Source: Caprella mutica
Taxonomy: Eukaryota; Arthropoda; Malacostraca; Amphipoda; Caprellidae
DNA: 64,000 nt
NCBI GenBank assembly: GCA_947561585.1
Contig: CANNZV010001175.1
Coordinates: 24-64,023, forward strand
Direction of reading: 5' to 3'
Below, one piece after another: positions 1 to 64,000 of the stretch (the first letter of the stretch is position 1; every line of letters starts with the position of its first letter). The position numbers and the translations under genes were made by a program. The notes beneath the pieces are model-generated. The model was not told the DNA's origin. It ran no database searches and saw only the letters and a program-made list of their open reading frames with translations.

Positions 1-1125
1 GTACATCATCACAGTGACTCTTTTCTCTGATAGTACATCATCACAGTGACTCTTTTCTCTGATAGTACATCATCACAGTGACTCTTTTCTCTGATAGTAC
101 ATCATCACAGTGACTCTTTTCTCTGATAGTACATCATCACAGTGACTCTATTTTTGATAGTACATCATCACAGTGACTCTTTTCTCTGATAGTACATCAT
201 CACAGTGACTCTTTTATCTGATAGTACATCATCACAGTGACTCTTTTCTCTGATAGTACATCATCACAGTGACTCTTTTCTCTGATAGTATATCATCACA
301 GTCACTCTTTTCTCTGATAGTACATTATCACAGTGACTCTTTTCTCTGATAGTACATCACCACAGTGACTCTTTTCTCTGATAGTACATCATCACAGTGA
401 CTCTATTCTCTGATAGTACATCATCAAAGTCACTCTTTTCTCTGATAGTACATCATCACAGTGACTCTTTTCTCTGATAGTACATCATCACAGTCACTCT
501 TTTCTCTGATAGTACATCATCATAGTGACTCTTTTCTCTGATAGTATATCACCACAGTGACCCTTTTCTCTGATAGTACATCATCACAGTGACTCTTTTC
601 TCTGATAGTACATCATCACAGTCACTCTTTTCTCTGATAGTACATCATCACAGTCACTCTTTTCTCTGATAGTACATCATCACAGTGACTCTTTTCTCTG
701 ATAGTACATCATCACAGTCACTCTTTTCTCTGATAGTACATCATCACAGTGACTCTTTTCTCTGATAGTACTTCATCACAGTGACTCTTTTCCCTGATAG
801 TATATCATCACAGTCACTCTTTTCTCTGATAGTACATCATCACAGTCACTCTTTTCTCTGATAGTACATCATCACAGTGACTCTTTTCTCTGATAGTACA
901 TCATCACAGTGACTCTTTTCTCTGATAGTACATCATCACAGTGACTCTTTTGTCTGATAGTATATCATCACAGTCACTCTTTTCTCTGATAGTACATCAT
1001 CACAGTGACTCTTTTCTCTGATAGTACATCATCACAGTCACTCTTTTCTCTGATAGTACATCATCACAGTCAATCTTTTCTCTGATAGTACATCATCGCA
1101 GTGACTCTTTTCTCTGATAGTACAT
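1..1125. repeat. 32-bp satellite array, about 35 copies
   Basis: A head-to-tail array of a 32-bp unit beginning GTACATCATCACAGTGACTC and continuing TTTTCTCTGATA runs from the window edge to about 1125. Most copies differ by one or two bases. The commonest variant swaps GTGACTC for GTCACTC, and variant units recur at intervals, which suggests amplification of multi-unit blocks. The array probably continues left of the window. No gene is supported in it. Confidence 0.97.
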
Positions 1126-2519
1126 GTGACAACTACAGGAGAGAATTCGAACATAGGCTTTCGGCCATTTGAAGCCCTTGCTTCTTGTGTCACTTTGAAG
1201 ACGAGGTTCAATTTGCAGCTAATGAACTGAATACCTAGATGAACACAGGGAGTTTGAACCAACGGTCAAAGTTTGATGAACTTCCATAGGATGTCTAATG
1301 GACAATAGGTAGTTTGATTGAATTAAATATAAAATTAAATCAATAACTAATGATCAATTTGTATTTCTATCAACTCTTTGAATGAATTGCTTATGAACAA
1401 ATTGAAGTTTTAGTGAGTATCCATTTGAAAATATATTAATAAAATAACCGACTGAATCTTACATTATTCATTAAGTGGGTGAAATCCTAGATAGTTTACG
1501 AACCAATCTAACATTTAGAAAATTCTGCAAGACCTAAGTATTTAAACTCACTTTAATTATTCGAGTATTGCGTGATTATCATAATATACAGTATGATCAT
1601 TAAATAAATACATTAAATGAATGTATAATTGAATAAATTTATTAAACAACTTAATAAGTTATATCATAGTTAATCCTAATTATTTTAAAATTCTGATTTT
1701 AATCATGGTAAGCTAGCTCTGATATACAGTATTATTTATGTAATTTCGACAGGATAATGATCAGAGTATCACGTAATGTTGATCCACAATAATGGTTGCC
1801 CTAAATTGATAAATTTACAGCTTCCAATTAATTTTAATTGGCGTACAGAGCTGCTAAGCTATAAAGTGCAGTACCGCGAGAATGGCCTTCCTCTCGTTAA
1901 TTTAGATCGCTGCTAATCGCACGTTAATTATTAGCAACATTTTTCTGCAATTGCGTTTTTGAAATTGAATAATTAGCATTCTTCCAAATGGGGGAAAAAT
2001 TTTTTACGTGAAAAAAAGTGCGCAACCATTTCTTCTATCGGATCCACAATTTTTGATAATGTTAAAAAGTATTCGGTTAATTATTATCACAAGATATATG
2101 CTACTTACATATGTTTAATTTCGATATTAAATACACGCAATCAATGTACAATTAGATACATTAACGAATTTGATTGAATGGGAAAACGTTGTATTTCAGC
2201 AAACTATTTATATATGTCTAATCACACTAACGAGGTTTCATTGAGGAATTTCCCTTTTAAAAAATACTCTTCGTGTAGAATATTTTTTTTATAAAATAAG
2301 GATTAGCTGGAGAAAGCTATTCAGATTCCCAAGAGCTGGAGATAAGAATCTTCTATTCTCTGAATAGATTTATTACTCGGAGTATTTATTATCTACTCTT
2401 ATATGCTCAGTTTAATTAAGGTATAGAATTGATACTAGTAAGAACAAAGTAACTTTAAAAATAATTTTAATGGGGGTTTGTAGTTATGTTTAATTAAGAT
2501 AGACTTATAATATACTTTT
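1126..2519. other. AT-rich intergenic DNA, nothing recognised
   Basis: Single-copy-looking AT-rich sequence with stops in all frames. I see no domain, RNA gene or terminal inverted repeat. The stretch at 1126-1260 next to the satellite is less AT-rich but encodes nothing I recognise. Confidence 0.5.
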
Positions 2520-2995
2520 CACTCCTACTTTATCGCTCCTCTTAACTGTACTCTAACTTCTACTACACGCTCCTCTTATACACGCCCCTCTCTTCTGAAC
2601 GATTTACTTCCCTCTTCAAGCTCCACTTATCAAAACGCTCCTCTTCTCTACAAGTTACTTTCCTCTTGAAATTCCTCTCCTCTCCAAGCTCCTCTCCTCA
2701 TCAAGCTCCTCTCTTCTTCAAGCTCCTATCCTCTTCAAGCTCCTATCCTCTTCAAGCTCCTCTCCTCTTAAAGATCCTCTCCTCATCAAGCTCCTCTCCT
2801 CTTCAAGCTCATCTCCTCTTCAAGCTCCTTTCCTCTTCAAGCGTCTCTCTTCTTCAAGCTCATTTTCTCTCCAAGCTCCTCTCCTCTTCAAGCTCATTTT
2901 CTCTCCAAGCTCCTCTCCTCTTCAAGCTCCTCTCCTCTTCAAGCTCCTCTCCTTTTCAAGCTCCTTTTCTCTCCAAGCTCATCTCCTCCTCCCAT
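2520..2995. repeat. 17-bp pyrimidine-rich minisatellite
   Basis: Degenerate tandem copies of CTCCTCTCCTCTTCAAG, cleaner towards the right (2680-2990) and more diverged at the left edge. One strand is almost pure pyrimidine. An open frame of Ser-rich repeats over it is a product of the repeat, not a gene. Confidence 0.93.
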
Positions 2996-4469
2996 TCTAT
3001 TGGCAGAACTTCAATCAAGGCCATCAATCAATTACAAACAATGAGATGAAAATCATCGCTTCTTGATGTCAATGAATTTCCCAAACTTGAGTGTGATGGA
3101 GTTCAAGACGTAATTTGCAGACACTTAAAATAGTTTGTTTGATGCAGAGACTTCATCACATCATACGTATACATACTGATTGTAAACCTTATGAAAACAA
3201 CTAACTTGGATCGTACATCTCCTGTCCGACAGTGACTCAATTATAAGATAATTTCACGAAGTTTCCCCAATATCAGAAGTAAATTGTGTCTGTGTGGTTC
3301 TAAATACATCCTCCTTTGGTCCATTTGTCTGCTCTATCAGATTTCAGAAGTAAAACAAGTTCCATTTGAGGAAAGAAAAATAGTTCATCCTACATTCCAC
3401 TATACTGTAATATATCATGTCACTTTTGGACGTGACTATTTGACAATCTAATTCTCGTTTGATGGTCAATGTAAAATAATATACTCATGAACAAATCTGA
3501 ATTGTATCTTTATGGGTTTGCTAGAGAATTAACCTGGTATTAATACATATTTAGATCGTATATTCCTTTATTCTCGAAATTGATAACGGGTTGTTTTTCC
3601 ATTAAGTCACCCCAGAGTACTCTCACTAATAGGTTTAATTACATCAGCCGATCCATAATTACATGGAATTCTGGTTACTCTGATGATGTTGGACAGCAAA
3701 ACAGTTTGTTTTTCACACAAATGACTGACGGTTGTTTTGCTTTAGACTTGATGAGATTTCACTCATTCACAATATGAAATTTATTTTAAATATATCGAAT
3801 TTGAAGAAACTTGCAGGAACGCCTAAAGTATCAATAAAACATACAAAGCCAAAATTAATAACTAAAATTAACTTAACCCTTTAGAGGGCACTTACTGATA
3901 AAATCATCCGATTGGTTAAATTTTTTAGTATGTACCTAATAGTTTAACCCTTTTCAAGATATTTTTATTATTGTGAATTTTTTTTTTATTTTTTAAATAA
4001 CACTTTTTTAAATTAATATTTCTATTGTATTTTGTATTGATTCGTTGAAAGACAACGATGTCTGTTATTGTCTGTGGTTTATTAATGCAATATAATGGGA
4101 GCTAAATATGCGAGAAAAATAATGATGTATCTCTCAAGGGATACTAGCCGGCTAAAGCGTTAAAATGATAATTAACTTTCTGCCTGTAAATTACTTTCTG
4201 AATGGTAATATATTTAACAATAATTGTCTAAATAATGGATAATTTGATTCATTCGGATTCAAAACATTTATTCATATTTTTTTTCATTTATAGGGATGCC
4301 TATGAAAAATTCTGTTATATCAAGCTTTATGATTTGGGAATTATCAGAATCTGAAATATTAATTCTGGATTTATTCTCAGTCGTCAAATATTATAATCAT
4401 TGATCGGTCGTAAGCTTTCGATTGACGTTTATAACCAATGATAAAAATATCATATATCCATATACGAAC
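2996..4469. other. AT-rich spacer without a recognisable gene
   Basis: Only short open frames without conserved motifs occur here. Nothing resembles the GR exons or flanks found further right. Confidence 0.45.
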
Positions 4470-4473
4470 TTAA

Positions 4474-5254
4474 GGAGACCGTACTTGGGAAAATCACATA
4501 ATTTTATCATTTTTTTTATTTCGTAAATAGCTACCTAGTACACTTCTAGATGTTTGAGTACAACATCTGAGCCCTAGAGTCATTATAACATACTAGGGGG
4601 AGAGAGAAAGGGAGGGGGACGAGGTGAGGATTGGAGAGTCGCTGACTCGCTAATTTGTAATAATAATTCGTAATAATTAATTATCTCACCATATCTGGTA
4701 AAGTAACTCCTACTCAGATCACAAAGCACAGGTATTGGTTCGCAATTCTGCTCAGTGGCACTCAATATCTCATAAGGGAAGGTGTTTGGTGTCAGACCGG
4801 CGCTAGGTGGGAGGTAACTTTGAATGAGTTTTTCTTGCATTCGATTTTCCAGAGAATTGTCTATAAAAGAGTTTCCTATGAATTTTGATTTTCGAATTTG
4901 TTTTCAAAATTTTGAATTATAAAAAAATTCATTTATATATGTCTTCCCATTTTTTTTTGGAAAACCAATTCGAAAATCATAATTCAAGGAAAACCATTTT
5001 GTTGATAGTCTCTATGAGAATCGAATGCAAAAAAAAAAAAAAAAAAATAATGCCGTAGATTTTGAGAAGTACGTTTTTGAAAAAAAAAACGAAATACATT
5101 CGAAATTCGAATAACTCGTTTTCTACAGATCTAATCGAAAAGAGAAAATGGCACGAACAAAAACGATAGAGAATTCAATTTTACATTAGGCTACCAAGTT
5201 TCAGATTCGTAGTTTCATCAATAAAAATATTTTCAAAAACCAAGTACGGTCCCC
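4474..5254. mobile_element. MITE with TTAA target duplication, copy 1
   Basis: A 781-bp element flanked by TTAA on both sides (4470-4473 and 5255-5258). Its ends are inverted copies of GGGGACCGTACTTGG, the left one carrying one change. The TTAA duplication is typical of piggyBac-like or Kolobok-like elements (family knowledge). It has no coding capacity. A second copy lies inside GrD intron 2 at 53559-54345 and shares the internal poly-A-rich and AACTCGTTTTCT segments. Confidence 0.85.
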
Positions 5255-5559
5255 TTAAATGATTATATGAAATTTCAATTATATTTTACCATAAATTGAA
5301 AAAATTCCGACGATAACGTCTCAAACTAATAGATCAATATTCACCGTAGTCGATAATAAGAGGATCTGTCGGTAATGATTTTTCCGACTGCGATGTTTGA
5401 TGAAGGAAATTTGATGAATAAAGCGTCCGAAAGAGTGTTTGAAATACAATGTGTATTCAATTTAAACAAGGTGATTGTTTGCAAAAAAATGTCTATCTTT
5501 AACATTTATGAAACGATATGATTCCATGACTAAATATCAGGTCTCTCTGTGTAATTTAA

Positions 5560-6010
5560 CCCTAATGAGTATGACTTTTGTTTTCTAAGAATTTATCGGC
5601 CCTTCTTGACTTTTTTCCTGCATAAATACCCAATAAATTTTTGTATTTAAAAGTTTAAAAATATTTACATATTGGCGTAGATCACATTAACTAGGAAATT
5701 AATTGTAATATGGTGACGAATGGCATTGTAGAAATTCAGCTATGTACCCACTCAACACACTACGTTCCACGCTAGTTTTCATGGAAATCAGATACATGCT
5801 CGAGTTATGATTGAGTCACATTCCACCCAATCGCAGCTCTGATCTCTCAGTTGCCAATATCTTACATACCTATGTATTTTTTCTCCTTATATGTTCAATA
5901 TTTTTACTTGAAATTTGGTACACTTTAATTTATTATACATACTAACAACTTGTAAAAAATACAGTACAGTTGGTTTATAAATAAGACATGTGGTTCAAAC
6001 ACATTAGGGA
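5560..6010. mobile_element. MITE with CCCTAATGAG ends, copy 1 (diverged)
   Basis: This copy begins TTAACCCTAATGAGTATGAC and ends with a degraded inverted copy near 6010. Internally it matches the copies in GrB intron 2 (17055-17592) and GrD intron 2 (38670-53439). Shared parts include the CTTCTTGACTT and GCATAAATACC segments and a hairpin near 5800. It is the most diverged of the three. It may be an independent insertion or the relic of an intron of a lost GR copy. Confidence 0.75.
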
Positions 6011-6249
6011 TAATGTTAAAAATATATGTAACCAGGGTTAAAATAAGCGTGGTTAACGTCTAAAGTTTATTATATAAACAATACACAAGACTGACATGGG
6101 TAGAGATAGAACTGAGTCTATTAGCTAAGACTCGGTCCCTAGGATATGTTTTCTACACAAGCTACAATTTTCCACTGACTGCAAAGCAGTTTATCAATCG
6201 CTATTATTGTAAATAGAAAACAGGGTAAACACATAAGATTCTGACATAA

Positions 6250-6720
6250 ACTAATTGTTAAGAGTACAGAAATCCGGAAAACCGTATATCTGGAAATTCG
6301 AAAATCATAATAACCGAAAATCCGTAAAATCAGGCAAATCGAAAACCGGAAAGAAGCACAATAAAAAAAAAATAAAAAGAGAGATCCGAAAGACCGAAAA
6401 TTTCGGAAAACTGAAAAATCAGAAAATTTCTAAATACGGAAGATCGAAAACCGGACAACTGTATAAAAGAGAATAAAAAAATCTGGATAATTTTTATAAA
6501 TAATTCGGATAATAAAAATTCGAAAAATAGCCAATTAATAAAAATCTAGATTAAAAATCCGGATAATTGAAGTAAAGTTTAAAAAAAGAAAAAAATATTT
6601 GGATAAAAAAATCCTAATAATTACAAGAATCGTAATAATTAAAAAAAAATCGTAATAATTTAAAAAATCGCAATAATTCAATCTAGATAATTTTGCAAAA
6701 TGAAAACAATTTAGCACGTC
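6250..6720. repeat. degenerate A-rich simple repeat (CGAAAAT / CCGGAAAA words)
   Basis: Low-complexity sequence built from irregularly repeated words such as CCGGAAAAC, CGAAAATC and CATAATAA. Lys-rich and Phe/Ile-rich open frames on the two strands follow from this composition, and I do not call them as genes. Confidence 0.6.
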
Positions 6721-6849
6721 ATTTTTGACGAGTGATACACTAATAGAATAATAATTAGAAGTATATACGGCGAGGTTTCATAATCATTATCATAAAATAA
6801 TATTAGCGTAGACGTAAAAATAGTTTATAATATATTAAAAAGTACCCTA

Positions 6850-7480
6850 CATCTTTTTGAACTTGGATCGAGAACCTGATAATTTTTCTTCGAATGGGTT
6901 TGTAGCCTTAACATTTCTCACTCATTTTTCTTTTCCTAATTGGCATTCTGTAACTAATGTTTTCATTTGTATTCTAGTTCAATGCTTCTTTCTTTTAATA
7001 TATTTTATTGTAAACCGTCTACCACGTTTTGAACATAGAGCACTATTTTTTGTAAAACATTACGGTTTGTGAATTTTACAGTTTCCACTTTCAACAAGTT
7101 TTATATAGTAAATTTATGTCTAATTATTTTGTGTGTAATAGTATTGTGGTAAATTTAATAAAAATAATTCAAATTTAGCAATGATTTATACCTCCGAAAG
7201 CCAGTTGTAGTCAGTAATACTCATTTACTTTTTGCAATTACCACTCGAATTAATGTACAGAAAGTGATTCCAAATGTAGAATTACATCGTCACAATTGCT
7301 TTTCAAAGGAATGCTACATCACTTGTTGTTGCGTGACAAGAAGATTAAAATTGATAGACCATCTTGTTACCAAATTTTACGATCTTCCACCGCCGGAAAC
7401 AGGCCAAACTTTCTATTTTACTCAAAGGGATGACAGGCCTACCACTAATGTTTCCCTGTTCTTCTTTCTATAGCAGTGGT
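6850..7480. repeat. remnant of an upstream GR-block flank
   Basis: The stretch around 7265-7330 (GATTCCAAATGTAGAATTAC and the following CATCACTTGTTGTTG segment) matches 23185-23250, upstream of GrB. The stretch near 7000 matches 21240 and 58330. It is therefore the far upstream flank of another GR unit whose gene is lost or lies elsewhere, and it joins directly to the 3-prime flank of GrA. Confidence 0.65.
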
Positions 7481-7822
7481 TATTAATCTTGTTCGAGGTA
7501 CTGAACTCTACAAGTTCCATATACATACGTCAGCATTCGTTGTGAATACTTCAATTATACCTAGAGTGGTTCTGATCTTTGCCACTCGACAGTGTGTCCT
7601 TTTATTATCTTTACAAGGAAATATTAAGTTGGTATTGTTGGTTAGAAAGAGGGAAATACCAAATTGAACTAGAGTAGTGATATTAGTCAAAATAAGAGAA
7701 TGCTTAACTGTTTTATATTATTTTCAAAGATTAAGAAGTACAGACACTCCATTTTTCATAATTGAGTTTTTTCCTATATTTATGCTACGAGTGAAGTAAA
7801 TTATGGAAGATACATACTATAG

Positions 7823-9050
7823 GGTCGGACGGGGTATCACTGCAAATACCCTTTTTATGGGGTATCACTCCGCACCCCTTATAATTTTAAAACCACTTGT
7901 TTTAGCTTAAATTTGATTGTACCATCATTTCAAGCATCCTCTTTTCTCCAATAAACATCATGATGCACCATTATGCTAATAGTATTTCTAGAGCTAAATC
8001 GCGATGCATGTGAAGCTCTCAAAACGATCTGAAAAAAGTTTGCGCCTGTGATTTTTAAATCCCGCAAACTCTCCAATAACTCTAGAACCAAGATTTATAG
8101 ATTCATATCATTTTAACATGTTAGCACAAACAATAACAGTTACATTATGTCAAATTTTTAACTTCTCAGTTGTAACGGTTTTCCCGCCACAACCGTGCGC
8201 AGTGATACCCCAGATAATTTAAAGGTAGAGGGGTATCACTACGCATCATTAATAACCATATTTGAATGTAAATAAATATAAAAATTACGATTTTTTAGCC
8301 TTTAATAAAGGCATAAATACTGAATTAGGTGTTATTTAATTATAAATTTGATTAACAATAAACTTACGATCGTAGTAGCTATGCAACTTGATGTGGGGGT
8401 ATTATAATAGGGAGACTGGGTATTTAGGGGGGGGGGGGGGGTGGTGAGAGGTAATTGAATTAAATGTTGATTAACAATAAAAGTTAACTAGTAGTTAACT
8501 CTTTACGTAAAATTTAAGAGTCAAATATATTGCAGATTCATTAAATATGTGTTTAAAAAGTATGGTACAATTAGATTGGGGAGAGGGCATATAGTGAGGG
8601 AAACACAGACGTTTAGATGGAGGGAGCAGTATTCAGATGTGGAAGAGGGGGAAATAGATGGGGGAGAGGGGGAAATAGATGGGGGAGAGGGGGAAATATA
8701 TGGGAAGAGAGGGGAATTTCGATGAGAAGAGAGTGTGATTTAAATGGTAGGAGAGGAGGATTTAGATGGGAAGAGAGGGGGATTAAGATGGGAGGAGAGA
8801 GATATTTAGATGGGGAAAGAAGGGATTTAGATAGGGGGAAGAGGGGCATTAAAATGGGGCAGGAGGTATTTAGGTGTGGGAGAGAAGTGCTATATTTTCC
8901 TATGCACTCACTAAAAGTTGCGCACATAAAATTACCAATAAATATTTTATTTATTTAGCTATTATTTCGAAACTGAGTGAGAACCATCTTCATTCATGAC
9001 CATTTCATCACGAGTTTTTGAGTAAATACAGAGTTTGCGGGATTGTGCCC
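7823..9050. mobile_element. non-autonomous element, GGTCGGACGGGG family, copy 1
   Basis: Begins GGTCGGACGGGGTATCACTG. Internally it matches the element at 20093-20858 in the opposite orientation, including GTGATACCCCAGATAATTTA and the GAGTTTGCGGGATTGTG segment. The right terminal repeat is largely missing: GATTGTG is followed at once by flanking DNA. A G-rich run (8428-8443) and a purine-rich GGGGGAGAGGGGGAAATA minisatellite (about 8580-8890) have expanded inside it. Open frames there are repeat artefacts. Confidence 0.75.
8580..8890. repeat. G-rich purine minisatellite
   Basis: Irregular tandem copies of units such as GGGGGAGAGGGGGAAATAGAT on the plus strand, with almost no pyrimidines except T. 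It is internal to the element at 7823-9050. The related element at 20093 holds only a short C-rich equivalent near 20310-20365, so this is a local expansion. Confidence 0.85.
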
Positions 9051-9339
9051 TATATGATTAAAAACTGTATATAAAGAATTAACCGTCAATATTTTGAATG
9101 GATGTGGCAAGTATAAAGAATGAAGATTTTAGTTCTTTATTCCAGAATATCATCGTTTACGGGTGGTATGAATCTTTTCAAAAGTTTTAGTAACATTAAT
9201 AGTATATGAGCCTTTGTATGTCTAGGAAAGTATCTTATAATGTCTATATTTGTTATCACTTGAACACTTCAGCCAAACTTCAGCCATTCATATCTATAAT
9301 GTCCACATAATTCTCATCCTTTTTCCTATCTCTGTGTTG

Positions 9340-11030
9340 TGAATGTTTCTTGCTCACCATGTGTACTATCAAAGAAAAGTGTATTCGCATGAAGAAAATG
9401 TCTCAGATCAGTTTTATAATTTCCTATTATTTTAAAATCTTACAAAATTGTCATCGTGTACCCAGACCAATTATAAAATATCTACAAGCATTGAAATTAG
9501 TAAATTTTATATTTGCAAATTTGAAATTTCAATATGTAATTCATTATGGATACACTTTTTATTGATTGAACATAGCTACTAATTTAACTAAGATTCACTT
9601 GTGACTTTCTGAGTCAATTTACTATTTATTAGGTTTTCCCATTATTCCAATATTTAATTGTTTTTTTTTTCTCTCCCAATTAATTGCCTATTTAAATTGG
9701 ATATAGATACAAGAGAATGGACTTCATACTGTTTAATTCATTAATGATTATCATTATTGACATTAAATTATGTTTAACAGGTACTTTCCTGTTACCTCCC
9801 CGCAACTGCTATTTTAATGAAACAAATATTCTTTCCAAGTCTCGTGGATACTGATTTTAATGAAACAAACCACTATTAATGAACATATATTTATTGAAAC
9901 TGGACTTTTACAATTATGTTGGTGGATAAAATTTAGCAATATCTGAAAGAATTGCTTCAAATATATTTTTTCAGATATTTATGTGTGTGTCGGGGGCATG
10001 CCACCCCTCTCTCAAGTCCCCCTAACAAGTCATTAAACAATCATGAACTGGGCAGTACAACAAACTAGAGGATACATCAAACTTCATTATGGCCATTTAT
10101 TTTAAGACTACTGTACTTATGTTCTATAGGTAATATATTTTTTAATGCAAATTGAAATTAAATTATCCATATCTTCTCTTAAATGAAGAAAGGGGCAAAA
10201 GAAATAATGAAGAAATAGTTAATCAGTAACCACGTTACATGTAAAATAGTCGTAATTTAAGATAAGAACGTGAAATAAGGAGTTGCTGAGAGATATAATG
10301 AAAGTGCTCTGAATTGCAATATTAAGATAGTTCGAAAATGAATTAATATAAATCAAAAAGGGATTTTACCGAAATAATAATACTCCTTAGTACTAAGTTA
10401 AGAATGCAGCTTATAAAGTAATTAAATGACAATGACTGACAAAACCTACATATTTAAATGGGACCTATAGCTATCTGTCAATATTATCAATCTGGATAAA
10501 GTTCTCAAATTTTGATGGTCGTCCGTTGAAATGAGTGATTAATATCCATAATGGCTTTAATCTCACGTGATCTACATATTGTCTTTGATTATTTACTTCA
10601 TTAATTTGGATATCTTAAACGTATGATAATTTTTCAATGCAGTTGAACGACGTATTCTTGCATATTTTGGAGTGGAGAAAGTTTATTGTGACATTTCTTA
10701 AAAACTATAGTTGAATCAGTTTCTTTACCAGAGTCATCTTTCGTATTCAATACCACTATAGAGGATGAATTAATTTTTTGCAGAGAAAAACTTGATCATT
10801 TACTATGCATAACTTGTAGTGTACTGTGCACACTGCACATATACATTTTTTGTGACAATTCCACTGAATTTAAGTTAAAATACGTGAGAGACTTAAATTT
10901 TATAGATATACTGTTTATAATTTCAAAAGGATGGAATGATATTTATTGGGTAGTGATCCAGACATCGGACTTGTTCCTATTAAAATATGAAAAAAAAGTC
11001 AACGGTATGCCTCAACTGGTCTGAACATGA
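9340..11030. other. AT-rich GrA downstream DNA with a MITE fragment
   Basis: No gene is seen. At 9985-10075 there is one half of a small MITE (GTCATTAAACAATCATGAAC, then CAGTACAACAAACTAG). Its complete relative is at about 29245-29480 and another half is at 61845-61930. The remainder has no counterpart in the 3-prime flanks of GrB, GrC or GrD, so it is specific to GrA. Confidence 0.5.
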
Positions 11031-11125
11031 TAGAACATGTTTCTACTTGTCTGAACACAACAGAACATGTTTCAACTCGTCTGAACAAGAAAGGACATGT
11101 TTCAACTTGTCTGGCATATGTGGTG
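11020..11125. repeat. short tandem repeat, about 34 bp x 3
   Basis: Three to four imperfect copies of a unit containing CTGAACA, then AGAACATGTTTCAACTTGT. A second set of short repeats, with the core GTGGAAnTTTCC, follows at 11115-11200. Confidence 0.75.
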
Positions 11126-11373
11126 GAATTTTCCATTAATCGATTTTTTAATTAACTCTGGTGGAATCCTCCTGGTGGAACTTTCCGCGGGGGAACTCTC
11201 CACGAGGAATTGAATTATCAATCAAATATTCTATAAATTTTACCTTGAAGATGCTTAAGTTATAATTCCATACAGTTGAACTCTGAAAAGTTATCTACTT
11301 TGGACATTGGGTTAAGCGATGAAAAAGATGGAATAGCATTGTAAAGACGATGTCTATTACCATAGGTCATGAG

Positions 11374-12650
11374 TAGAGCCCAGATTTCTCTGCTCTAACA
11401 GAATAACAGCATAGAAAGCTATAAAAGCATAGATGATCTATGCTTTATAGGCTTTAACCTATTTTGCATACATATCATATAAAATTCTATTTAAGGATAT
11501 TTTTATCTATGCTACAGCATGCAAAACTCTATTTAAGAGATATTAAAGTTTATGCTACTGTTGCTCCATTTTCTATTTACAGTTTTTTTGTTGTTGTAAT
11601 ATTTTAGCAAGTCATTTAGTTCCAAGTCCTCGTAGTCTCAAAAACTCATTAATTAATAATACCCAAAGTTTAGCGATCTGATAACGTCATGATACGAAAT
11701 TTAGTTGATGAATGTGGGTGTTATGCAATGAAAACGTTGTTTTGAAATGCAAGCCATGTAATGTGAAGCTGAGTAGCTACAAGAAATTAAATGTTTTATC
11801 ACAGTTTGAAACAGCAAAACATATGCGTAAAAGAGTGTAAATTTTGTATATTTGAATGAGGATGATGCCAACATGATACCAACCATATTGTAGGAAATAA
11901 TCCTGGATTGCAACACATAGAATAAATACGAAGCATTATCGCTGGAGTGAAAGAGGTGCAGATTGAAAGGAATATAACACAAAATGCAATGTATTTCAAG
12001 TACGCCTCGTTGACATCAGTTGCAATGAAGTAGAAAAAAGCTTATCGAAACTTAAAAATGTTTATTGCTAAATTATTAATATTCTAAATATAGCTACTAT
12101 TATTTTTATCAAGCTAGATGAATAAATAATTAAATCTCATTATTTACTATATATCGTTATATACTGTAGAGACTTATTTTTCTTGTTCTAATATCTTGTT
12201 AGATATTAATGAAACTTTAGCTGTCTCTTAGTAGAACTGAGACTCTGAGAAATTATCGTTTATGGTTATTTGTTGCCATATAATTTTATTGTCATATATT
12301 AATAAAAATGCGATGCACAAAATGTGGTTCGATTTCCAATTCCATTTTTAATAATTACAAAAAATGAACTTTGATAATTTTCCATTTGAAAACGGGAAAC
12401 ATTATTCAACATCATATATACAACCTCAAAATTAAAGAAAAGTATACGTAATTAAGTCTACCATTTGACTCATACGGCATGTTTTTACTGTTTTTGTATA
12501 AAGAAAACGTTATTTGATGTATAACTAGTCAATTTATAGCGGCATATTTAGCGTAGATTTGGGCTATAAAGCATATTTTTAAGAGCATATTTTGCATGGT
12601 TTTTAGTGCTATTTCGCCTAGATTGAAAGGGCATAGAAATCCGGGCTCTA
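11374..12650. mobile_element. hAT-like non-autonomous element
   Basis: The 1,277-bp element has inverted ends TAGAGCCCRGATTTC and an 8-bp target duplication GTCATGAG (11366-11373 and 12651-12658). An 8-bp duplication and TAGAGC-type ends are typical of hAT elements (family knowledge). Only short frames are present inside, so it looks non-autonomous. Its right end lies 98 bp beyond the GrA stop codon, and it is absent next to the other three GR genes. Confidence 0.85.
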
Positions 12651-12747
12651 GTCATGAGATATGGGTAGAAAAAGTGTGTTAATTTGGGATGGGTAACGTC
12701 TTAATAATATATAGCTAATGTAGATGTAGTTTGAACGTGTAGATAAC

Positions 12748-14697
12748 TTAATCCAAACGAATACTTGGTATTGGAATTGGTACCTCATTGTGCCTGAATT
12801 GCATCAATATAACGGTAGATGTTGCCACAAAACTGAATATCTGAGGACATAAATGTACTATTAGAATTTTCTATGACCATTAAAATATAATTCTAATAAA
12901 GCTGAACAAATCAAACCTCGCGTGTTCATTCGGTCTTATATTTACATGAGTTTTACGTTAAAACTCACAAAGAGCCTCATAGTCTTACCTGTATCAGGTT
13001 TGCTCTATTCAGAGTGAAGAGTCCCATAACATCTAATGGTGGCCTCCTTTCCAATAAATCCATAAGTTCACCTAACTGGAGGGTAAACATAAGAGTATGA
13101 ATTTTAAATAAAGTCGCTTTGCTTGGAAACTTAATTCTTCAGCTTTTTAATATTGGCATACTTAAAGTGGGAAAGTGGGTGTTAACATTGATGTTAATAG
13201 TTCAGCCAGAAATATCTGAAGGTCAGATTTGTTAAGGGGCTATTTGTACTCCCCATTTTCCGACTGCTATCAATGTTCAATCATTAAGTGGTTATCTTAC
13301 CTCAGAATGTTTCAAACCTAAAGAAGGAGTATTTTTCAGTAGTAAAAGAGAAGATAAGATATCTTCCACCTGTATATTCGGAAAACAGAAATGAATTACT
13401 TTGAACATATGACAATCAGGAGACAGTTTAAACAATTTTCAACCTGTTTTGTTAATTTTTATGAATGAAATTAGTTTATATTCTATGTAATTAAATTACT
13501 ATTTCAGATTCATCACGAAAATTATACATGATTTGAAGTAAGCTACTCTTCTTTCTTCATTGAAGCTACAGAAGTACTCACTGAGTATTCGAAATAGGTT
13601 GTGGTGTTTGTCAGATGAATTATAGGAGTAAAATTGATGAGCAGGTGGACTAATGTTGACGATTTAAATACCGTTGACATTTGTGACCACATTGAGAAAT
13701 AGAAAAGATTCACTAGAAGTGATCCGATCAAAACAACCAACATAACAAGCAGAAAAGGGCTGCAATACGATTCAACCAGTTGGAGATATTCGTACACCTT
13801 GAAAGTCTGTAATTTTATTTCATCATAATCTATCCTCATTTTGTATTCGTTTGAATGATTAGCTGAACTCTCAGTCCATGAATTTAAGAGTTTTGGTTTT
13901 GAAGGTAAGGTTTTCACAGAAGAATTGTCAGTAGCAGTTTCTGCAATGACAGAAGCGTAGGGTTTCTTGGTTTTCCAGCTTTCATTACTTTCTTTTTTAT
14001 ATCCCCATTTAAGCCTAGAGTCTAGAATTCCTTTTCGTTTCATTTCCAAGAAGGGTTTGAAGATTGTTCTGATCATTGAAGAAGCAAATTGTATATGCGC
14101 CCGAAATATAACGGAGAATAGGTATATGTATAGTCCAAAAAAGAAGTATCTGATCATGTTCGTCATTTGTGGAATGCCTTGTAGAAATGGTTCCAAGTAC
14201 AGAATTATCATAATGCTAACACTGATGTAAATTATACTTGATAATCCTAATATGATAGTGAAAGGATCGATGAGTATGACCGGAGTTTCAATTTCAATAT
14301 TATCAGATATCAGGGACGTTAGATTCATTATTCTTTTCAATATTTTGATGTGCCAAAATCCTAACGCCTGCATGGCGAATACAGATGCCGAACACAACAC
14401 ATCATAGGTCATATGAGCCACTATCAAAGTAACTGACTTGTCTGCTGTACTTCTTGGATATAACATCGAGTTTATAATTTCGAAGCTCATTAAAGAGCAA
14501 ACAAAAAATGCCATTATTCCACTCCAGCGTATCAGAGGAAAACAAGTTTTAAACTTTGAAATTTTGAAAGATTCTCCTGCTGAAAATCTTTCTACGTTGT
14601 AGTTAAAAGGGAAAAATCCAAACAATTTGAATAGGAAGTAGTTCACTCGAAGTAGGTTGAAATTTCCGATCATTTTAACACGTTGAGTACTGCTCAT
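12748..14697 (-). CDS. gustatory receptor GrA (four exons)
   Basis: A predicted seven-transmembrane insect gustatory receptor of about 454 residues. Exons by position: 13582-14697, 13301-13369, 12989-13075 and 12748-12840, all joined in phase 0 at GT-AG sites (exon 1 donor GTGAGTAC). The N-terminus has the FKLFGFFPFNY block common in GRs. Hydrophobic segments follow, including the LLVMLVVLIGSLLVNLFYF segment. The last exon ends with TSTVILMQF, which fits the GR signature TY-x5-QF with Ser for Tyr. An earlier in-frame ATG exists at 14796, but the ATG at 14697 aligns with the only ATG of GrC. The C-terminal tail after QF is unique to this copy. GRs are ligand-gated cation channels on chemosensory neurons; the ligand here is unknown. 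No frame-disrupting change was seen. Confidence 0.88.
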
Positions 14698-14799
14698 ATT
14701 AAGTAAGACTGTCTTTAGATTCACTAATCGGATGACTGTTTTCTTATATAGCTGTAAATGAATCAATAATATGGACCAGTATTGATTGCCATACATATA

Positions 14800-15780
14800 G
14801 TACTTACTGTTTACTGATGAATGTTATTCAGCTATTTGAATCAAACTTAAATAGACCATCGATTTGCTAATATATTCATAGAACTTTGATGAATTATTGT
14901 CACTTTCGTTCTTGATTACCTGTTATTCATTCTTAAGCTGTATGTCTCTGAATTATTTACAATGCAGGTTAAAAGATCACGGACATTCTTAATAGGTTCT
15001 TGCACTAAAATTATTTACTTCTGGAATATTTAGGATCCAGCTTAATATTTTTTTGAATTTATTATCCTTTATGGTTTTCATCATATTAAAATTTTGGATG
15101 TTCATGACTTGATAAAAATATAATCCTATTGGATTTTACACATTAACCTATCCAAATATGCCCTATATACGATTATGGTCATCAAGGATCAAGAGGTGAC
15201 TCCACTTAATTTTTTATAAAACTCGCTACGATTATACTAATTACTTATGCATGACAGTTTAAGATTTCTTTAACGTCATAACCGTTAATATTTATTTCTT
15301 GTGTCTCTAAAGTTACCAAGATGAATTTCGAATAAATGTTCATTGATATATTCCAAGAACCATCTTCAGGTACAACGTTTAATGAAAAAATCCACATATG
15401 AAAAATACATTCTTGTTGAAAGTAATAGGTTTACTTTTTACAGCACTGCCAAATGTATGACTGATCTTCGTTTTGAATAAATATTTAGAGTTAAAAATGA
15501 AAAGTAATGTGAATATGAAAATAGCAGAAATACCAGTTTTCCTAATTTATCACAGATAGTATAATAATATGAGGAACATGCAGCCAGGTTTAATAATCTT
15601 CCACATAAATTGATTTCATTATAAAAGTAAATAATTGAAAAAAAAAAATCTTTAAAATATCCCATATTTGATCATGGAAGAAATATTTTCTGAGAGAAAT
15701 ATTCATTAATGCTTACGTACTAAAGTCTAAGCTATTTACCTATTTCTCTTTTATTTTTGTGTTCAACTAATAAAATTCTA
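14800..15780. repeat. upstream flank of GrA, shared with GrC
   Basis: Non-coding sequence that aligns nearly throughout with 36130-37130 upstream of GrC (for example TTCTTGATTACCTGTTATTC and GGATTTTACACATTA). It probably holds the GrA promoter, but I see no convincing core element. It joins directly to the GrB 3-prime flank at about 15810. Confidence 0.65.
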
Positions 15781-15809
15781 AAACTATAATCTATATAGGA
15801 ATAAAAAAA

Positions 15810-16660
15810 GCAACTACATTACGGCATATTCATATCTCTTCATTTGCTGTCCCCAAGCACTTCTCTCATAGCGATAAATGCAACGACAGCATTTCTTGTG
15901 AGTACTTCAGTTGTACGAAGTCTAAAGTGGTTCTGATATTGCCACTCGACACTGTGTCTGACTTTTATTCTCCTCACAAGAAAAAACTTGTAAAGAAAAT
16001 AGTCGGTATTGTTGTTTAGAAGAAAGGAAACACAGAATTGAATTTAGGTAAAAAAATTGGTCAAAATAGGAGAATGTTCCAGAGTTTACTATTATATTCA
16101 AATCTTAAAATCTACAGAGACTCCAACAGAGTAAATGTTCATGGCTTGAAGGGAACCAATATATGAAGTTTACAATTTACGGAATGTATGAATTGTTTAC
16201 AGATGCTAAGAATTTTTCGAATGTTTTAGTAACTTGAATGGGTCTATGTAACGCCGTTAAGTAACTTAGAAAATCAGTATATGGTATCATTTGAACACTT
16301 TAGCCAAACTTTAGCCATTCATAACTATAATGTACACTTAACTCTCTTCCTTGGTGGTATATATCTGCAGCGTGATTGAGGTTATGAGAGGAATATGAAG
16401 AGCAATGGAATGAATATTCCATTGCTTGTATGTAGATGTGATATGAGAGTTTATTTTGAATCCATTTTATTTGGAATTTTTAAATAATTTTTCGATAACT
16501 TACACACTAGAAATATCGTAAAATGATGATTAACAAAAGGACAAAATACAGTAAAATAGATTACAATCTCATGGTCTGTCGGAGTGTTTTAAAAAGCATT
16601 TTAAAACATTTTAGTGGGACCGTTGAATTACCAAAAATAATTCTTCTTCCCAAGTTTTCA
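15810..16660. repeat. 3-prime flank of GrB
   Basis: Matches 33340-34140 (GrC) and 37150-38270 (GrD) closely, including TTGCCACTCGACACTGTGTC and the tract after the stop codon. It contains a short palindromic ATTCCATTGCTTG / CAATGGAATGAAT motif near 16405-16430 that is also found beside GrC. Confidence 0.75.
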
Positions 16661-16667
16661 GAGAGTC

Positions 16668-19225
16668 TTATTCTGACTCACTGTACCTGAACTGCATCAA
16701 AATTGCAGTAGAAGTTGCCACAAAACTGAATATCTGAAAACAAAAATATATGATATAGAATGTTCGATCAAAAACTTACATGAGTTTTACGTTAAAATTC
16801 ACAAAGAAGCTCATAATAGTCTTACCTGTATTAGGTTAGCTCTATTCAGAGTGAAGAGTCCCATAACATCTAATGGTGGCCTCCTTTCCAATAAATCCAT
16901 AAGTTCACCTAACTGGAGGAAAGTAAACAAAACAGTAAGACAAGTAATTGTAAATCCTTTTTAAATTACGCTATTGCAATGGAAAATAAAAATGAGTAAA
17001 TGAATTAAAGATTAGGTCACATCACTCGAACACTTCATTAAGCTCACAATGCATAACCCTAATGAGTTTGACGTGTGTTTTTTTGGTTCATCCTTTTTAA
17101 ATTACTTTACTTATATCTTTCATATAATTCCTTCAAATTTATCTGCCTTTCTTGACTTTGTTCCTGCATAAATACCAGATAAATTTTTGTATTTAAAAGC
17201 TAAAAAATATTTATGCAATAGCGTAAATAAAGGTAAATCACGTGAATTAGGAAATTAATTGTACTATGGTGACGTGTGACACCGTAGAAATACAGCTAGC
17301 AAACCACTCTACACACTTTCGTCCACGCTTTCAAGGAGAACACACACATACGCGAGCTGTGATTGGGTCTCACTCCACCCAATCACAGCTCTGCCCTTTC
17401 AGTTGCCTATCTATTTATTTCTCCTTATATAAGTTCAATATTTTTACTTGAAATTTGGTACACATTAGTTTAGTATATATACTAACAACTTGTAAAAAAT
17501 ACAGAAAAATAGGTTTAAAAATAAGGCATGTGTTTATTTGACAAATAATCAAACCTCCCCGTTAATTCTGATAGTCAAACTCATTAGTGTAAAAAAGTGG
17601 GTGTAAGCATATATAATAATAAATCCATCAGAAATTTCTAAATATAAGATTCATTATTATTAAAGGGCTATATGCAATGCCCAATTTCTGACTGATATCA
17701 ATGTTCAATCTTTAAGTGGTTATCTTACCTCAGAATGTTTCAAACATAAAGAAGGAGTATTTTTCAGTAGTAAAAGAGAAGATAAGATATCTTCCACCTG
17801 TATATTCGGAAAAAAAGAAATACATTATTTTGAACCATTGACAATCATGAGATGGTTTAAACAACTTCTATTTTACTCAGATCAAACTTATTTTATTCAT
17901 TTTTGAAATTGTTTTATTCAACTTTAAATATTTAAATAATTTATTTTAATTCAGTATAATTAATGACAAAATCATAATTTTTGATTTTGTGCAGAATCCA
18001 AATAATTTTGAATAGTTAAAATTAGTTTATTTTTTACGTATTTAAATAATTGTTTGAGATTCCTCCCGATAAATATTCATAATTTGAAGTAAGCTATACT
18101 AGTTATTTCATAAAAACTTAACGAAGTACTCACTGAGTTTTCAAAATAGGTTGTGGTGTTTGACAAATGAATAATAGGAGTTAAAGTGATGAGCATGTGG
18201 ACTATTGTTGACAATTTAATTGGCGTTGACATCTGTGACCACATTGATAAATAGAAAAGACTCACTAGAAGTGATCCGATCAAAACTACCAACAGCACAA
18301 GAAGAAAAGGGCTGCAATACGATTTTATCAGTTGGAGATATTCGTACACCTTGAAAGTCTGTAATTTTATTTCATCATAATCTATCTTCATTTTGAATTC
18401 GTTCAAACGATTCAGTGAACTCTCAGTCCATGAATTTGAGAGCATTGATTTTGAAGGTAAGGTTTTCACAGAAGAATTGTCAGTAGCAGCTGCTGCGATG
18501 ACAGAAGTGTGGAATTTCTTAGTTATCCAGCCTTCATTACTTTCTTTTTTATATCCCCATTTAAGCTGAGAGTCCAGAATTCCTTTTCGTTTCATTTCCA
18601 AGAAGGGGTTGTAGATTGTTCTTATCGCGGAACAGGCGAATTGCATATGCGCCCGAAATAGAAAGGAGAATAGGAAAATGTAAAGTCCAAAGAAGAAGTA
18701 TCTAATCATGTTCGTTATTTGTGGAGTGCCTTGTAGAAATGGTTCCAAGTACAGCATTATCATAATGCAAACACTGATGTAAATTATACTTGATAATCCT
18801 AATATGATAGTGAAAGGATCGATGAGTATGACTGGAGTTTCAATTTCAATATTATTAGATATCAAGGACGTTAGATTCATTATTCTTTTCAATATTCTGC
18901 TCTGCCAAAATCCTAACGCCTGCATGGCGAATACAGATGCCGAACTCAACACATCATAGGTCATATGAGCCACTACCAAAGTGACTGATTTATCTCCTAC
19001 ACTTCTTGGATATAACATTGAGTTGATAAATTCGAAGCTCATTAAAGAGCTTACCAGTAATGCCATTATTCCACTCCAACATATTAGGGGAATACTAGTT
19101 TTAAACTCTGAAATTTTAAATGATTTCCCTGCGGAGAATCTTTCCACTTTGTAGTTAAAAGGGAAAAATCCATACAATTTAAATAAGAAGAAGGTCACTC
19201 GAAATGAGAAAAAATTTCCTATCAT
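16668..19225 (-). CDS. gustatory receptor GrB (four exons)
   Basis: A predicted GR of about 437 residues with exons 18134-19225, 17729-17797, 16826-16912 and 16668-16733. Exon structure and phases match GrA. It has the FKLYGFFPFNY N-terminal block, the hydrophobic segments of a GR, and the final exon motif TSTAILMQF followed by a short tail ending SESE and a stop at 16668-16670. The upstream start used by GrA and GrC has changed from ATG to AAG, so translation should begin at the next Met (19225), where the protein aligns well. Intron 2 carries a MITE at the same place as in GrD, which makes B and D sister copies. Ligand unknown. No disruption was seen. Confidence 0.88.
17055..17592. mobile_element. 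MITE with CCCTAATGAG ends in GrB intron 2
   Basis: Inverted ends CCCTAATGAGTTTGAC, intact on the left; the right end reads GTCAAACTCATTAGTG. The element lies between exons 3 and 2 of GrB at the same position as in GrD, so it inserted before the B/D duplication. Its centre holds a near-perfect hairpin, arms GAGCTGTGATTGGGT and its complement at 17353-17392, with the 8-nt spacer CTCACTCC. Confidence 0.85.
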
Positions 19226-21890
19226 TTTAACACGCTGCGTTCTGCACTTATTATGTTAGACCGTCTTTGGCTTGAACCATTAGATTAATGACTAAAAGAG
19301 CTTCTTATTTTGCTGTAAATCAATCAATAGTATAGAACAAGTAATTGACAAATATTTACTCTTTAGTACGGTACAATGTTATTTCTATTAACTTTTGTGA
19401 GACCATCGATTCGCAAATATTTTCTAAGAGCTTAGATAATTTATGTTTCTTTCACCATTGTTTACCTGCTATCAATTTCTTAGCTCTAAGCTTAAGAATT
19501 ATTTAAGAGCACTAACATTTTCAATAGGCCATTGGACTACATATTAATTGAAATATTAAATGTCTAAAAATTCGCTTGACATCCTAATTTATATTTTTTA
19601 CCCTTTATGAGTGTTATTATACGGGATCTTTTCTGGACTGTTAAGAAATGAATAAACAAAAAATAAGTTTCATATTCAAAATATTTTAAGTAAGATTGTT
19701 TTAGCTGTAATTAGTTTTAGTATTGTATTTTATCAATTTACAAGAGAAAAAATATTGAATGTGTTTTAAGTTTTCAACCTTTATGACTTAAGTATAAGGT
19801 CATAAATAAGGTGGTCCCACTTAACTTCTTAGAATTTTGTATTCCAGGTAATAATTATAATAAAGCTTAAAAACCTTTTTATAAAAAATAATAGTGTCTA
19901 ACATGATTTATAAAAATGTCAGGGCTTTTTTTGATAAACTCATGATTATTCTTTAAATCTTCAATGTCACATTTGATCCTATTCCTCAAGTCATCCAAAA
20001 TATTAGATAGAGATAAATAGACACTTTATTCTTTGAATATTCCCCAGAAATAAAATTAAAGAAATGTGATTTTCGGAGGCTAATAATTGCTAGGTCGGAC
20101 GGGGTATCACTGCGCACAATCCCGCAAACTCTGTATTTATTCAAAAAGTAAATGTACTAGAGAAACTCTTTTTTCTCGTGATGAAATAATACATAAATGA
20201 ATAAAATATTTATTGTTGATTTTTAGTGCGCACCTTTTTGTGAGTGTATCGGGGTATCACTACGCACATGAAGGGGTATTACTGTGCATTGCATAAATAA
20301 AACACCACTCTCCCCTACCTCTCCCCATTTTAATACACCTCCCACCCCCTATCTAAACCCCCTTCTTTAATAGTACAGTCATTATTTTATATGATTTTTA
20401 TATTCATTTTCATATCAATATTGTCATTAATGAAAAGCAGTGATACCCCTCTACCTCTAAATTATCTGGGGTATAATTGCACACGATTGTGTCGGGAAAA
20501 CCGTTGAAACTGAGAAGTTGAAAATTTGACATTATGTAACTGTTTATGTTTTTGTTAATATGTTGAAACGATATGAATCTATAAATCACGGTTCTAGAGT
20601 TATTGGAGACTTTGCGGGATTTAAATATCACCAGCGCAAACTTTTTTCAGATCGTTTTGAGAGCCCAACATACATCGCGACTTAACTCTAGAAATTCTAA
20701 TAGGATAATGGTGCGTCATGATCTTTATGAGGAGAAAAATAGATGCTTTAAATAATGGTGCAATCAGATTTAGGCTAAATCAAGTGCTTTTAAAAATATA
20801 AGAAGTGCAGAGTGATACCCCATGAAAAGGTTATGCGCAGTGATACTCTGTCCGCCCCTTTATAGTATATATGTACAATTTCAATTTTTGCGGCAGAATT
20901 GTTCTTGTATATCTTGTAAATAATTTTCAACGATGATGGTCCTATGTGCTGCCAACAAATCTGATTGAAGAGTGATTCCCATAAACAATTTAAGATTCAG
21001 AACAATTTCTCAGATAAAAAGTTGCAAATATTTCTCCATCATTAAAAGTTGGTGTAGCAAAATAAAAACAATTATTTTAGCTTTTATGTAATTTTATCTG
21101 GAAAAAGGTTTTGTGCACCTTACCTTTTCATCATTCTTTTTCGACACAACGTTGAGGAAGAAAAATTATTATTAAATTGATGTTATTTGCTAAAGTGGTA
21201 GAAACACATTTTTGTTGTTGAAGGTTTCTTTCTTACGGTATATTTTATTGTAAACAATGTACAACGCTTTGATAATACAAATTATCATTTTAACATAGAG
21301 ATGAAGCTCGATCGTACAGCGGAAGATCTTTAAAAGGACAAAAATTATCCGATCCACCGAACATATGCAGCTCGCTACAATAGTTCAATAAATATTTTAT
21401 TCGTCTATCAACTATCTTGTTAAATATTGATTCTATTCAGAGGTATTAAAATTTACAATCAACACTAAATGTATTGTTTTTCATATTTTCAGTATTTTGA
21501 TTTTGTTACCCTCTTCCAATTTCCACAACATTTTCTTTGATAAGAAAAGTTCTACAGAAATTTGAAAGAGGTGTAACTATTCTATATTATATTGCACTAT
21601 TTTCTTTATTTATTTATAACAAACACAATAATAAATATCTGGAAATAAATAAATTAATTTTTATATTATGGTCAGTTTAATTAATGATTATTAATTGTGC
21701 AATGTATATTCGTTTTTATCATATTATATAGAACCATTTTTTATCACATTCTATAATACTTTAGAGAGGTAGTGAACCTTTGGACAAAATTTTCGATGAA
21801 AGGATATTAATAATGAAATAAGATAAAGTTATTTCATTTATTAAACTCATATTCAAAAATATTAATTTAATTATTTCACAAATGCAGTGC
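19226..21890. repeat. upstream flank of GrB, shared with GrD
   Basis: Aligns with 55860-58865 upstream of GrD, apart from separate insertions in each copy (20093-20858 here, about 56500-57710 there). Shared landmarks are TTTGATCCTATTCCTCAAGT, GTTTTGTGCACCTTACC (with one change) and a block around 21370-21720. Short frames here are not conserved as protein. Confidence 0.7.
20093..20858. mobile_element. non-autonomous element, GGTCGGACGGGG family, copy 2
   Basis: Ends are GGTCGGACGGGGTATCACTG and an imperfect inverted copy finishing CAGAGTATCACTGCGC when read inward. Subterminal copies of GGGGTATCACTRCGCAC occur near both ends, for example at 20245-20280 and 20440-20470. The homologous GrD flank at about 57965 lacks the element, so the insertion is specific to this copy. 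No transposase is encoded. Confidence 0.85.
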
Positions 21891-22078
21891 CATCTACTGA
21901 TGTAATCTATCTCAATATCGTTTACCATAGAAACATTCGCCCAATGTGTAATAGCACTGGCGTACCAATACCCGATCGTGCCTTTACTTTGCCAACGTTT
22001 ACCGACGTTGGCTTGATAGTGCAATGTTATCAGGGAGTAGACTATTATCAACTAGATTATGTGCACTCAGTAGAGGGC
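21890..22078. other. GrB-specific spacer with a CCAACGTT palindrome
   Basis: After the end of similarity with the GrD flank, this spacer contains GCCAACGTTTACCGACGTTGGC, an imperfect palindrome. No gene is seen. Confidence 0.4.
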
Positions 22079-22655
22079 ATACCTTCGCCTCCGCTTTGAC
22101 CTGTTCTCTCCCAAAATTTGAGAAACTGCTTACTGGATAATAACTAATCGTTCCACCAAGTTTCATGCAATTTGGTTCAGTACTTTTTGAGTGATTGAGT
22201 TATAAAAGACCTTGACCTTGACCTTCGACCGGATCGCTTTCAAAATTCTACCAGATGGTTCCTGGACATTGTCCAATCGTCCCATCAAATTTCGGATAAT
22301 TTGGTTGAATACTTTTTGAGTTATTGAGTTATAAATGGCCTTGACCTTGATCTTTGAACTTTGACCCGATCGCTCCCAAAATGTAACAAAATGGTTCCTG
22401 CATATTGACCAAGCGTCCCACCAAGTTTCATCCAATATGGTGCAATACTTTTTGAGTTATAAATGACCATGACCTTGACCTTTGACCGGGTCACTCCCAA
22501 AATTCTAGCAGCAGGTCACTGGACACGGACCAATCGTTTCACTAAATTTCAGGCAATTTGGTTGAACACTTTTTCAGTTAGGCGAATAACAAGATGAAAA
22601 ATAAATAAATAGATTCCGATTAAAATATGACCTTCCCGCATTCCGCGAAGGTAAT
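22079..22655. repeat. tandem CTTGACCTTTGACC-type repeat element
   Basis: Four to five diverged copies of a unit of roughly 110-130 bp containing CTTGACCTTTGACC, GCTCCCAAAAT, a TGGTTCCTGGACATTG-like stretch and CTTTTTGAGTTATAAATG. The edges carry a short inverted pair ACCTTCGC / GCGAAGGT (22081-22088 and 22646-22653). A related array is at 59540-60045. The CCAAGTTTCATCCAAT...TTTTTGAGTTAT character resembles LINE 3-prime tails known from many animals (recollection, not a search). Confidence 0.65.
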
Positions 22656-23329
22656 AATAGTCACTGCTAACAGTAGAATAGATTGCATCTCATTTTAACA
22701 TCTGATCAGAAATGTAAACATTAACACTTCGCAGCGCCCTCCCTGCAGATACGGTGAACTTTAGACTTAAAACCAAATTATTATATTTGTATATACTATG
22801 GTTGTTAGTTAAATATGAGACGAATGAACTCTCGTATGTATACAACTAAAATGACATTTTCAATAGAAAAAGAATAGCCTTTTTTATAATGTTTACTGCT
22901 CCTTTTAGAGACATATATACATACCTTATTATTTCGTACATATATATAGGTAAGTTAATGAATATTATAAGATATTATAAGAATATTGACAAAAAGAAAA
23001 AAAAGAAAAATGACAATATTTAAATCCCAAACTGTATCAAAATCTCAGTTGCGTATAGCGTCCATTGACCTGCATAGTGGACACATTTTTGGAACATGTA
23101 CTGTCTGTTGTAAAAGATTTACCTGTGTATGTACTTTCATTTTACAACCATCATTGACATACCTCTCAAGTAAATATACATGAAATGATTCCAGAAGTAG
23201 AATTAAATCGTCAAAATGGCTCTTCAAAATGAATGCTACATCACTTGTTGTTCCTCTTCATTCACTCAAGTGGTGGGAATTGGAACCAAAATCCTTTGAT
23301 CTGCTCTCAGAGAGGATATTCTGTGAGAA
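22656..23329. repeat. far upstream GrB flank
   Basis: Non-coding. The part at 23185-23260 matches 7265-7335 left of GrA, showing that it is a repeated component of the GR array. Nothing else is recognised. Confidence 0.5.
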
Positions 23330-23622
23330 TGATATGCCTACCAATAATACCTCTATGCTCATAATTCTATAGGCCTAACACTATAATTCAGTCAAAGGAA
23401 TGATATGCCTACCAATAATACCTCTCTGCTCATAATTCTATAGGCCTAGCACTATAATTTAGTCAAAGGAATGATATGCCTACCAATAATGCCTCTGTGC
23501 TCATAGTTCTATAGGCCTAACACTATAATTTAGTCAAAGGAATGATATGCCTACCAATAATACCTCTCTGCTTTTAATTATATAGGCCTAACACTATAAT
23601 TAAGTCAAAGGAATGATATGCC
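23330..23622. repeat. 71-bp tandem array, interrupted by the recombinase element
   Basis: Four copies of a 71-bp unit starting GATATGCCTACCAATAAT and containing TATAGGCCTAACACTATAAT. The next copy is cut after GATATGCC by the element at 23623-33090 and resumes as GATATGCCTACC at 33091. The array therefore records the exact pre-insertion sequence. Confidence 0.93.
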
Positions 23623-23642
23623 GGTGTCCGGAAAACTGCCAG

Positions 23643-25196
23643 GTGGAAATTGCCGAAGCGGAAAACTGCCAGGTGGAAAACTGCCAGTCACTTATTGGCA
23701 ATACATGTATATTTTTGGACTTTTCTAAAATTTTCTTTAGTTATAAACACATTTTAATTTATAAAAAACGGCTTTAGTCCTTCTTTAAGAGGTTAGGGGG
23801 AATAATTGCATAGATATTGCAGTACTTAAATAATATTTACTATTTTTAACTTATTTTCAAAGTTGCATAAATTTTAAAAACATGTTCTGCAGTTACGTTT
23901 ATAGTATCTTGTTTTTAATTTCCTATTGACGTCAGCAATATAGCCTTTGGATCCGTAGCAAACGTTAAACCCTGTGTGCTGATTTGTGAATACTAGATAA
24001 TTAGATATTCTCACAATAATATAATTTTAAATTATACGTTAAATTAAGCGAATGTTAAATCAACTTATATGTACGTTAAATAGTTATTACATTTACATTT
24101 TTATTCTCCATGTCATTAAACACAACTCACTCATCTTAACAATTTTCATTTATATGTAAAAAGTATTATTAATTGATATGCAATCCAATTCGATCGAGTA
24201 AATTTGTAGAGAAATTAAGTAGGTAATATCAGTTTAATAATCATTGATAATGGGTTGCAAATTATAAATATTTCACGAACATCGATCAAAGTTTTTTTAT
24301 TGTGGGTTCAAGTGAATATTAAGCTTCCCTACAAACAATTCCATGTGTATACCATGTGACACACATTTAAATCATGTGTATACCATGCATATTTTTGGAA
24401 ATGTATACCATATTTATTACATGTTGTTTTACGTAGTAATATGGTAAATTATATGTGGTTACCATATATTACCAGTATGGTATTTACTATTTAACATGTT
24501 GCTATGAATGTGGTAAATAAAACTTGGTTAACACCACTTATAAGCATGGTACTTTACTTGTGGATATGATGTGGTGTATACAATCTCTATTTGATATGTT
24601 TTTTTATGATATGGTTTTAAAATGGCATAACCACATGCTAATTATGTGTTTTTATGATGGTTAGATTGGTTCAATGTGGATAACACATATTCATACTCCA
24701 TTGCCACATTAAAACCATTAAACTACATGGTAACCTTGTGTATGCAATAGGTAATAGTTTGCAGGGTTGAACACTTGTTCAATTCTCAAATTATAAACAC
24801 AAAAAGAAATAATTAGATACTAAGCCCGTTATGAACTGATAATGTAAGGACGCGTTGTGTAAACAATGGAATTGTACTCTGTCCCTAATACAATTATTCC
24901 TTTGTTTCTTCTCTTACTATTTTCTAAGAAAGGTTATATTTTCAATTTCTATATGGTAATTGATTAATTTCTGTAATATTTTTCTAATTATGTATTTTAT
25001 ATATTTCTTTAATCGATTTGTTTACTTTAACTATTATTTTTATTTTATAAAAATGAATATCCGTTTAACTCCTTAACGAATGGCGAATGGCTTTTTATAA
25101 ATTAAATGTCATTATTGAATCAACTGATTAAATTGCCAATAAGTGACTGGCAGTTTTCCGCCTGGCAGTTTTCCGTTTCGGCAGTTTTCCCGCTAT
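23643..25196. mobile_element. nested foldback element in the left end of the recombinase transposon
   Basis: Arms of about 60 bp (23643-23702 and 25132-25191) are inverted copies at roughly 90 percent identity. Each contains two or more CGGAAAACTGCCAGG words and ends in CAGTCACTTATTGGCAAT. The arms are built from the same motif as the host element's terminus, so it is probably a non-autonomous relative. It separates GGAAAACTGCCAGG from AGACTTCTCC, which are adjacent at the intact right end. Confidence 0.75.
24327..24766. mobile_element. MITE with CCCTRCAAAC ends, doubly nested
   Basis: A 440-bp AT-rich element with inverted ends CCCTACAAACAATT and (complement) CCCTGCAAACTATT. Its interior is rich in CATGTGTATACCATG-like words. 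It lies inside the foldback element at 23643-25196. A 2-bp TT duplication is possible but not convincing. Confidence 0.65.
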
Positions 25197-25740
25197 AGAC
25201 TTCTCCATATGACCTTATGTCAGGTTGGAAATTCTCCATTCCCAAGTCAGGTTAAAATCATCTGACAAGTTCTAAACATTGAGTCTGACAATTTCCAATA
25301 CCAACATACAAAAATAAAAAATAGTTATATCTTTGGAACTATTAATTACAAAATGTTAAAGAGATCGTTAAGTGGAGTGAATTTAATTTCAGAATAAGTA
25401 CCGATTTCAGTGATGGATAGGGAATAACTGTTGGAAACTGTCAGGCACTATAATCAGAAACAGTCAGGCAATAAACTACTACTTAGTAAACTATCAGGAT
25501 ATATTATTATAAACTGTCAGATGAAATAATTAGGGGAAACTGTCAAGCACTAAGTATCAGAAACAATCAGGCAGTAAACTACTACTTTGTAAACTATCAG
25601 GAAATTTATTGTAAACTATCAGATGATGAATTAGGGGAAACTGTCAAGCACTATTATCGGAAACTGTCAGACATTAAACTACTACTTCGTAAACTATCAG
25701 GATATATAGTTGTAAACTGTCAAGGATCAGAATATGAAAG
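25197..25740. promoter_or_regulatory. left subterminal repeat zone of the recombinase transposon
   Basis: About three copies of a roughly 118-bp unit (25430-25730). Each copy contains GAAACTGTCAGGC-like words at several spacings, in the order GGAAACTGTCAGGCACTA, CAGAAACAGTCAGGCA, GTAAACTATCAGGA and TAAACTGTCAGATGA. The terminal repeat contains the close variant GGAAAACTGCCAGG. By analogy with other DNA transposons these could be protein-binding sites (inference). Confidence 0.6.
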
Positions 25741-25845
25741 TAGTGGTAACAATTTATCATGTATTTAAATATAGTTAAATTTTTAAAACTAAATTATTCC
25801 AAATAATGTTTATAAATATATCCCTTGTCAAATAACCTTGAGATA

Positions 25846-26691
25846 TCATGGGGGTTTGACTTTCTGTACTTCCGTTCCTGCAGAAGTCGAAGCCCTATAC
25901 ACTCTGCCTTTCTGGTTATTCTCATTTGTGGAAGAAATTTCTCCATACTGTATCATATAGTCCAAATTGACTTCCAAATAGTCTCTCAGATTGAAGTCCT
26001 CTTTCAAATTTGGGAATGCAGGTGGGGATATGAATGGAATTTCAGGAGGATATGGTAGCGCTACATCATTCCTCATATCGCAAAATTCACCCAAGCCCAG
26101 TCTTACAATCTTCCATCTATCTTCAGAGAGAGCATTTAGATTCGGTACATCATTAGCGAATACTACGACTGGAGATGGTTTGAACCTGTCAAAAAATAAC
26201 TTCAAATAATTTCTGCAATACCAAAAGAATATAAGTCAATTATCTACAAAGGACTTCAGAAAATAAAAACATAAGAATGTAGCATGAAGAGAAAAATATT
26301 TATGAAAGCAGCAACACATACTAAATGTACACAACTATTTTAAAACAATCCGATTAAAATATTTCAAACTAAATCCTATCAGTCATGGACAAATCTAAGT
26401 TCATTAATAATTCTCAGGTAATATTTGTATAAAATATATCTACGTTACACTTACTACAACTAATCATATGTACCTTTTGAATACAACTGCATACTTTCCA
26501 GAAGCCATGTACCCATTCTTGATGCATTCAACGAAACCGTAGTCGAAAGACTGTAGCTTTGCTCTCGGTATATCTAAAACGAATCCATTGACATCTGCTA
26601 GCATCGGTCCAATATCATGGACTGACATGGTTTCGTTTAGAAGAATAAACCCATATAGAATATTAAGGACATTTGCTTGTGTGGAGCTCAT
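25846..26691 (-). CDS. Rep-type SF3 helicase-like protein, C-terminal half
   Basis: Two exons, 26474-26691 and 25846-26212, join in frame at a GT-AG intron (donor GTACATATG, acceptor TTGGTATTGCAG) to give 194 residues. Exon 1 contains a Walker B-like GFVLDIPRA followed by YGFVECIKNG and SGKY. Exon 2 contains VVVFANDVPN and LSEDRW. This order matches the back half of the superfamily 3 helicase domain of Rep proteins of CRESS DNA viruses and rolling-circle plasmids. The origin-nicking endonuclease domain and the Walker A loop are not found upstream, so it is a 5-prime-truncated capture or lacks unrecognised upstream exons. The tail after about residue 130 is unlike Rep and rich in Pro. It points away from the recombinase gene and sits inside the same element. 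Both frames are open, so expression is possible. Role unknown. Confidence 0.6.
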
Positions 26692-27903
26692 GTTTTTTAA
26701 TGGATAGTTTAGAAGTTAATTCAACAGTACATATCACATGATGGTAGGATTTCTATAATTTATCATGAACATCCATCAAAATCTTAATAGATCGCCTGTA
26801 CTGGGTAGCAAGCTTTGTAGAACACAATAAACTAGCATTTAGTATGAAATTAAATGCATTTTTAAGTCATGTAGATAAGAGTTATCTTTTCCTCTAATTA
26901 AGATTATATAGTTTGCTTAATTGGAATATGCAAACTATATAAATTGTTCTAAATTTTCTTTGATATTAGAACTAAAATTTAAATCAAATCTAATTATTCC
27001 ATTTAATATTCACATAAGATATAAATACACGTTAAAATAAAAGCTTGTATAAATAATAGCTTATCATATCACAAGGAATTTACTTCCCAATAATACCTAT
27101 GATTGCTTTTATTAGTATGTGAAATTAAATTGAACAGCTAAAATAGTTTAGATTTTAGTGTAAGTTATAAGTTATTGGACAGTTTCACAATTTCGATTCA
27201 ACTAGAAAAAAACTATATGAATTATTTAACGTTCAAATAATTGTGTGGTTGGTATCTATGATATCAAAAGAAGATATCTTGGATACCAGTCACAATTACT
27301 AGTTAAAATTATAGATAAAATAATTCTATTATTTTCGAAAATATTGAACTAATAATATTTACCATTGAAAATAAGTTAAAAGTGAAAATATTTTCTGACA
27401 ATTCTTAACAATTGGCAGGCAATGACGCGTGAAGTTGATCGCTGACGATTTCCGAAATTGACAGCTAATAGTCAAGGTGTTTTCTAGTGATTTGTAAAAT
27501 GTGAGGCTTAGTCACGTTTTTTGGGGCGGGTTATTGTAATACGTAATATTGTAGAAAAAAGTAAACAAACCGTTTTTCACAAACCACAAATAATTGAGAT
27601 GATTTTGGTTTAGAGAGAGGCATTAGTTTTAGTTTTTTCATCATTCTAAATCGATCTAGCAACGTTTCAACTCAATCGGAGCAGTATTTAAAAAGATATT
27701 TGTAAAAATCAGTTGGCGGTGGGGCTAGAAACTGGATATCCAAATTTTTATTAGGTCAGGTAGTATAATTCTGGTGCTATCTGGCAATGAGATCTGAAAA
27801 GTTGAAGTTTGTCAGTATTAAGAGTGCCTATGGTTCATTTGATTTGTTAACTTCAGTGTGACTGGTGACTAGTGAATACTACTCTGACAACTGCAATAGA
27901 AAA

Positions 27904-30900
27904 ATGTCTTCTTATGAAGAGATGTGTATTGATACTTCATTAACTGGTAAGTCTGATAGTAAAATATTATTAATTACTGATTCTTTTAGACTATATCGCG
28001 TTGAGTGATTTTGATAATTTAAATGAAAATATTTTATCTCCCATACTACCTAGGGTAAGATCTGAATTATCAGTCAATTTCACATTTCCGGTCATATAGA
28101 AAGAAATGTTACTTATATTTAATTTTGATTGGTATCCATGATAGGAACCTGCATAAAAAATAAAAATTGAATAATTAGGCTAGTTCTATATATTTTTTTC
28201 TAATAGGACCGAAGATGTGAAATTGACCGATGATTTGTAATTTAGCCTACCTATATATTTTAATATCTAGAGAAAGTTATGGTGGGCCAATTGAAGATTT
28301 AAGGCGTAAGTCCACGATAATGAAACTATTTGTATTTATAGGTACCCAAGTGAAATGTTGAAGTTAAATATTTTATAGGGTGAATATTTAATTTCAGTTT
28401 GATAAAAAAAAAACTACCTGAAAGTGAGCGATGACCTGCGTAATGATAGGGTCACACAAGTGTATTGCGGCACTTTAATTTCCAATTGCGGCCATCGCAT
28501 GAATTTCTCTAAAACCTGCTGAACCTAATTCATACTGAAATGCTGCATATAAAAAGAAGCTAAATGCTTTCTATATATTTTTTTTGTGTGTATTAACTTT
28601 GTAGCTACTATTTTTGTTAGTTTTTTGGGGTTAAAGGCCGCAGTTAACTACAGGGCCGCAATTTACCTGCTTCACCCTAGTTTTAAGTTAATATTTTCAG
28701 CATTCAAATAAGATTACTCTAATATTTCGGTAACTGTGAACATATTGGTAATTGAGTAGTAACCCTATTGCATGAAATGTTGAAAGTCTCTATAGCGAAA
28801 AAATGCAGCAATGAAATAATAAGTTAAAAGTTAATATTATGTCAGTACCCTAGGACTGTCAGATATATCTTAGTTACCGCAATGCAATTTCTTTATTCGA
28901 TTTTATTAAGGAGGTAAATAATAATCATTTATTTATTAATTAACTTTTTATTTATTTATAAGGATATCAGGCATTATTTATTAGCAAGCATTGTATCAGT
29001 TTTCGGATTTTTACCATTTGACGACCCCCACCAAATTTAATTTAAATTATTTTATACGTGTAATTTTGTCCGTAGAGTCCAAAAATCATAACAGTTTTTT
29101 TTAGAAAATAATACTTTTTGAGATATGAGGGTATAAAGTTATTTATTTCCTATGTATTACTGAAGGATTGAGAACTTTAAAAGTACTCGTGTTTCCATTT
29201 AAATTACTCAAAACATTAGATTTTTTACATGAAACTGTAATGTGGTTTATTGTATCCGCTAGTTTGTTGTACTGCACACATCATGACTGATTAATGACCT
29301 GGCAGTAGGGAGGGGGGCTTGGATAAATATCGAATATTTCCAGTTTCCTTGATATCTTCCATTTATTACTTCAATACTGATAATTGATATACGTGTAATG
29401 GGGGGCGTGCCGCCCCCCATACCCCCCCGCCAGGTCATTAAACGATCATGAAGTGTGTAGTACAACAAACTACATAACGGCTATCTTGCGGCTACAGACT
29501 TGTGGTATGTGACTTTGCACTTTCATTTAGGACTGCTTTTTCGACTCCCTTGTACTCATTTTTTCACGTCAACAATTTGAGCTTTAATTTCTAAGTATAC
29601 GTTACATTTTATATTTAATCAAATAATCTTTCCTTTAGATTCATCTGATTCTGATGACGGTTCTAGTTCCTATTGCTCTTCCACTGATGATAATGGATCC
29701 GGCAATTTTGTTTCCACAAAAAGTGTAAGTTTCATTTAATTTTGAGAGAAATATATATTTACCTGCTTGAATAGATAGTGTGATTTGATATTAAATGATT
29801 ATCAATGTATTTTTTTACAGATCAAAGACTTAGACGATCAGCTGGAGGATAAGGATATCTCTGAATTTATGCTGGAAGAAGGAAAGAAAAGATACAATGA
29901 GGGTATCCCATTCGATCTACTCTACCGGCGGTCACAAGGTGAACTCTTAAAAGAAACTGTAGCTGCTGTGCAAGATGCAAAGGCTGCGTTTCAAACTAAA
30001 TTAAGGGAAGCAGCCAGTTTCTATTTCTCAAATATCAATGATGTAATGTTGATGGATAAAGTATGTAATGATGTCCCTGAAAATGTTGAGAGTGGGAAAA
30101 GTTTGAATCCGGTTATACAGAGATTATCGGACGGGACATTAAAACTGAATTGCCCCATTAAAGACTGCTCAACCAGTTCACTTAGGCTGAAGCGCCACTT
30201 GTTAAACCAGCATGAAAACATTAATGCAGATGGAGTTAAAACTATAGTAGAAATGGCACGGAAGATGGAGAAAAACAAATTAGCAAGTGAAAAATGCTAC
30301 ATCGATGAGAAAGCGTCTGAAACTATAAAATACAAGAAACATAGGCCTCTTCATCATGTTGATAGGAAAACAAATTTCGTAAAATGTTTTCTATGTAATT
30401 CTATTGTATCAAACATTTCTCAGCATCTTCATAAAAAGCACAAGCTTACTAAGAGTACAAAGGAGCAGTCTGATGCATTAGAACAGTGTGCAGTTATACC
30501 TAAAGTCTACACCCGAACTGAAGGGAAAAAGGTAGTGGAGCTTCGTGGGTCAGAGTATAATGACGCTAGAAGCACTTACGGAAAAGAGATAGACGAAGAA
30601 CATTCAGTAATGGTAAATCTGAAAAAGTACCGGAACCAAATGAATGAACTTGTATCCAATATTCAGAAATCTAACGATGAGGGCGAGAAGGAATCATTAC
30701 AAGAGGAGCTTAGAGTCTCAAGTGAAAAGTACAAGGAATTCCGATATAGAGATACTAGAAAATATTCAGACCGAACTAAAGTTTGGAAGGAATCTTATGA
30801 ATCGTACTTAAATCTGAGGGACAATTACAATCCAAAAAGATGTGCCAGCATGGCAATCGATGTCATTATTAGGTATGAGGAGAAGGCTGGTCCCATTTCT

Positions 30901-32350
30901 TTTCAAGACTTGCAGAACATGAAGTACCTTCGAAGAATTGTGCAGAACTTCAAAGACGCTTCGGGCATGCAAGCAAACAGCAAAATCAAGTATTTGAAGA
31001 TGTTTTGCAACTTGCTTAGTTACCTCTTCACCGATTGCGATAGCCCTGAAAAGTCTAATGAAGAAGATGATCTGTCGAAAAAGATGCTGAATAGCATTTT
31101 ATTAAAAGAAGCACAAAATGAGGTCGATAATGTGATCGTTTCTCTCTTGAAAGAGACCGGTAAAGAGAGGCTCAAATCAAGAGACAAGAGCATCAAAAAC
31201 CTATTGACCAAAGAAGATCTCAAAATAATGTCCGATGCAATCAGGTCAGATATTTTGAAAATACTATCGGATGATCAGAATGATAGGTCTCTCTATTCAG
31301 TGTCAAAAGTGCTACAAATAAGAAATGACCTGATGGCAATAGGATTCCTAAACCTCGGAAGGCGAACGATGGAAATGACCACCATGACACTTGAAGAGTT
31401 GAAGGATGCCGAAAGGACTGAACTTCAAAATGGAGAAATCTATCACGTTGTTCAGGTATGTTAGGTATTTTTCTTATTAAATTGCACTATCAATTTCCTC
31501 CTTGAATCTCATTTAATATTTATTAAACATTTCGCAGGTCTTGGAACAAAAAAGCCTTAGAAACGGAAAGAAAGCTGCCGTTACTTTCAAGAATGATGAA
31601 TATAAAGTCCTCAATATATTTGTCAATGAATTGAGAGGCAAAATATGCCATAACAATAGTTTACAGTGTGTGTTTCCCTCTTCTGATGAAGGAGGAAGAC
31701 AACTGACCCTAGGAGGAGTATGGAAAATTCTGAACAAGTATAAAGCTCCCTCTGGCATCAAACTGACATCTCAAATTGTTAGGAAGTCTAAGGTCACCAA
31801 CTCCAGAACCCTTGCTCTCACATCCGGTCAGAAAGATGCTACCGCATTTGCTATGGGGCATGATACTGCAACTGGCGATAGGTATTATGCTATGCACAAC
31901 TTGATTGACAGCACTAATGCTTGCTTATCACTTGAAAAGTCTACTTCAGATGCATCATTGGCAGGACCATCATCAGCTTCTACTCCATTGGCATCTGGAC
32001 CAAATCCCGAAGATCTCCTCTTGCCAAGTAGAGTTCAGAAAATTCATTCGGTTAAAAGAGTTGTTCATTTCGAGAAGGGAAGTGAATCGTCAGAATTAGA
32101 AGATCTGGACAGCACCGTTATGAATTTGAGGGCGAAAAAACTGAGGTTAGGCGATAAGGAGGCAGAGGTGGAATTAAATAAGAGTATAAAGAAAATAGTT
32201 GAAACTGTTCGAGAATCAGGAGATATGGAGCAGCTCTACAGTGAGAAGGGGCTACTGTCTGTAAAGTTCATATCACAGAAATTACAAAGTAACTTGAGAA
32301 AAAAGTTCTCTGTGAAGAGAATTAGAGCAGTAGCTAACAAACATTTGTAA
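27904..32350 (+). CDS. zinc-finger tyrosine-recombinase-like protein (four exons)
   Basis: Predicted 858 residues from exons 27904-27946, 29639-29724, 29821-31455 and 31538-32350, all with GT-AG introns and an open frame throughout. The start has a good AAAATG context. The N-terminus is acidic and Ser-rich. Two zinc fingers follow: C154-x4-C-x9-H-x4-H and C232-x2-C-x9-H-x4-H. A charged, probably helical region follows, then a C-terminal domain that fits tyrosine recombinases. That domain has Arg I in LGRRTMEMTTMTLEEL (R557 or R558), a Lys near 599-600, Arg II at R670 (HxxR seems to be QxxR), and H696 in MGHDTATGDRYY with the nucleophile Y704 or Y705. The last 150 residues are basic and unassigned. 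AATAAA signals lie after the stop, around 32406 and 32515. Expected role: DNA strand exchange that moves the surrounding element. The catalytic assignment is by motif only. Confidence 0.75.
28449..28677. mobile_element. MITE with GGGTCACGCAGG ends, copy 1 (TA duplication)
   Basis: A 229-bp element flanked by TA dinucleotides in intron 1 of the recombinase gene. The ends are degraded inverted copies of GGGTCACGCAGGTAAATTGC, and GGCCGCAGTTAACT lies inside the right arm. A better-preserved copy is at 40220-40449. Confidence 0.85.
29245..29480. mobile_element. small MITE with TAGTTTGTTGTACTGCACAC ends
   Basis: Inverted arms of more than 40 bp start TAGTTTGTTGTACTGCACAC at 29260 and end with the complement at 29472. 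The centre has a GC-rich palindrome GGGGGGCGTGCCGCCCCCC. It lies in intron 1 of the recombinase gene, just before exon 2. Half copies occur at 9985-10075 and 61845-61930. Confidence 0.82.
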
Positions 32351-32880
32351 TTTTTTTTATTAGTCATTCAATTGTTAAAATAGGTAGCAGCATATACCTA
32401 TGCAAAATAAAATTCACCCAATTCAAGAATATAGAGATTAGGAGGTCTTTAAGGCCTTGTTTTGTTAATTTATATTTTCCAAATGTATGATTGTTATACA
32501 TTTTGTATGATATAATAAAAGTTTTGTTTCTTTAATTTATAATTCATTTAATCCTGGTTTTAGAGTTTCTACTTTTTTTATACGTTTTTTCACTCCATAT
32601 ATCAGTTTATATCCTTGAGTTACCAATAATATATTCCAATTTAGAACTTAATTGTAAGTAAATGAGAGTTTGAATAATGCTGTTAAACATGAGTGACTAT
32701 TGTTTCAAGTCAAACCTTTTAACTATGAAAATTTTCAATTTATTTCATTTCACTACAATTTGCTCTATTTTTCTTTAAATTTAAATAAATAATTGGCGTT
32801 GAATCTGGAAATTGTTATTCTGAAGTCAGGTTAAGCAGATAACATTGCAAAAGATGAAAACAGCAATAAATTTATTTGAA

Positions 32881-33062
32881 TGTTGACTCTCTATGAAAAT
32901 TTCCGGAAACTGTCAGGCAATCCATTATAGGTACTGCTGCCATTCGCCTGACTTTTTCCAATGTCATGTTACGTATTTTCCGGACAGTTTCAGAAACTGT
33001 CAGGTTATTGTCCAGATTGTGTTTGACATTGCCTGACAATTTCCGAAATTAGTGAGTGGAGA
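32881..33062. promoter_or_regulatory. right subterminal repeats with a 24-bp palindrome
   Basis: Contains GGAAACTGTCAGGCAA, CGCCTGACTTTTTCC, GCCTGACAATTTCC and, at 32981-33004, the near-palindrome GGACAGTTTC-A-GAAACTGTC. Two inverted arms around a tiny centre resemble a recombinase core site. A role as binding site is inference. Confidence 0.5.
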
Positions 33063-33090
33063 AGTCTCGCCTGGCAGTTTTCCGTGTACC

Positions 33091-33160
33091 GATATGCCTA
33101 CCAATAATGCATTCCTGCTCTTAAAACTATAGGTCTATGACTCTAGCTCAGTAAAAGGAA
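33091..33160. repeat. last 71-bp array unit, right of the transposon
   Basis: Continues GATATGCCTACCAATAATGC and then diverges, still recognisable through TATAGGTCTATGACTCTAG and AGTAAAAGGAAT. It marks the transition from the B upstream flank to the GrC 3-prime flank. Confidence 0.8.
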
Positions 33161-33339
33161 TGGTAGCTAGAATAATGGGATCATACATAATTCTTATATA
33201 CAAGAATCTTATGAGTTCTAAGGAAAATGGAAATAATTGATCAGAAATGACTTAATCTTAATTGAATATCATTCGAAAATGATCTCATTTTCAGTTCGGT
33301 TCTAATAAAAATCTTAAACTATACTCTATATATTACCAT

Positions 33340-34140
33340 AAAAAGCCTCTACATTACGCCATATTCATATCTCTTCATTTGCTGTCCCCAAACACTACTC
33401 TCATAGCTAGTAATGCAACGTCAGCATTCCTTGTGAGTACTTCAGTTGTACGAAGTCTAAAGTGGTTCTGATATTGCCACTCGACAGTGTGTCTGACTTT
33501 TATTCTCCTTACAAGAAGAAACTTGTAAAGAAAATAGTCGGTATTGTTGTTTAGAAGAAAGGAAACACAGAATTGAATTTAGGTAAAAAAATTGGTTAAA
33601 ATAGGAGAATGTTCCAGAGTTTACTATTATATTGAAATCTTAAAATCTACAGAGACTCCAACAGAGTAAATGTTCATGGCTTGAAGGGAACCAATATATG
33701 AAGTTTACAATTTACGGAATGTATGAATTGTTTACGGATACTAAGAATGTTTCAAATGTTTTAGTAACTTGAATGGGTCTATGTAACGCCGTTAAGTAAC
33801 TTAGAAAGTCAGTATATGGTATCATTTGAACACTTTAGCCAAACTTTAGCCATTCATAACTATAATGTCCACTTAACTCTCTTATTTGGTCCTATATATC
33901 TGCAGCGTGATTGAGGTTATGAGAGGAATATGAGGAGCAATGGAATGAATATTCCATTGCTTGTATGTAGATGTAATATGAAAGTTTATTTTGAATCCAT
34001 TTTATTTTGAATTTTTAAATAATTTTTTGATAATTACACGCTAGAAATATCGAATAATGATGATTAACAAAATGACAAAATACAGTAAAATAGAGTACAA
34101 CCTCATGGTCTGTCGGAGCGTTTTAAAAAGCATTTTAAAA
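33340..34140. repeat. 3-prime flank of GrC
   Basis: Very similar to 15810-16660 downstream of GrB over its whole length and to 37150-38270 downstream of GrD. Non-coding. Confidence 0.75.
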
Positions 34141-34144
34141 CACT

Positions 34145-36053
34145 TTAGTGGGACCGTTGAATTACCAAAAGTACTTCTTCTTCCCAAGTTTTCAGAGAGT
34201 CCTTTTCTGACTCACTGTACCTGAACTGCATCAAAATTGCAGTAGAAGTTGCCACAAAACTGAATATCTGAAAACAAAAATATAGAATATAGAATATTCG
34301 ATCAAAAACTTACATGAGTTTTACGTTAAAATTCACAAAGAAGCTCATAGTTTTACCTGTATTAGGTTTGCTCTATTTAGAGTGAAGAGTCCCATAACAT
34401 CTAATTGTGGCCTCCTTTCCAATAAATCCATAAGTTCACTGAACTGGAGGGTAAACAGAAGAGTATGAATTTTAACTAAAGTCGATTTGCTTGGAAACTT
34501 AATTCTTCAGCTTTTTAATATTTACATACTTAAAGTCGGAAACATGGTGTTACATTGATATTAATAGTTCAGCCAGAAATATATAAAGGTCATATTCATT
34601 TAAGGGCTATATGTACTCCCCAATTTCCGACTGCTATCAATGTTCGATTATTAAGTGGTTATCTTACCTGAGAATGTTTCAAACCCAAAGAAGGAGTATT
34701 TTTCAGTAGTAAAAGAGAAGATAAGATATCTTCCACCTGTAGGTTTAGAAAAATAAAAATGAATTACCTTGAACCTATGACAATCATGAGATAGTTTAAA
34801 CAATTTTCAACTTATTTTTATTAATTTTTATGTATAAAATTCGTTTACTTTCTATATAATTAAACTATTATTTCAGAATCATCAGAATTTGAAGTAAGCT
34901 ACCTTTCTTATCTCATCGAAGCTACAGAAGTACTCACTGAGTTTTCAAAATAGGTTGTGGTGTTTGACAGATGAATGATAGGAGTAACATTGATGAGCAG
35001 GTGGACTAATGTTGAAAATTTAAATACCGTTGACATTTGTGACCACATTGAGAAATAGAAAAGATTCACTAGAAGTGATCCGATCAAAACAACCAACATA
35101 ACAAGCAGAAAAGGGCTGCAATACGATTCAACCAGTTGGAGATATTCGTACACCTTGAGAGTCTGTAATTTTATTTCATCATAATCTATCCTCATTTTGT
35201 ATTCGTTTGAATGATTAGCTGAACTCTCAGTCCATGAATTTAAGAGTTTTGGTTTTGAAGGTAAGGTTTTCACAGAAGAATTGTCAGTAGCAGTTTCTGC
35301 AATGACAGAAGCGTAGGGTTTCTTGGTTTTCCAGCTTCCATTTCTTTCTTTTTTATATCCCCATTTAAGCCTTGAGTCTAGAATTCCTTTTCGTTTCATT
35401 TCCAAGAAGGGCTTGTAGATTGTTCTGATCGCTGAACAAGCGAATTCCATATGCGCCCGAAATAGATAGGAGAATAAGAATATGTAAAGTCCAAAAAAGA
35501 AGTATCTGACCATGTTCGTTATTTGTGGAATGCTTTGTAGAAATGGTTCCAAGTACAGGATTATCATAATGCACACACTGATGTAAATTATACTTGATAA
35601 TCCTAATATGATAGTGAAAGGATCGATGAGTATGACTGGAGTTTCAATTTCAATATTATTAGATATCAAGGACGTTAGATTCATAATTCTTTTCAATATT
35701 CTGATGTGCCAAAATCCCAATGCCTGCATGGCAGATATGGATGCCGAGCTCATCACATCATAGGTCATATGAGCCAATATCAAAGTGACTGATTTATCTG
35801 CTGTACTTCTTGGATATAAGATGGAGTTGATAAATTCAAAACCCATTAAAGAGCAAACACAAAACGCCATTATTCCACTCCACTGCATCAGAGGAAGACA
35901 AGTTTTAAACTTTGAAATTTTGAACGATTCCCCTGCTGAAAATCTTTCCACTTTGTATTTGAAAGGGAAAAATCCAAACAATTTAAATAGGAAGAAGAAC
36001 ACTCGAAGTAGGTAGGAATTTCCTTTCATTTTAACACTTTGAGTTCTTCTCAT
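34145..36053 (-). CDS. gustatory receptor GrC (four exons)
   Basis: A predicted GR of about 464 residues with exons 34938-36053, 34668-34736, 34357-34443 and 34145-34267. It has the same architecture as GrA: FKLFGFFPFKY block, hydrophobic segments and the TSTAILMQF signature in the last exon. Base changes remove the stop codon used by GrB and GrD, so the tail runs 19 residues further to a stop at 34145. The ATG at 36053 aligns with that of GrA. The reading frame upstream stays open but has no other ATG in it. The stretch 35053-35335 is almost identical to GrA. Intron 2 lacks the MITE of B and D, so C groups with A. Ligand unknown. No disruption was seen. Confidence 0.88.
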
Positions 36054-36129
36054 ATTATGTAAGACCGTCTTTAGCTTCAACTGTTGGATTACTGTCTTCT
36101 TATATAGCTGTAAATGAATCAATAATATG

Positions 36130-37130
36130 GACCAGTGTTGATTGCCATATATTTACTGTTTACTGATGAATGTTATTCAGCTATTTCAATCAAGTTTAAA
36201 TAGACCATCGATTTGCTAATATTTTCTAAGAACTTTGATGAATTATTGTCACTTTCGTTCTTGATTACCTGTTATTCATTCCTAAGCTGTATGTCTCTGA
36301 ATTATTTACAATGCATGTTAAAAGATCACGGGCATTCTTAATAGGTTCTTGCACTAAAATTATTTACTTCTGGAATATATAGGATTCAGCTTAATATTTT
36401 TTTAAATTTATCATCCTTTATGGTTTTTATCATATTATTTTTTTTGAATATTCATGACTTGAATAAATATAATCCTATTGGATTTTACACATTAGCCTAT
36501 CCCTTTATGCCCTACGATTATGGTCATCAAGGATTAAGGAGTGACTCCACTCAATTTTTTGTAAAAGTCACAAAGTTTTTAATTTCAGATGCGTGACATT
36601 TTAAGTTTTCTTTAACGTAATAACCGTTAATATTTATTTCTTGTAACTCTATAGTTACCACGATGAATTTCGAATAAATTGTTCGTTGATATATTCCAAG
36701 AACACCTTCAGGTACAACGTTGGATTAAAAAATCCACTTATGCCAAATGCATTTCCGTGAAATAAATAAATAAATGCTTTACTTTTTACAGCGCTGCTAA
36801 ATGTATGACTGCTCTTCGTTTTGAATAAATATTTAGAGTTAAAAATGGAAAGTAAGATGAATCTAAAAATAGCAGAAATACTAATTTTCCTAATTTATCA
36901 GAGATAGTATAATAATTTGAGGACCATACATCCAGGTTTCATAATCTTCCTAATAAATTGATTTCATTACAAAAGTCAATAATAAAAAAAATCTAATCTT
37001 AAAAGTATCCCATATTTGAGATCATGGAAGGAATAATATCTGAGAGAGATATATGTACAAAAATATACTTACGAACTAAAGTCTAAGCTTTTAACTATTT
37101 CTATTTTACTTTTATGTTCAACTAATAAAA
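36130..37130. repeat. upstream flank of GrC
   Basis: Aligns with 14800-15760 upstream of GrA with scattered small indels. Probable promoter region, but no motif can be assigned with confidence. Confidence 0.6.
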
Positions 37131-37149
37131 TTTATATTACCATTAAAAA

Positions 37150-38270
37150 GCCTCTACATTACGCCATATTCTTATCTCTTCATTTGCAGTCCCCAAACAC
37201 TTCTCTCATAGCGATAAATGCAATGTCAGTATTCCTTGTGAGTACTTCAGTTGTACTGAGTCTAAAGTGGTTCTGATATTGCCACTCGACAGTGTGTCTG
37301 AATTTTATTCTCCTTACAAGGATAAACTTGTGAAGAAAAATAGTCGGTATTGTTGTTTAGAAGAAATGAAACACAGAATTGAATTAGGGTAAAAAAATTG
37401 GTCAAAATAGGAGAATGTTCAAGAGTTTACTATCAAATTCAAATCTTAAAATATATAGAGACTCCATAGAGTTATGATAATCTACTCTAAAGAGAGAGAG
37501 AGAGAGAGAGAGGAAGTGTTGCAGCGATTGCAGGACGCTCAAGAAGACGGCGAAAAACCTTATCTTGTTGCGGTTATATCATTCTCCAATAAATTTTGTT
37601 TCATTTATATCATTTCTTCATTGAACTGACCCTAGATTGCCAGTCACGTGAAGATGAAATAAGGATTTGAGCGTCCTGCAAGACGCGATACTATTTTGGC
37701 GACTGACTCACCACTAGAGAGACTCCAACAGAGTAAATGTGCATGGCTTGAAGAGAACCAATGTATCATGTTTACAACTTACGGAATTTATGAATCGTTT
37801 ACGGATGGTAAATTTTTTTTCAAATGTTTTAGTAGCTTGAACGGGTCTTTGTAACGCTGATAAGTAACATAGAAAGTCAGTATTTAGGTATCATTTGAAC
37901 AATTTAGCCAAACTTTAGCCGTTCATAACTATAATTTCCACTTGTCTCTCTTCTTTGGTCATATCTTTGCAACGTGATTGGAGTTATGAGAGGAATTAGG
38001 AAAGTGAGAAGGGAATGGAATAAATATTCCATAGCTTATAAAGATATAGTTTTATAGTCTATTTTGAATCCATTATATTTTGATTTTTTCAGAATTTTTC
38101 GTTATGTTACGCACAAGAAATATCGAATAATAATAATTAACTAAATGTCAAAATACAGTAAAATAGATTACAACCTAATGGTCAATCGGAGCGTTTTAAA
38201 AAGTTTTTTAAAACACTCTAGTAGGACCGTTGAATTACCAAAAATAATTCTTCTTCCCAAGTTTTCAGAG
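37150..38270. repeat. 3-prime flank of GrD with a 251-bp insertion
   Basis: Matches the flanks of GrB and GrC. It is interrupted at 37467-37717 by 251 bp flanked by a direct repeat AGAGACTCCA (37457-37466 and 37718-37727). Confidence 0.75.
37467..37717. mobile_element. 251-bp insertion of unknown type
   Basis: Flanked by a 10-bp direct repeat AGAGACTCCA where GrB and GrC flanks have one copy. It contains a GA run (37492-37513), an AATAAA, and an inverted pair GCAGGACGCTCA (37532-37543) / TGAGCGTCCTGC (37667-37678). It encodes nothing I recognise. Confidence 0.65.
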
Positions 38271-38274
38271 AGTC

Positions 38275-41200
38275 TTATTCTGACTCACTGTACCTGAACT
38301 GCATCAAAATTGCAGTAGAAGTTGCCACAAAACTGAATATCTGAAAACAAGAATATATAATATAGAATGTTCGATCAAAAACTTACATGAGTATTACGTT
38401 AAAAATCACAATGAAGCTCATAGTCTTACCTGTATTAGGCTAGCTCTATTCAGAGTGAAGAGTCCCATGACATCGAATTGTTGTCTCCTTTCCAATAAAT
38501 CCATAATTTCACCTAACTGTAGGAAAGTAAACAAAACAGTAAGATAAGTAATTGTAAATTCTTTATTAAATTACGCTATTGCTATGGAAAATAAAAATGA
38601 GTAAATGAATTATAGATTAAGGTGCATCACTCGAACACTTCATTAAGCTCACAATGCTTAATTGCTTAACCCTAATGAGTTTGACGTGTATTTTCTAGGT
38701 ACTATCGCGGAATAGTGTATCCGTCCAATTGCTGAGGCGCGCATGAATAATCTAGTTCACTCTGTACCACGGATTACCGTACGCTACCCCAAATTCTCAT
38801 TTTACCCCTGCATGTAAGAAATTTCGATTCCTTTTTAATGCAGTGCGGGACATTTCGTCTTCAGCCGTCATGGTGAAAAGTTATCAAACTTCACTGTCTC
38901 CATTTAAAAATTTGTGTTTTAGTCAGATCGACAATTAGTCTTTCTTTAGAATTTAGATACTAATTTCACTTAACCTGGATAAGTTATTCTTCAGTCTTTC
39001 TAGCTGAGGACTCTTATTTTTTATTGTCATGCTCATATGAAACTATATCTTTTACTTATACATTTGTAAATTTATTTTTTTCGCTTCTTTTATTTTCTAA
39101 GTTCTAGATTCAAAATTTTAAGCTATATTTTTTAACTCTGTGAAAAATTGTTAATGCTACCATTTTTAGGCAGCTTAATCCTTGAAATTGAGATATTCGA
39201 AAGACTGATCAGATTTCTGAGCTAGTTTTTTCTTCTTGGATATGAACTCTAAATATTTTTACCAGTTGATTTTTTGCTTTCTGCTGATAGCTGAGACGAA
39301 GTCCAGCTCAATATCAAGTGTTTCTGTTTCGAATTATATATTTATCAATATTTCACAGATTTTCTTGAAATTGCTGATGGAGTTGGAAATTTATTACCAA
39401 AATGTGTGCTTTCAAAACTTCTGTATCTTTACTTCTGGACTTTGAAATAATACCGAACTTCATATTTTTTTTTCTATAGTTAGTGGAACTATTTTGTATA
39501 GGTAGCCAAACCTGCAAAATGTCGAGATTTGGAACAGTTTACGAAACAGCAAAATTAGATTTTATGCACTTCTTTACATTACTCTGTACTAGAGTCATAA
39601 AGCAGTGCCCGCACAGTAATTAAACTATTGAATTTAAAAAAATATGGAATTCTACTATATATTATTGTGCCTAAATTCTTTTGAATACGATCTGTAGACA
39701 TGGAATAGGAAGGGAAAAAAACACCTAGAGCTGTAGATAATAACCACATTTTATTTTTAATTTTAGCCTCTAGACTCCTAGAGTTTAGGTAGGTATATAC
39801 TTTATTAATTGTTTTATTATGCATATGATTCTTCCATTCATAAATAGCCGCCGCGGCGTTTACACCAATACTTCCATAATGTAGACTGTAGTATATACTT
39901 TTTGTTTAAACTGTTCTTTCTGTATTTATAAAATTTAATAGTCTTTTTCAGGTTTTAGTCTCACAATACCTATAGATATAACAATATTTATGCACTGTTA
40001 AAAAAGGGAAAACCTACGAATAATTTTCTGAACAGCTCGATGCTCAAGGTTAGTGTTAAACGGTAAATGTAATTACGTATATTCATCTAATTTATTTTTC
40101 CTGTAATTTTTAGCTTGTAATTCTACTACCAAATTCTCGTTTTTATTTTGTGCAGGTAACTCGTAAGAAATTTCTTTCTTTCTGGATAGCAAACAATTTA
40201 TTAGCCTCCATGAGCTCTAGGGTCACGCAGGTAAATTGCGGCCCTTTAATTTTTAATTGCATCCCTCTCAAGAGAGTCTCTAAAACATTTTGAATCGAAA
40301 TTACATTAAAATGTTGCATATCCATCAAAAGAAGCACAGTGAATGCTATAACTTATTAATTTAAGTTTTGACGTGTGTTTTGAAGCTATTATGTTTCAGT
40401 TGTTAGAGGCCGCAGTTAGTAAGTGGGCCGCAATTTACCTGCGTGACCCTATCATGAAGCTGTTTGTGGTTGATTTAATAGTAGGGGGTTCTCTTTGGCC
40501 TCTAACTGTTGTAATTTGGATTGATAATTGTCTTTTTTCATTCTTATTATGTTTATCTTTTTACGCCACTTGCAGCTTTAGACGGTACCTAGCACTAGGT
40601 TTATGCTTTCAAACTACAAGGTCTTCGACTTTTGGGTTTGTTAGGCTTGTAGGCTTAATTTACTATCCCCTTTTCATTTTAATCTTCCATCCGTGAGTGC
40701 AGCCTCCGGACCTTAAATTGGGTCCTTTTTTATTCTTTTTAAGTGAATGCATTATCGGAGTAGCTCTTCTGTATTCATGAGCATTGTCACCGACGGTGGT
40801 AGGTGACTTTGTTCTTGAAGCCACTTTCCTTTTAGACTGCTTCTTCCAGTCCCTTGTATTTAATTTCATTGTCAGCGATATGGCCTTTGGTTCCATAGAA
40901 AACGTTAAACCCCTACTTAAATTAACAGATTATTTATTAATAACTTTATACTAAAAAAACTATCTTAATTCATAATAGTATATATGTAAGATATTCATGT
41001 TGCATTTATGAGAGTTTTCAACGAATGACACTATGTAACAGTCATGAATATAAGAAAGAGACAGAGAATTTTTCGATACTAACAGTTGCAAATTGGATGA
41101 TGACCAAGTTTTTTTTCCTTTTTGTTTCATTGAAAATCACCGTTTTGTAGAATAGCACTAGATAGGGATAACAATGTAGTCTTAGATTGTTTATTAATAT

Positions 41201-44200
41201 AATTTGCAATATGTTTTTGCACCCTGTTTGTTCATTTTCCTTTTACTTCCGCGATTACTAGATTCTCATTCCGTAACATTCCATTGAAGAGCTCTTTCAT
41301 TTCATTCACGGCGTCTCTTTCCAATCTAACTGCTAGATCTATATTAAGTTTTTTATTTATTTTCTGATTAACAAAATCTCGAAACCATTATATTTGCATC
41401 AAACCTATTCAATAACAAGGATAAGGATAAGGATTTTATTGAAGAAAAAATGCAAAAAAATGCAAATTTCATCAAGCCCTTTTATAATTTTCCGTATTAG
41501 GGAATATTTTCGGGCAGATGTTTAAAATAAAGAAATTATGAGATGACAACACTGTACAATATACTACCCATAAACAATAAACAAAATATTAAAAAAAAAC
41601 TGGCAATAATAACCAATGATGGAAAAAATAAATAATAAATGATGCAGACTAGTATAGCTGATACATAAAAAGTGAAAATTGAGGAGGGAGTTTGCAGATA
41701 AGGGGCGGGAAAGGTGGTGACATAAAAACAAATTCAGTGCGAAAGGGGAGGGGAGTGAGAAGATAACTGGTCGGAAGAAAGGTGGTGCCAATTACAGTGA
41801 AGAAGACAGAAAGGAGTTTATTTATACAACAAATTCAAGAACTAATACAAAATTCTGGGTTAATTAGTGTGGGCATACTGATTTAGGAAATAAAACTTTA
41901 ATCGCTTTTTGAAAATGGTATAACTATTTATAGTTTTAATGTTTTCGGGTAGGGAACGCCACAGTCTAGCGGCAGAATAGTGCACACTGTGTTCCGTTGA
42001 TGTGAGTCTATTATTGGTCAGTATCGGCTCATTTCCATATCTAGTATGATAATGCTCATTTGATGGTTGAAAATCACTTTTATGCGCAAAATAATATAAT
42101 AATGACAAATATTTATGCAGATCTGAGAACTTCAAAATTGATGTTTCCAGGAGGAGAGGCTCAGTGTGTGCCAGATACTCACTTTCCGTGACTATACGAA
42201 TTATCCTCTTTTGGAGTATTTCGATAGTATGCAAATGTACATCATGAGTACCACCCCACAGTACATTACCATAAATCAAATAAAGGTAAAAAAGATTGTA
42301 ATACATGTTTATCAATGATTTACACGGAAGATATTCTTTAAGTTTGTGAAAAACCCCTACCACCTTAGAAAGTTTAGCGCACACAGCACCAATATGGTTC
42401 TTAAATTTCAGTCCGTTATCCAGGGTAATTCCAAGAAATTTTACACATTCTATAAATTCTATATTAGTACCATTAATCGAAAGACAATCATTAACATTTT
42501 CATCAACCCTCCTATTGGTAAAAATTAAAGCAGACGTTTTGTCAGAGTTTAATGACAATCTGTTTGAGATAGACCAACTATTCAAGGATTCTAACTCATG
42601 ATTGATTGAATTACAAAGATTGCTAAATATATACCCAGAGGAAGAAACCGTAGTATCGTCAGCAAAAAGGATTGTTTTCAAGGAAGCAGATACGTTAGGT
42701 AACTCATTGACATAAAGTGTAAAGAGGAGAGGACCCAATACACTACCTTGAGGAATTCCAACAGTGACACTATGGTAATCCGAAAAGGAATTACCAATCT
42801 TTACCTGCTGTACGCGATTACCCAGATAGCTAGCAAACCATTTGTGAGCAATCCCCCGGATACCATATGCTTCAAGTTTCGCCAACAAGATGTCATGTTT
42901 CACGGTGTCAAAAGCTTTGCAATAGTCTATAAAGACCTCTACAACATGATTACGCATTTCAAGCTCTCTACAAATATAGGTGGAATAACCAACTATAGCA
43001 TCAACAGTTGACAATCCCTTTCTAAATCCAAATTGTTCACCACATATTAACGAAAAATTAGTTACAAAAGATAGAATACGATTTGCAATACATCTCTCAT
43101 AAATCTTACTAAACAACGGCAAAGTAGAAATTGGGCGGTAATTATTCATATCATTTTTATCACCTTTCTTATATACAGGAATTACATCGGCTCGTTTCAA
43201 GATATCAGGAAAAGTTCCATGTACAAAAGACTTGTTAATCAGTATAGTGATGGGGAAACTAAGAATATTTTACTCAATTTTAACAAGTATACAGAAATCA
43301 CATTTATATCGTATACTTAGTATTTTTCAAGGAGCTATTAATTCTCATTACCTCATCTTGAGTTACAAGGTCTAAATAAAATGAATGGGGGTTACGTATT
43401 ACATGAGAAAGCGGATTATTAGAAGATGCGGGTAATGAGTTTTCGATGTTTGCTCCAATATTACAAAAATGATTATTAAAGTTTTCCGCAATATCACAGT
43501 CATTAGAGAGAATAGCACCATCTTCAAAAATAGAATTTATTTTATTCTTACAATCGCCCATAGAGATTAGTTTACGGATATCCTTCCAAGTACTTTTAAT
43601 ATCACTAATTCTTCTCGAAAATCTACCCTTATAATAATTTACTTTTGCTTTAATAACAATTCGATTGACATAGTTACGCATTTTTTCATTATCAGTGTCT
43701 GATATGAGGCCTAACTTACAATTCCTGAAATACATAGATTTAATTTTAACATATTTCATTATTTCAGACGTTAGCCAAGGATTACAAATACGCTTTTTAG
43801 AAACTCTCTTAATTTTAAGAGGAAAAGAATTACAATAAATATAATTTATAGTGTTTAAGACTCCAACTGTAATAGAATTTACATCATCACCATCAATTGA
43901 AGAATTCTAGTCAATAGAGCAAATTAGGCTATTAAATTTCTCAATATTGGTGTCATTTACAAGTCTAAATTTCATTTCAATTAAATTATCAAGCAAGTCA
44001 TCAGAAAGCAATTGCTTTGATATGGTTAAGAAAGTAGTACAATGGTCTGTTGTATTGTCTTATAAAATACCTGCACGGTTTCCGTAATTAAATGAGAAAT
44101 TAGTCTAAATATGGTCTATAAGAGAAGGTTGATGATTCAAGTTGGAAGAAGGGAGCCTAGTGGGCTTTGTTATTACTGGCAGAAATTGAAAAGATCTCAG

Positions 44201-47200
44201 TAGAGCAGAAAAATGTATAACATCACAATTATCTTGATTTAATAAATTTATATTAAAGTCACCTAGCAAGCAGATATCCCTATTTAACTCATTAGAAGAC
44301 AGCAGAGAGCCAAGTGAATCACAGAATTCTACTATATTACCTATGTGCGGCCTATATATACCCATAATCACGAGCTTGACTTTATTTAAGGATATTCTCA
44401 CTGTGCAAGATTCAACAGTATCATTAGAAATAGAGAACTCATCTTAAACATCAGAATCATAATTATCCCTCACAAACACCGACACACCTCCACTCCTCCT
44501 GCCACATCTAAATGTATGAAACGAATTATATCCCTCAACATGAACTGGTTCACATAGCCATGTTTCACTTAAAATAAATACATCAGGAACCACACTAGTA
44601 GAAGATAACACAGCTAAAAATGAATCAAAGTTTTTATTAAAGCTTCTATTATTAGAGTGAATTATTTTAAAATCATTTGTATTTAATACATTTTTCACAC
44701 TATCCACAGAATAATACTGTGATCCCTCAGTAGCCAATCCAGGATAAACTATGTTGATAAAATTATAATCAGGGTCTACATTGTCAGGTAAGTACATATC
44801 ATCCAAATTTAAATTTAAATCACCCACAGAATCATAAAAAAACATACACATAGATGAAGCAAACCATCACTGCTAGGGTAATGGACTTCATGAGTTATAA
44901 TAAACTGGATACAAAAAGAATGGGCGTTACTATCAGACGCAAAAGGGTGTGGTAAGCATACGGTGTGTAGAAAACTACACACTAGCATACTTGATAAAGT
45001 ATTCATGAGAAAACTACACACGAATAGACTAGGTATGAAAATAACTGCATTATCAACTCGAGATATAAATAATGATCTATATACGGTTGACAAGCATAAA
45101 ACGAAGTTGATTGCCCCACAGGTCAAATCATATCGATAACTAATACGATCGCCTACAGAGAAAACAACTATAAATGAACAATATTCATATTTTGAATGAT
45201 TCTCAAAACATAAAATAAAGCAGAAAAATAAACAGTGAACTGTGAGACAACTTGTTTCTGCTATACACATTACATCCGGCCATGAAGCAAACTGAGTCGA
45301 CACAAGAAATATAGAAAAGCTTAAACAGTTGTTTAAACCAATACAACCTCTCAGAATAACAGCGACTCTATTAACACACCAGCACTGTGTAAAATTTAGT
45401 AATTTGGTCAGTCACTTATTTGTATGATTATTCAGTAGTTCATTAGTATTTAAGCAGAGAGTATTAATACAAAACTTTTCAAATTTATTCCAACTGTTAA
45501 AGGCTATCTTAGTGTTTCTACTCGTAGGGTCAGGATTTCTTAACCATTCAAAAACTTTTCCATCGTATGAACTACATCCCGCAACAACATCTGGTTTCTT
45601 AAGTTTAGCTCGTCTAAGGGCTAGGAAAATTTTAGATCTATCCTGAGTCAAATTTTCATTTATATAAAGTCCCACAGGCTTAGCCATTTTGCATGTTTTA
45701 AGGATATCCTTCTTATCCGGCACAATTTTCATCTTTACCAGCAGCTTCTTCTTCTTATTGTCGCCTGTTAAACATTTTGTATTCAAAATTCTCTCTTGCT
45801 GCAATACATAGTTCAGTTTCTCCTTCAAGACATCACAAACTAAGCGAGACAGGTCATGCGTATCATTAGGTATATTTGCCAACGAGTCACCAGACATGAT
45901 AAATTCATCCATACGATGTGAAGCGTCGATATCCTCGATTCGATCAGCAAAAACTGAACTTTACTTGTCAATTCTTCCTTTTTATTCATGAGTTCGTCAA
46001 TCTTTGCGTCCTTCTTTCTCACCTCAGCCAATATCTCATCGCGAAAAGAATCAAATTTCTCCTGAAACTCGTGGACAACATAACGAATCAATTCACCATT
46101 CTCACCCGCTGCGTCTACAATTTTTCTCAACACTTCTAGATTAGAACGAGTAGCAGGTGGATGAGGAGGAGATAGAATTTTGCTTTTCTTAGGAGGCATA
46201 ATCTACACTTGTAGTTACCGCTTATTACTCAGCATCAAATAATCAGGCCTAAAGGGAGTGAGGCAGAGATGCAGTGCACACATACGTCTGTAAAGTATGA
46301 CAGTATATGGCAGTTACCTCAATGTCACACAGTAGAACCAGTAAACTAGTGCAACAAGAGGCAATTTCGGTAATTCAGAGAGCAGCACAGCACACCATAC
46401 GTCCGCACACCAGGAGAGCTGTGAAAGTTGACATGCAACAATAACTTATGTACTAATTTATATTATTAAAATTTGTTTTCAGTTCAATGGGTAGAGCGAG
46501 CATTCGCTAGGTGGAACTTTAAAGACCACTACCTATGACCAGATCACTTCTCCTCACAAGAAAGCGGAAGAAACAAACGACAGCAGTGCAAATCTCCCTT
46601 TTCTTAATTGGTAAGGACAAATTTCTATTAGTTCAGTGATAACTAACAGAATTAGCAAAGTTATTCGAATCAGTTATGTTTCATAAATATATAATTAAAA
46701 AAATGTAAGAAAATTGTTTAAAGATATAATATAGTAGGCTAATTGTTAAGCCCCCAGTGGCTTCAATCTGTTCAGGTGAATATAAGAGAAGAGCTCAACA
46801 GATTCAGGCTTATCATTTTTGTGGCTAATTGTAGTTTCTCAGAATAACTCTATGTTTTTTTTTGTGTCCGGTAGGCTTCATTTATTATCACCTTTTCATT
46901 TTCCTTTTTCATCTGTGAGTGCTGCCACCGGTGTTGGTGACTCTTTTTGTCACATTCCTTGGTTAGTGACTGCAGTCATGGATTATTTATTTTGCATCCA
47001 TGAGCGTTGTCTCCGACTGGTGGTAGTTTATTCTTTCATGGAGTCTCTTTCCTTTCTAACTGTTACTTCAAGCCCCATATATATTCAATTTCTTTTCAAT
47101 ATCAGCGATATGGCCTAAAAACTTTCAATTAAATTGATTGGCAATTGTAAATTATTTCGTTCAAATACTTTACAATTGGTAATTGTAAATACACAACTTA

Positions 47201-50200
47201 TGGTTTCTGTAGTTTCTGAAATACTGAATTCTTAAATACTGACTGTTCATATCCACTCCACGGTGATAAACGGTTATTTGTTTTGCTAGTATTGAAATTT
47301 GCAAATATTCAGAGTACTGGTAATAATTAATTAAACTCTTATATAGTTACTTGTATACAATTTTAAAGAAAATAGTTCATCATAGTTGTATCAACTAATT
47401 TTTTTTAACTGTAGCTTTTTGTTTATAGCCTAGTTTGGAATTCTTGACTCATTAAATCATTAAACTAAAACAACGTTTAAACTCTTAAAATTTACTGATA
47501 ATACGAATGGCTTAATTTATACAATATCCTAGAAAAAAAATACATTACTTCAACATGTAACTTGCCACTAAAATGAGAGTTTCTAGAATATTTCATTAGT
47601 CCTTGTGACATTCATATTTGAACATTTAAATAAAAATTAAGTACTTTAGTGCCATTGTTCAATATTTTCAACTTATTGACTTTCATTTTTTCTATTTTAC
47701 AGTTTCATTCTCTGCATCTTCTTTGACAAGAACATTTAAGAAACAAATCGAATAAAATTAAATACTTCCTTCCATTTTTGAGGCAATTATGTATTACCCT
47801 TTTTCAGTACAATTTATATTTCCATTGAGCTATAATCTTATTTAAAAAAATGACCAATATTTAATAACAAGAAATTAGTAAAATTCAATTATCTCTTTTG
47901 TAGAGTTCTTTAGTTTCGTTTAAATTAATTCGATTTTTTTTTCAATTAGTTTGTAATATAGTCCTTTGTAGCATTAATTGTAGTAAATATTCGACGGATT
48001 GGAATTAGACTTTATCTAACAGTTAGTCTCGAGTAATGGGAGATAAAAGTAGCGTTTCTATAAAACCACGTTTCTAATGCTAAACATCTATTCAACCTTA
48101 TCTTGCAATTTCCAAAAATAGCTTTGTTGTCTTTTCTTCACTCATTTTAAATTATCCTTTTCTTTCCATCGTTCGCAGTATAACCTCTTAATTCATCAAC
48201 ATAAAGAAAAAATTAAAAATATTAGATCGAGGTGTCACTCTTTTTAGTCCTTTGGTGAAATATTTTGTAAGTTTGATTTTTAAAATTCGAAACACACTCT
48301 GATCACAGTAAGGATTTTAATCTATTTGTGTTCTTCTTTCCATTAATCTTGTTTTCTATCAAATCTTGTTTCTTCCTTGCCACTCGAATGTGGATACTTT
48401 TAACATAACCAAATGTGCTTCGAATACACATTGTTCAGGATTTTGTAGAATAGCGCTAGGGTTATGCTCTTCAACTTTTGTGTTAGGTAGGCTAACCTAA
48501 CACAAAAGCTCGTAGCCTTCATTTACTATCACCTCTTCATTTTCCTTTTCCATCCGTGAGTGCAGCCACCGGTGCTTGCGTCCCGTTTCATCACATTTCT
48601 TGGTAAGTGACTGCATTCACGGAGTAGCTTTTCTGCATCCATGAGCATTGTCACCAACGTGGGTAAGTACTTTTGTTCATGGAGCCACTTTCCTTTCTGA
48701 CTGCTTCTTCTAGTCCCTTGTATTTAATTTCCTTTTACGTCAGCGAAATAGCTACGATATGACTGAAGCACGACGTTAAACCCCTACTATAATAAAAAAA
48801 AATATTATAGTATGAGATTAAAATAAAATCTATTCAATTTGTATAATCTTGTTAATAATTATTGTTTGTAGCGTAATTCTTAGTCAATATCAGAGATATT
48901 TTAATCAATTTGTTTGTAAACATTTTTAGATTCAAATAACTTCGCACCACTGCAGTTCTCATCAGGACAGTTCTCATCATGGCAGTTCTCATCATGGCAG
49001 TTCTCATCAGTGAAGTTCTCATCAGTGAAGTTCTCATCAGTGAAGTTCTCATCAGTGAAGTTCTCATCAGTGAAGTTCTCATCAGTGAAGTTCCCATCAG
49101 TGAAGTTCCCATCAGTGAAGTTCCCATCAGTGAAGTTCCCATCAGTGAAGTTCCCATCAGTGAAGTTCCCATCAGTGAAGTTCCCATCAGTGAAGTTCCC
49201 ATCAGTGAAGTTCCCATCAGTGAAGTTCCCATCAGTGAAGTTCCCATCAGTGAAGTTCCCGTCAGTGAAGTTCCCATCAGTGAAGTTCCCGTCAGTGAAG
49301 TTCCCATCAGTGAAGTTCCCATCAGTGAAGTTCCCATCAGTGAAGTTCCCATCAGTGAAGTTCCCATCAGTGAAGTTCCCATCAGTGAAGTTCCCATCAG
49401 TGAAGTTCCCATCAGTGAAGTTCCCATCAGTGAAGTTCTCATCAGTGAAGTTCTCATCAGTGAAGTTCCCATCAGTGAAGTTCCCATCAGTGAAGTTCCC
49501 ATCAGTGAAGTTCCCATCAGTGAAGTTCCCATCAGTGAAGTTCCCATCAGTGAAGTTCTCATCAGGACAGTACTAATCACTATCAGTGGAGTTCTCATCA
49601 TTCCCAGGAAGTCTGGTCTCATTCCCTGTGATCTCCATTTATTCATGCTTATTACTTTTAGATTTTCAACGACATTTCTCCGTGAAAAGGAAGTGCATAA
49701 AATACCGAACTAATTTGTATATTTTATTTATTGCTATGCGTTTGAAAAAATTTAATCTTAGGTAAATATAGAATTAATTGTATATTGTAAGTTCATGTTA
49801 ATCATACAATCCTAAGCTTTTAAAAATTGTTCTAAGATTGATACTTCATGTAAACTAGTACTAATCAGAAATCCTTAATTTTAGTAAGAATTGTATCGGG
49901 TAGTTTTTACTTTAGAAATAACCTGCAAATGTATTTAGTCTTGTAGTAGTTTTTAAATTTTTAACTAATTTAATTGTTATCTTTAACTTTTGTAAAACAC
50001 TATTTTTTATAGGTATAAAATAATTATCCATTTTCTATTATTGATCCTTTATTTATCTTATTTTTTAAGTAAAAAACTAATATTGTATGATAGAGATAGA
50101 ACTTGCAAGTTTAAAGCCTTAGTTGACAGTTGTCATGAATCCCAGTTTCACTGCGATGTCACAAATTAAGCACCAAAACTGCAGTAGGTAGCTACATTAG

Positions 50201-53200
50201 TTCTGTTCTTGGAGAACTTTCTTTTGGTTCATCTCATAGAACTTTGTAACTTATTTTATTGTCAACGTTGGCGATGTGGCATTTATTGAGAAGAAAAATA
50301 ATGATCACTTCAGTTATTTTTAATTCACTCTATCACTGCTTGTTAATTGGTTTTGCATGCATTTAATATATAAAAATTTTAAACTGAAAAGAATCAGTTC
50401 ACTTGATGATAAAAAATCCATCAAATTACTGCATTTAAAATCTAATCTAAATAAATTTAGTTACAACTTAGTCATAGCTTTATTTTATTCTTTAGCCTAA
50501 AAGAATTTTTCACTTAAATAACTTCAATAAAAGGTAGAAAGTATCGGTATAAGTAAATGAAAATAGAGAAAAACGCTTGTCAGCAACTTAATGATTGTAG
50601 TCATTAAATTAAGACGTAAGATAAATTATTATCATTTTAAAAACACAAATTCTAATAACTTCCTCATTTGGCCAATATATTGAATGAATTAAAAAAGATT
50701 ATACACACACACAAAGGACTTTGAAAAAGAAGAGAAACTTGTCTTATCGACGAAATTAGTCATCACTATTAATTTATTGAAATTCTGAATGCAGAAAATC
50801 TCCGGATTATAATTTATAACCGAGACAGGTTATAGCCCGTCCATGCAGCAAATTATTTAAATGTGAAAAAAATACGAAGCTACTACAAATCATATCTTTA
50901 GACGATTAAATGCTCTTGTGTGAATGATTATAATATAAAATATTCGTGGATTAAGATTTGACAAAAACTAAAAGTAAAACTAAAGACATTTACCACAAAG
51001 TTGAAAACGTGTATTATAGTTTTAATAATATAGCCTATAGGAGAACAAATAATTTAAAGGTGTATAAGAAGCAAAGTTATTTAAAATCATATTTGAAGAG
51101 GATTAGTTTAACTTGTGTGAAAAGTTGTCATAAATAATATTTTTGGAATTAATGACATTTAACAAAACTAAAGCTAGAAATCTAATTTTACCTCAAATTC
51201 GAATAGTTATTAGTTTCAATATTAGAACGACAATTGGTCAAAAGTAAATTGCATAAAAAACATACAAGAGTAAATCGTATGAAATATATACCAAGGTTAA
51301 TTGAATGGTAAATTTCAAAATTATAATTATACATTTCAAATTATAAAAAAATACATGTATTCATTACAAAATTAACATTGCATGGATGATACAAATGAAA
51401 CAATATGTTTATACTTTAATTTAAATAATACAAAAATAATATCTAATCACTTGTTAGAAATCGGTATAAATCATCCCCCCCCCCGTCCCTCCTCTAGATA
51501 CACATATCTAATCCCTCATTTCACCCAAATACTCTAGCATTTTACCCCAGCCAGCAATAGGCTCCTCCTTATTGGGGGATTTTTGAACGCGGAGGAATAC
51601 TCTCTAAAATGCCACATGCAAAAAATAAGAAAGTTCAAAAATGCTAAAATAGCATACTACAACAGCTGATGGATACACTTTTCCGTGATAGTACATCATC
51701 CATTTTAAATTACTTTATATCTTTAGCGGCCTTTCTTGACTTTGTTCTTGCATAAATACCAAATGTATTTTTGTATTTAAAAGTTTAAAAATATTTACGT
51801 ATCAGCGTAAATACAGGGTGGAGAGAATGTCCCCGATCCTATAAAAATGTTAATTTAATGAGTTGTGATGGATGAAATAAAACAAAACTTATCACACAAT
51901 ATCTCAATAAACCCATTTAACTGTTCTACCAATTATTTTTCAATACGACCACCATCTCGAGTCTACCTCTGAAGCTCTTTACTGCGGCACGGAACTTTTC
52001 ATTGGGAACTTTGGCCCATTGTCGCTCGAGGGACTTGTTAAGAGTTTCTGTACTATCATGAGCTGTAGCGCACGCTTTCTTCTAAAGGATGGACCACACA
52101 CAAAAGTCTAGAGGGTTCAGGTCCAGCGATGAAGGAGGCCACAATTTCTTCCTCCAAAACGTAGGAAAGTGACGCTCATACCAATCATGAGTTTTGTTCG
52201 CTGTGTGCGAGGGCGCACCGTCCTGTTGAAAGGTAAAAGGCATGTACTTGAAGTGCTTCTTCATCTCGACTTGTCCTTGAGTCAAAATATCCTCGATATA
52301 CGATTTTGCGTTAACTTTAGCGCCTACCTATACGAAAATAAGAAGAGATCTCTAACTCTCAGAGATGGCAGCCCGAACAATCACAGACTCAGGCTTTTGG
52401 CGACGGAAAACAGTCTTTACGGATGAGGGGATACTGTCAGCACTTTTTGTAAAAATTCTGTTGTTATGGGAGTTGAATTTGGCCTCCACAGTGAACATTT
52501 TCTCATCCGAAAAGACGATCTCACCAGCCTGCGTGGCATCTTTCTTGCATTCAAAAGAATCTTGGATCTGTTCATCCTCTTCTGTTTCTGCAAGTCCGAT
52601 ATCTGTTGCATGTTGATCATTTTGAAGGGGGAAAACTTGAGGTCTTCTTTGACGATGGTTCTCACACTTTTTACGTCGATATCCATACTCTTAGCCATCT
52701 TACTCATGCTTCGCTTGGGGTTCCTCCTTATCCGCTCGCTAATGGCTTTGATTTTAGTTGGAGTGCGTGCAGTGCAAGGTCATCCACACCTGAGTCGATC
52801 ACCTGTTGTCTGCAGTTCTTAGTAGCATTTAACAGCATCCCTAACAGTTGATTTCGATGCTTTTAACAGCTGAACAATATCTGGGTTTGTCTTCTCCGCA
52901 CACTGTAGCTGAATAATGGCCTCACGTTGACACATTTTTACAAAAGACAATGTAAATTTATTAAAATTTAGACCTGGAACATTAAAGTATATGATTATAG
53001 GAAGAGAATGAGATATAAATGGATAGAATAAGTAAATAAATAACAACTCTAATTTAAAAAATAAAATTTGATTGGGTACTCTTTCCGCACCCTGTATGCA
53101 CAAATCACGTAAATTGATTGTACTGTGATGACGTATGGTACCATAGAAATAAAGCTAGCTAACCACTCTACACACTTTCGTCCACGTTTTCATGGATAAC

Positions 53201-55857
53201 AGAAACATACACGAGCTGTGATTGGGTGGAGTGAGACCCAATCACAGATCTGCCCTTTCAGTTGCCAATGTCATATATGCCAATATTTTTACTTGATTTT
53301 TGGTACACATTAGTTTAGAATATATGTGTATACAAACAACTAACAAAATACAGTAAATTAGGTTTATGAGTAAGATATGTGTTTTTTTGACAAATAATCA
53401 AACTTTTCCGTTAATTCTGATAGTCAAACTCATTAGGGTTAAAAAGCGGGTGTAAATATACATAATAATAAATCTATCAAAAAATGCTAGATATCAGATT
53501 CATTAAAGGGCTATATGCAATTCCAGATTTCTGACTGCTATCAGTGTTCAATCATTAATGGGAAAATCTCTAAATTGTATCATTTTTTTATTTCATAAAT
53601 AGGTACCTGATAACTTTATAAATGATTGTAAAAAATCATAACTCTAGAGTGTGCCTGTGTGATGCTATGCCCCTGGGGAGAGGGAGGAGAGGGGGTAGGT
53701 ATAAGGCTGTTAGTTCGAATAACTCGTTTTCTTTTGGTTAAATCGAAAAAAATGTCATGAACAAAAACGATAGGGAAATTTCAAAACCGTATAGCTTCAT
53801 TAATAATTTTTTTTCTCCAAAAAACATGGTCGGTCGCCCAATACTTCAGAATGCCATTTTGAGGCACTTAAAAATACCTACAAATTTTTGTATTCAAAAG
53901 TATAGAACTATTTTTTAGTTGAAGCTATGGAACTGCAGTTTTTTGTATTTCATTCTCCAGGAAATTGTCTACAAAACTCTGAAAGCCGATTTTTGAATTT
54001 ATTTTCGAAACATGAAATTTTGAAATTAACTTTTTTGAAAAAAAAAAAAATTATTGTAATTTATTTTGAAAACTATTATCAAATTCGAAAATTGGCTTCC
54101 AGCATTTTCTAGAGAATCAAATTGCGATTCGAATGCAAAATAAACCAAAGCCGTAGCTTCAAAATTGTCGGAGTTCCATACTTTTAAAAAATGGTTCGAA
54201 ATTCGTTCGAATTTCGAATAACTCATTCTCTATGCGTCCAATAGAAAAAAATGTCCTAGAATTCAATTTTATATATATGTACAAAGTTTCATAAAAATAA
54301 TTTCATTAATAATTTTTTTTCAGAAATCCATGTAGGTACGGTCCCCTTAAGTGGTTATCTTACCTCAGAATGTTTCAAACCCAAAAAAGGAGTATTCTTC
54401 AGTAGTAAAAGAGAAGATAAGATATCTTCCACCTGTAGATTTGGAAAAAATAGAAATACATTATTTTGGACCATTGGCGATCATGAGCTGGTTTAAATAA
54501 CTTCCAACAAATTTTATTCAGATCAAATTTTTTTATTCATTTTCGATATTGTTTTATTCAGCTATAAATGTGTAAATAATTGATTATAATTTTGTTATAA
54601 ATCAATAACAAAATCATAATTCTTGTTTTTGAGCGGAATCCAAATAATTTTGAATGGTTAAAATTAGTTTATTTTCTATGTATTTAAATTACTGTTTTAG
54701 ATTTCTCCCGGTAAATTTTCAAATTTGAAGTAAGCTACTCTAGTTACTTCATAAAAGCTTATCGGAGTACTCACTGAGTTTTCAAAATAGGTTGTGGTGT
54801 TTGACAGATGAATAATAGGAGTGACAGTGATGAGCAGGTGGACTAATGTAGACAATTTAATTACCGTTGACATCTGTGACCACATTGATAAATAGAAAAG
54901 AGCCACTAGAAGTGATCCAATCAAAACTACCAACAGAACAAGCAGAGAAGGGCTGCAATACGATTTTATCAGTTGGAGATATTCGTACACCTTGAAAGTC
55001 TGAAATTTTATTTCATCATAATCTATCCTCATTTTGAATTCATTCGAATGATTCGGTGAAATCTCAGTCCATGAATTTAAGAGCTTTGGTTTTGAAGGTA
55101 TTGCTTTCACAGAAGAATTATCAATAGCATTTTCTGCAATAACAGAAGCGTAGTGTTTCTTGTTTTTCCACCCTTCATTGCTTTCTTTTCTATATCCCCA
55201 TTTAAGCTTAGAGTCTAGAATTCCTTTTCGTTTCATTTCCAAGAAGGGCTTGTAGATTGTTCTGATCGCTGAACAAGCAAATTGCATATTCGCCCGAAAT
55301 AGAGAGGAGAATAAGAATATGTAAAGTCCAAAGAAGAAGTATCTAATCATGTTCGTTATTTGTGGAATGCCTTGTAGAAATGGTTCCAAGTACAGAATTA
55401 TCATAATGCACACACTGCTGTAAATTACACTTGACAATCCTATTATGACAGTGAAAGGATCTATAAGTATGACAGGAGCTTCAATTTCAATATTATTAGA
55501 TATCATGGACGTTAGATTCATTATTCTTTTCAATATTCTGCTCTGCCAAAATCCCAATGCTTGCATCGCGAATACAGATGCCGAACTCAACACATCGTAG
55601 GTCATATGAGCCACCATCAAAGTGACTGATTTATCTCCTACACTTCTTGGATATAAGATTGAGTTGATAAATTCGAAGCTCATTAAAGAGCTAACCAGTA
55701 ATGCCATTATTCCACTCCAGCATATTAAAGGAAGACTAGTTTTGAATTCTGAAATTTTGAACGATTCCCCTGACGAGAATCTTTCCACTTTGTAGTTAAA
55801 AGGGAAAAATCCAAACAATTTCAATAGGAAGAAGGTCACTCTAATCATTTTTACCAT
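38275..55857 (-). CDS. gustatory receptor GrD (four exons, 15.8-kb intron)
   Basis: A predicted GR of about 434 residues. Exons 54775-55857 and 54364-54432 are separated from exons 38430-38516 and 38275-38340 by an intron of 15.8 kb. Exon lengths, phase and splice sites match the other three genes, and the last exon has TSTAILMQF and the same SESE stop as GrB. The N-terminus is altered. Relative to GrB there is a 1-nt insertion before the Met and six residues are missing after MI, and translation can start at MVKMIRVT (55857). The intron holds a MITE shared with GrB, a 13-kb element, a mariner and a TTAA MITE, the last ending 18 bp from the exon 2 donor. All exons are open, so the gene could still work if the long intron is spliced. 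This join is inferred from homology. Confidence 0.78.
38900..40200. other. AT-rich part of the 13-kb element, no gene recognised
   Basis: Short frames only. One at 39236-39445 (plus) begins with a hydrophobic stretch that could imitate a signal peptide, but it has no recognisable domain or supporting context. Confidence 0.4.
40220..40449. mobile_element. MITE with GGGTCACGCAGG ends, copy 2 (TA duplication)
   Basis: A 230-bp element with near-perfect inverted ends GGGTCACGCAGGTAAATTGC and TA at 40218-40219 and 40450-40451. Its relative sits at 28449-28677. A Met-initiated frame over it is not a gene. Confidence 0.9.
40560..40925. repeat. dispersed repeat, copy 1 (SINE-like, unclassified)
   Basis: Shares TTTTCATTTT, CCATCCGTGAGTGCAGCC, ATGAGCATTGTCACC, GCTTCTTC..AGTCCCTTGTAT and the 3-prime end CGTTAAACCCCTACT with 48415-48800. 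It shares parts with 46850-47115, 50195-50290, 29515-29575 and 23930-23975. All are in the same orientation and all lie inside the two large transposons. A SINE-like or satellite-like nature is inference. Confidence 0.65.
41860..43760 (-). pseudogene. LINE reverse transcriptase region, frameshifted
   Basis: The frame at 41860-43260 carries reverse-transcriptase motifs in order: NNYRPIS, then FGFRKGLST, motif A in FIDYCKAFDTVKH, motif B GIPQGSVLGPLLF, and the catalytic FADDT. A C-terminal region with LWRSLPENIK follows. Upstream residues continue in another frame at 43304-43759, with the break and a stop between about 43250 and 43310. The enzyme would copy the LINE RNA at a nicked target. The catalytic Asp residues are intact but the protein is broken from its endonuclease. 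Confidence 0.88.
44105..44851 (-). pseudogene. LINE AP-type endonuclease, broken
   Basis: The N-terminal part (44444-44851) has HSNNRSFNKNFD, LSETW and GGVSVFVRD. The C-terminal part (44105-44401) has GDFNINLL and SLIDHI. These are the metal-binding and catalytic blocks of the exonuclease-endonuclease-phosphatase fold used by LINEs to nick the target. A stop codon near 44444 and another near 44105 interrupt the frame. Confidence 0.82.
45412..46199 (-). pseudogene. LINE ORF1 protein, one frameshift
   Basis: Starts MPPKKSK at 46199. A predicted coiled coil (REEILAEVRKKDAKIDEL-like charged region) follows, then the frame shifts around 45900. The second part (45412-45912) has GLYINENLTQDRSKIFLALR and DGKVFEWL, resembling the FP25K-like C-terminal domain seen in ORF1 of some arthropod LINEs (recollection). 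It would bind the LINE RNA. Confidence 0.7.
46441..48414. other. AT-rich DNA with partial dispersed repeat, no gene
   Basis: A partial copy of the dispersed repeat occupies about 46850-47115 (TTTTCATTTTCC, GTGAGTGCTGCCACCGG, AGCGATATGGCC). The rest is AT-rich with no conserved frame. Confidence 0.45.
48415..48800. repeat. dispersed repeat, copy 3, with a new hairpin
   Basis: The best-preserved right end of the family (CGACGTTAAACCCCTACT plus A-rich tail). At 48475-48508 it has an inverted pair CTTTTGTGTTAGGT / ACCTAACACAAAAG around a short loop, not present in the sister copy at 40625-40660. Confidence 0.65.
48950..49570. repeat. 15-bp minisatellite, about 41 copies
   Basis: Tandem units of ATCAGTGAAGTTCCC. 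The outer units at both edges read TTCTC and the central ones TTCCC, with a small TTCTC island at 49436-49455. Because the unit is a multiple of three and lacks stops in several frames, long frames with 5-residue repeats appear on both strands. They are artefacts. Confidence 0.97.
49571..51680. other. AT-rich remainder of the 13-kb element
   Basis: No gene. A short piece of the dispersed repeat lies at 50195-50290 and a C-run at 51476-51485. The last 25 bp form the right inverted end. Confidence 0.45.
51814..53094 (-). mobile_element. mariner element, decayed
   Basis: A 1,281-bp element with imperfect inverted ends (CAGGGTGGAGAGAATG and complement CAGGGTGCGGAAAGAG) and TA on both sides. It sits inside the MITE of GrD intron 2 and carries a transposase gene on the minus strand. 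Confidence 0.93.
52082..52935 (-). pseudogene. mariner transposase, multiple frame breaks
   Basis: The first helix-turn-helix segment starts at 52935 (MCQREAIIQLQ). The second, with KRSMSKMAKSMDIDVKSVRTIVK, lies at 52620-52720 in another frame. The catalytic C-terminal part at 52082-52285 contains FQQDGAPSHTA and WPPSSLDLNPLDFCVW, the last Asp region of the mariner DDD/DDE triad. Frame changes near 52820, 52420 and 52290 and an early stop show it is inactive. Confidence 0.88.
53559..54345. mobile_element. MITE with TTAA target duplication, copy 2, in GrD intron 2
   Basis: TTAA at 53555-53558 and 54346-54349. The right end is GGTACGGTCCCC. The left end has lost about 13 bp of its terminal repeat and begins at the TGGGAAAATC segment. 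It ends 18 bp from the exon 2 donor of GrD, where the other GR genes have an uninterrupted ATTAAGTGGTTATC. Confidence 0.82.
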
Positions 55858-58800
55858 GTTGTGTTCTGCACATATTATGCAAGACCGTCTTTAGCTTGAA
55901 CTATTAGATTAATGACTAAAAGAGCTTCTTATATAGCTGTAAGTCAATCAATAATATAGTACAAGTAATAGACAAATATTTACTGTTTAGTACGGTACTA
56001 TGTTATTTCTATTAACTTTTGTAAGACCATCGATTCGTTAATATTTTCTTAGAGCCTTGATGATTCAGGTTTCTTTCACCATTGTTTACCTGCTATTAAT
56101 TTCTTAGCTTTAGGTTATGAATAATTTAAGAGCACGGACATTTTCTATAGGTCATTGACTACATATTACTTATCTATTATGAAATGTTTAGAAAACCACT
56201 TGACATCCTAATTTATATTTTTTACTCCTTATGGGTGTTATTATATGGGTTCTTTTCCGGACTATCCAAGATAATAATAAATGAAAAATAAGTTCCAATG
56301 TAAAAGTATTTTTAATATGATCATTTTAGCTGTAATTAGTTTTGGCATTTCATTTTATCAATTTTCAAGAAAAAATCGTGGTTGGGTTTTAAATTTTTCA
56401 ACCTTTTTACCTTAAGAATAAGGTCATAAAAAGGTGACTCCACTTAACCTTATTTATAACCTAGTATTCCAGGTAATAATTATATTAAAGCTTAAAAATA
56501 TTGTTTTTATTTTATTATAATTAAAGTATTGTTCCGACCTTTAGGCCGTCAGGTTTAATAAAGAATAAGTATTTTTGTCATGGTCCGGTATTATGTAATA
56601 ATTTTCCCCATGATTACTTTTAAACCTATAATTTTAGGTCTCATTATTAGTTTTGCCATCGTGGTGTTAAGATATTGTGTGCTACTAGTGAGATTATTGG
56701 ATGCCGTGATTGAGGGCTTGTTGACAGATGTTTTACTTTTTCTTCAATCAGGAAGTTTTAGTTGTCTGAAGAATTCAATTAAGGTAAATATTTTTAATAG
56801 TGACTTATAAATGGGGTTAGCTATACCTAATCTCAAGCAGGGTGGTTGTGTTTGGTTATCGATTGATGATTGTGCAGTCTGATTAGAAGTAATTTATATA
56901 TTATTATACAGTTGCTCGTGGATGATCTGGTGCAGTTTTTGTGTTTGGTGTTTGGGTTGCTTACCCTAGTGATAGTGTCACTCTCATGAATAAATATTGT
57001 TTTTTTTGTAGATTAGTTTCGTGTCTATTTTAGTGTAGTGAATAAGATTTAGTTTCAGTGTACCTGAATCATTTTTACTTGTTGATTCCTTGTGTGTTCA
57101 TGTTAATGTTAGCTTCCTTTTTAATACCATTTATTTCCAATAGTATGTTTAGTGATTTTGTGTTATTCCCTTGTAGTTTTTGTTCCTCTTGTGTTGGACA
57201 TTCAGAGACCTCTTTGTATCCTTGTGTAGGACAGGCTGTTTATGCCAGGAGGCTTATAAAATCTTCGTGAGTTAGCACTGTTGGTTGTTTCTCGGTATAT
57301 GTAGTTTTGGCTGGAAAGCCTTTCTGTATTTCTTCCCTATCATTTGTTCCCTGTCTCGCTGAGAGATCTAAATGCTCACCTTAGTTAAGAAGGAGTTGAG
57401 CGTTCGGCATGGTTCCAACTTCCAACGAGTGGTGTAGCTATTGCAGTCTGACTCTGTGTTACTGCTTGGTTCATAAAAAGCTATAGACTGGGGAACATTT
57501 GGCGAGGGTGCTGCAGTGTATCTTTTGTTAAACCTATGAAATAACTGATCAAAATCTTTATCAAATATTATCAATTACAAATAGTTGTAACCTGTATAAC
57601 TCTGTATTTTTAAGTCCTTTGTATTGTTCTAATTTTAGTGAATTATATTTCAGAATCGTCTGTCGATACCACAACGCATTTCAATACCCTGGCTAAGCAC
57701 TAAACCTGTCGTCTGCACAAGTATTAAACATGATTTATAAAAATTTAGATAAAACAACTTCAATTTAAATTGAATTAACAAAAAAAATAAAAAAATATGA
57801 ATGTATTTGACATGACACTTATTTGGCAAAGATTTATCTTTATTTATCTTCAATTTCCCATTTGATCCTATCCCTCAAGCCATCCAAATTATTAGGTGGA
57901 CATAAATAGACACTTAATATTCTCTTTAAGAAATAAAATGACAAGATATGAGATTCTTGGAGGCCAATAAATGCTATATCCAATTGCAATTTTTGCGGCT
58001 CAATAATTGTTCTTGTAAATAATTTTAAACGATTATGGTCCTATGTGCTGCCACCAAATCCGACTTAAGATTTATTCCCATAAACAATTTAAGATTCGGA
58101 ATAATTTCTCAGCTCAAAAGTTGCAAATATTTCTCCATCATTAAAAGTTGTTGTAGCAAAATAAAACAATAATTTTAAGCTTTTGTGTAATTTTAATTTG
58201 AAAAAGGGTTTTCTGTAACTTACCTTTTCATCACTCTTTTTCAACAGAACGATGAGGAAGAAAAAATTATTATTAATTTGATGTTACTTACTAGAGTGAT
58301 AAAAACATTTCTTTTTGCAGTTAAATGTTTCTTTCTTTACAGTATATTGTATTGTAAAAATCTACAACGTTTTGATAATACAAAACATCATATAAATATA
58401 CAAGTAAAGCTCGTACAGCGGACGATCTTTAAAAGGACAGAAATACTCCGTTCTACCGGACATATGCAGCTCGTTACAATGGTTCAATAAATATTTTATT
58501 GACTGTTGCCAAATATTGATTCTATTCAGAGGTATTAAAATTTACAATCAACACTAAATGTATTGTTTTTAATATTTTCAGTATTTTGATTTTGTTACCC
58601 TCTTCCAATTTCCACAAGATTTTCTTTGATTAGAAAAGTTATACAGAAATTTGGAAGAGGGGTAACTATTCTATATTATATTGCACTATTTTCTTTATTT
58701 ATTTATAATCAACGAAATAATAAAAATCAGGAAATGAATAAAGTAATTTTTATATTGTGGTCAGTTTATTTAATGATTATTAATTGTGCAATGTATATTT

Positions 58801-58865
58801 GTTTTTACCATATTTAAATTTTTTTTTAAATATTTCACAAATGCAATGCCATCTACTGATGTAAT
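55858..58865. repeat. upstream flank of GrD
   Basis: Homologous to 19226-21890 upstream of GrB, with a D-specific insertion at about 56500-57710. The match ends at 58865 after GCCATCTACTGATGTAATCT. Confidence 0.7.
56500..57710. other. GrD-specific insertion of unknown origin
   Basis: Absent from the GrB flank, where the two sides are adjacent near 19880. It contains short hydrophobic frames (56580-56810 and 57058-57270, plus) and GC-richer patches such as CAGTCTGACTCTGTGTTACT. I find no inverted ends and no recognisable protein. A decayed retroelement piece is possible. Confidence 0.5.
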
Positions 58866-59509
58866 CTGAAATTAAACCTTAGCTAATACGCACAAATACA
58901 TACATACGCAAGAAACACCATAAAATCCGTATATAGGTAAGAAAGCCAGTGTCAAGAGACACAAATATTTCAAGGTTGGAATTTCAACTGGGGTCGGGAG
59001 GGGCGAATCTTGCGCACTAAAAACTTTTGGGTTTTGCAACTTAGTTTTTGCAGATAGACGGATAATATTTGACATGAAGAACTACAATAAGACCTTTTAT
59101 ACACCATCCAAAGGACAAAAAATTAGCATTTGTATAATTTGAGTTATTGACGAAAGTAGTGCGCAATTGAAATTGTCCTTGATGGGGCGATTCTTGCGCG
59201 CGAGAGGGGCGAATATCTGCGCACCCATTAATTCCTTTCCATAGTGAAAAATAGCACTATTGAGTGTCTAGATACTTACTATAAAAATAATTCCAATGTG
59301 TTTAAAAGCATAAACAATCATATGATTCAAATTCAAAACTTGAGACAAACTTTTTTCGACCTGTTTGCGTAAAGTTTGTAGAATGTATGTGTGACGTCAT
59401 GAATGTTGCTTTCTATTCAGGATTAATTTATGCTTGTAATATTAGTTTATCTGAAGTATGACACTATTATATTTACTTATTATGTAACTATAAATATAAT
59501 AAATAACTA

Positions 59510-60050
59510 GATGACGGGCACTCATAGAGCGCATACTTTTGACACCGGTTATAAATGACCTTGACCTTTAACCTGTTCACTCCCAAAATATAAACAAATG
59601 ATTCCTGAATATTGAAGCATCGTCCCGCCCAATTTCAGACAATTTGGTTGAATTCTTTTTCGTTATAAATGACCTTGGCCTTTATTTTTACCTGATTGCT
59701 CCCAAAATCTAATAAATTGGTTCCTGCCTGGATAATTACCAACCGTCGACCAAATTTTAGTTACTTTGATTGAATACATTTTGCATTATAAATCAACTTG
59801 ACCTTTAACCTGACCGCTTCCAAAAACTTATCAAACCGTTCCTAGATATTGACCAATCGTCCCATCAAATTTCAGACAAATTGATTGAAAACTTTTTGAA
59901 TTATTGAGTTATAAATGACCTTGAGCTTTGACCGGATAGCTCCCAAAATTTTACCAGATGTTTCCTGGAGATTAGTCAATCGATTGTCTTACCAAATTCA
60001 AAGTAATTTGATCGGAGACTTTTTGAGTTATGTGAGCAACAAGATGACTA
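59510..60050. repeat. CTTGACCTTTAACC tandem repeat, second locus
   Basis: Four to five diverged copies of the unit seen at 22079-22655 (ATAAATGACCTTGACCTTTA, CTCCCAAAAT, TTCCTG, CAATCGTCCCATCAAATTTC). Non-coding. Confidence 0.7.
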
Positions 60051-60199
60051 ACAAAAATATGTCGCCCAAAAGTAATAATTCTTTTTAGATGTCAAATATA
60101 GCATATATAACAATTTAGCATACATATCTAAAACGTTATTCAAAATAGTGTTACACTTAGATATTTTCACTTTATGTCTCTGAAATTACGATAATAAGA

Positions 60200-61600
60200 T
60201 TATAGAGGCAAATGGGTTTTTCTTTCATCTATTAGGTTACGTGGAATATTCACTTGCCATTGTAAGGTCGTTAGATACCCAGGCCAAGAGAGGGTCCATA
60301 TGTACTGAATCCCCTAGACCTAAAGGTTAGTCGTTGAACTCTTCCAGTCTTTCAATTCTTTCAAGAAAGGTAAAAATGTATCAGAATTTGAGAGTATAAT
60401 GATACTATGAAGGTAATAAAATTTCATCCAGAGTTCTGTCCCTAGTCTTGTAATAGGTAGAACATTCCACAACAATATTATGAGGTCATGTTTCTGGGCG
60501 AAGACCAGATCGTCGGCAAGTATTATTGTTTTACTGTTTTAGGACCAAAGGTATTACTGATTTAGGACCAAATGTTTCCAGGATAGAAGAAGAAGTTTCA
60601 ATCGGGTTATTAACAATAGCTTTTGACATTCTCTTTCAAAGAGGAAGAGTTCTTTGATCTGTCTACAAGAAGGTAGGTTGACCCACCTAATTCCTTTGGT
60701 GTTTTTCAAAGACCAACGGTTCAGGTTCTGCGCCAGAATATCTCTGCTACGTCCTTTTCTATGAAATCATCAGTTTCGTTGTCAACAGTACCAACGTGAG
60801 CCTTAATAGTTATTCACAGAAGTGGATTATTGTGAATATTCACAGGTATTGACCACAGAACGTCCACACTATGATTTACCCGTGTGGCTCCTCGTCCTCA
60901 AACAAGGAACGGCCTTTTTGGCCACTATGCTGTTTCAATAGATTTCATTCAGAAATCTATTGGGTTGAAATATGGCGTTGAAGACGCCAAATTTCTTTGC
61001 GACAGAATCTTGGCAATTGAAGTGATCACCACTCATGTGTCTTGTTCAAGTAGTAAAAAAGTTCACCATCTTGTTGGAAGATAAATGATTGATTTTGGAA
61101 GTGTTTTTTTTTTTCATCAATCCAATAGCTGGAACCACAATACTGTTAAAAGAGAATTGATCTTAGGCCGTTCTCTACGAAAATCAGAGGAGACTCCCAT
61201 GTTTTCGAGATAGGGGAAATCTTGGATATCTTCTGATCATGAATATTGAATTGGGTTGGCTTCAATAATGAAGAGTTTCTCGTTAAAAAGATCTATTTCA
61301 TACCTTGCCGTGTCCGCCTTAAGCTCTCTGAGAAGGACCTTCGTTCTCTCAAGTCTCTTATGCTTTTTAAGAAGTGTGAGGACTTAGTGTTCTCTCATTT
61401 TGTAGGAAGACAACTGAAGATCCTTCATGATGATGGTTCTATTGAAGTCTGTATCACATTCATGTATTTAGCTATATTTTGAATTTTTTCAAGTATTTCT
61501 TCGAGTCTTCAACATTGCACAAACCTTCTTAGCCATTTTCTTTATTCGAACAAGTACTCCCACTTCTACACTGCTAGGACAGTCCTCAGAAGTGACAAGG
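60200..61600 (-). pseudogene. decayed mariner-like transposase
   Basis: On the minus strand at about 61240-61400 the frame reads LLKKHKRLERTKVLL and then NEKLFIIEANPIQYS. This matches the mariner pattern of RL..S..LL followed by DEKLF and a later N.QN (NEKLF replaces the usual DEKLF, losing the catalytic Asp). Nucleotide similarity to the mariner at 51814-53094 is visible, for example in TCCTTCATGATGATGGTTCT versus TCTTCTTTGACGATGGTTCT. Internal stops and scrambled flanks leave no functional protein. Plus-strand frames here are shadows. Confidence 0.65.
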
Positions 61601-61623
61601 TCAACGAAGCTACTATTCACAAC

Positions 61624-62160
61624 GGGGTACGGTCAAGAGCCCCCCCGGTCAAGAGCCCCCCCGGTCATGAGCCCCCCCGGTCATGAGCCCCCCCGGTCAC
61701 GAGCCCCCCCGGTCATGAGCCCCCCTAGGTCATAAGCCCCCCCGGTCACGAGCCCCCCCTCCATGTTTTTTTAATCCTTATTTACCTAGTTAAACAAATG
61801 AAGAACTACTTAGATAGAAATAACTGAGAGTTGCTAATGTAGTTTGTTGTATCCGCTAGATTGTTGTACTGCACACTTCATGATTGTTTAATGACCTGGC
61901 AGGGGGGTTCGGGGGGCGGCACGCCCCCCGATATACATATATTTTATGTCTAATCAGTAATGAACTACAAAAGTGTCAATAAGGATTAAATAATATAGGT
62001 AAATAAGGATTTAAAAACAGGGGGGCTCGTGACCGGGGGGGGCTCGTGACCGGGGGGGCTCTTGACCGGGGGGGGGGCTTATGACCTAGTGGGGCTCATG
62101 ACCGGGGGGGGCTCTTGACCGGGGGGGCTCTTGACCGGGGGGGCTTATGACCTACACCCA
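61624..62160. mobile_element. GC-rich foldback element with 8-bp target duplication
   Basis: Flanked by TTCACAAC (61616-61623 and 62161-62168). The left arm is tandem GGTCATGAGCCCCCCC-type units (61630-61757). The right arm is the inverted array (62019-62154) with GGGGGGGCTCTTGACC units. Within it lies half of the TAGTTTGTTGTA MITE with its GC palindrome (61845-61930). The 8-bp duplication fits hAT-type insertion (inference). Confidence 0.8.
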
Positions 62161-62168
62161 TTCACAAC

Positions 62169-62940
62169 ATGGTGCAATGTCGATTTGCAACTTTTAAAAG
62201 CATAATGATATCAGAATTGGGTTTCCCTGTACGATGGTTTAACCCTGTCATTTTAGACCTGATATTTTCGATTTTATTAAAAAGAACCGAATAATAGGAT
62301 TATATGACTGTACTTAATAAAAAAGCAAATGATAAACATGTATAGTGATGATTGATATGTTTAACTATAAATTTCACAGAAAAGAGTAATTAATGACCTT
62401 AAATTCACCCTGATTTACAATTTCATATTTTGACCTATTATCTGAAATATATGTGGAATGTGTATGTTTTTAGTTGAAAGTGAAGAAATACACACATATA
62501 TATATAGAGAGTAATATTAGGCATTGAAATCTGTTTCATGGCCTAAAAATAAATTTCTATAGTGCGCAATATTCGCCCCGCCATGCAAAATATGGTGGAG
62601 CGAATAGTTGCGCACGGAAAAACTCCGCTAAATAAAAAATTAGAAAGTCTAGAACCTTGTAATTTTAACTGAGGCAACTAAAGTCAATGATCATCATGCA
62701 CTAAGAACTTCAGGTCATTATCTAGGGTAGAAATTTTTTTATGACAAATTTATTTTTTAGGGTAATTCGGTAAAATGAATTTTCGACTATGTACTTTTCA
62801 TATGGTCTTAAATGTGATTTATTTCAACTATGAATAAATGCCTGTAAGCTGTTTTAATTTTATACAGAGTTACTAAATATTTGAGCCGGTCTATGACTAT
62901 TTTTGTTATTGAGCTAGCACATTCATAGCCCTTTAAAAAT
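62169..62940. other. AT-rich right part of the 4-kb element
   Basis: Non-coding. One subterminal GTGCGCAATATTCGCCCC word occurs at 62562 and its inverted relative near 62597. Confidence 0.45.
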
Positions 62941-62999
62941 GTGGTGCGCAAGATTCGCCCCGTGTGGTGCTGCGCGAGATTCGCCCCTCCCGACCCTAC

Positions 63000-64000
63000 T
63001 TACTTTTTCATTCGTTCTTCCTAAGTTGTTGCATTGAAAAGTGGCTAAAATGAGCACTGCTAATAGCCCAGTAAACAATACAATGTTGGACCAACGTTGG
63101 TTCAATATTGAACGAAAATCTGGACCAACGTTGTCCTACTGGTCTCGATGTATTGGGCCAGCAAAGGTCCGACGTTGGCCCGCCTGACGAATATCCACCG
63201 GCCAAGAACTGTAAAACTATGTATAACCGACTTGTTCTGTTGTTTGGTCAGTGCAATTCCGACGTTTTGTCAAATTAATTATAACTGACAATAGCTAATG
63301 TTGCCGATATTATGCATGTCTACGGCAAGTGCTATTTTTATATTAGAGGTGTATTAAATTGATTACGCTACAGAGCACGTGAAGACAACAGTTACCTCTA
63401 ACAATGTAGTAACTGTCCTACATATACATTTTGCAGATCAAAATCAGGGATAAAAATATAACAGTTGCTTTTAATTCAAACTCAATTCTTTATTATATTA
63501 CCTACGCTATTTTAACAAAGTAATAATATTTATTTAAAATTGAATATAGAACATAATTTTCAATGTGAATAATTATTTCACACGGAAAAATAACATTTTT
63601 CATACTAATATACATGAATTAACGTGCGACCAATGATTTTATCTAAGGATGCAGCTCTCGATTACTCCTCTCGAGTCTATATTCGCACAATGTATTGGCC
63701 ACCTATTTATACTAAATTGCCAGAAACGGCTATAATTTCAAATGTATATCAAATTGAGGATATATTAAATTGGCTATTTGGTGTGATTAAAGTTGGGAGA
63801 GATCATTCGCACCTAACCTCTCTGATCTGCTGGCGATAACCGCCAAACAGAACTGGTAGACCAGTATAATAAATATACTGGTATCAAAAAATCACTTGAT
63901 TGGTTAACCAATTAAAGTTTCCCTTCATTGGGCCAGTGCTGTTTGGCGACCGCTGGCCAAATATCGTTCACATTACAAGCATTTGTCCGGTGTGTAATAG
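63000..64000. other. repeat-like DNA at the window edge
   Basis: Contains GTTGGACCAACGTTGG (63086-63101) and related GGACCAACGTTG and CCGACGTTGGCCCGCC words, an arrangement common in MITEs. The sequence at 63950-64000 (CGACCGCTGGCC, GTGTAATAG) may belong to the other end. The element probably continues beyond the window. No gene is supported. Confidence 0.45.

Follow-up and report, generated by a model that had tools for sequence, protein, structure and literature searches.

A probable tyrosine-recombinase element nested in the end of a short gene-less transposon in Caprella mutica

Integrative elements of the Tn916 type, which are bacterial and conjugative, have a 6-bp spacer that comes from the element at one junction and from the target at the other, and they make no duplication. 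The hAT transposons combine CA-type tips with duplications of the form nTnnnnAn. Merlin DNA transposons begin their tips with 5'-GG and make target duplications of 8 or 9 bp, according to the accessible part of PMC8101967. In the accessible sections of PMC3212892, Cryptons are DNA elements with a recombinase only and a short sequence common to the junctions, for which a circle has been proposed. The same sections describe MarCry, a Crypton fused with a Mariner, in which the recombinase gene lies between inverted ends and a target duplication is present. The recombinases of endogenous nimaviruses, in the excerpted account of PMC10871703, lie outside the Cryptons, have a C2H2 domain, are encoded by several exons in some cases, and are associated with insertion into defined repeats. 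Among the open-access papers listed, none describes an element of the kind reported here in its title or abstract opening.

The window is a stretch of 64,000 nucleotides from contig CANNZV010001175.1. Its interval 23623 to 33090 had been read in the initial annotation as one element with inverted ends, a target duplication and a recombinase. Each of these features is real, but they belong to two nested elements. The 8-bp duplication GATATGCC is found at 23615..23622, in a unit of a 71-bp array, and again at 33091..33098, so that it flanks the outer ends 23623 and 33090, and the tips (23622-23643 and 33070-33091) are 86% complementary. A short, gene-less outer transposon (forward strand) begins with the tip GGTGTCCGGAAAACTGCCAGG and extends over 23623..25190, up to the insertion point. 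It resumes with its right tip, GCCTGGCAGTTTTCCGTGTACC, at 33069..33090. Nested in its right end is a tyrosine-recombinase element of 7,878 bp (25191..33068, forward strand). In silico excision of 25191-33068 recreates the 28-base string TTTTCCGCCTGGCAGTTTTCCGTGTACC, which is present in 8 of the 20 outer-element copies that were fetched. The locus is like MarCry, as portrayed in the accessible text of PMC3212892, in that a recombinase gene is enclosed by inverted ends and a target duplication; in MarCry, however, the DDE gene is within the unit itself, whereas here two separate elements are nested. Nesting can thus imitate an impossible hybrid, a recombinase enclosed by inverted ends and an 8-bp duplication. 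The earlier doubt that the recombinase had made the duplication was right, as the duplication belongs to the outer element. We consider it quite probable that the stretch consists of two mobile elements and not a single one, taken jointly with the recombinase cycle proposed below.

The outer transposon is about 1.6 kb long, and its left end is present in 36 further contigs. The initial annotation had looked to copies with the same ends but a DDE transposase in place of the recombinase gene. The first part of this expectation held, with recombinase exons matched in none of the 20 fetched copies; the second did not, as 16 copies had no long open frame (the longest has 123 aa). Ends of the outer type (GGTGTCCGG...CCGTGTACC) have tips of the GG...CC kind, and target duplications flank them in further copies as well. 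The short element resembles Merlin, as characterized in the available portion of PMC8101967, in that its tips start with 5'-GG and its duplications measure 8 or 9 bp, but the copies examined are without a transposase and their duplications lean to NTNNNNAC. This lean recalls hAT, although the tips are GG and not CA; in the left flanks, T is found at position 2 in 11/17 and A at position 7 in 12/17. An enzyme whose gene lies elsewhere presumably mobilises the outer element.

The tips of the inner element are perfect 11-bp inverses of each other. Between the target arm and the left arm lies the spacer CGCTAT (25191..25196), with the core CGC. It is followed by the left arm AGACTTCTCCA (25197..25207), the exact inverse of the right arm TGGAGAAGTCT (33057..33067). 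The core CGC recurs at the right junction (33068..33070), where its first C is counted with the inner element; all four features are given on the forward strand. Joined, the tips read TGGAGAAGTCT-CGCTAT-AGACTTCTCCA, which is the layout of a tyrosine-recombinase site. The flank after the right arm is CGC in 8 of 9 copies and CGG in the ninth. Both junctions could be read in copy C222; the left-junction letters come from the window and C222 only, and the two differ by one C.

The only open frames of at least 80 aa in the inner element are those of the recombinase and of the pieces of a second gene discussed below. A reverse-transcriptase frame, which together with split or inverted repeats characterizes DIRS and Ngaro elements, is absent among them, and Pfam found no reverse transcriptase in the 858-aa recombinase or in two pieces of the second gene. 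The recombinase gene is predicted to have four exons on the forward strand, at 27904..27946 (start uncertain), 29639..29724, 29821..31455 (zinc-finger-like spacings and the first half of the catalytic domain) and 31538..32350 (K, R, H and Y of the catalytic domain and the stop codon). The description of an intact four-exon gene is borne out by the computed prediction, an 858-aa frame with canonical splice borders. A small inverted-repeat element, also present at other loci, occupies 29260..29472 in intron 1. Of the zinc fingers proposed earlier, two C2H2-like spacings can be seen by eye, but a Pfam comparison of the 858-aa product did not recover any zinc-finger domain. The spacing R...K...R...H-x8-Y was confirmed, with R, K, QxxR and H-x8-Y in order and weak in-register matches to the XerA and XerD profiles; in the HxxR motif, the first H is replaced by Q.

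Two families of copies combine the gene with the inner ends, and both conserve the catalytic residues encoded in exon 4. Between the families, the gene appears to be under strong constraint (dN 0.24, dS saturated). The profile matches are weak and below the curated cut-offs, both for the family 1 protein (XerA, E 1.5e-4; XerD, E 7.5e-4) and for family 2 (XerD, 2.7e-3; XerS, 5.5e-3; Phage_integrase, 2.6e-3), and a reversed-sequence control matched no recombinase profile. In the PHROG comparison, an unknown PHROG outscores the integrase PHROG. Pfam and PDB searches with the family 1 protein returned no recombinase, and residues 370-740, compared with 5.8 billion proteins, gave 6932 candidates, none at E 1. 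A fold prediction for exon 4 alone, from one sequence, has a pLDDT of 35 and gave no usable fold. Within the genome, the PF00589 search scored 150 of 373 candidates; none of the 150 listed matches is on a contig of family 1 or family 2, and many are on long, bacterial-looking contigs.

It is possible, though doubtful, that the inner element is a Crypton, for example of the insect group CryptonI, whose ends earlier work left unresolved. Like a Crypton in the sections of PMC3212892 at hand, it is a DNA element without reverse transcriptase, it has no large gene other than that of the tyrosine recombinase, and a short sequence is common to its junctions, as has been proposed for Cryptons. However, animal Cryptons are described in these sections as having neither direct nor inverted terminal repeats, whereas the inner element has perfect 11-bp inverted arms at its tips, with the core CGC. 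It also differs in its preference for the ends of another transposon and in its zinc-finger-like spacings. The Crypton-derived profile PF12012 (DUF3504) does not match the recombinase protein at E 1, and in this genome it matches in one place, on C1906, a contig that holds neither family 1 nor family 2. Some Crypton groups may, however, lack a match to DUF3504.

For the inner element, 9 close right ends and 15 close left ends were found. Five of the nine right ends lie in ends of the outer type, and a sixth in a diverged end of this type; the ends of short transposons are thus used repeatedly. In the window, C551 and C1803, the insert occupies the same unit, a terminal one, within the outer right end. 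This would be expected if the recombinase element had entered one short element and the pair had then been spread by the outer transposase, so that the target preference would reflect hitch-hiking. We regard such a composite as improbable, because the host bodies are more diverged than the inserts. Between the window and C222, the host is 85% identical over 54 bp and the insert 99.5% over 609 bp; between the window and C551, the values are 87% over 207 bp and 96-98% in two pieces (all ungapped). Hosts that are 13-15% diverged around inserts that are 0.5-4% diverged indicate separate insertions. Moreover, the insert is in the opposite outer end in C373 and in another unit in C2827, and the left part is different and longer in C1803 and C1224. 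Several copies are outside short-element ends altogether, on the right side C5316/C1224 (one flank) and C272, and on the left side C2049, C5316, C1224, C1103, C1514 and C930; in C6578, merely 11 bases are visible. The second family has a different core (CAC) and different targets, arrays of the GGGAAAACTGCCACT type. The recombinase transposon seems to favour the ends of short outer-type transposons, and the inner element is best read as a self-mobile, site-preferring tyrosine-recombinase transposon.

Near its left end, the inner element contains three 100-bp repeats (25433..25722, forward strand) with GGAAACTGTCAGGC motifs, which resemble motifs near the right end. A second gene (25846..26715, reverse strand), divergent from the recombinase gene, comprises two or more open pieces, among them 26691-26464 and 26235-25846. 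It may resemble part of a Rep-type helicase, a reading for which profile and PDB searches gave no support; one piece has a single 117-aa relative, from ENA and without context, with 73% identity over 98 columns. The presence of this gene, and the likeness by description to the nimaviral recombinases in the excerpted PMC10871703, would fit a remnant of a larger virus-like element with a repeat-specific recombinase. This origin is very improbable, as paired inner ends span 5.0-11.3 kb (with the exception of C5316, 23.5 kb), compared with the hundreds of kb of the genomes that contain nimaviral recombinases in the same excerpt, and two pieces of the window, exon 4 and one Rep-like piece, have no relative in viral contigs. 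A single recombinase transposon with its own inverted ends at 23623 and 33090 and the ability to make 8-bp duplications is scarcely credible. Ends and a duplication do enclose the gene, but the same ends are without it in 20/20 fetched copies, and elsewhere the gene has different flanks and borders of its own. Since there are outer ends that lack the gene, and copies of the gene between different ends, the duplication carries no information on the movement of the recombinase. Nesting replaces both this unusual transposon and the initial annotation's other proposal, a recombinase carried as cargo of a DDE-mobilised element: the recombinase gene lies on a separate element of 7.9 kb, which has ends and copies of its own.

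With two nested elements, the order of events is as follows. The anatomy shows that the gene-less transposon with GG...CC tips entered a unit of the 71-bp satellite by a staggered cut, made by an enzyme whose existence we infer, and left GATATGCC on both sides. Next, the 7.88-kb recombinase transposon inserted in the last repeat unit of the outer right end. For this second element we propose a cycle. The recombinase, if active, would excise the inner element as a putative circle with the junction TGGAGAAGTCT-CGCTAT-AGACTTCTCCA, and the circle would recombine with a GGCAGTTTTC-CGCNNN-GCAGTTTTCC target; the core CGC is common to both. With this order of strand exchanges, the left junction would retain the spacer of the element and the right junction that of the target, without a staggered duplication. 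The scheme would work like that of Tn916-type elements, to which we do not claim kinship.

More tentatively, and with somewhat less than even confidence, the two families may belong to a large superfamily of tyrosine-recombinase DNA transposons in animal genomes, outside the Cryptons. The core triplet of each family would match that of its target repeat, CGC in the ends of short transposons and CAC in GGGAAAACTGCCACT-type arrays. Because each triplet is also present in the target repeat, the families would live in the ends or repeats of other mobile elements and could switch target by a change of core, and a Rep-like gene might contribute to replication of the circle.

The ends, targets and intermediates of animal recombinase transposons are rarely defined. 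In the present case, near-identical copies reveal the arms, the core and the target, so that excision and integration are directly testable. R2 and Dada are target-specific elements that follow a safe-haven strategy. A recombinase with a preference for terminal repeats of a transposon present in many copies would follow a strategy like theirs, but aimed at another mobile element.

The inverted ends, the two copies of GATATGCC (23615-23622 and 33091-33098, within the 71-bp array) and the four-exon frame of 858 aa are all present as described in the initial annotation. Their assignment to a single element is untenable, since the ends recur without the recombinase exons and the gene lies in an insert with its own borders and copies. 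The stretch is two elements, the inner nested in the outer. The right end of the outer element is split by the insert (...GGCAGTTTTCC / CGCTATAGACTTCTCC ... GGAGAAGTCTC / GCCTGGCAGTTTTCCGTGTACC), and removal of 25191-33068 yields TTTTCCGCCTGGCAGTTTTCCGTGTACC, a string found identically in 8 of 20 sampled copies of the short outer element.

In the 903 Mb assembly (G000, with the window at G000:C1175:24-64023), where all copy counts are lower bounds, the outer left end (query 23622-23690) has matches on at least 36 further contigs (40 of 624 candidates scored). Twenty of these were sampled, with up to 10 kb taken from each. Their matches are to the short element and to some repeats from the recombinase introns; none of the 20 matches the recombinase exons. 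The 16 copies with both tips located (the right tip is unplaced in L021, L023, L024 and L027) are 1.04-2.96 kb long, with a longest stop-to-stop frame of 123 aa. In a comparison of 17 sites (these copies and the window), the flanks match at 7 or more positions in the 8-base register at 11 sites, versus 3 of 272 cross-pairs; L026, with the tip GGTACACAC, matches at 7/8 and raises the tally to 12/17. Exact 9-bp duplications are found at L009 and L025, a 7/9 match at L011 and L028, and 6/8 at L016; L012 and L013 have one flank in common. Because copies recur without the recombinase exons and with their own duplications, the outer ends and GATATGCC are parts of a short element that carries no gene and measures 1,590 bp (23623-25190 plus 33069-33090). 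By the tip and duplication-length criteria in PMC8101967, this element resembles Merlin, from which it differs in that its duplications tend towards NTNNNNAC.

The inner right end has at least nine close matches (93-100%, family 1) and at least 14 in a second family (family 2), and the left end at least 13 unbroken close matches (87-100%) and two broken ones (C1514, C930); most left junctions were placed from alignment limits, not from letters. Paired ends span 7.88 kb in the window, about 7.9 kb on C222, 7.1 kb on C373, 5.0 kb on C551 (internal deletion), 9.1 kb on C1803, 9.3 kb on C1224 and 23.5 kb on C5316. No left partner was found for the right ends on C2827 and C272, and no right partner for the left ends on C2262, C1500, C4879, C6578, C2049, C1103, C1514 and C930. 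The left part (25197-25763) exists in two versions, with 100-bp repeats in the window and C222, and other sequence in the longer elements of C1803 (L052) and C1224 (L054). Family-2 ends pair at 6.4-10.5 kb on eight contigs and at 11.3 kb on C32, with no simple pairing on C5801. There, two near-identical right ends (6142-13276; L038, L039) lie head to head, outward-facing and 7.1 kb apart, as an inverted dimer, two insertions or an assembly error.

The inner element seems to prefer short-element ends as targets. Five of the nine family-1 right flanks are short-element ends, and a sixth, that of C222, lies in a diverged one; the flank shared by C5316 and C1224 and that of C272 are not such ends. 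Eight of 15 left ends continue into a short-element end (those of C1803 and C2262 as two separate alignments), that of C6578 for 11 bases only, and the alignments of C2049, C5316, C1224, C1103, C1514 and C930 begin at or beside the junction. Twelve further places are bare short-element ends, aligned to the junction and no further. In ungapped comparisons of the window with C222, the host sequences are 15% apart over 54 bp and the inserts 0.5% over 609 bp; with C551, the hosts are 13% apart over 207 bp and the inserts 2-4%. The greater divergence of hosts than of inserts, the opposite short-element end in C373, the other repeat unit in C2827 and the longer insert in C1803 and C1224 argue that these insertions are separate events.

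The tips of the inner element are exact inverses over 11 bp. Joined as a circle, they would read TGGAGAAGTCT-CGCTAT-AGACTTCTCCA, two 11-bp arms around a 6-bp spacer, the layout of the recombinase sites described in PMC3212892 (arms 11-13 bp, spacer 6-8 bp). The right arm TGGAGAAGT[C/T]T is followed by CGC in eight of nine family-1 right ends and by CGG in C272, beyond which the flanks of the nine copies diverge. Both junctions were read in C222, the left as TTTTC-CGCTAT-AGACTTCTCC (the window has one C more) and the right as TGGAGAAGTCT-CGC-AAA-GCAATTTTCC. Element and target share the core CGC, and the three bases after it are the element's at the left junction and the target's at the right, as expected from site-specific recombination and not from a staggered cut. 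The element would probably move by site-specific recombination at the shared core, closing to a circle that joins a target with CGC. The family-2 right end is TGGAAAAGTCT-CAC, and the flanks beyond it agree loosely on GGGAAAATTGCC, with A at position 6 in 12/14 and C at position 12 in 10/14; four of the 14 (L040, L045, L046, L049) lie inside arrays, with CAC before most units.

The recombinase gene moves together with the inner element. Its last exon (exon 4, 31538-32350), whole or broken, adjoins eight of nine family-1 right ends and 13 of 14 family-2 ones by tblastn; the exceptions are L034 in family 1, with no match inside that locus, and L050 in family 2. Between the families, dN is 0.24 and dS is saturated: two comparisons allowed no estimate and the third gave 3.2. 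Copies are broken in C551, C373, C272 and several of family 2. Exon 4 has at least 142 genomic matches (140 of 524 candidates scored); among those listed, six stop-free ones match at 99-100%, six from family 2 at 66%, twelve at 57% and many at 28-36%. The last, distant relatives in intronless open frames that reach 842 aa (e.g. C281:322172-323002, C1120:46066-46896), form a large, diverse family within this genome. Intron 1 holds a small inverted-repeat element (29260-29472) with relatives at other loci.

The product is taken as a divergent tyrosine recombinase from profile matches, all below curated cut-offs. For family 1 these are XerA (1.5e-4) and XerD (7.5e-4) in NCBIfam, followed by an unrelated family at 0.027, and a PHROGs integrase (0.016) ranked after a family of unknown function (0.0053); for family 2, XerD (2.7e-3), XerS (5.5e-3) and Phage_integrase (2.6e-3). 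The reversed-sequence control gave an unrelated family alone (0.03). PDB searches, and Pfam searches of family 1, gave no recombinase match, and the sole predicted fold obtained was of no use. Strong phage-integrase genes are numerous on long bacterial-looking contigs (C1, C2, C3, C1684 and others); the assembly probably includes symbiont genomes.

A second gene of the inner element (26715-25846, minus strand), divergent from the recombinase, recurs in C1803 and C1224 (92-93% DNA identity) and has a 117-aa ENA relative (73%). It may resemble a Rep-type (CRESS-like) helicase in part, with the front part missing, a reading for which no profile gave support. Further tandem arrays occupy 1-1125, 48954-49565, 61630-61759 and 62020-62154 of the window. 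The repeat unit is 32 bp in one of them and 15 bp in another; the remaining two run in inverse orientation around GGGGGGCTCATGACCG.

Tn916-type elements have a working mode like that proposed for the inner element. Cryptons are described in PMC3212892 as lacking terminal inverted repeats, and those of animals as lacking terminal repeats of any kind, in contrast to the 11-bp inverse tips found here. By description alone, the nearest recombinases are the nimaviral ones, which PMC10871703 presents as repeat-specific, with a C2H2 domain, and outside Cryptons. The Crypton-derived DUF3504 profile has one match in the genome, on another contig. By analogy, the inner element would work like a Crypton or a Tn916-type element, yet it is not placed among Cryptons.
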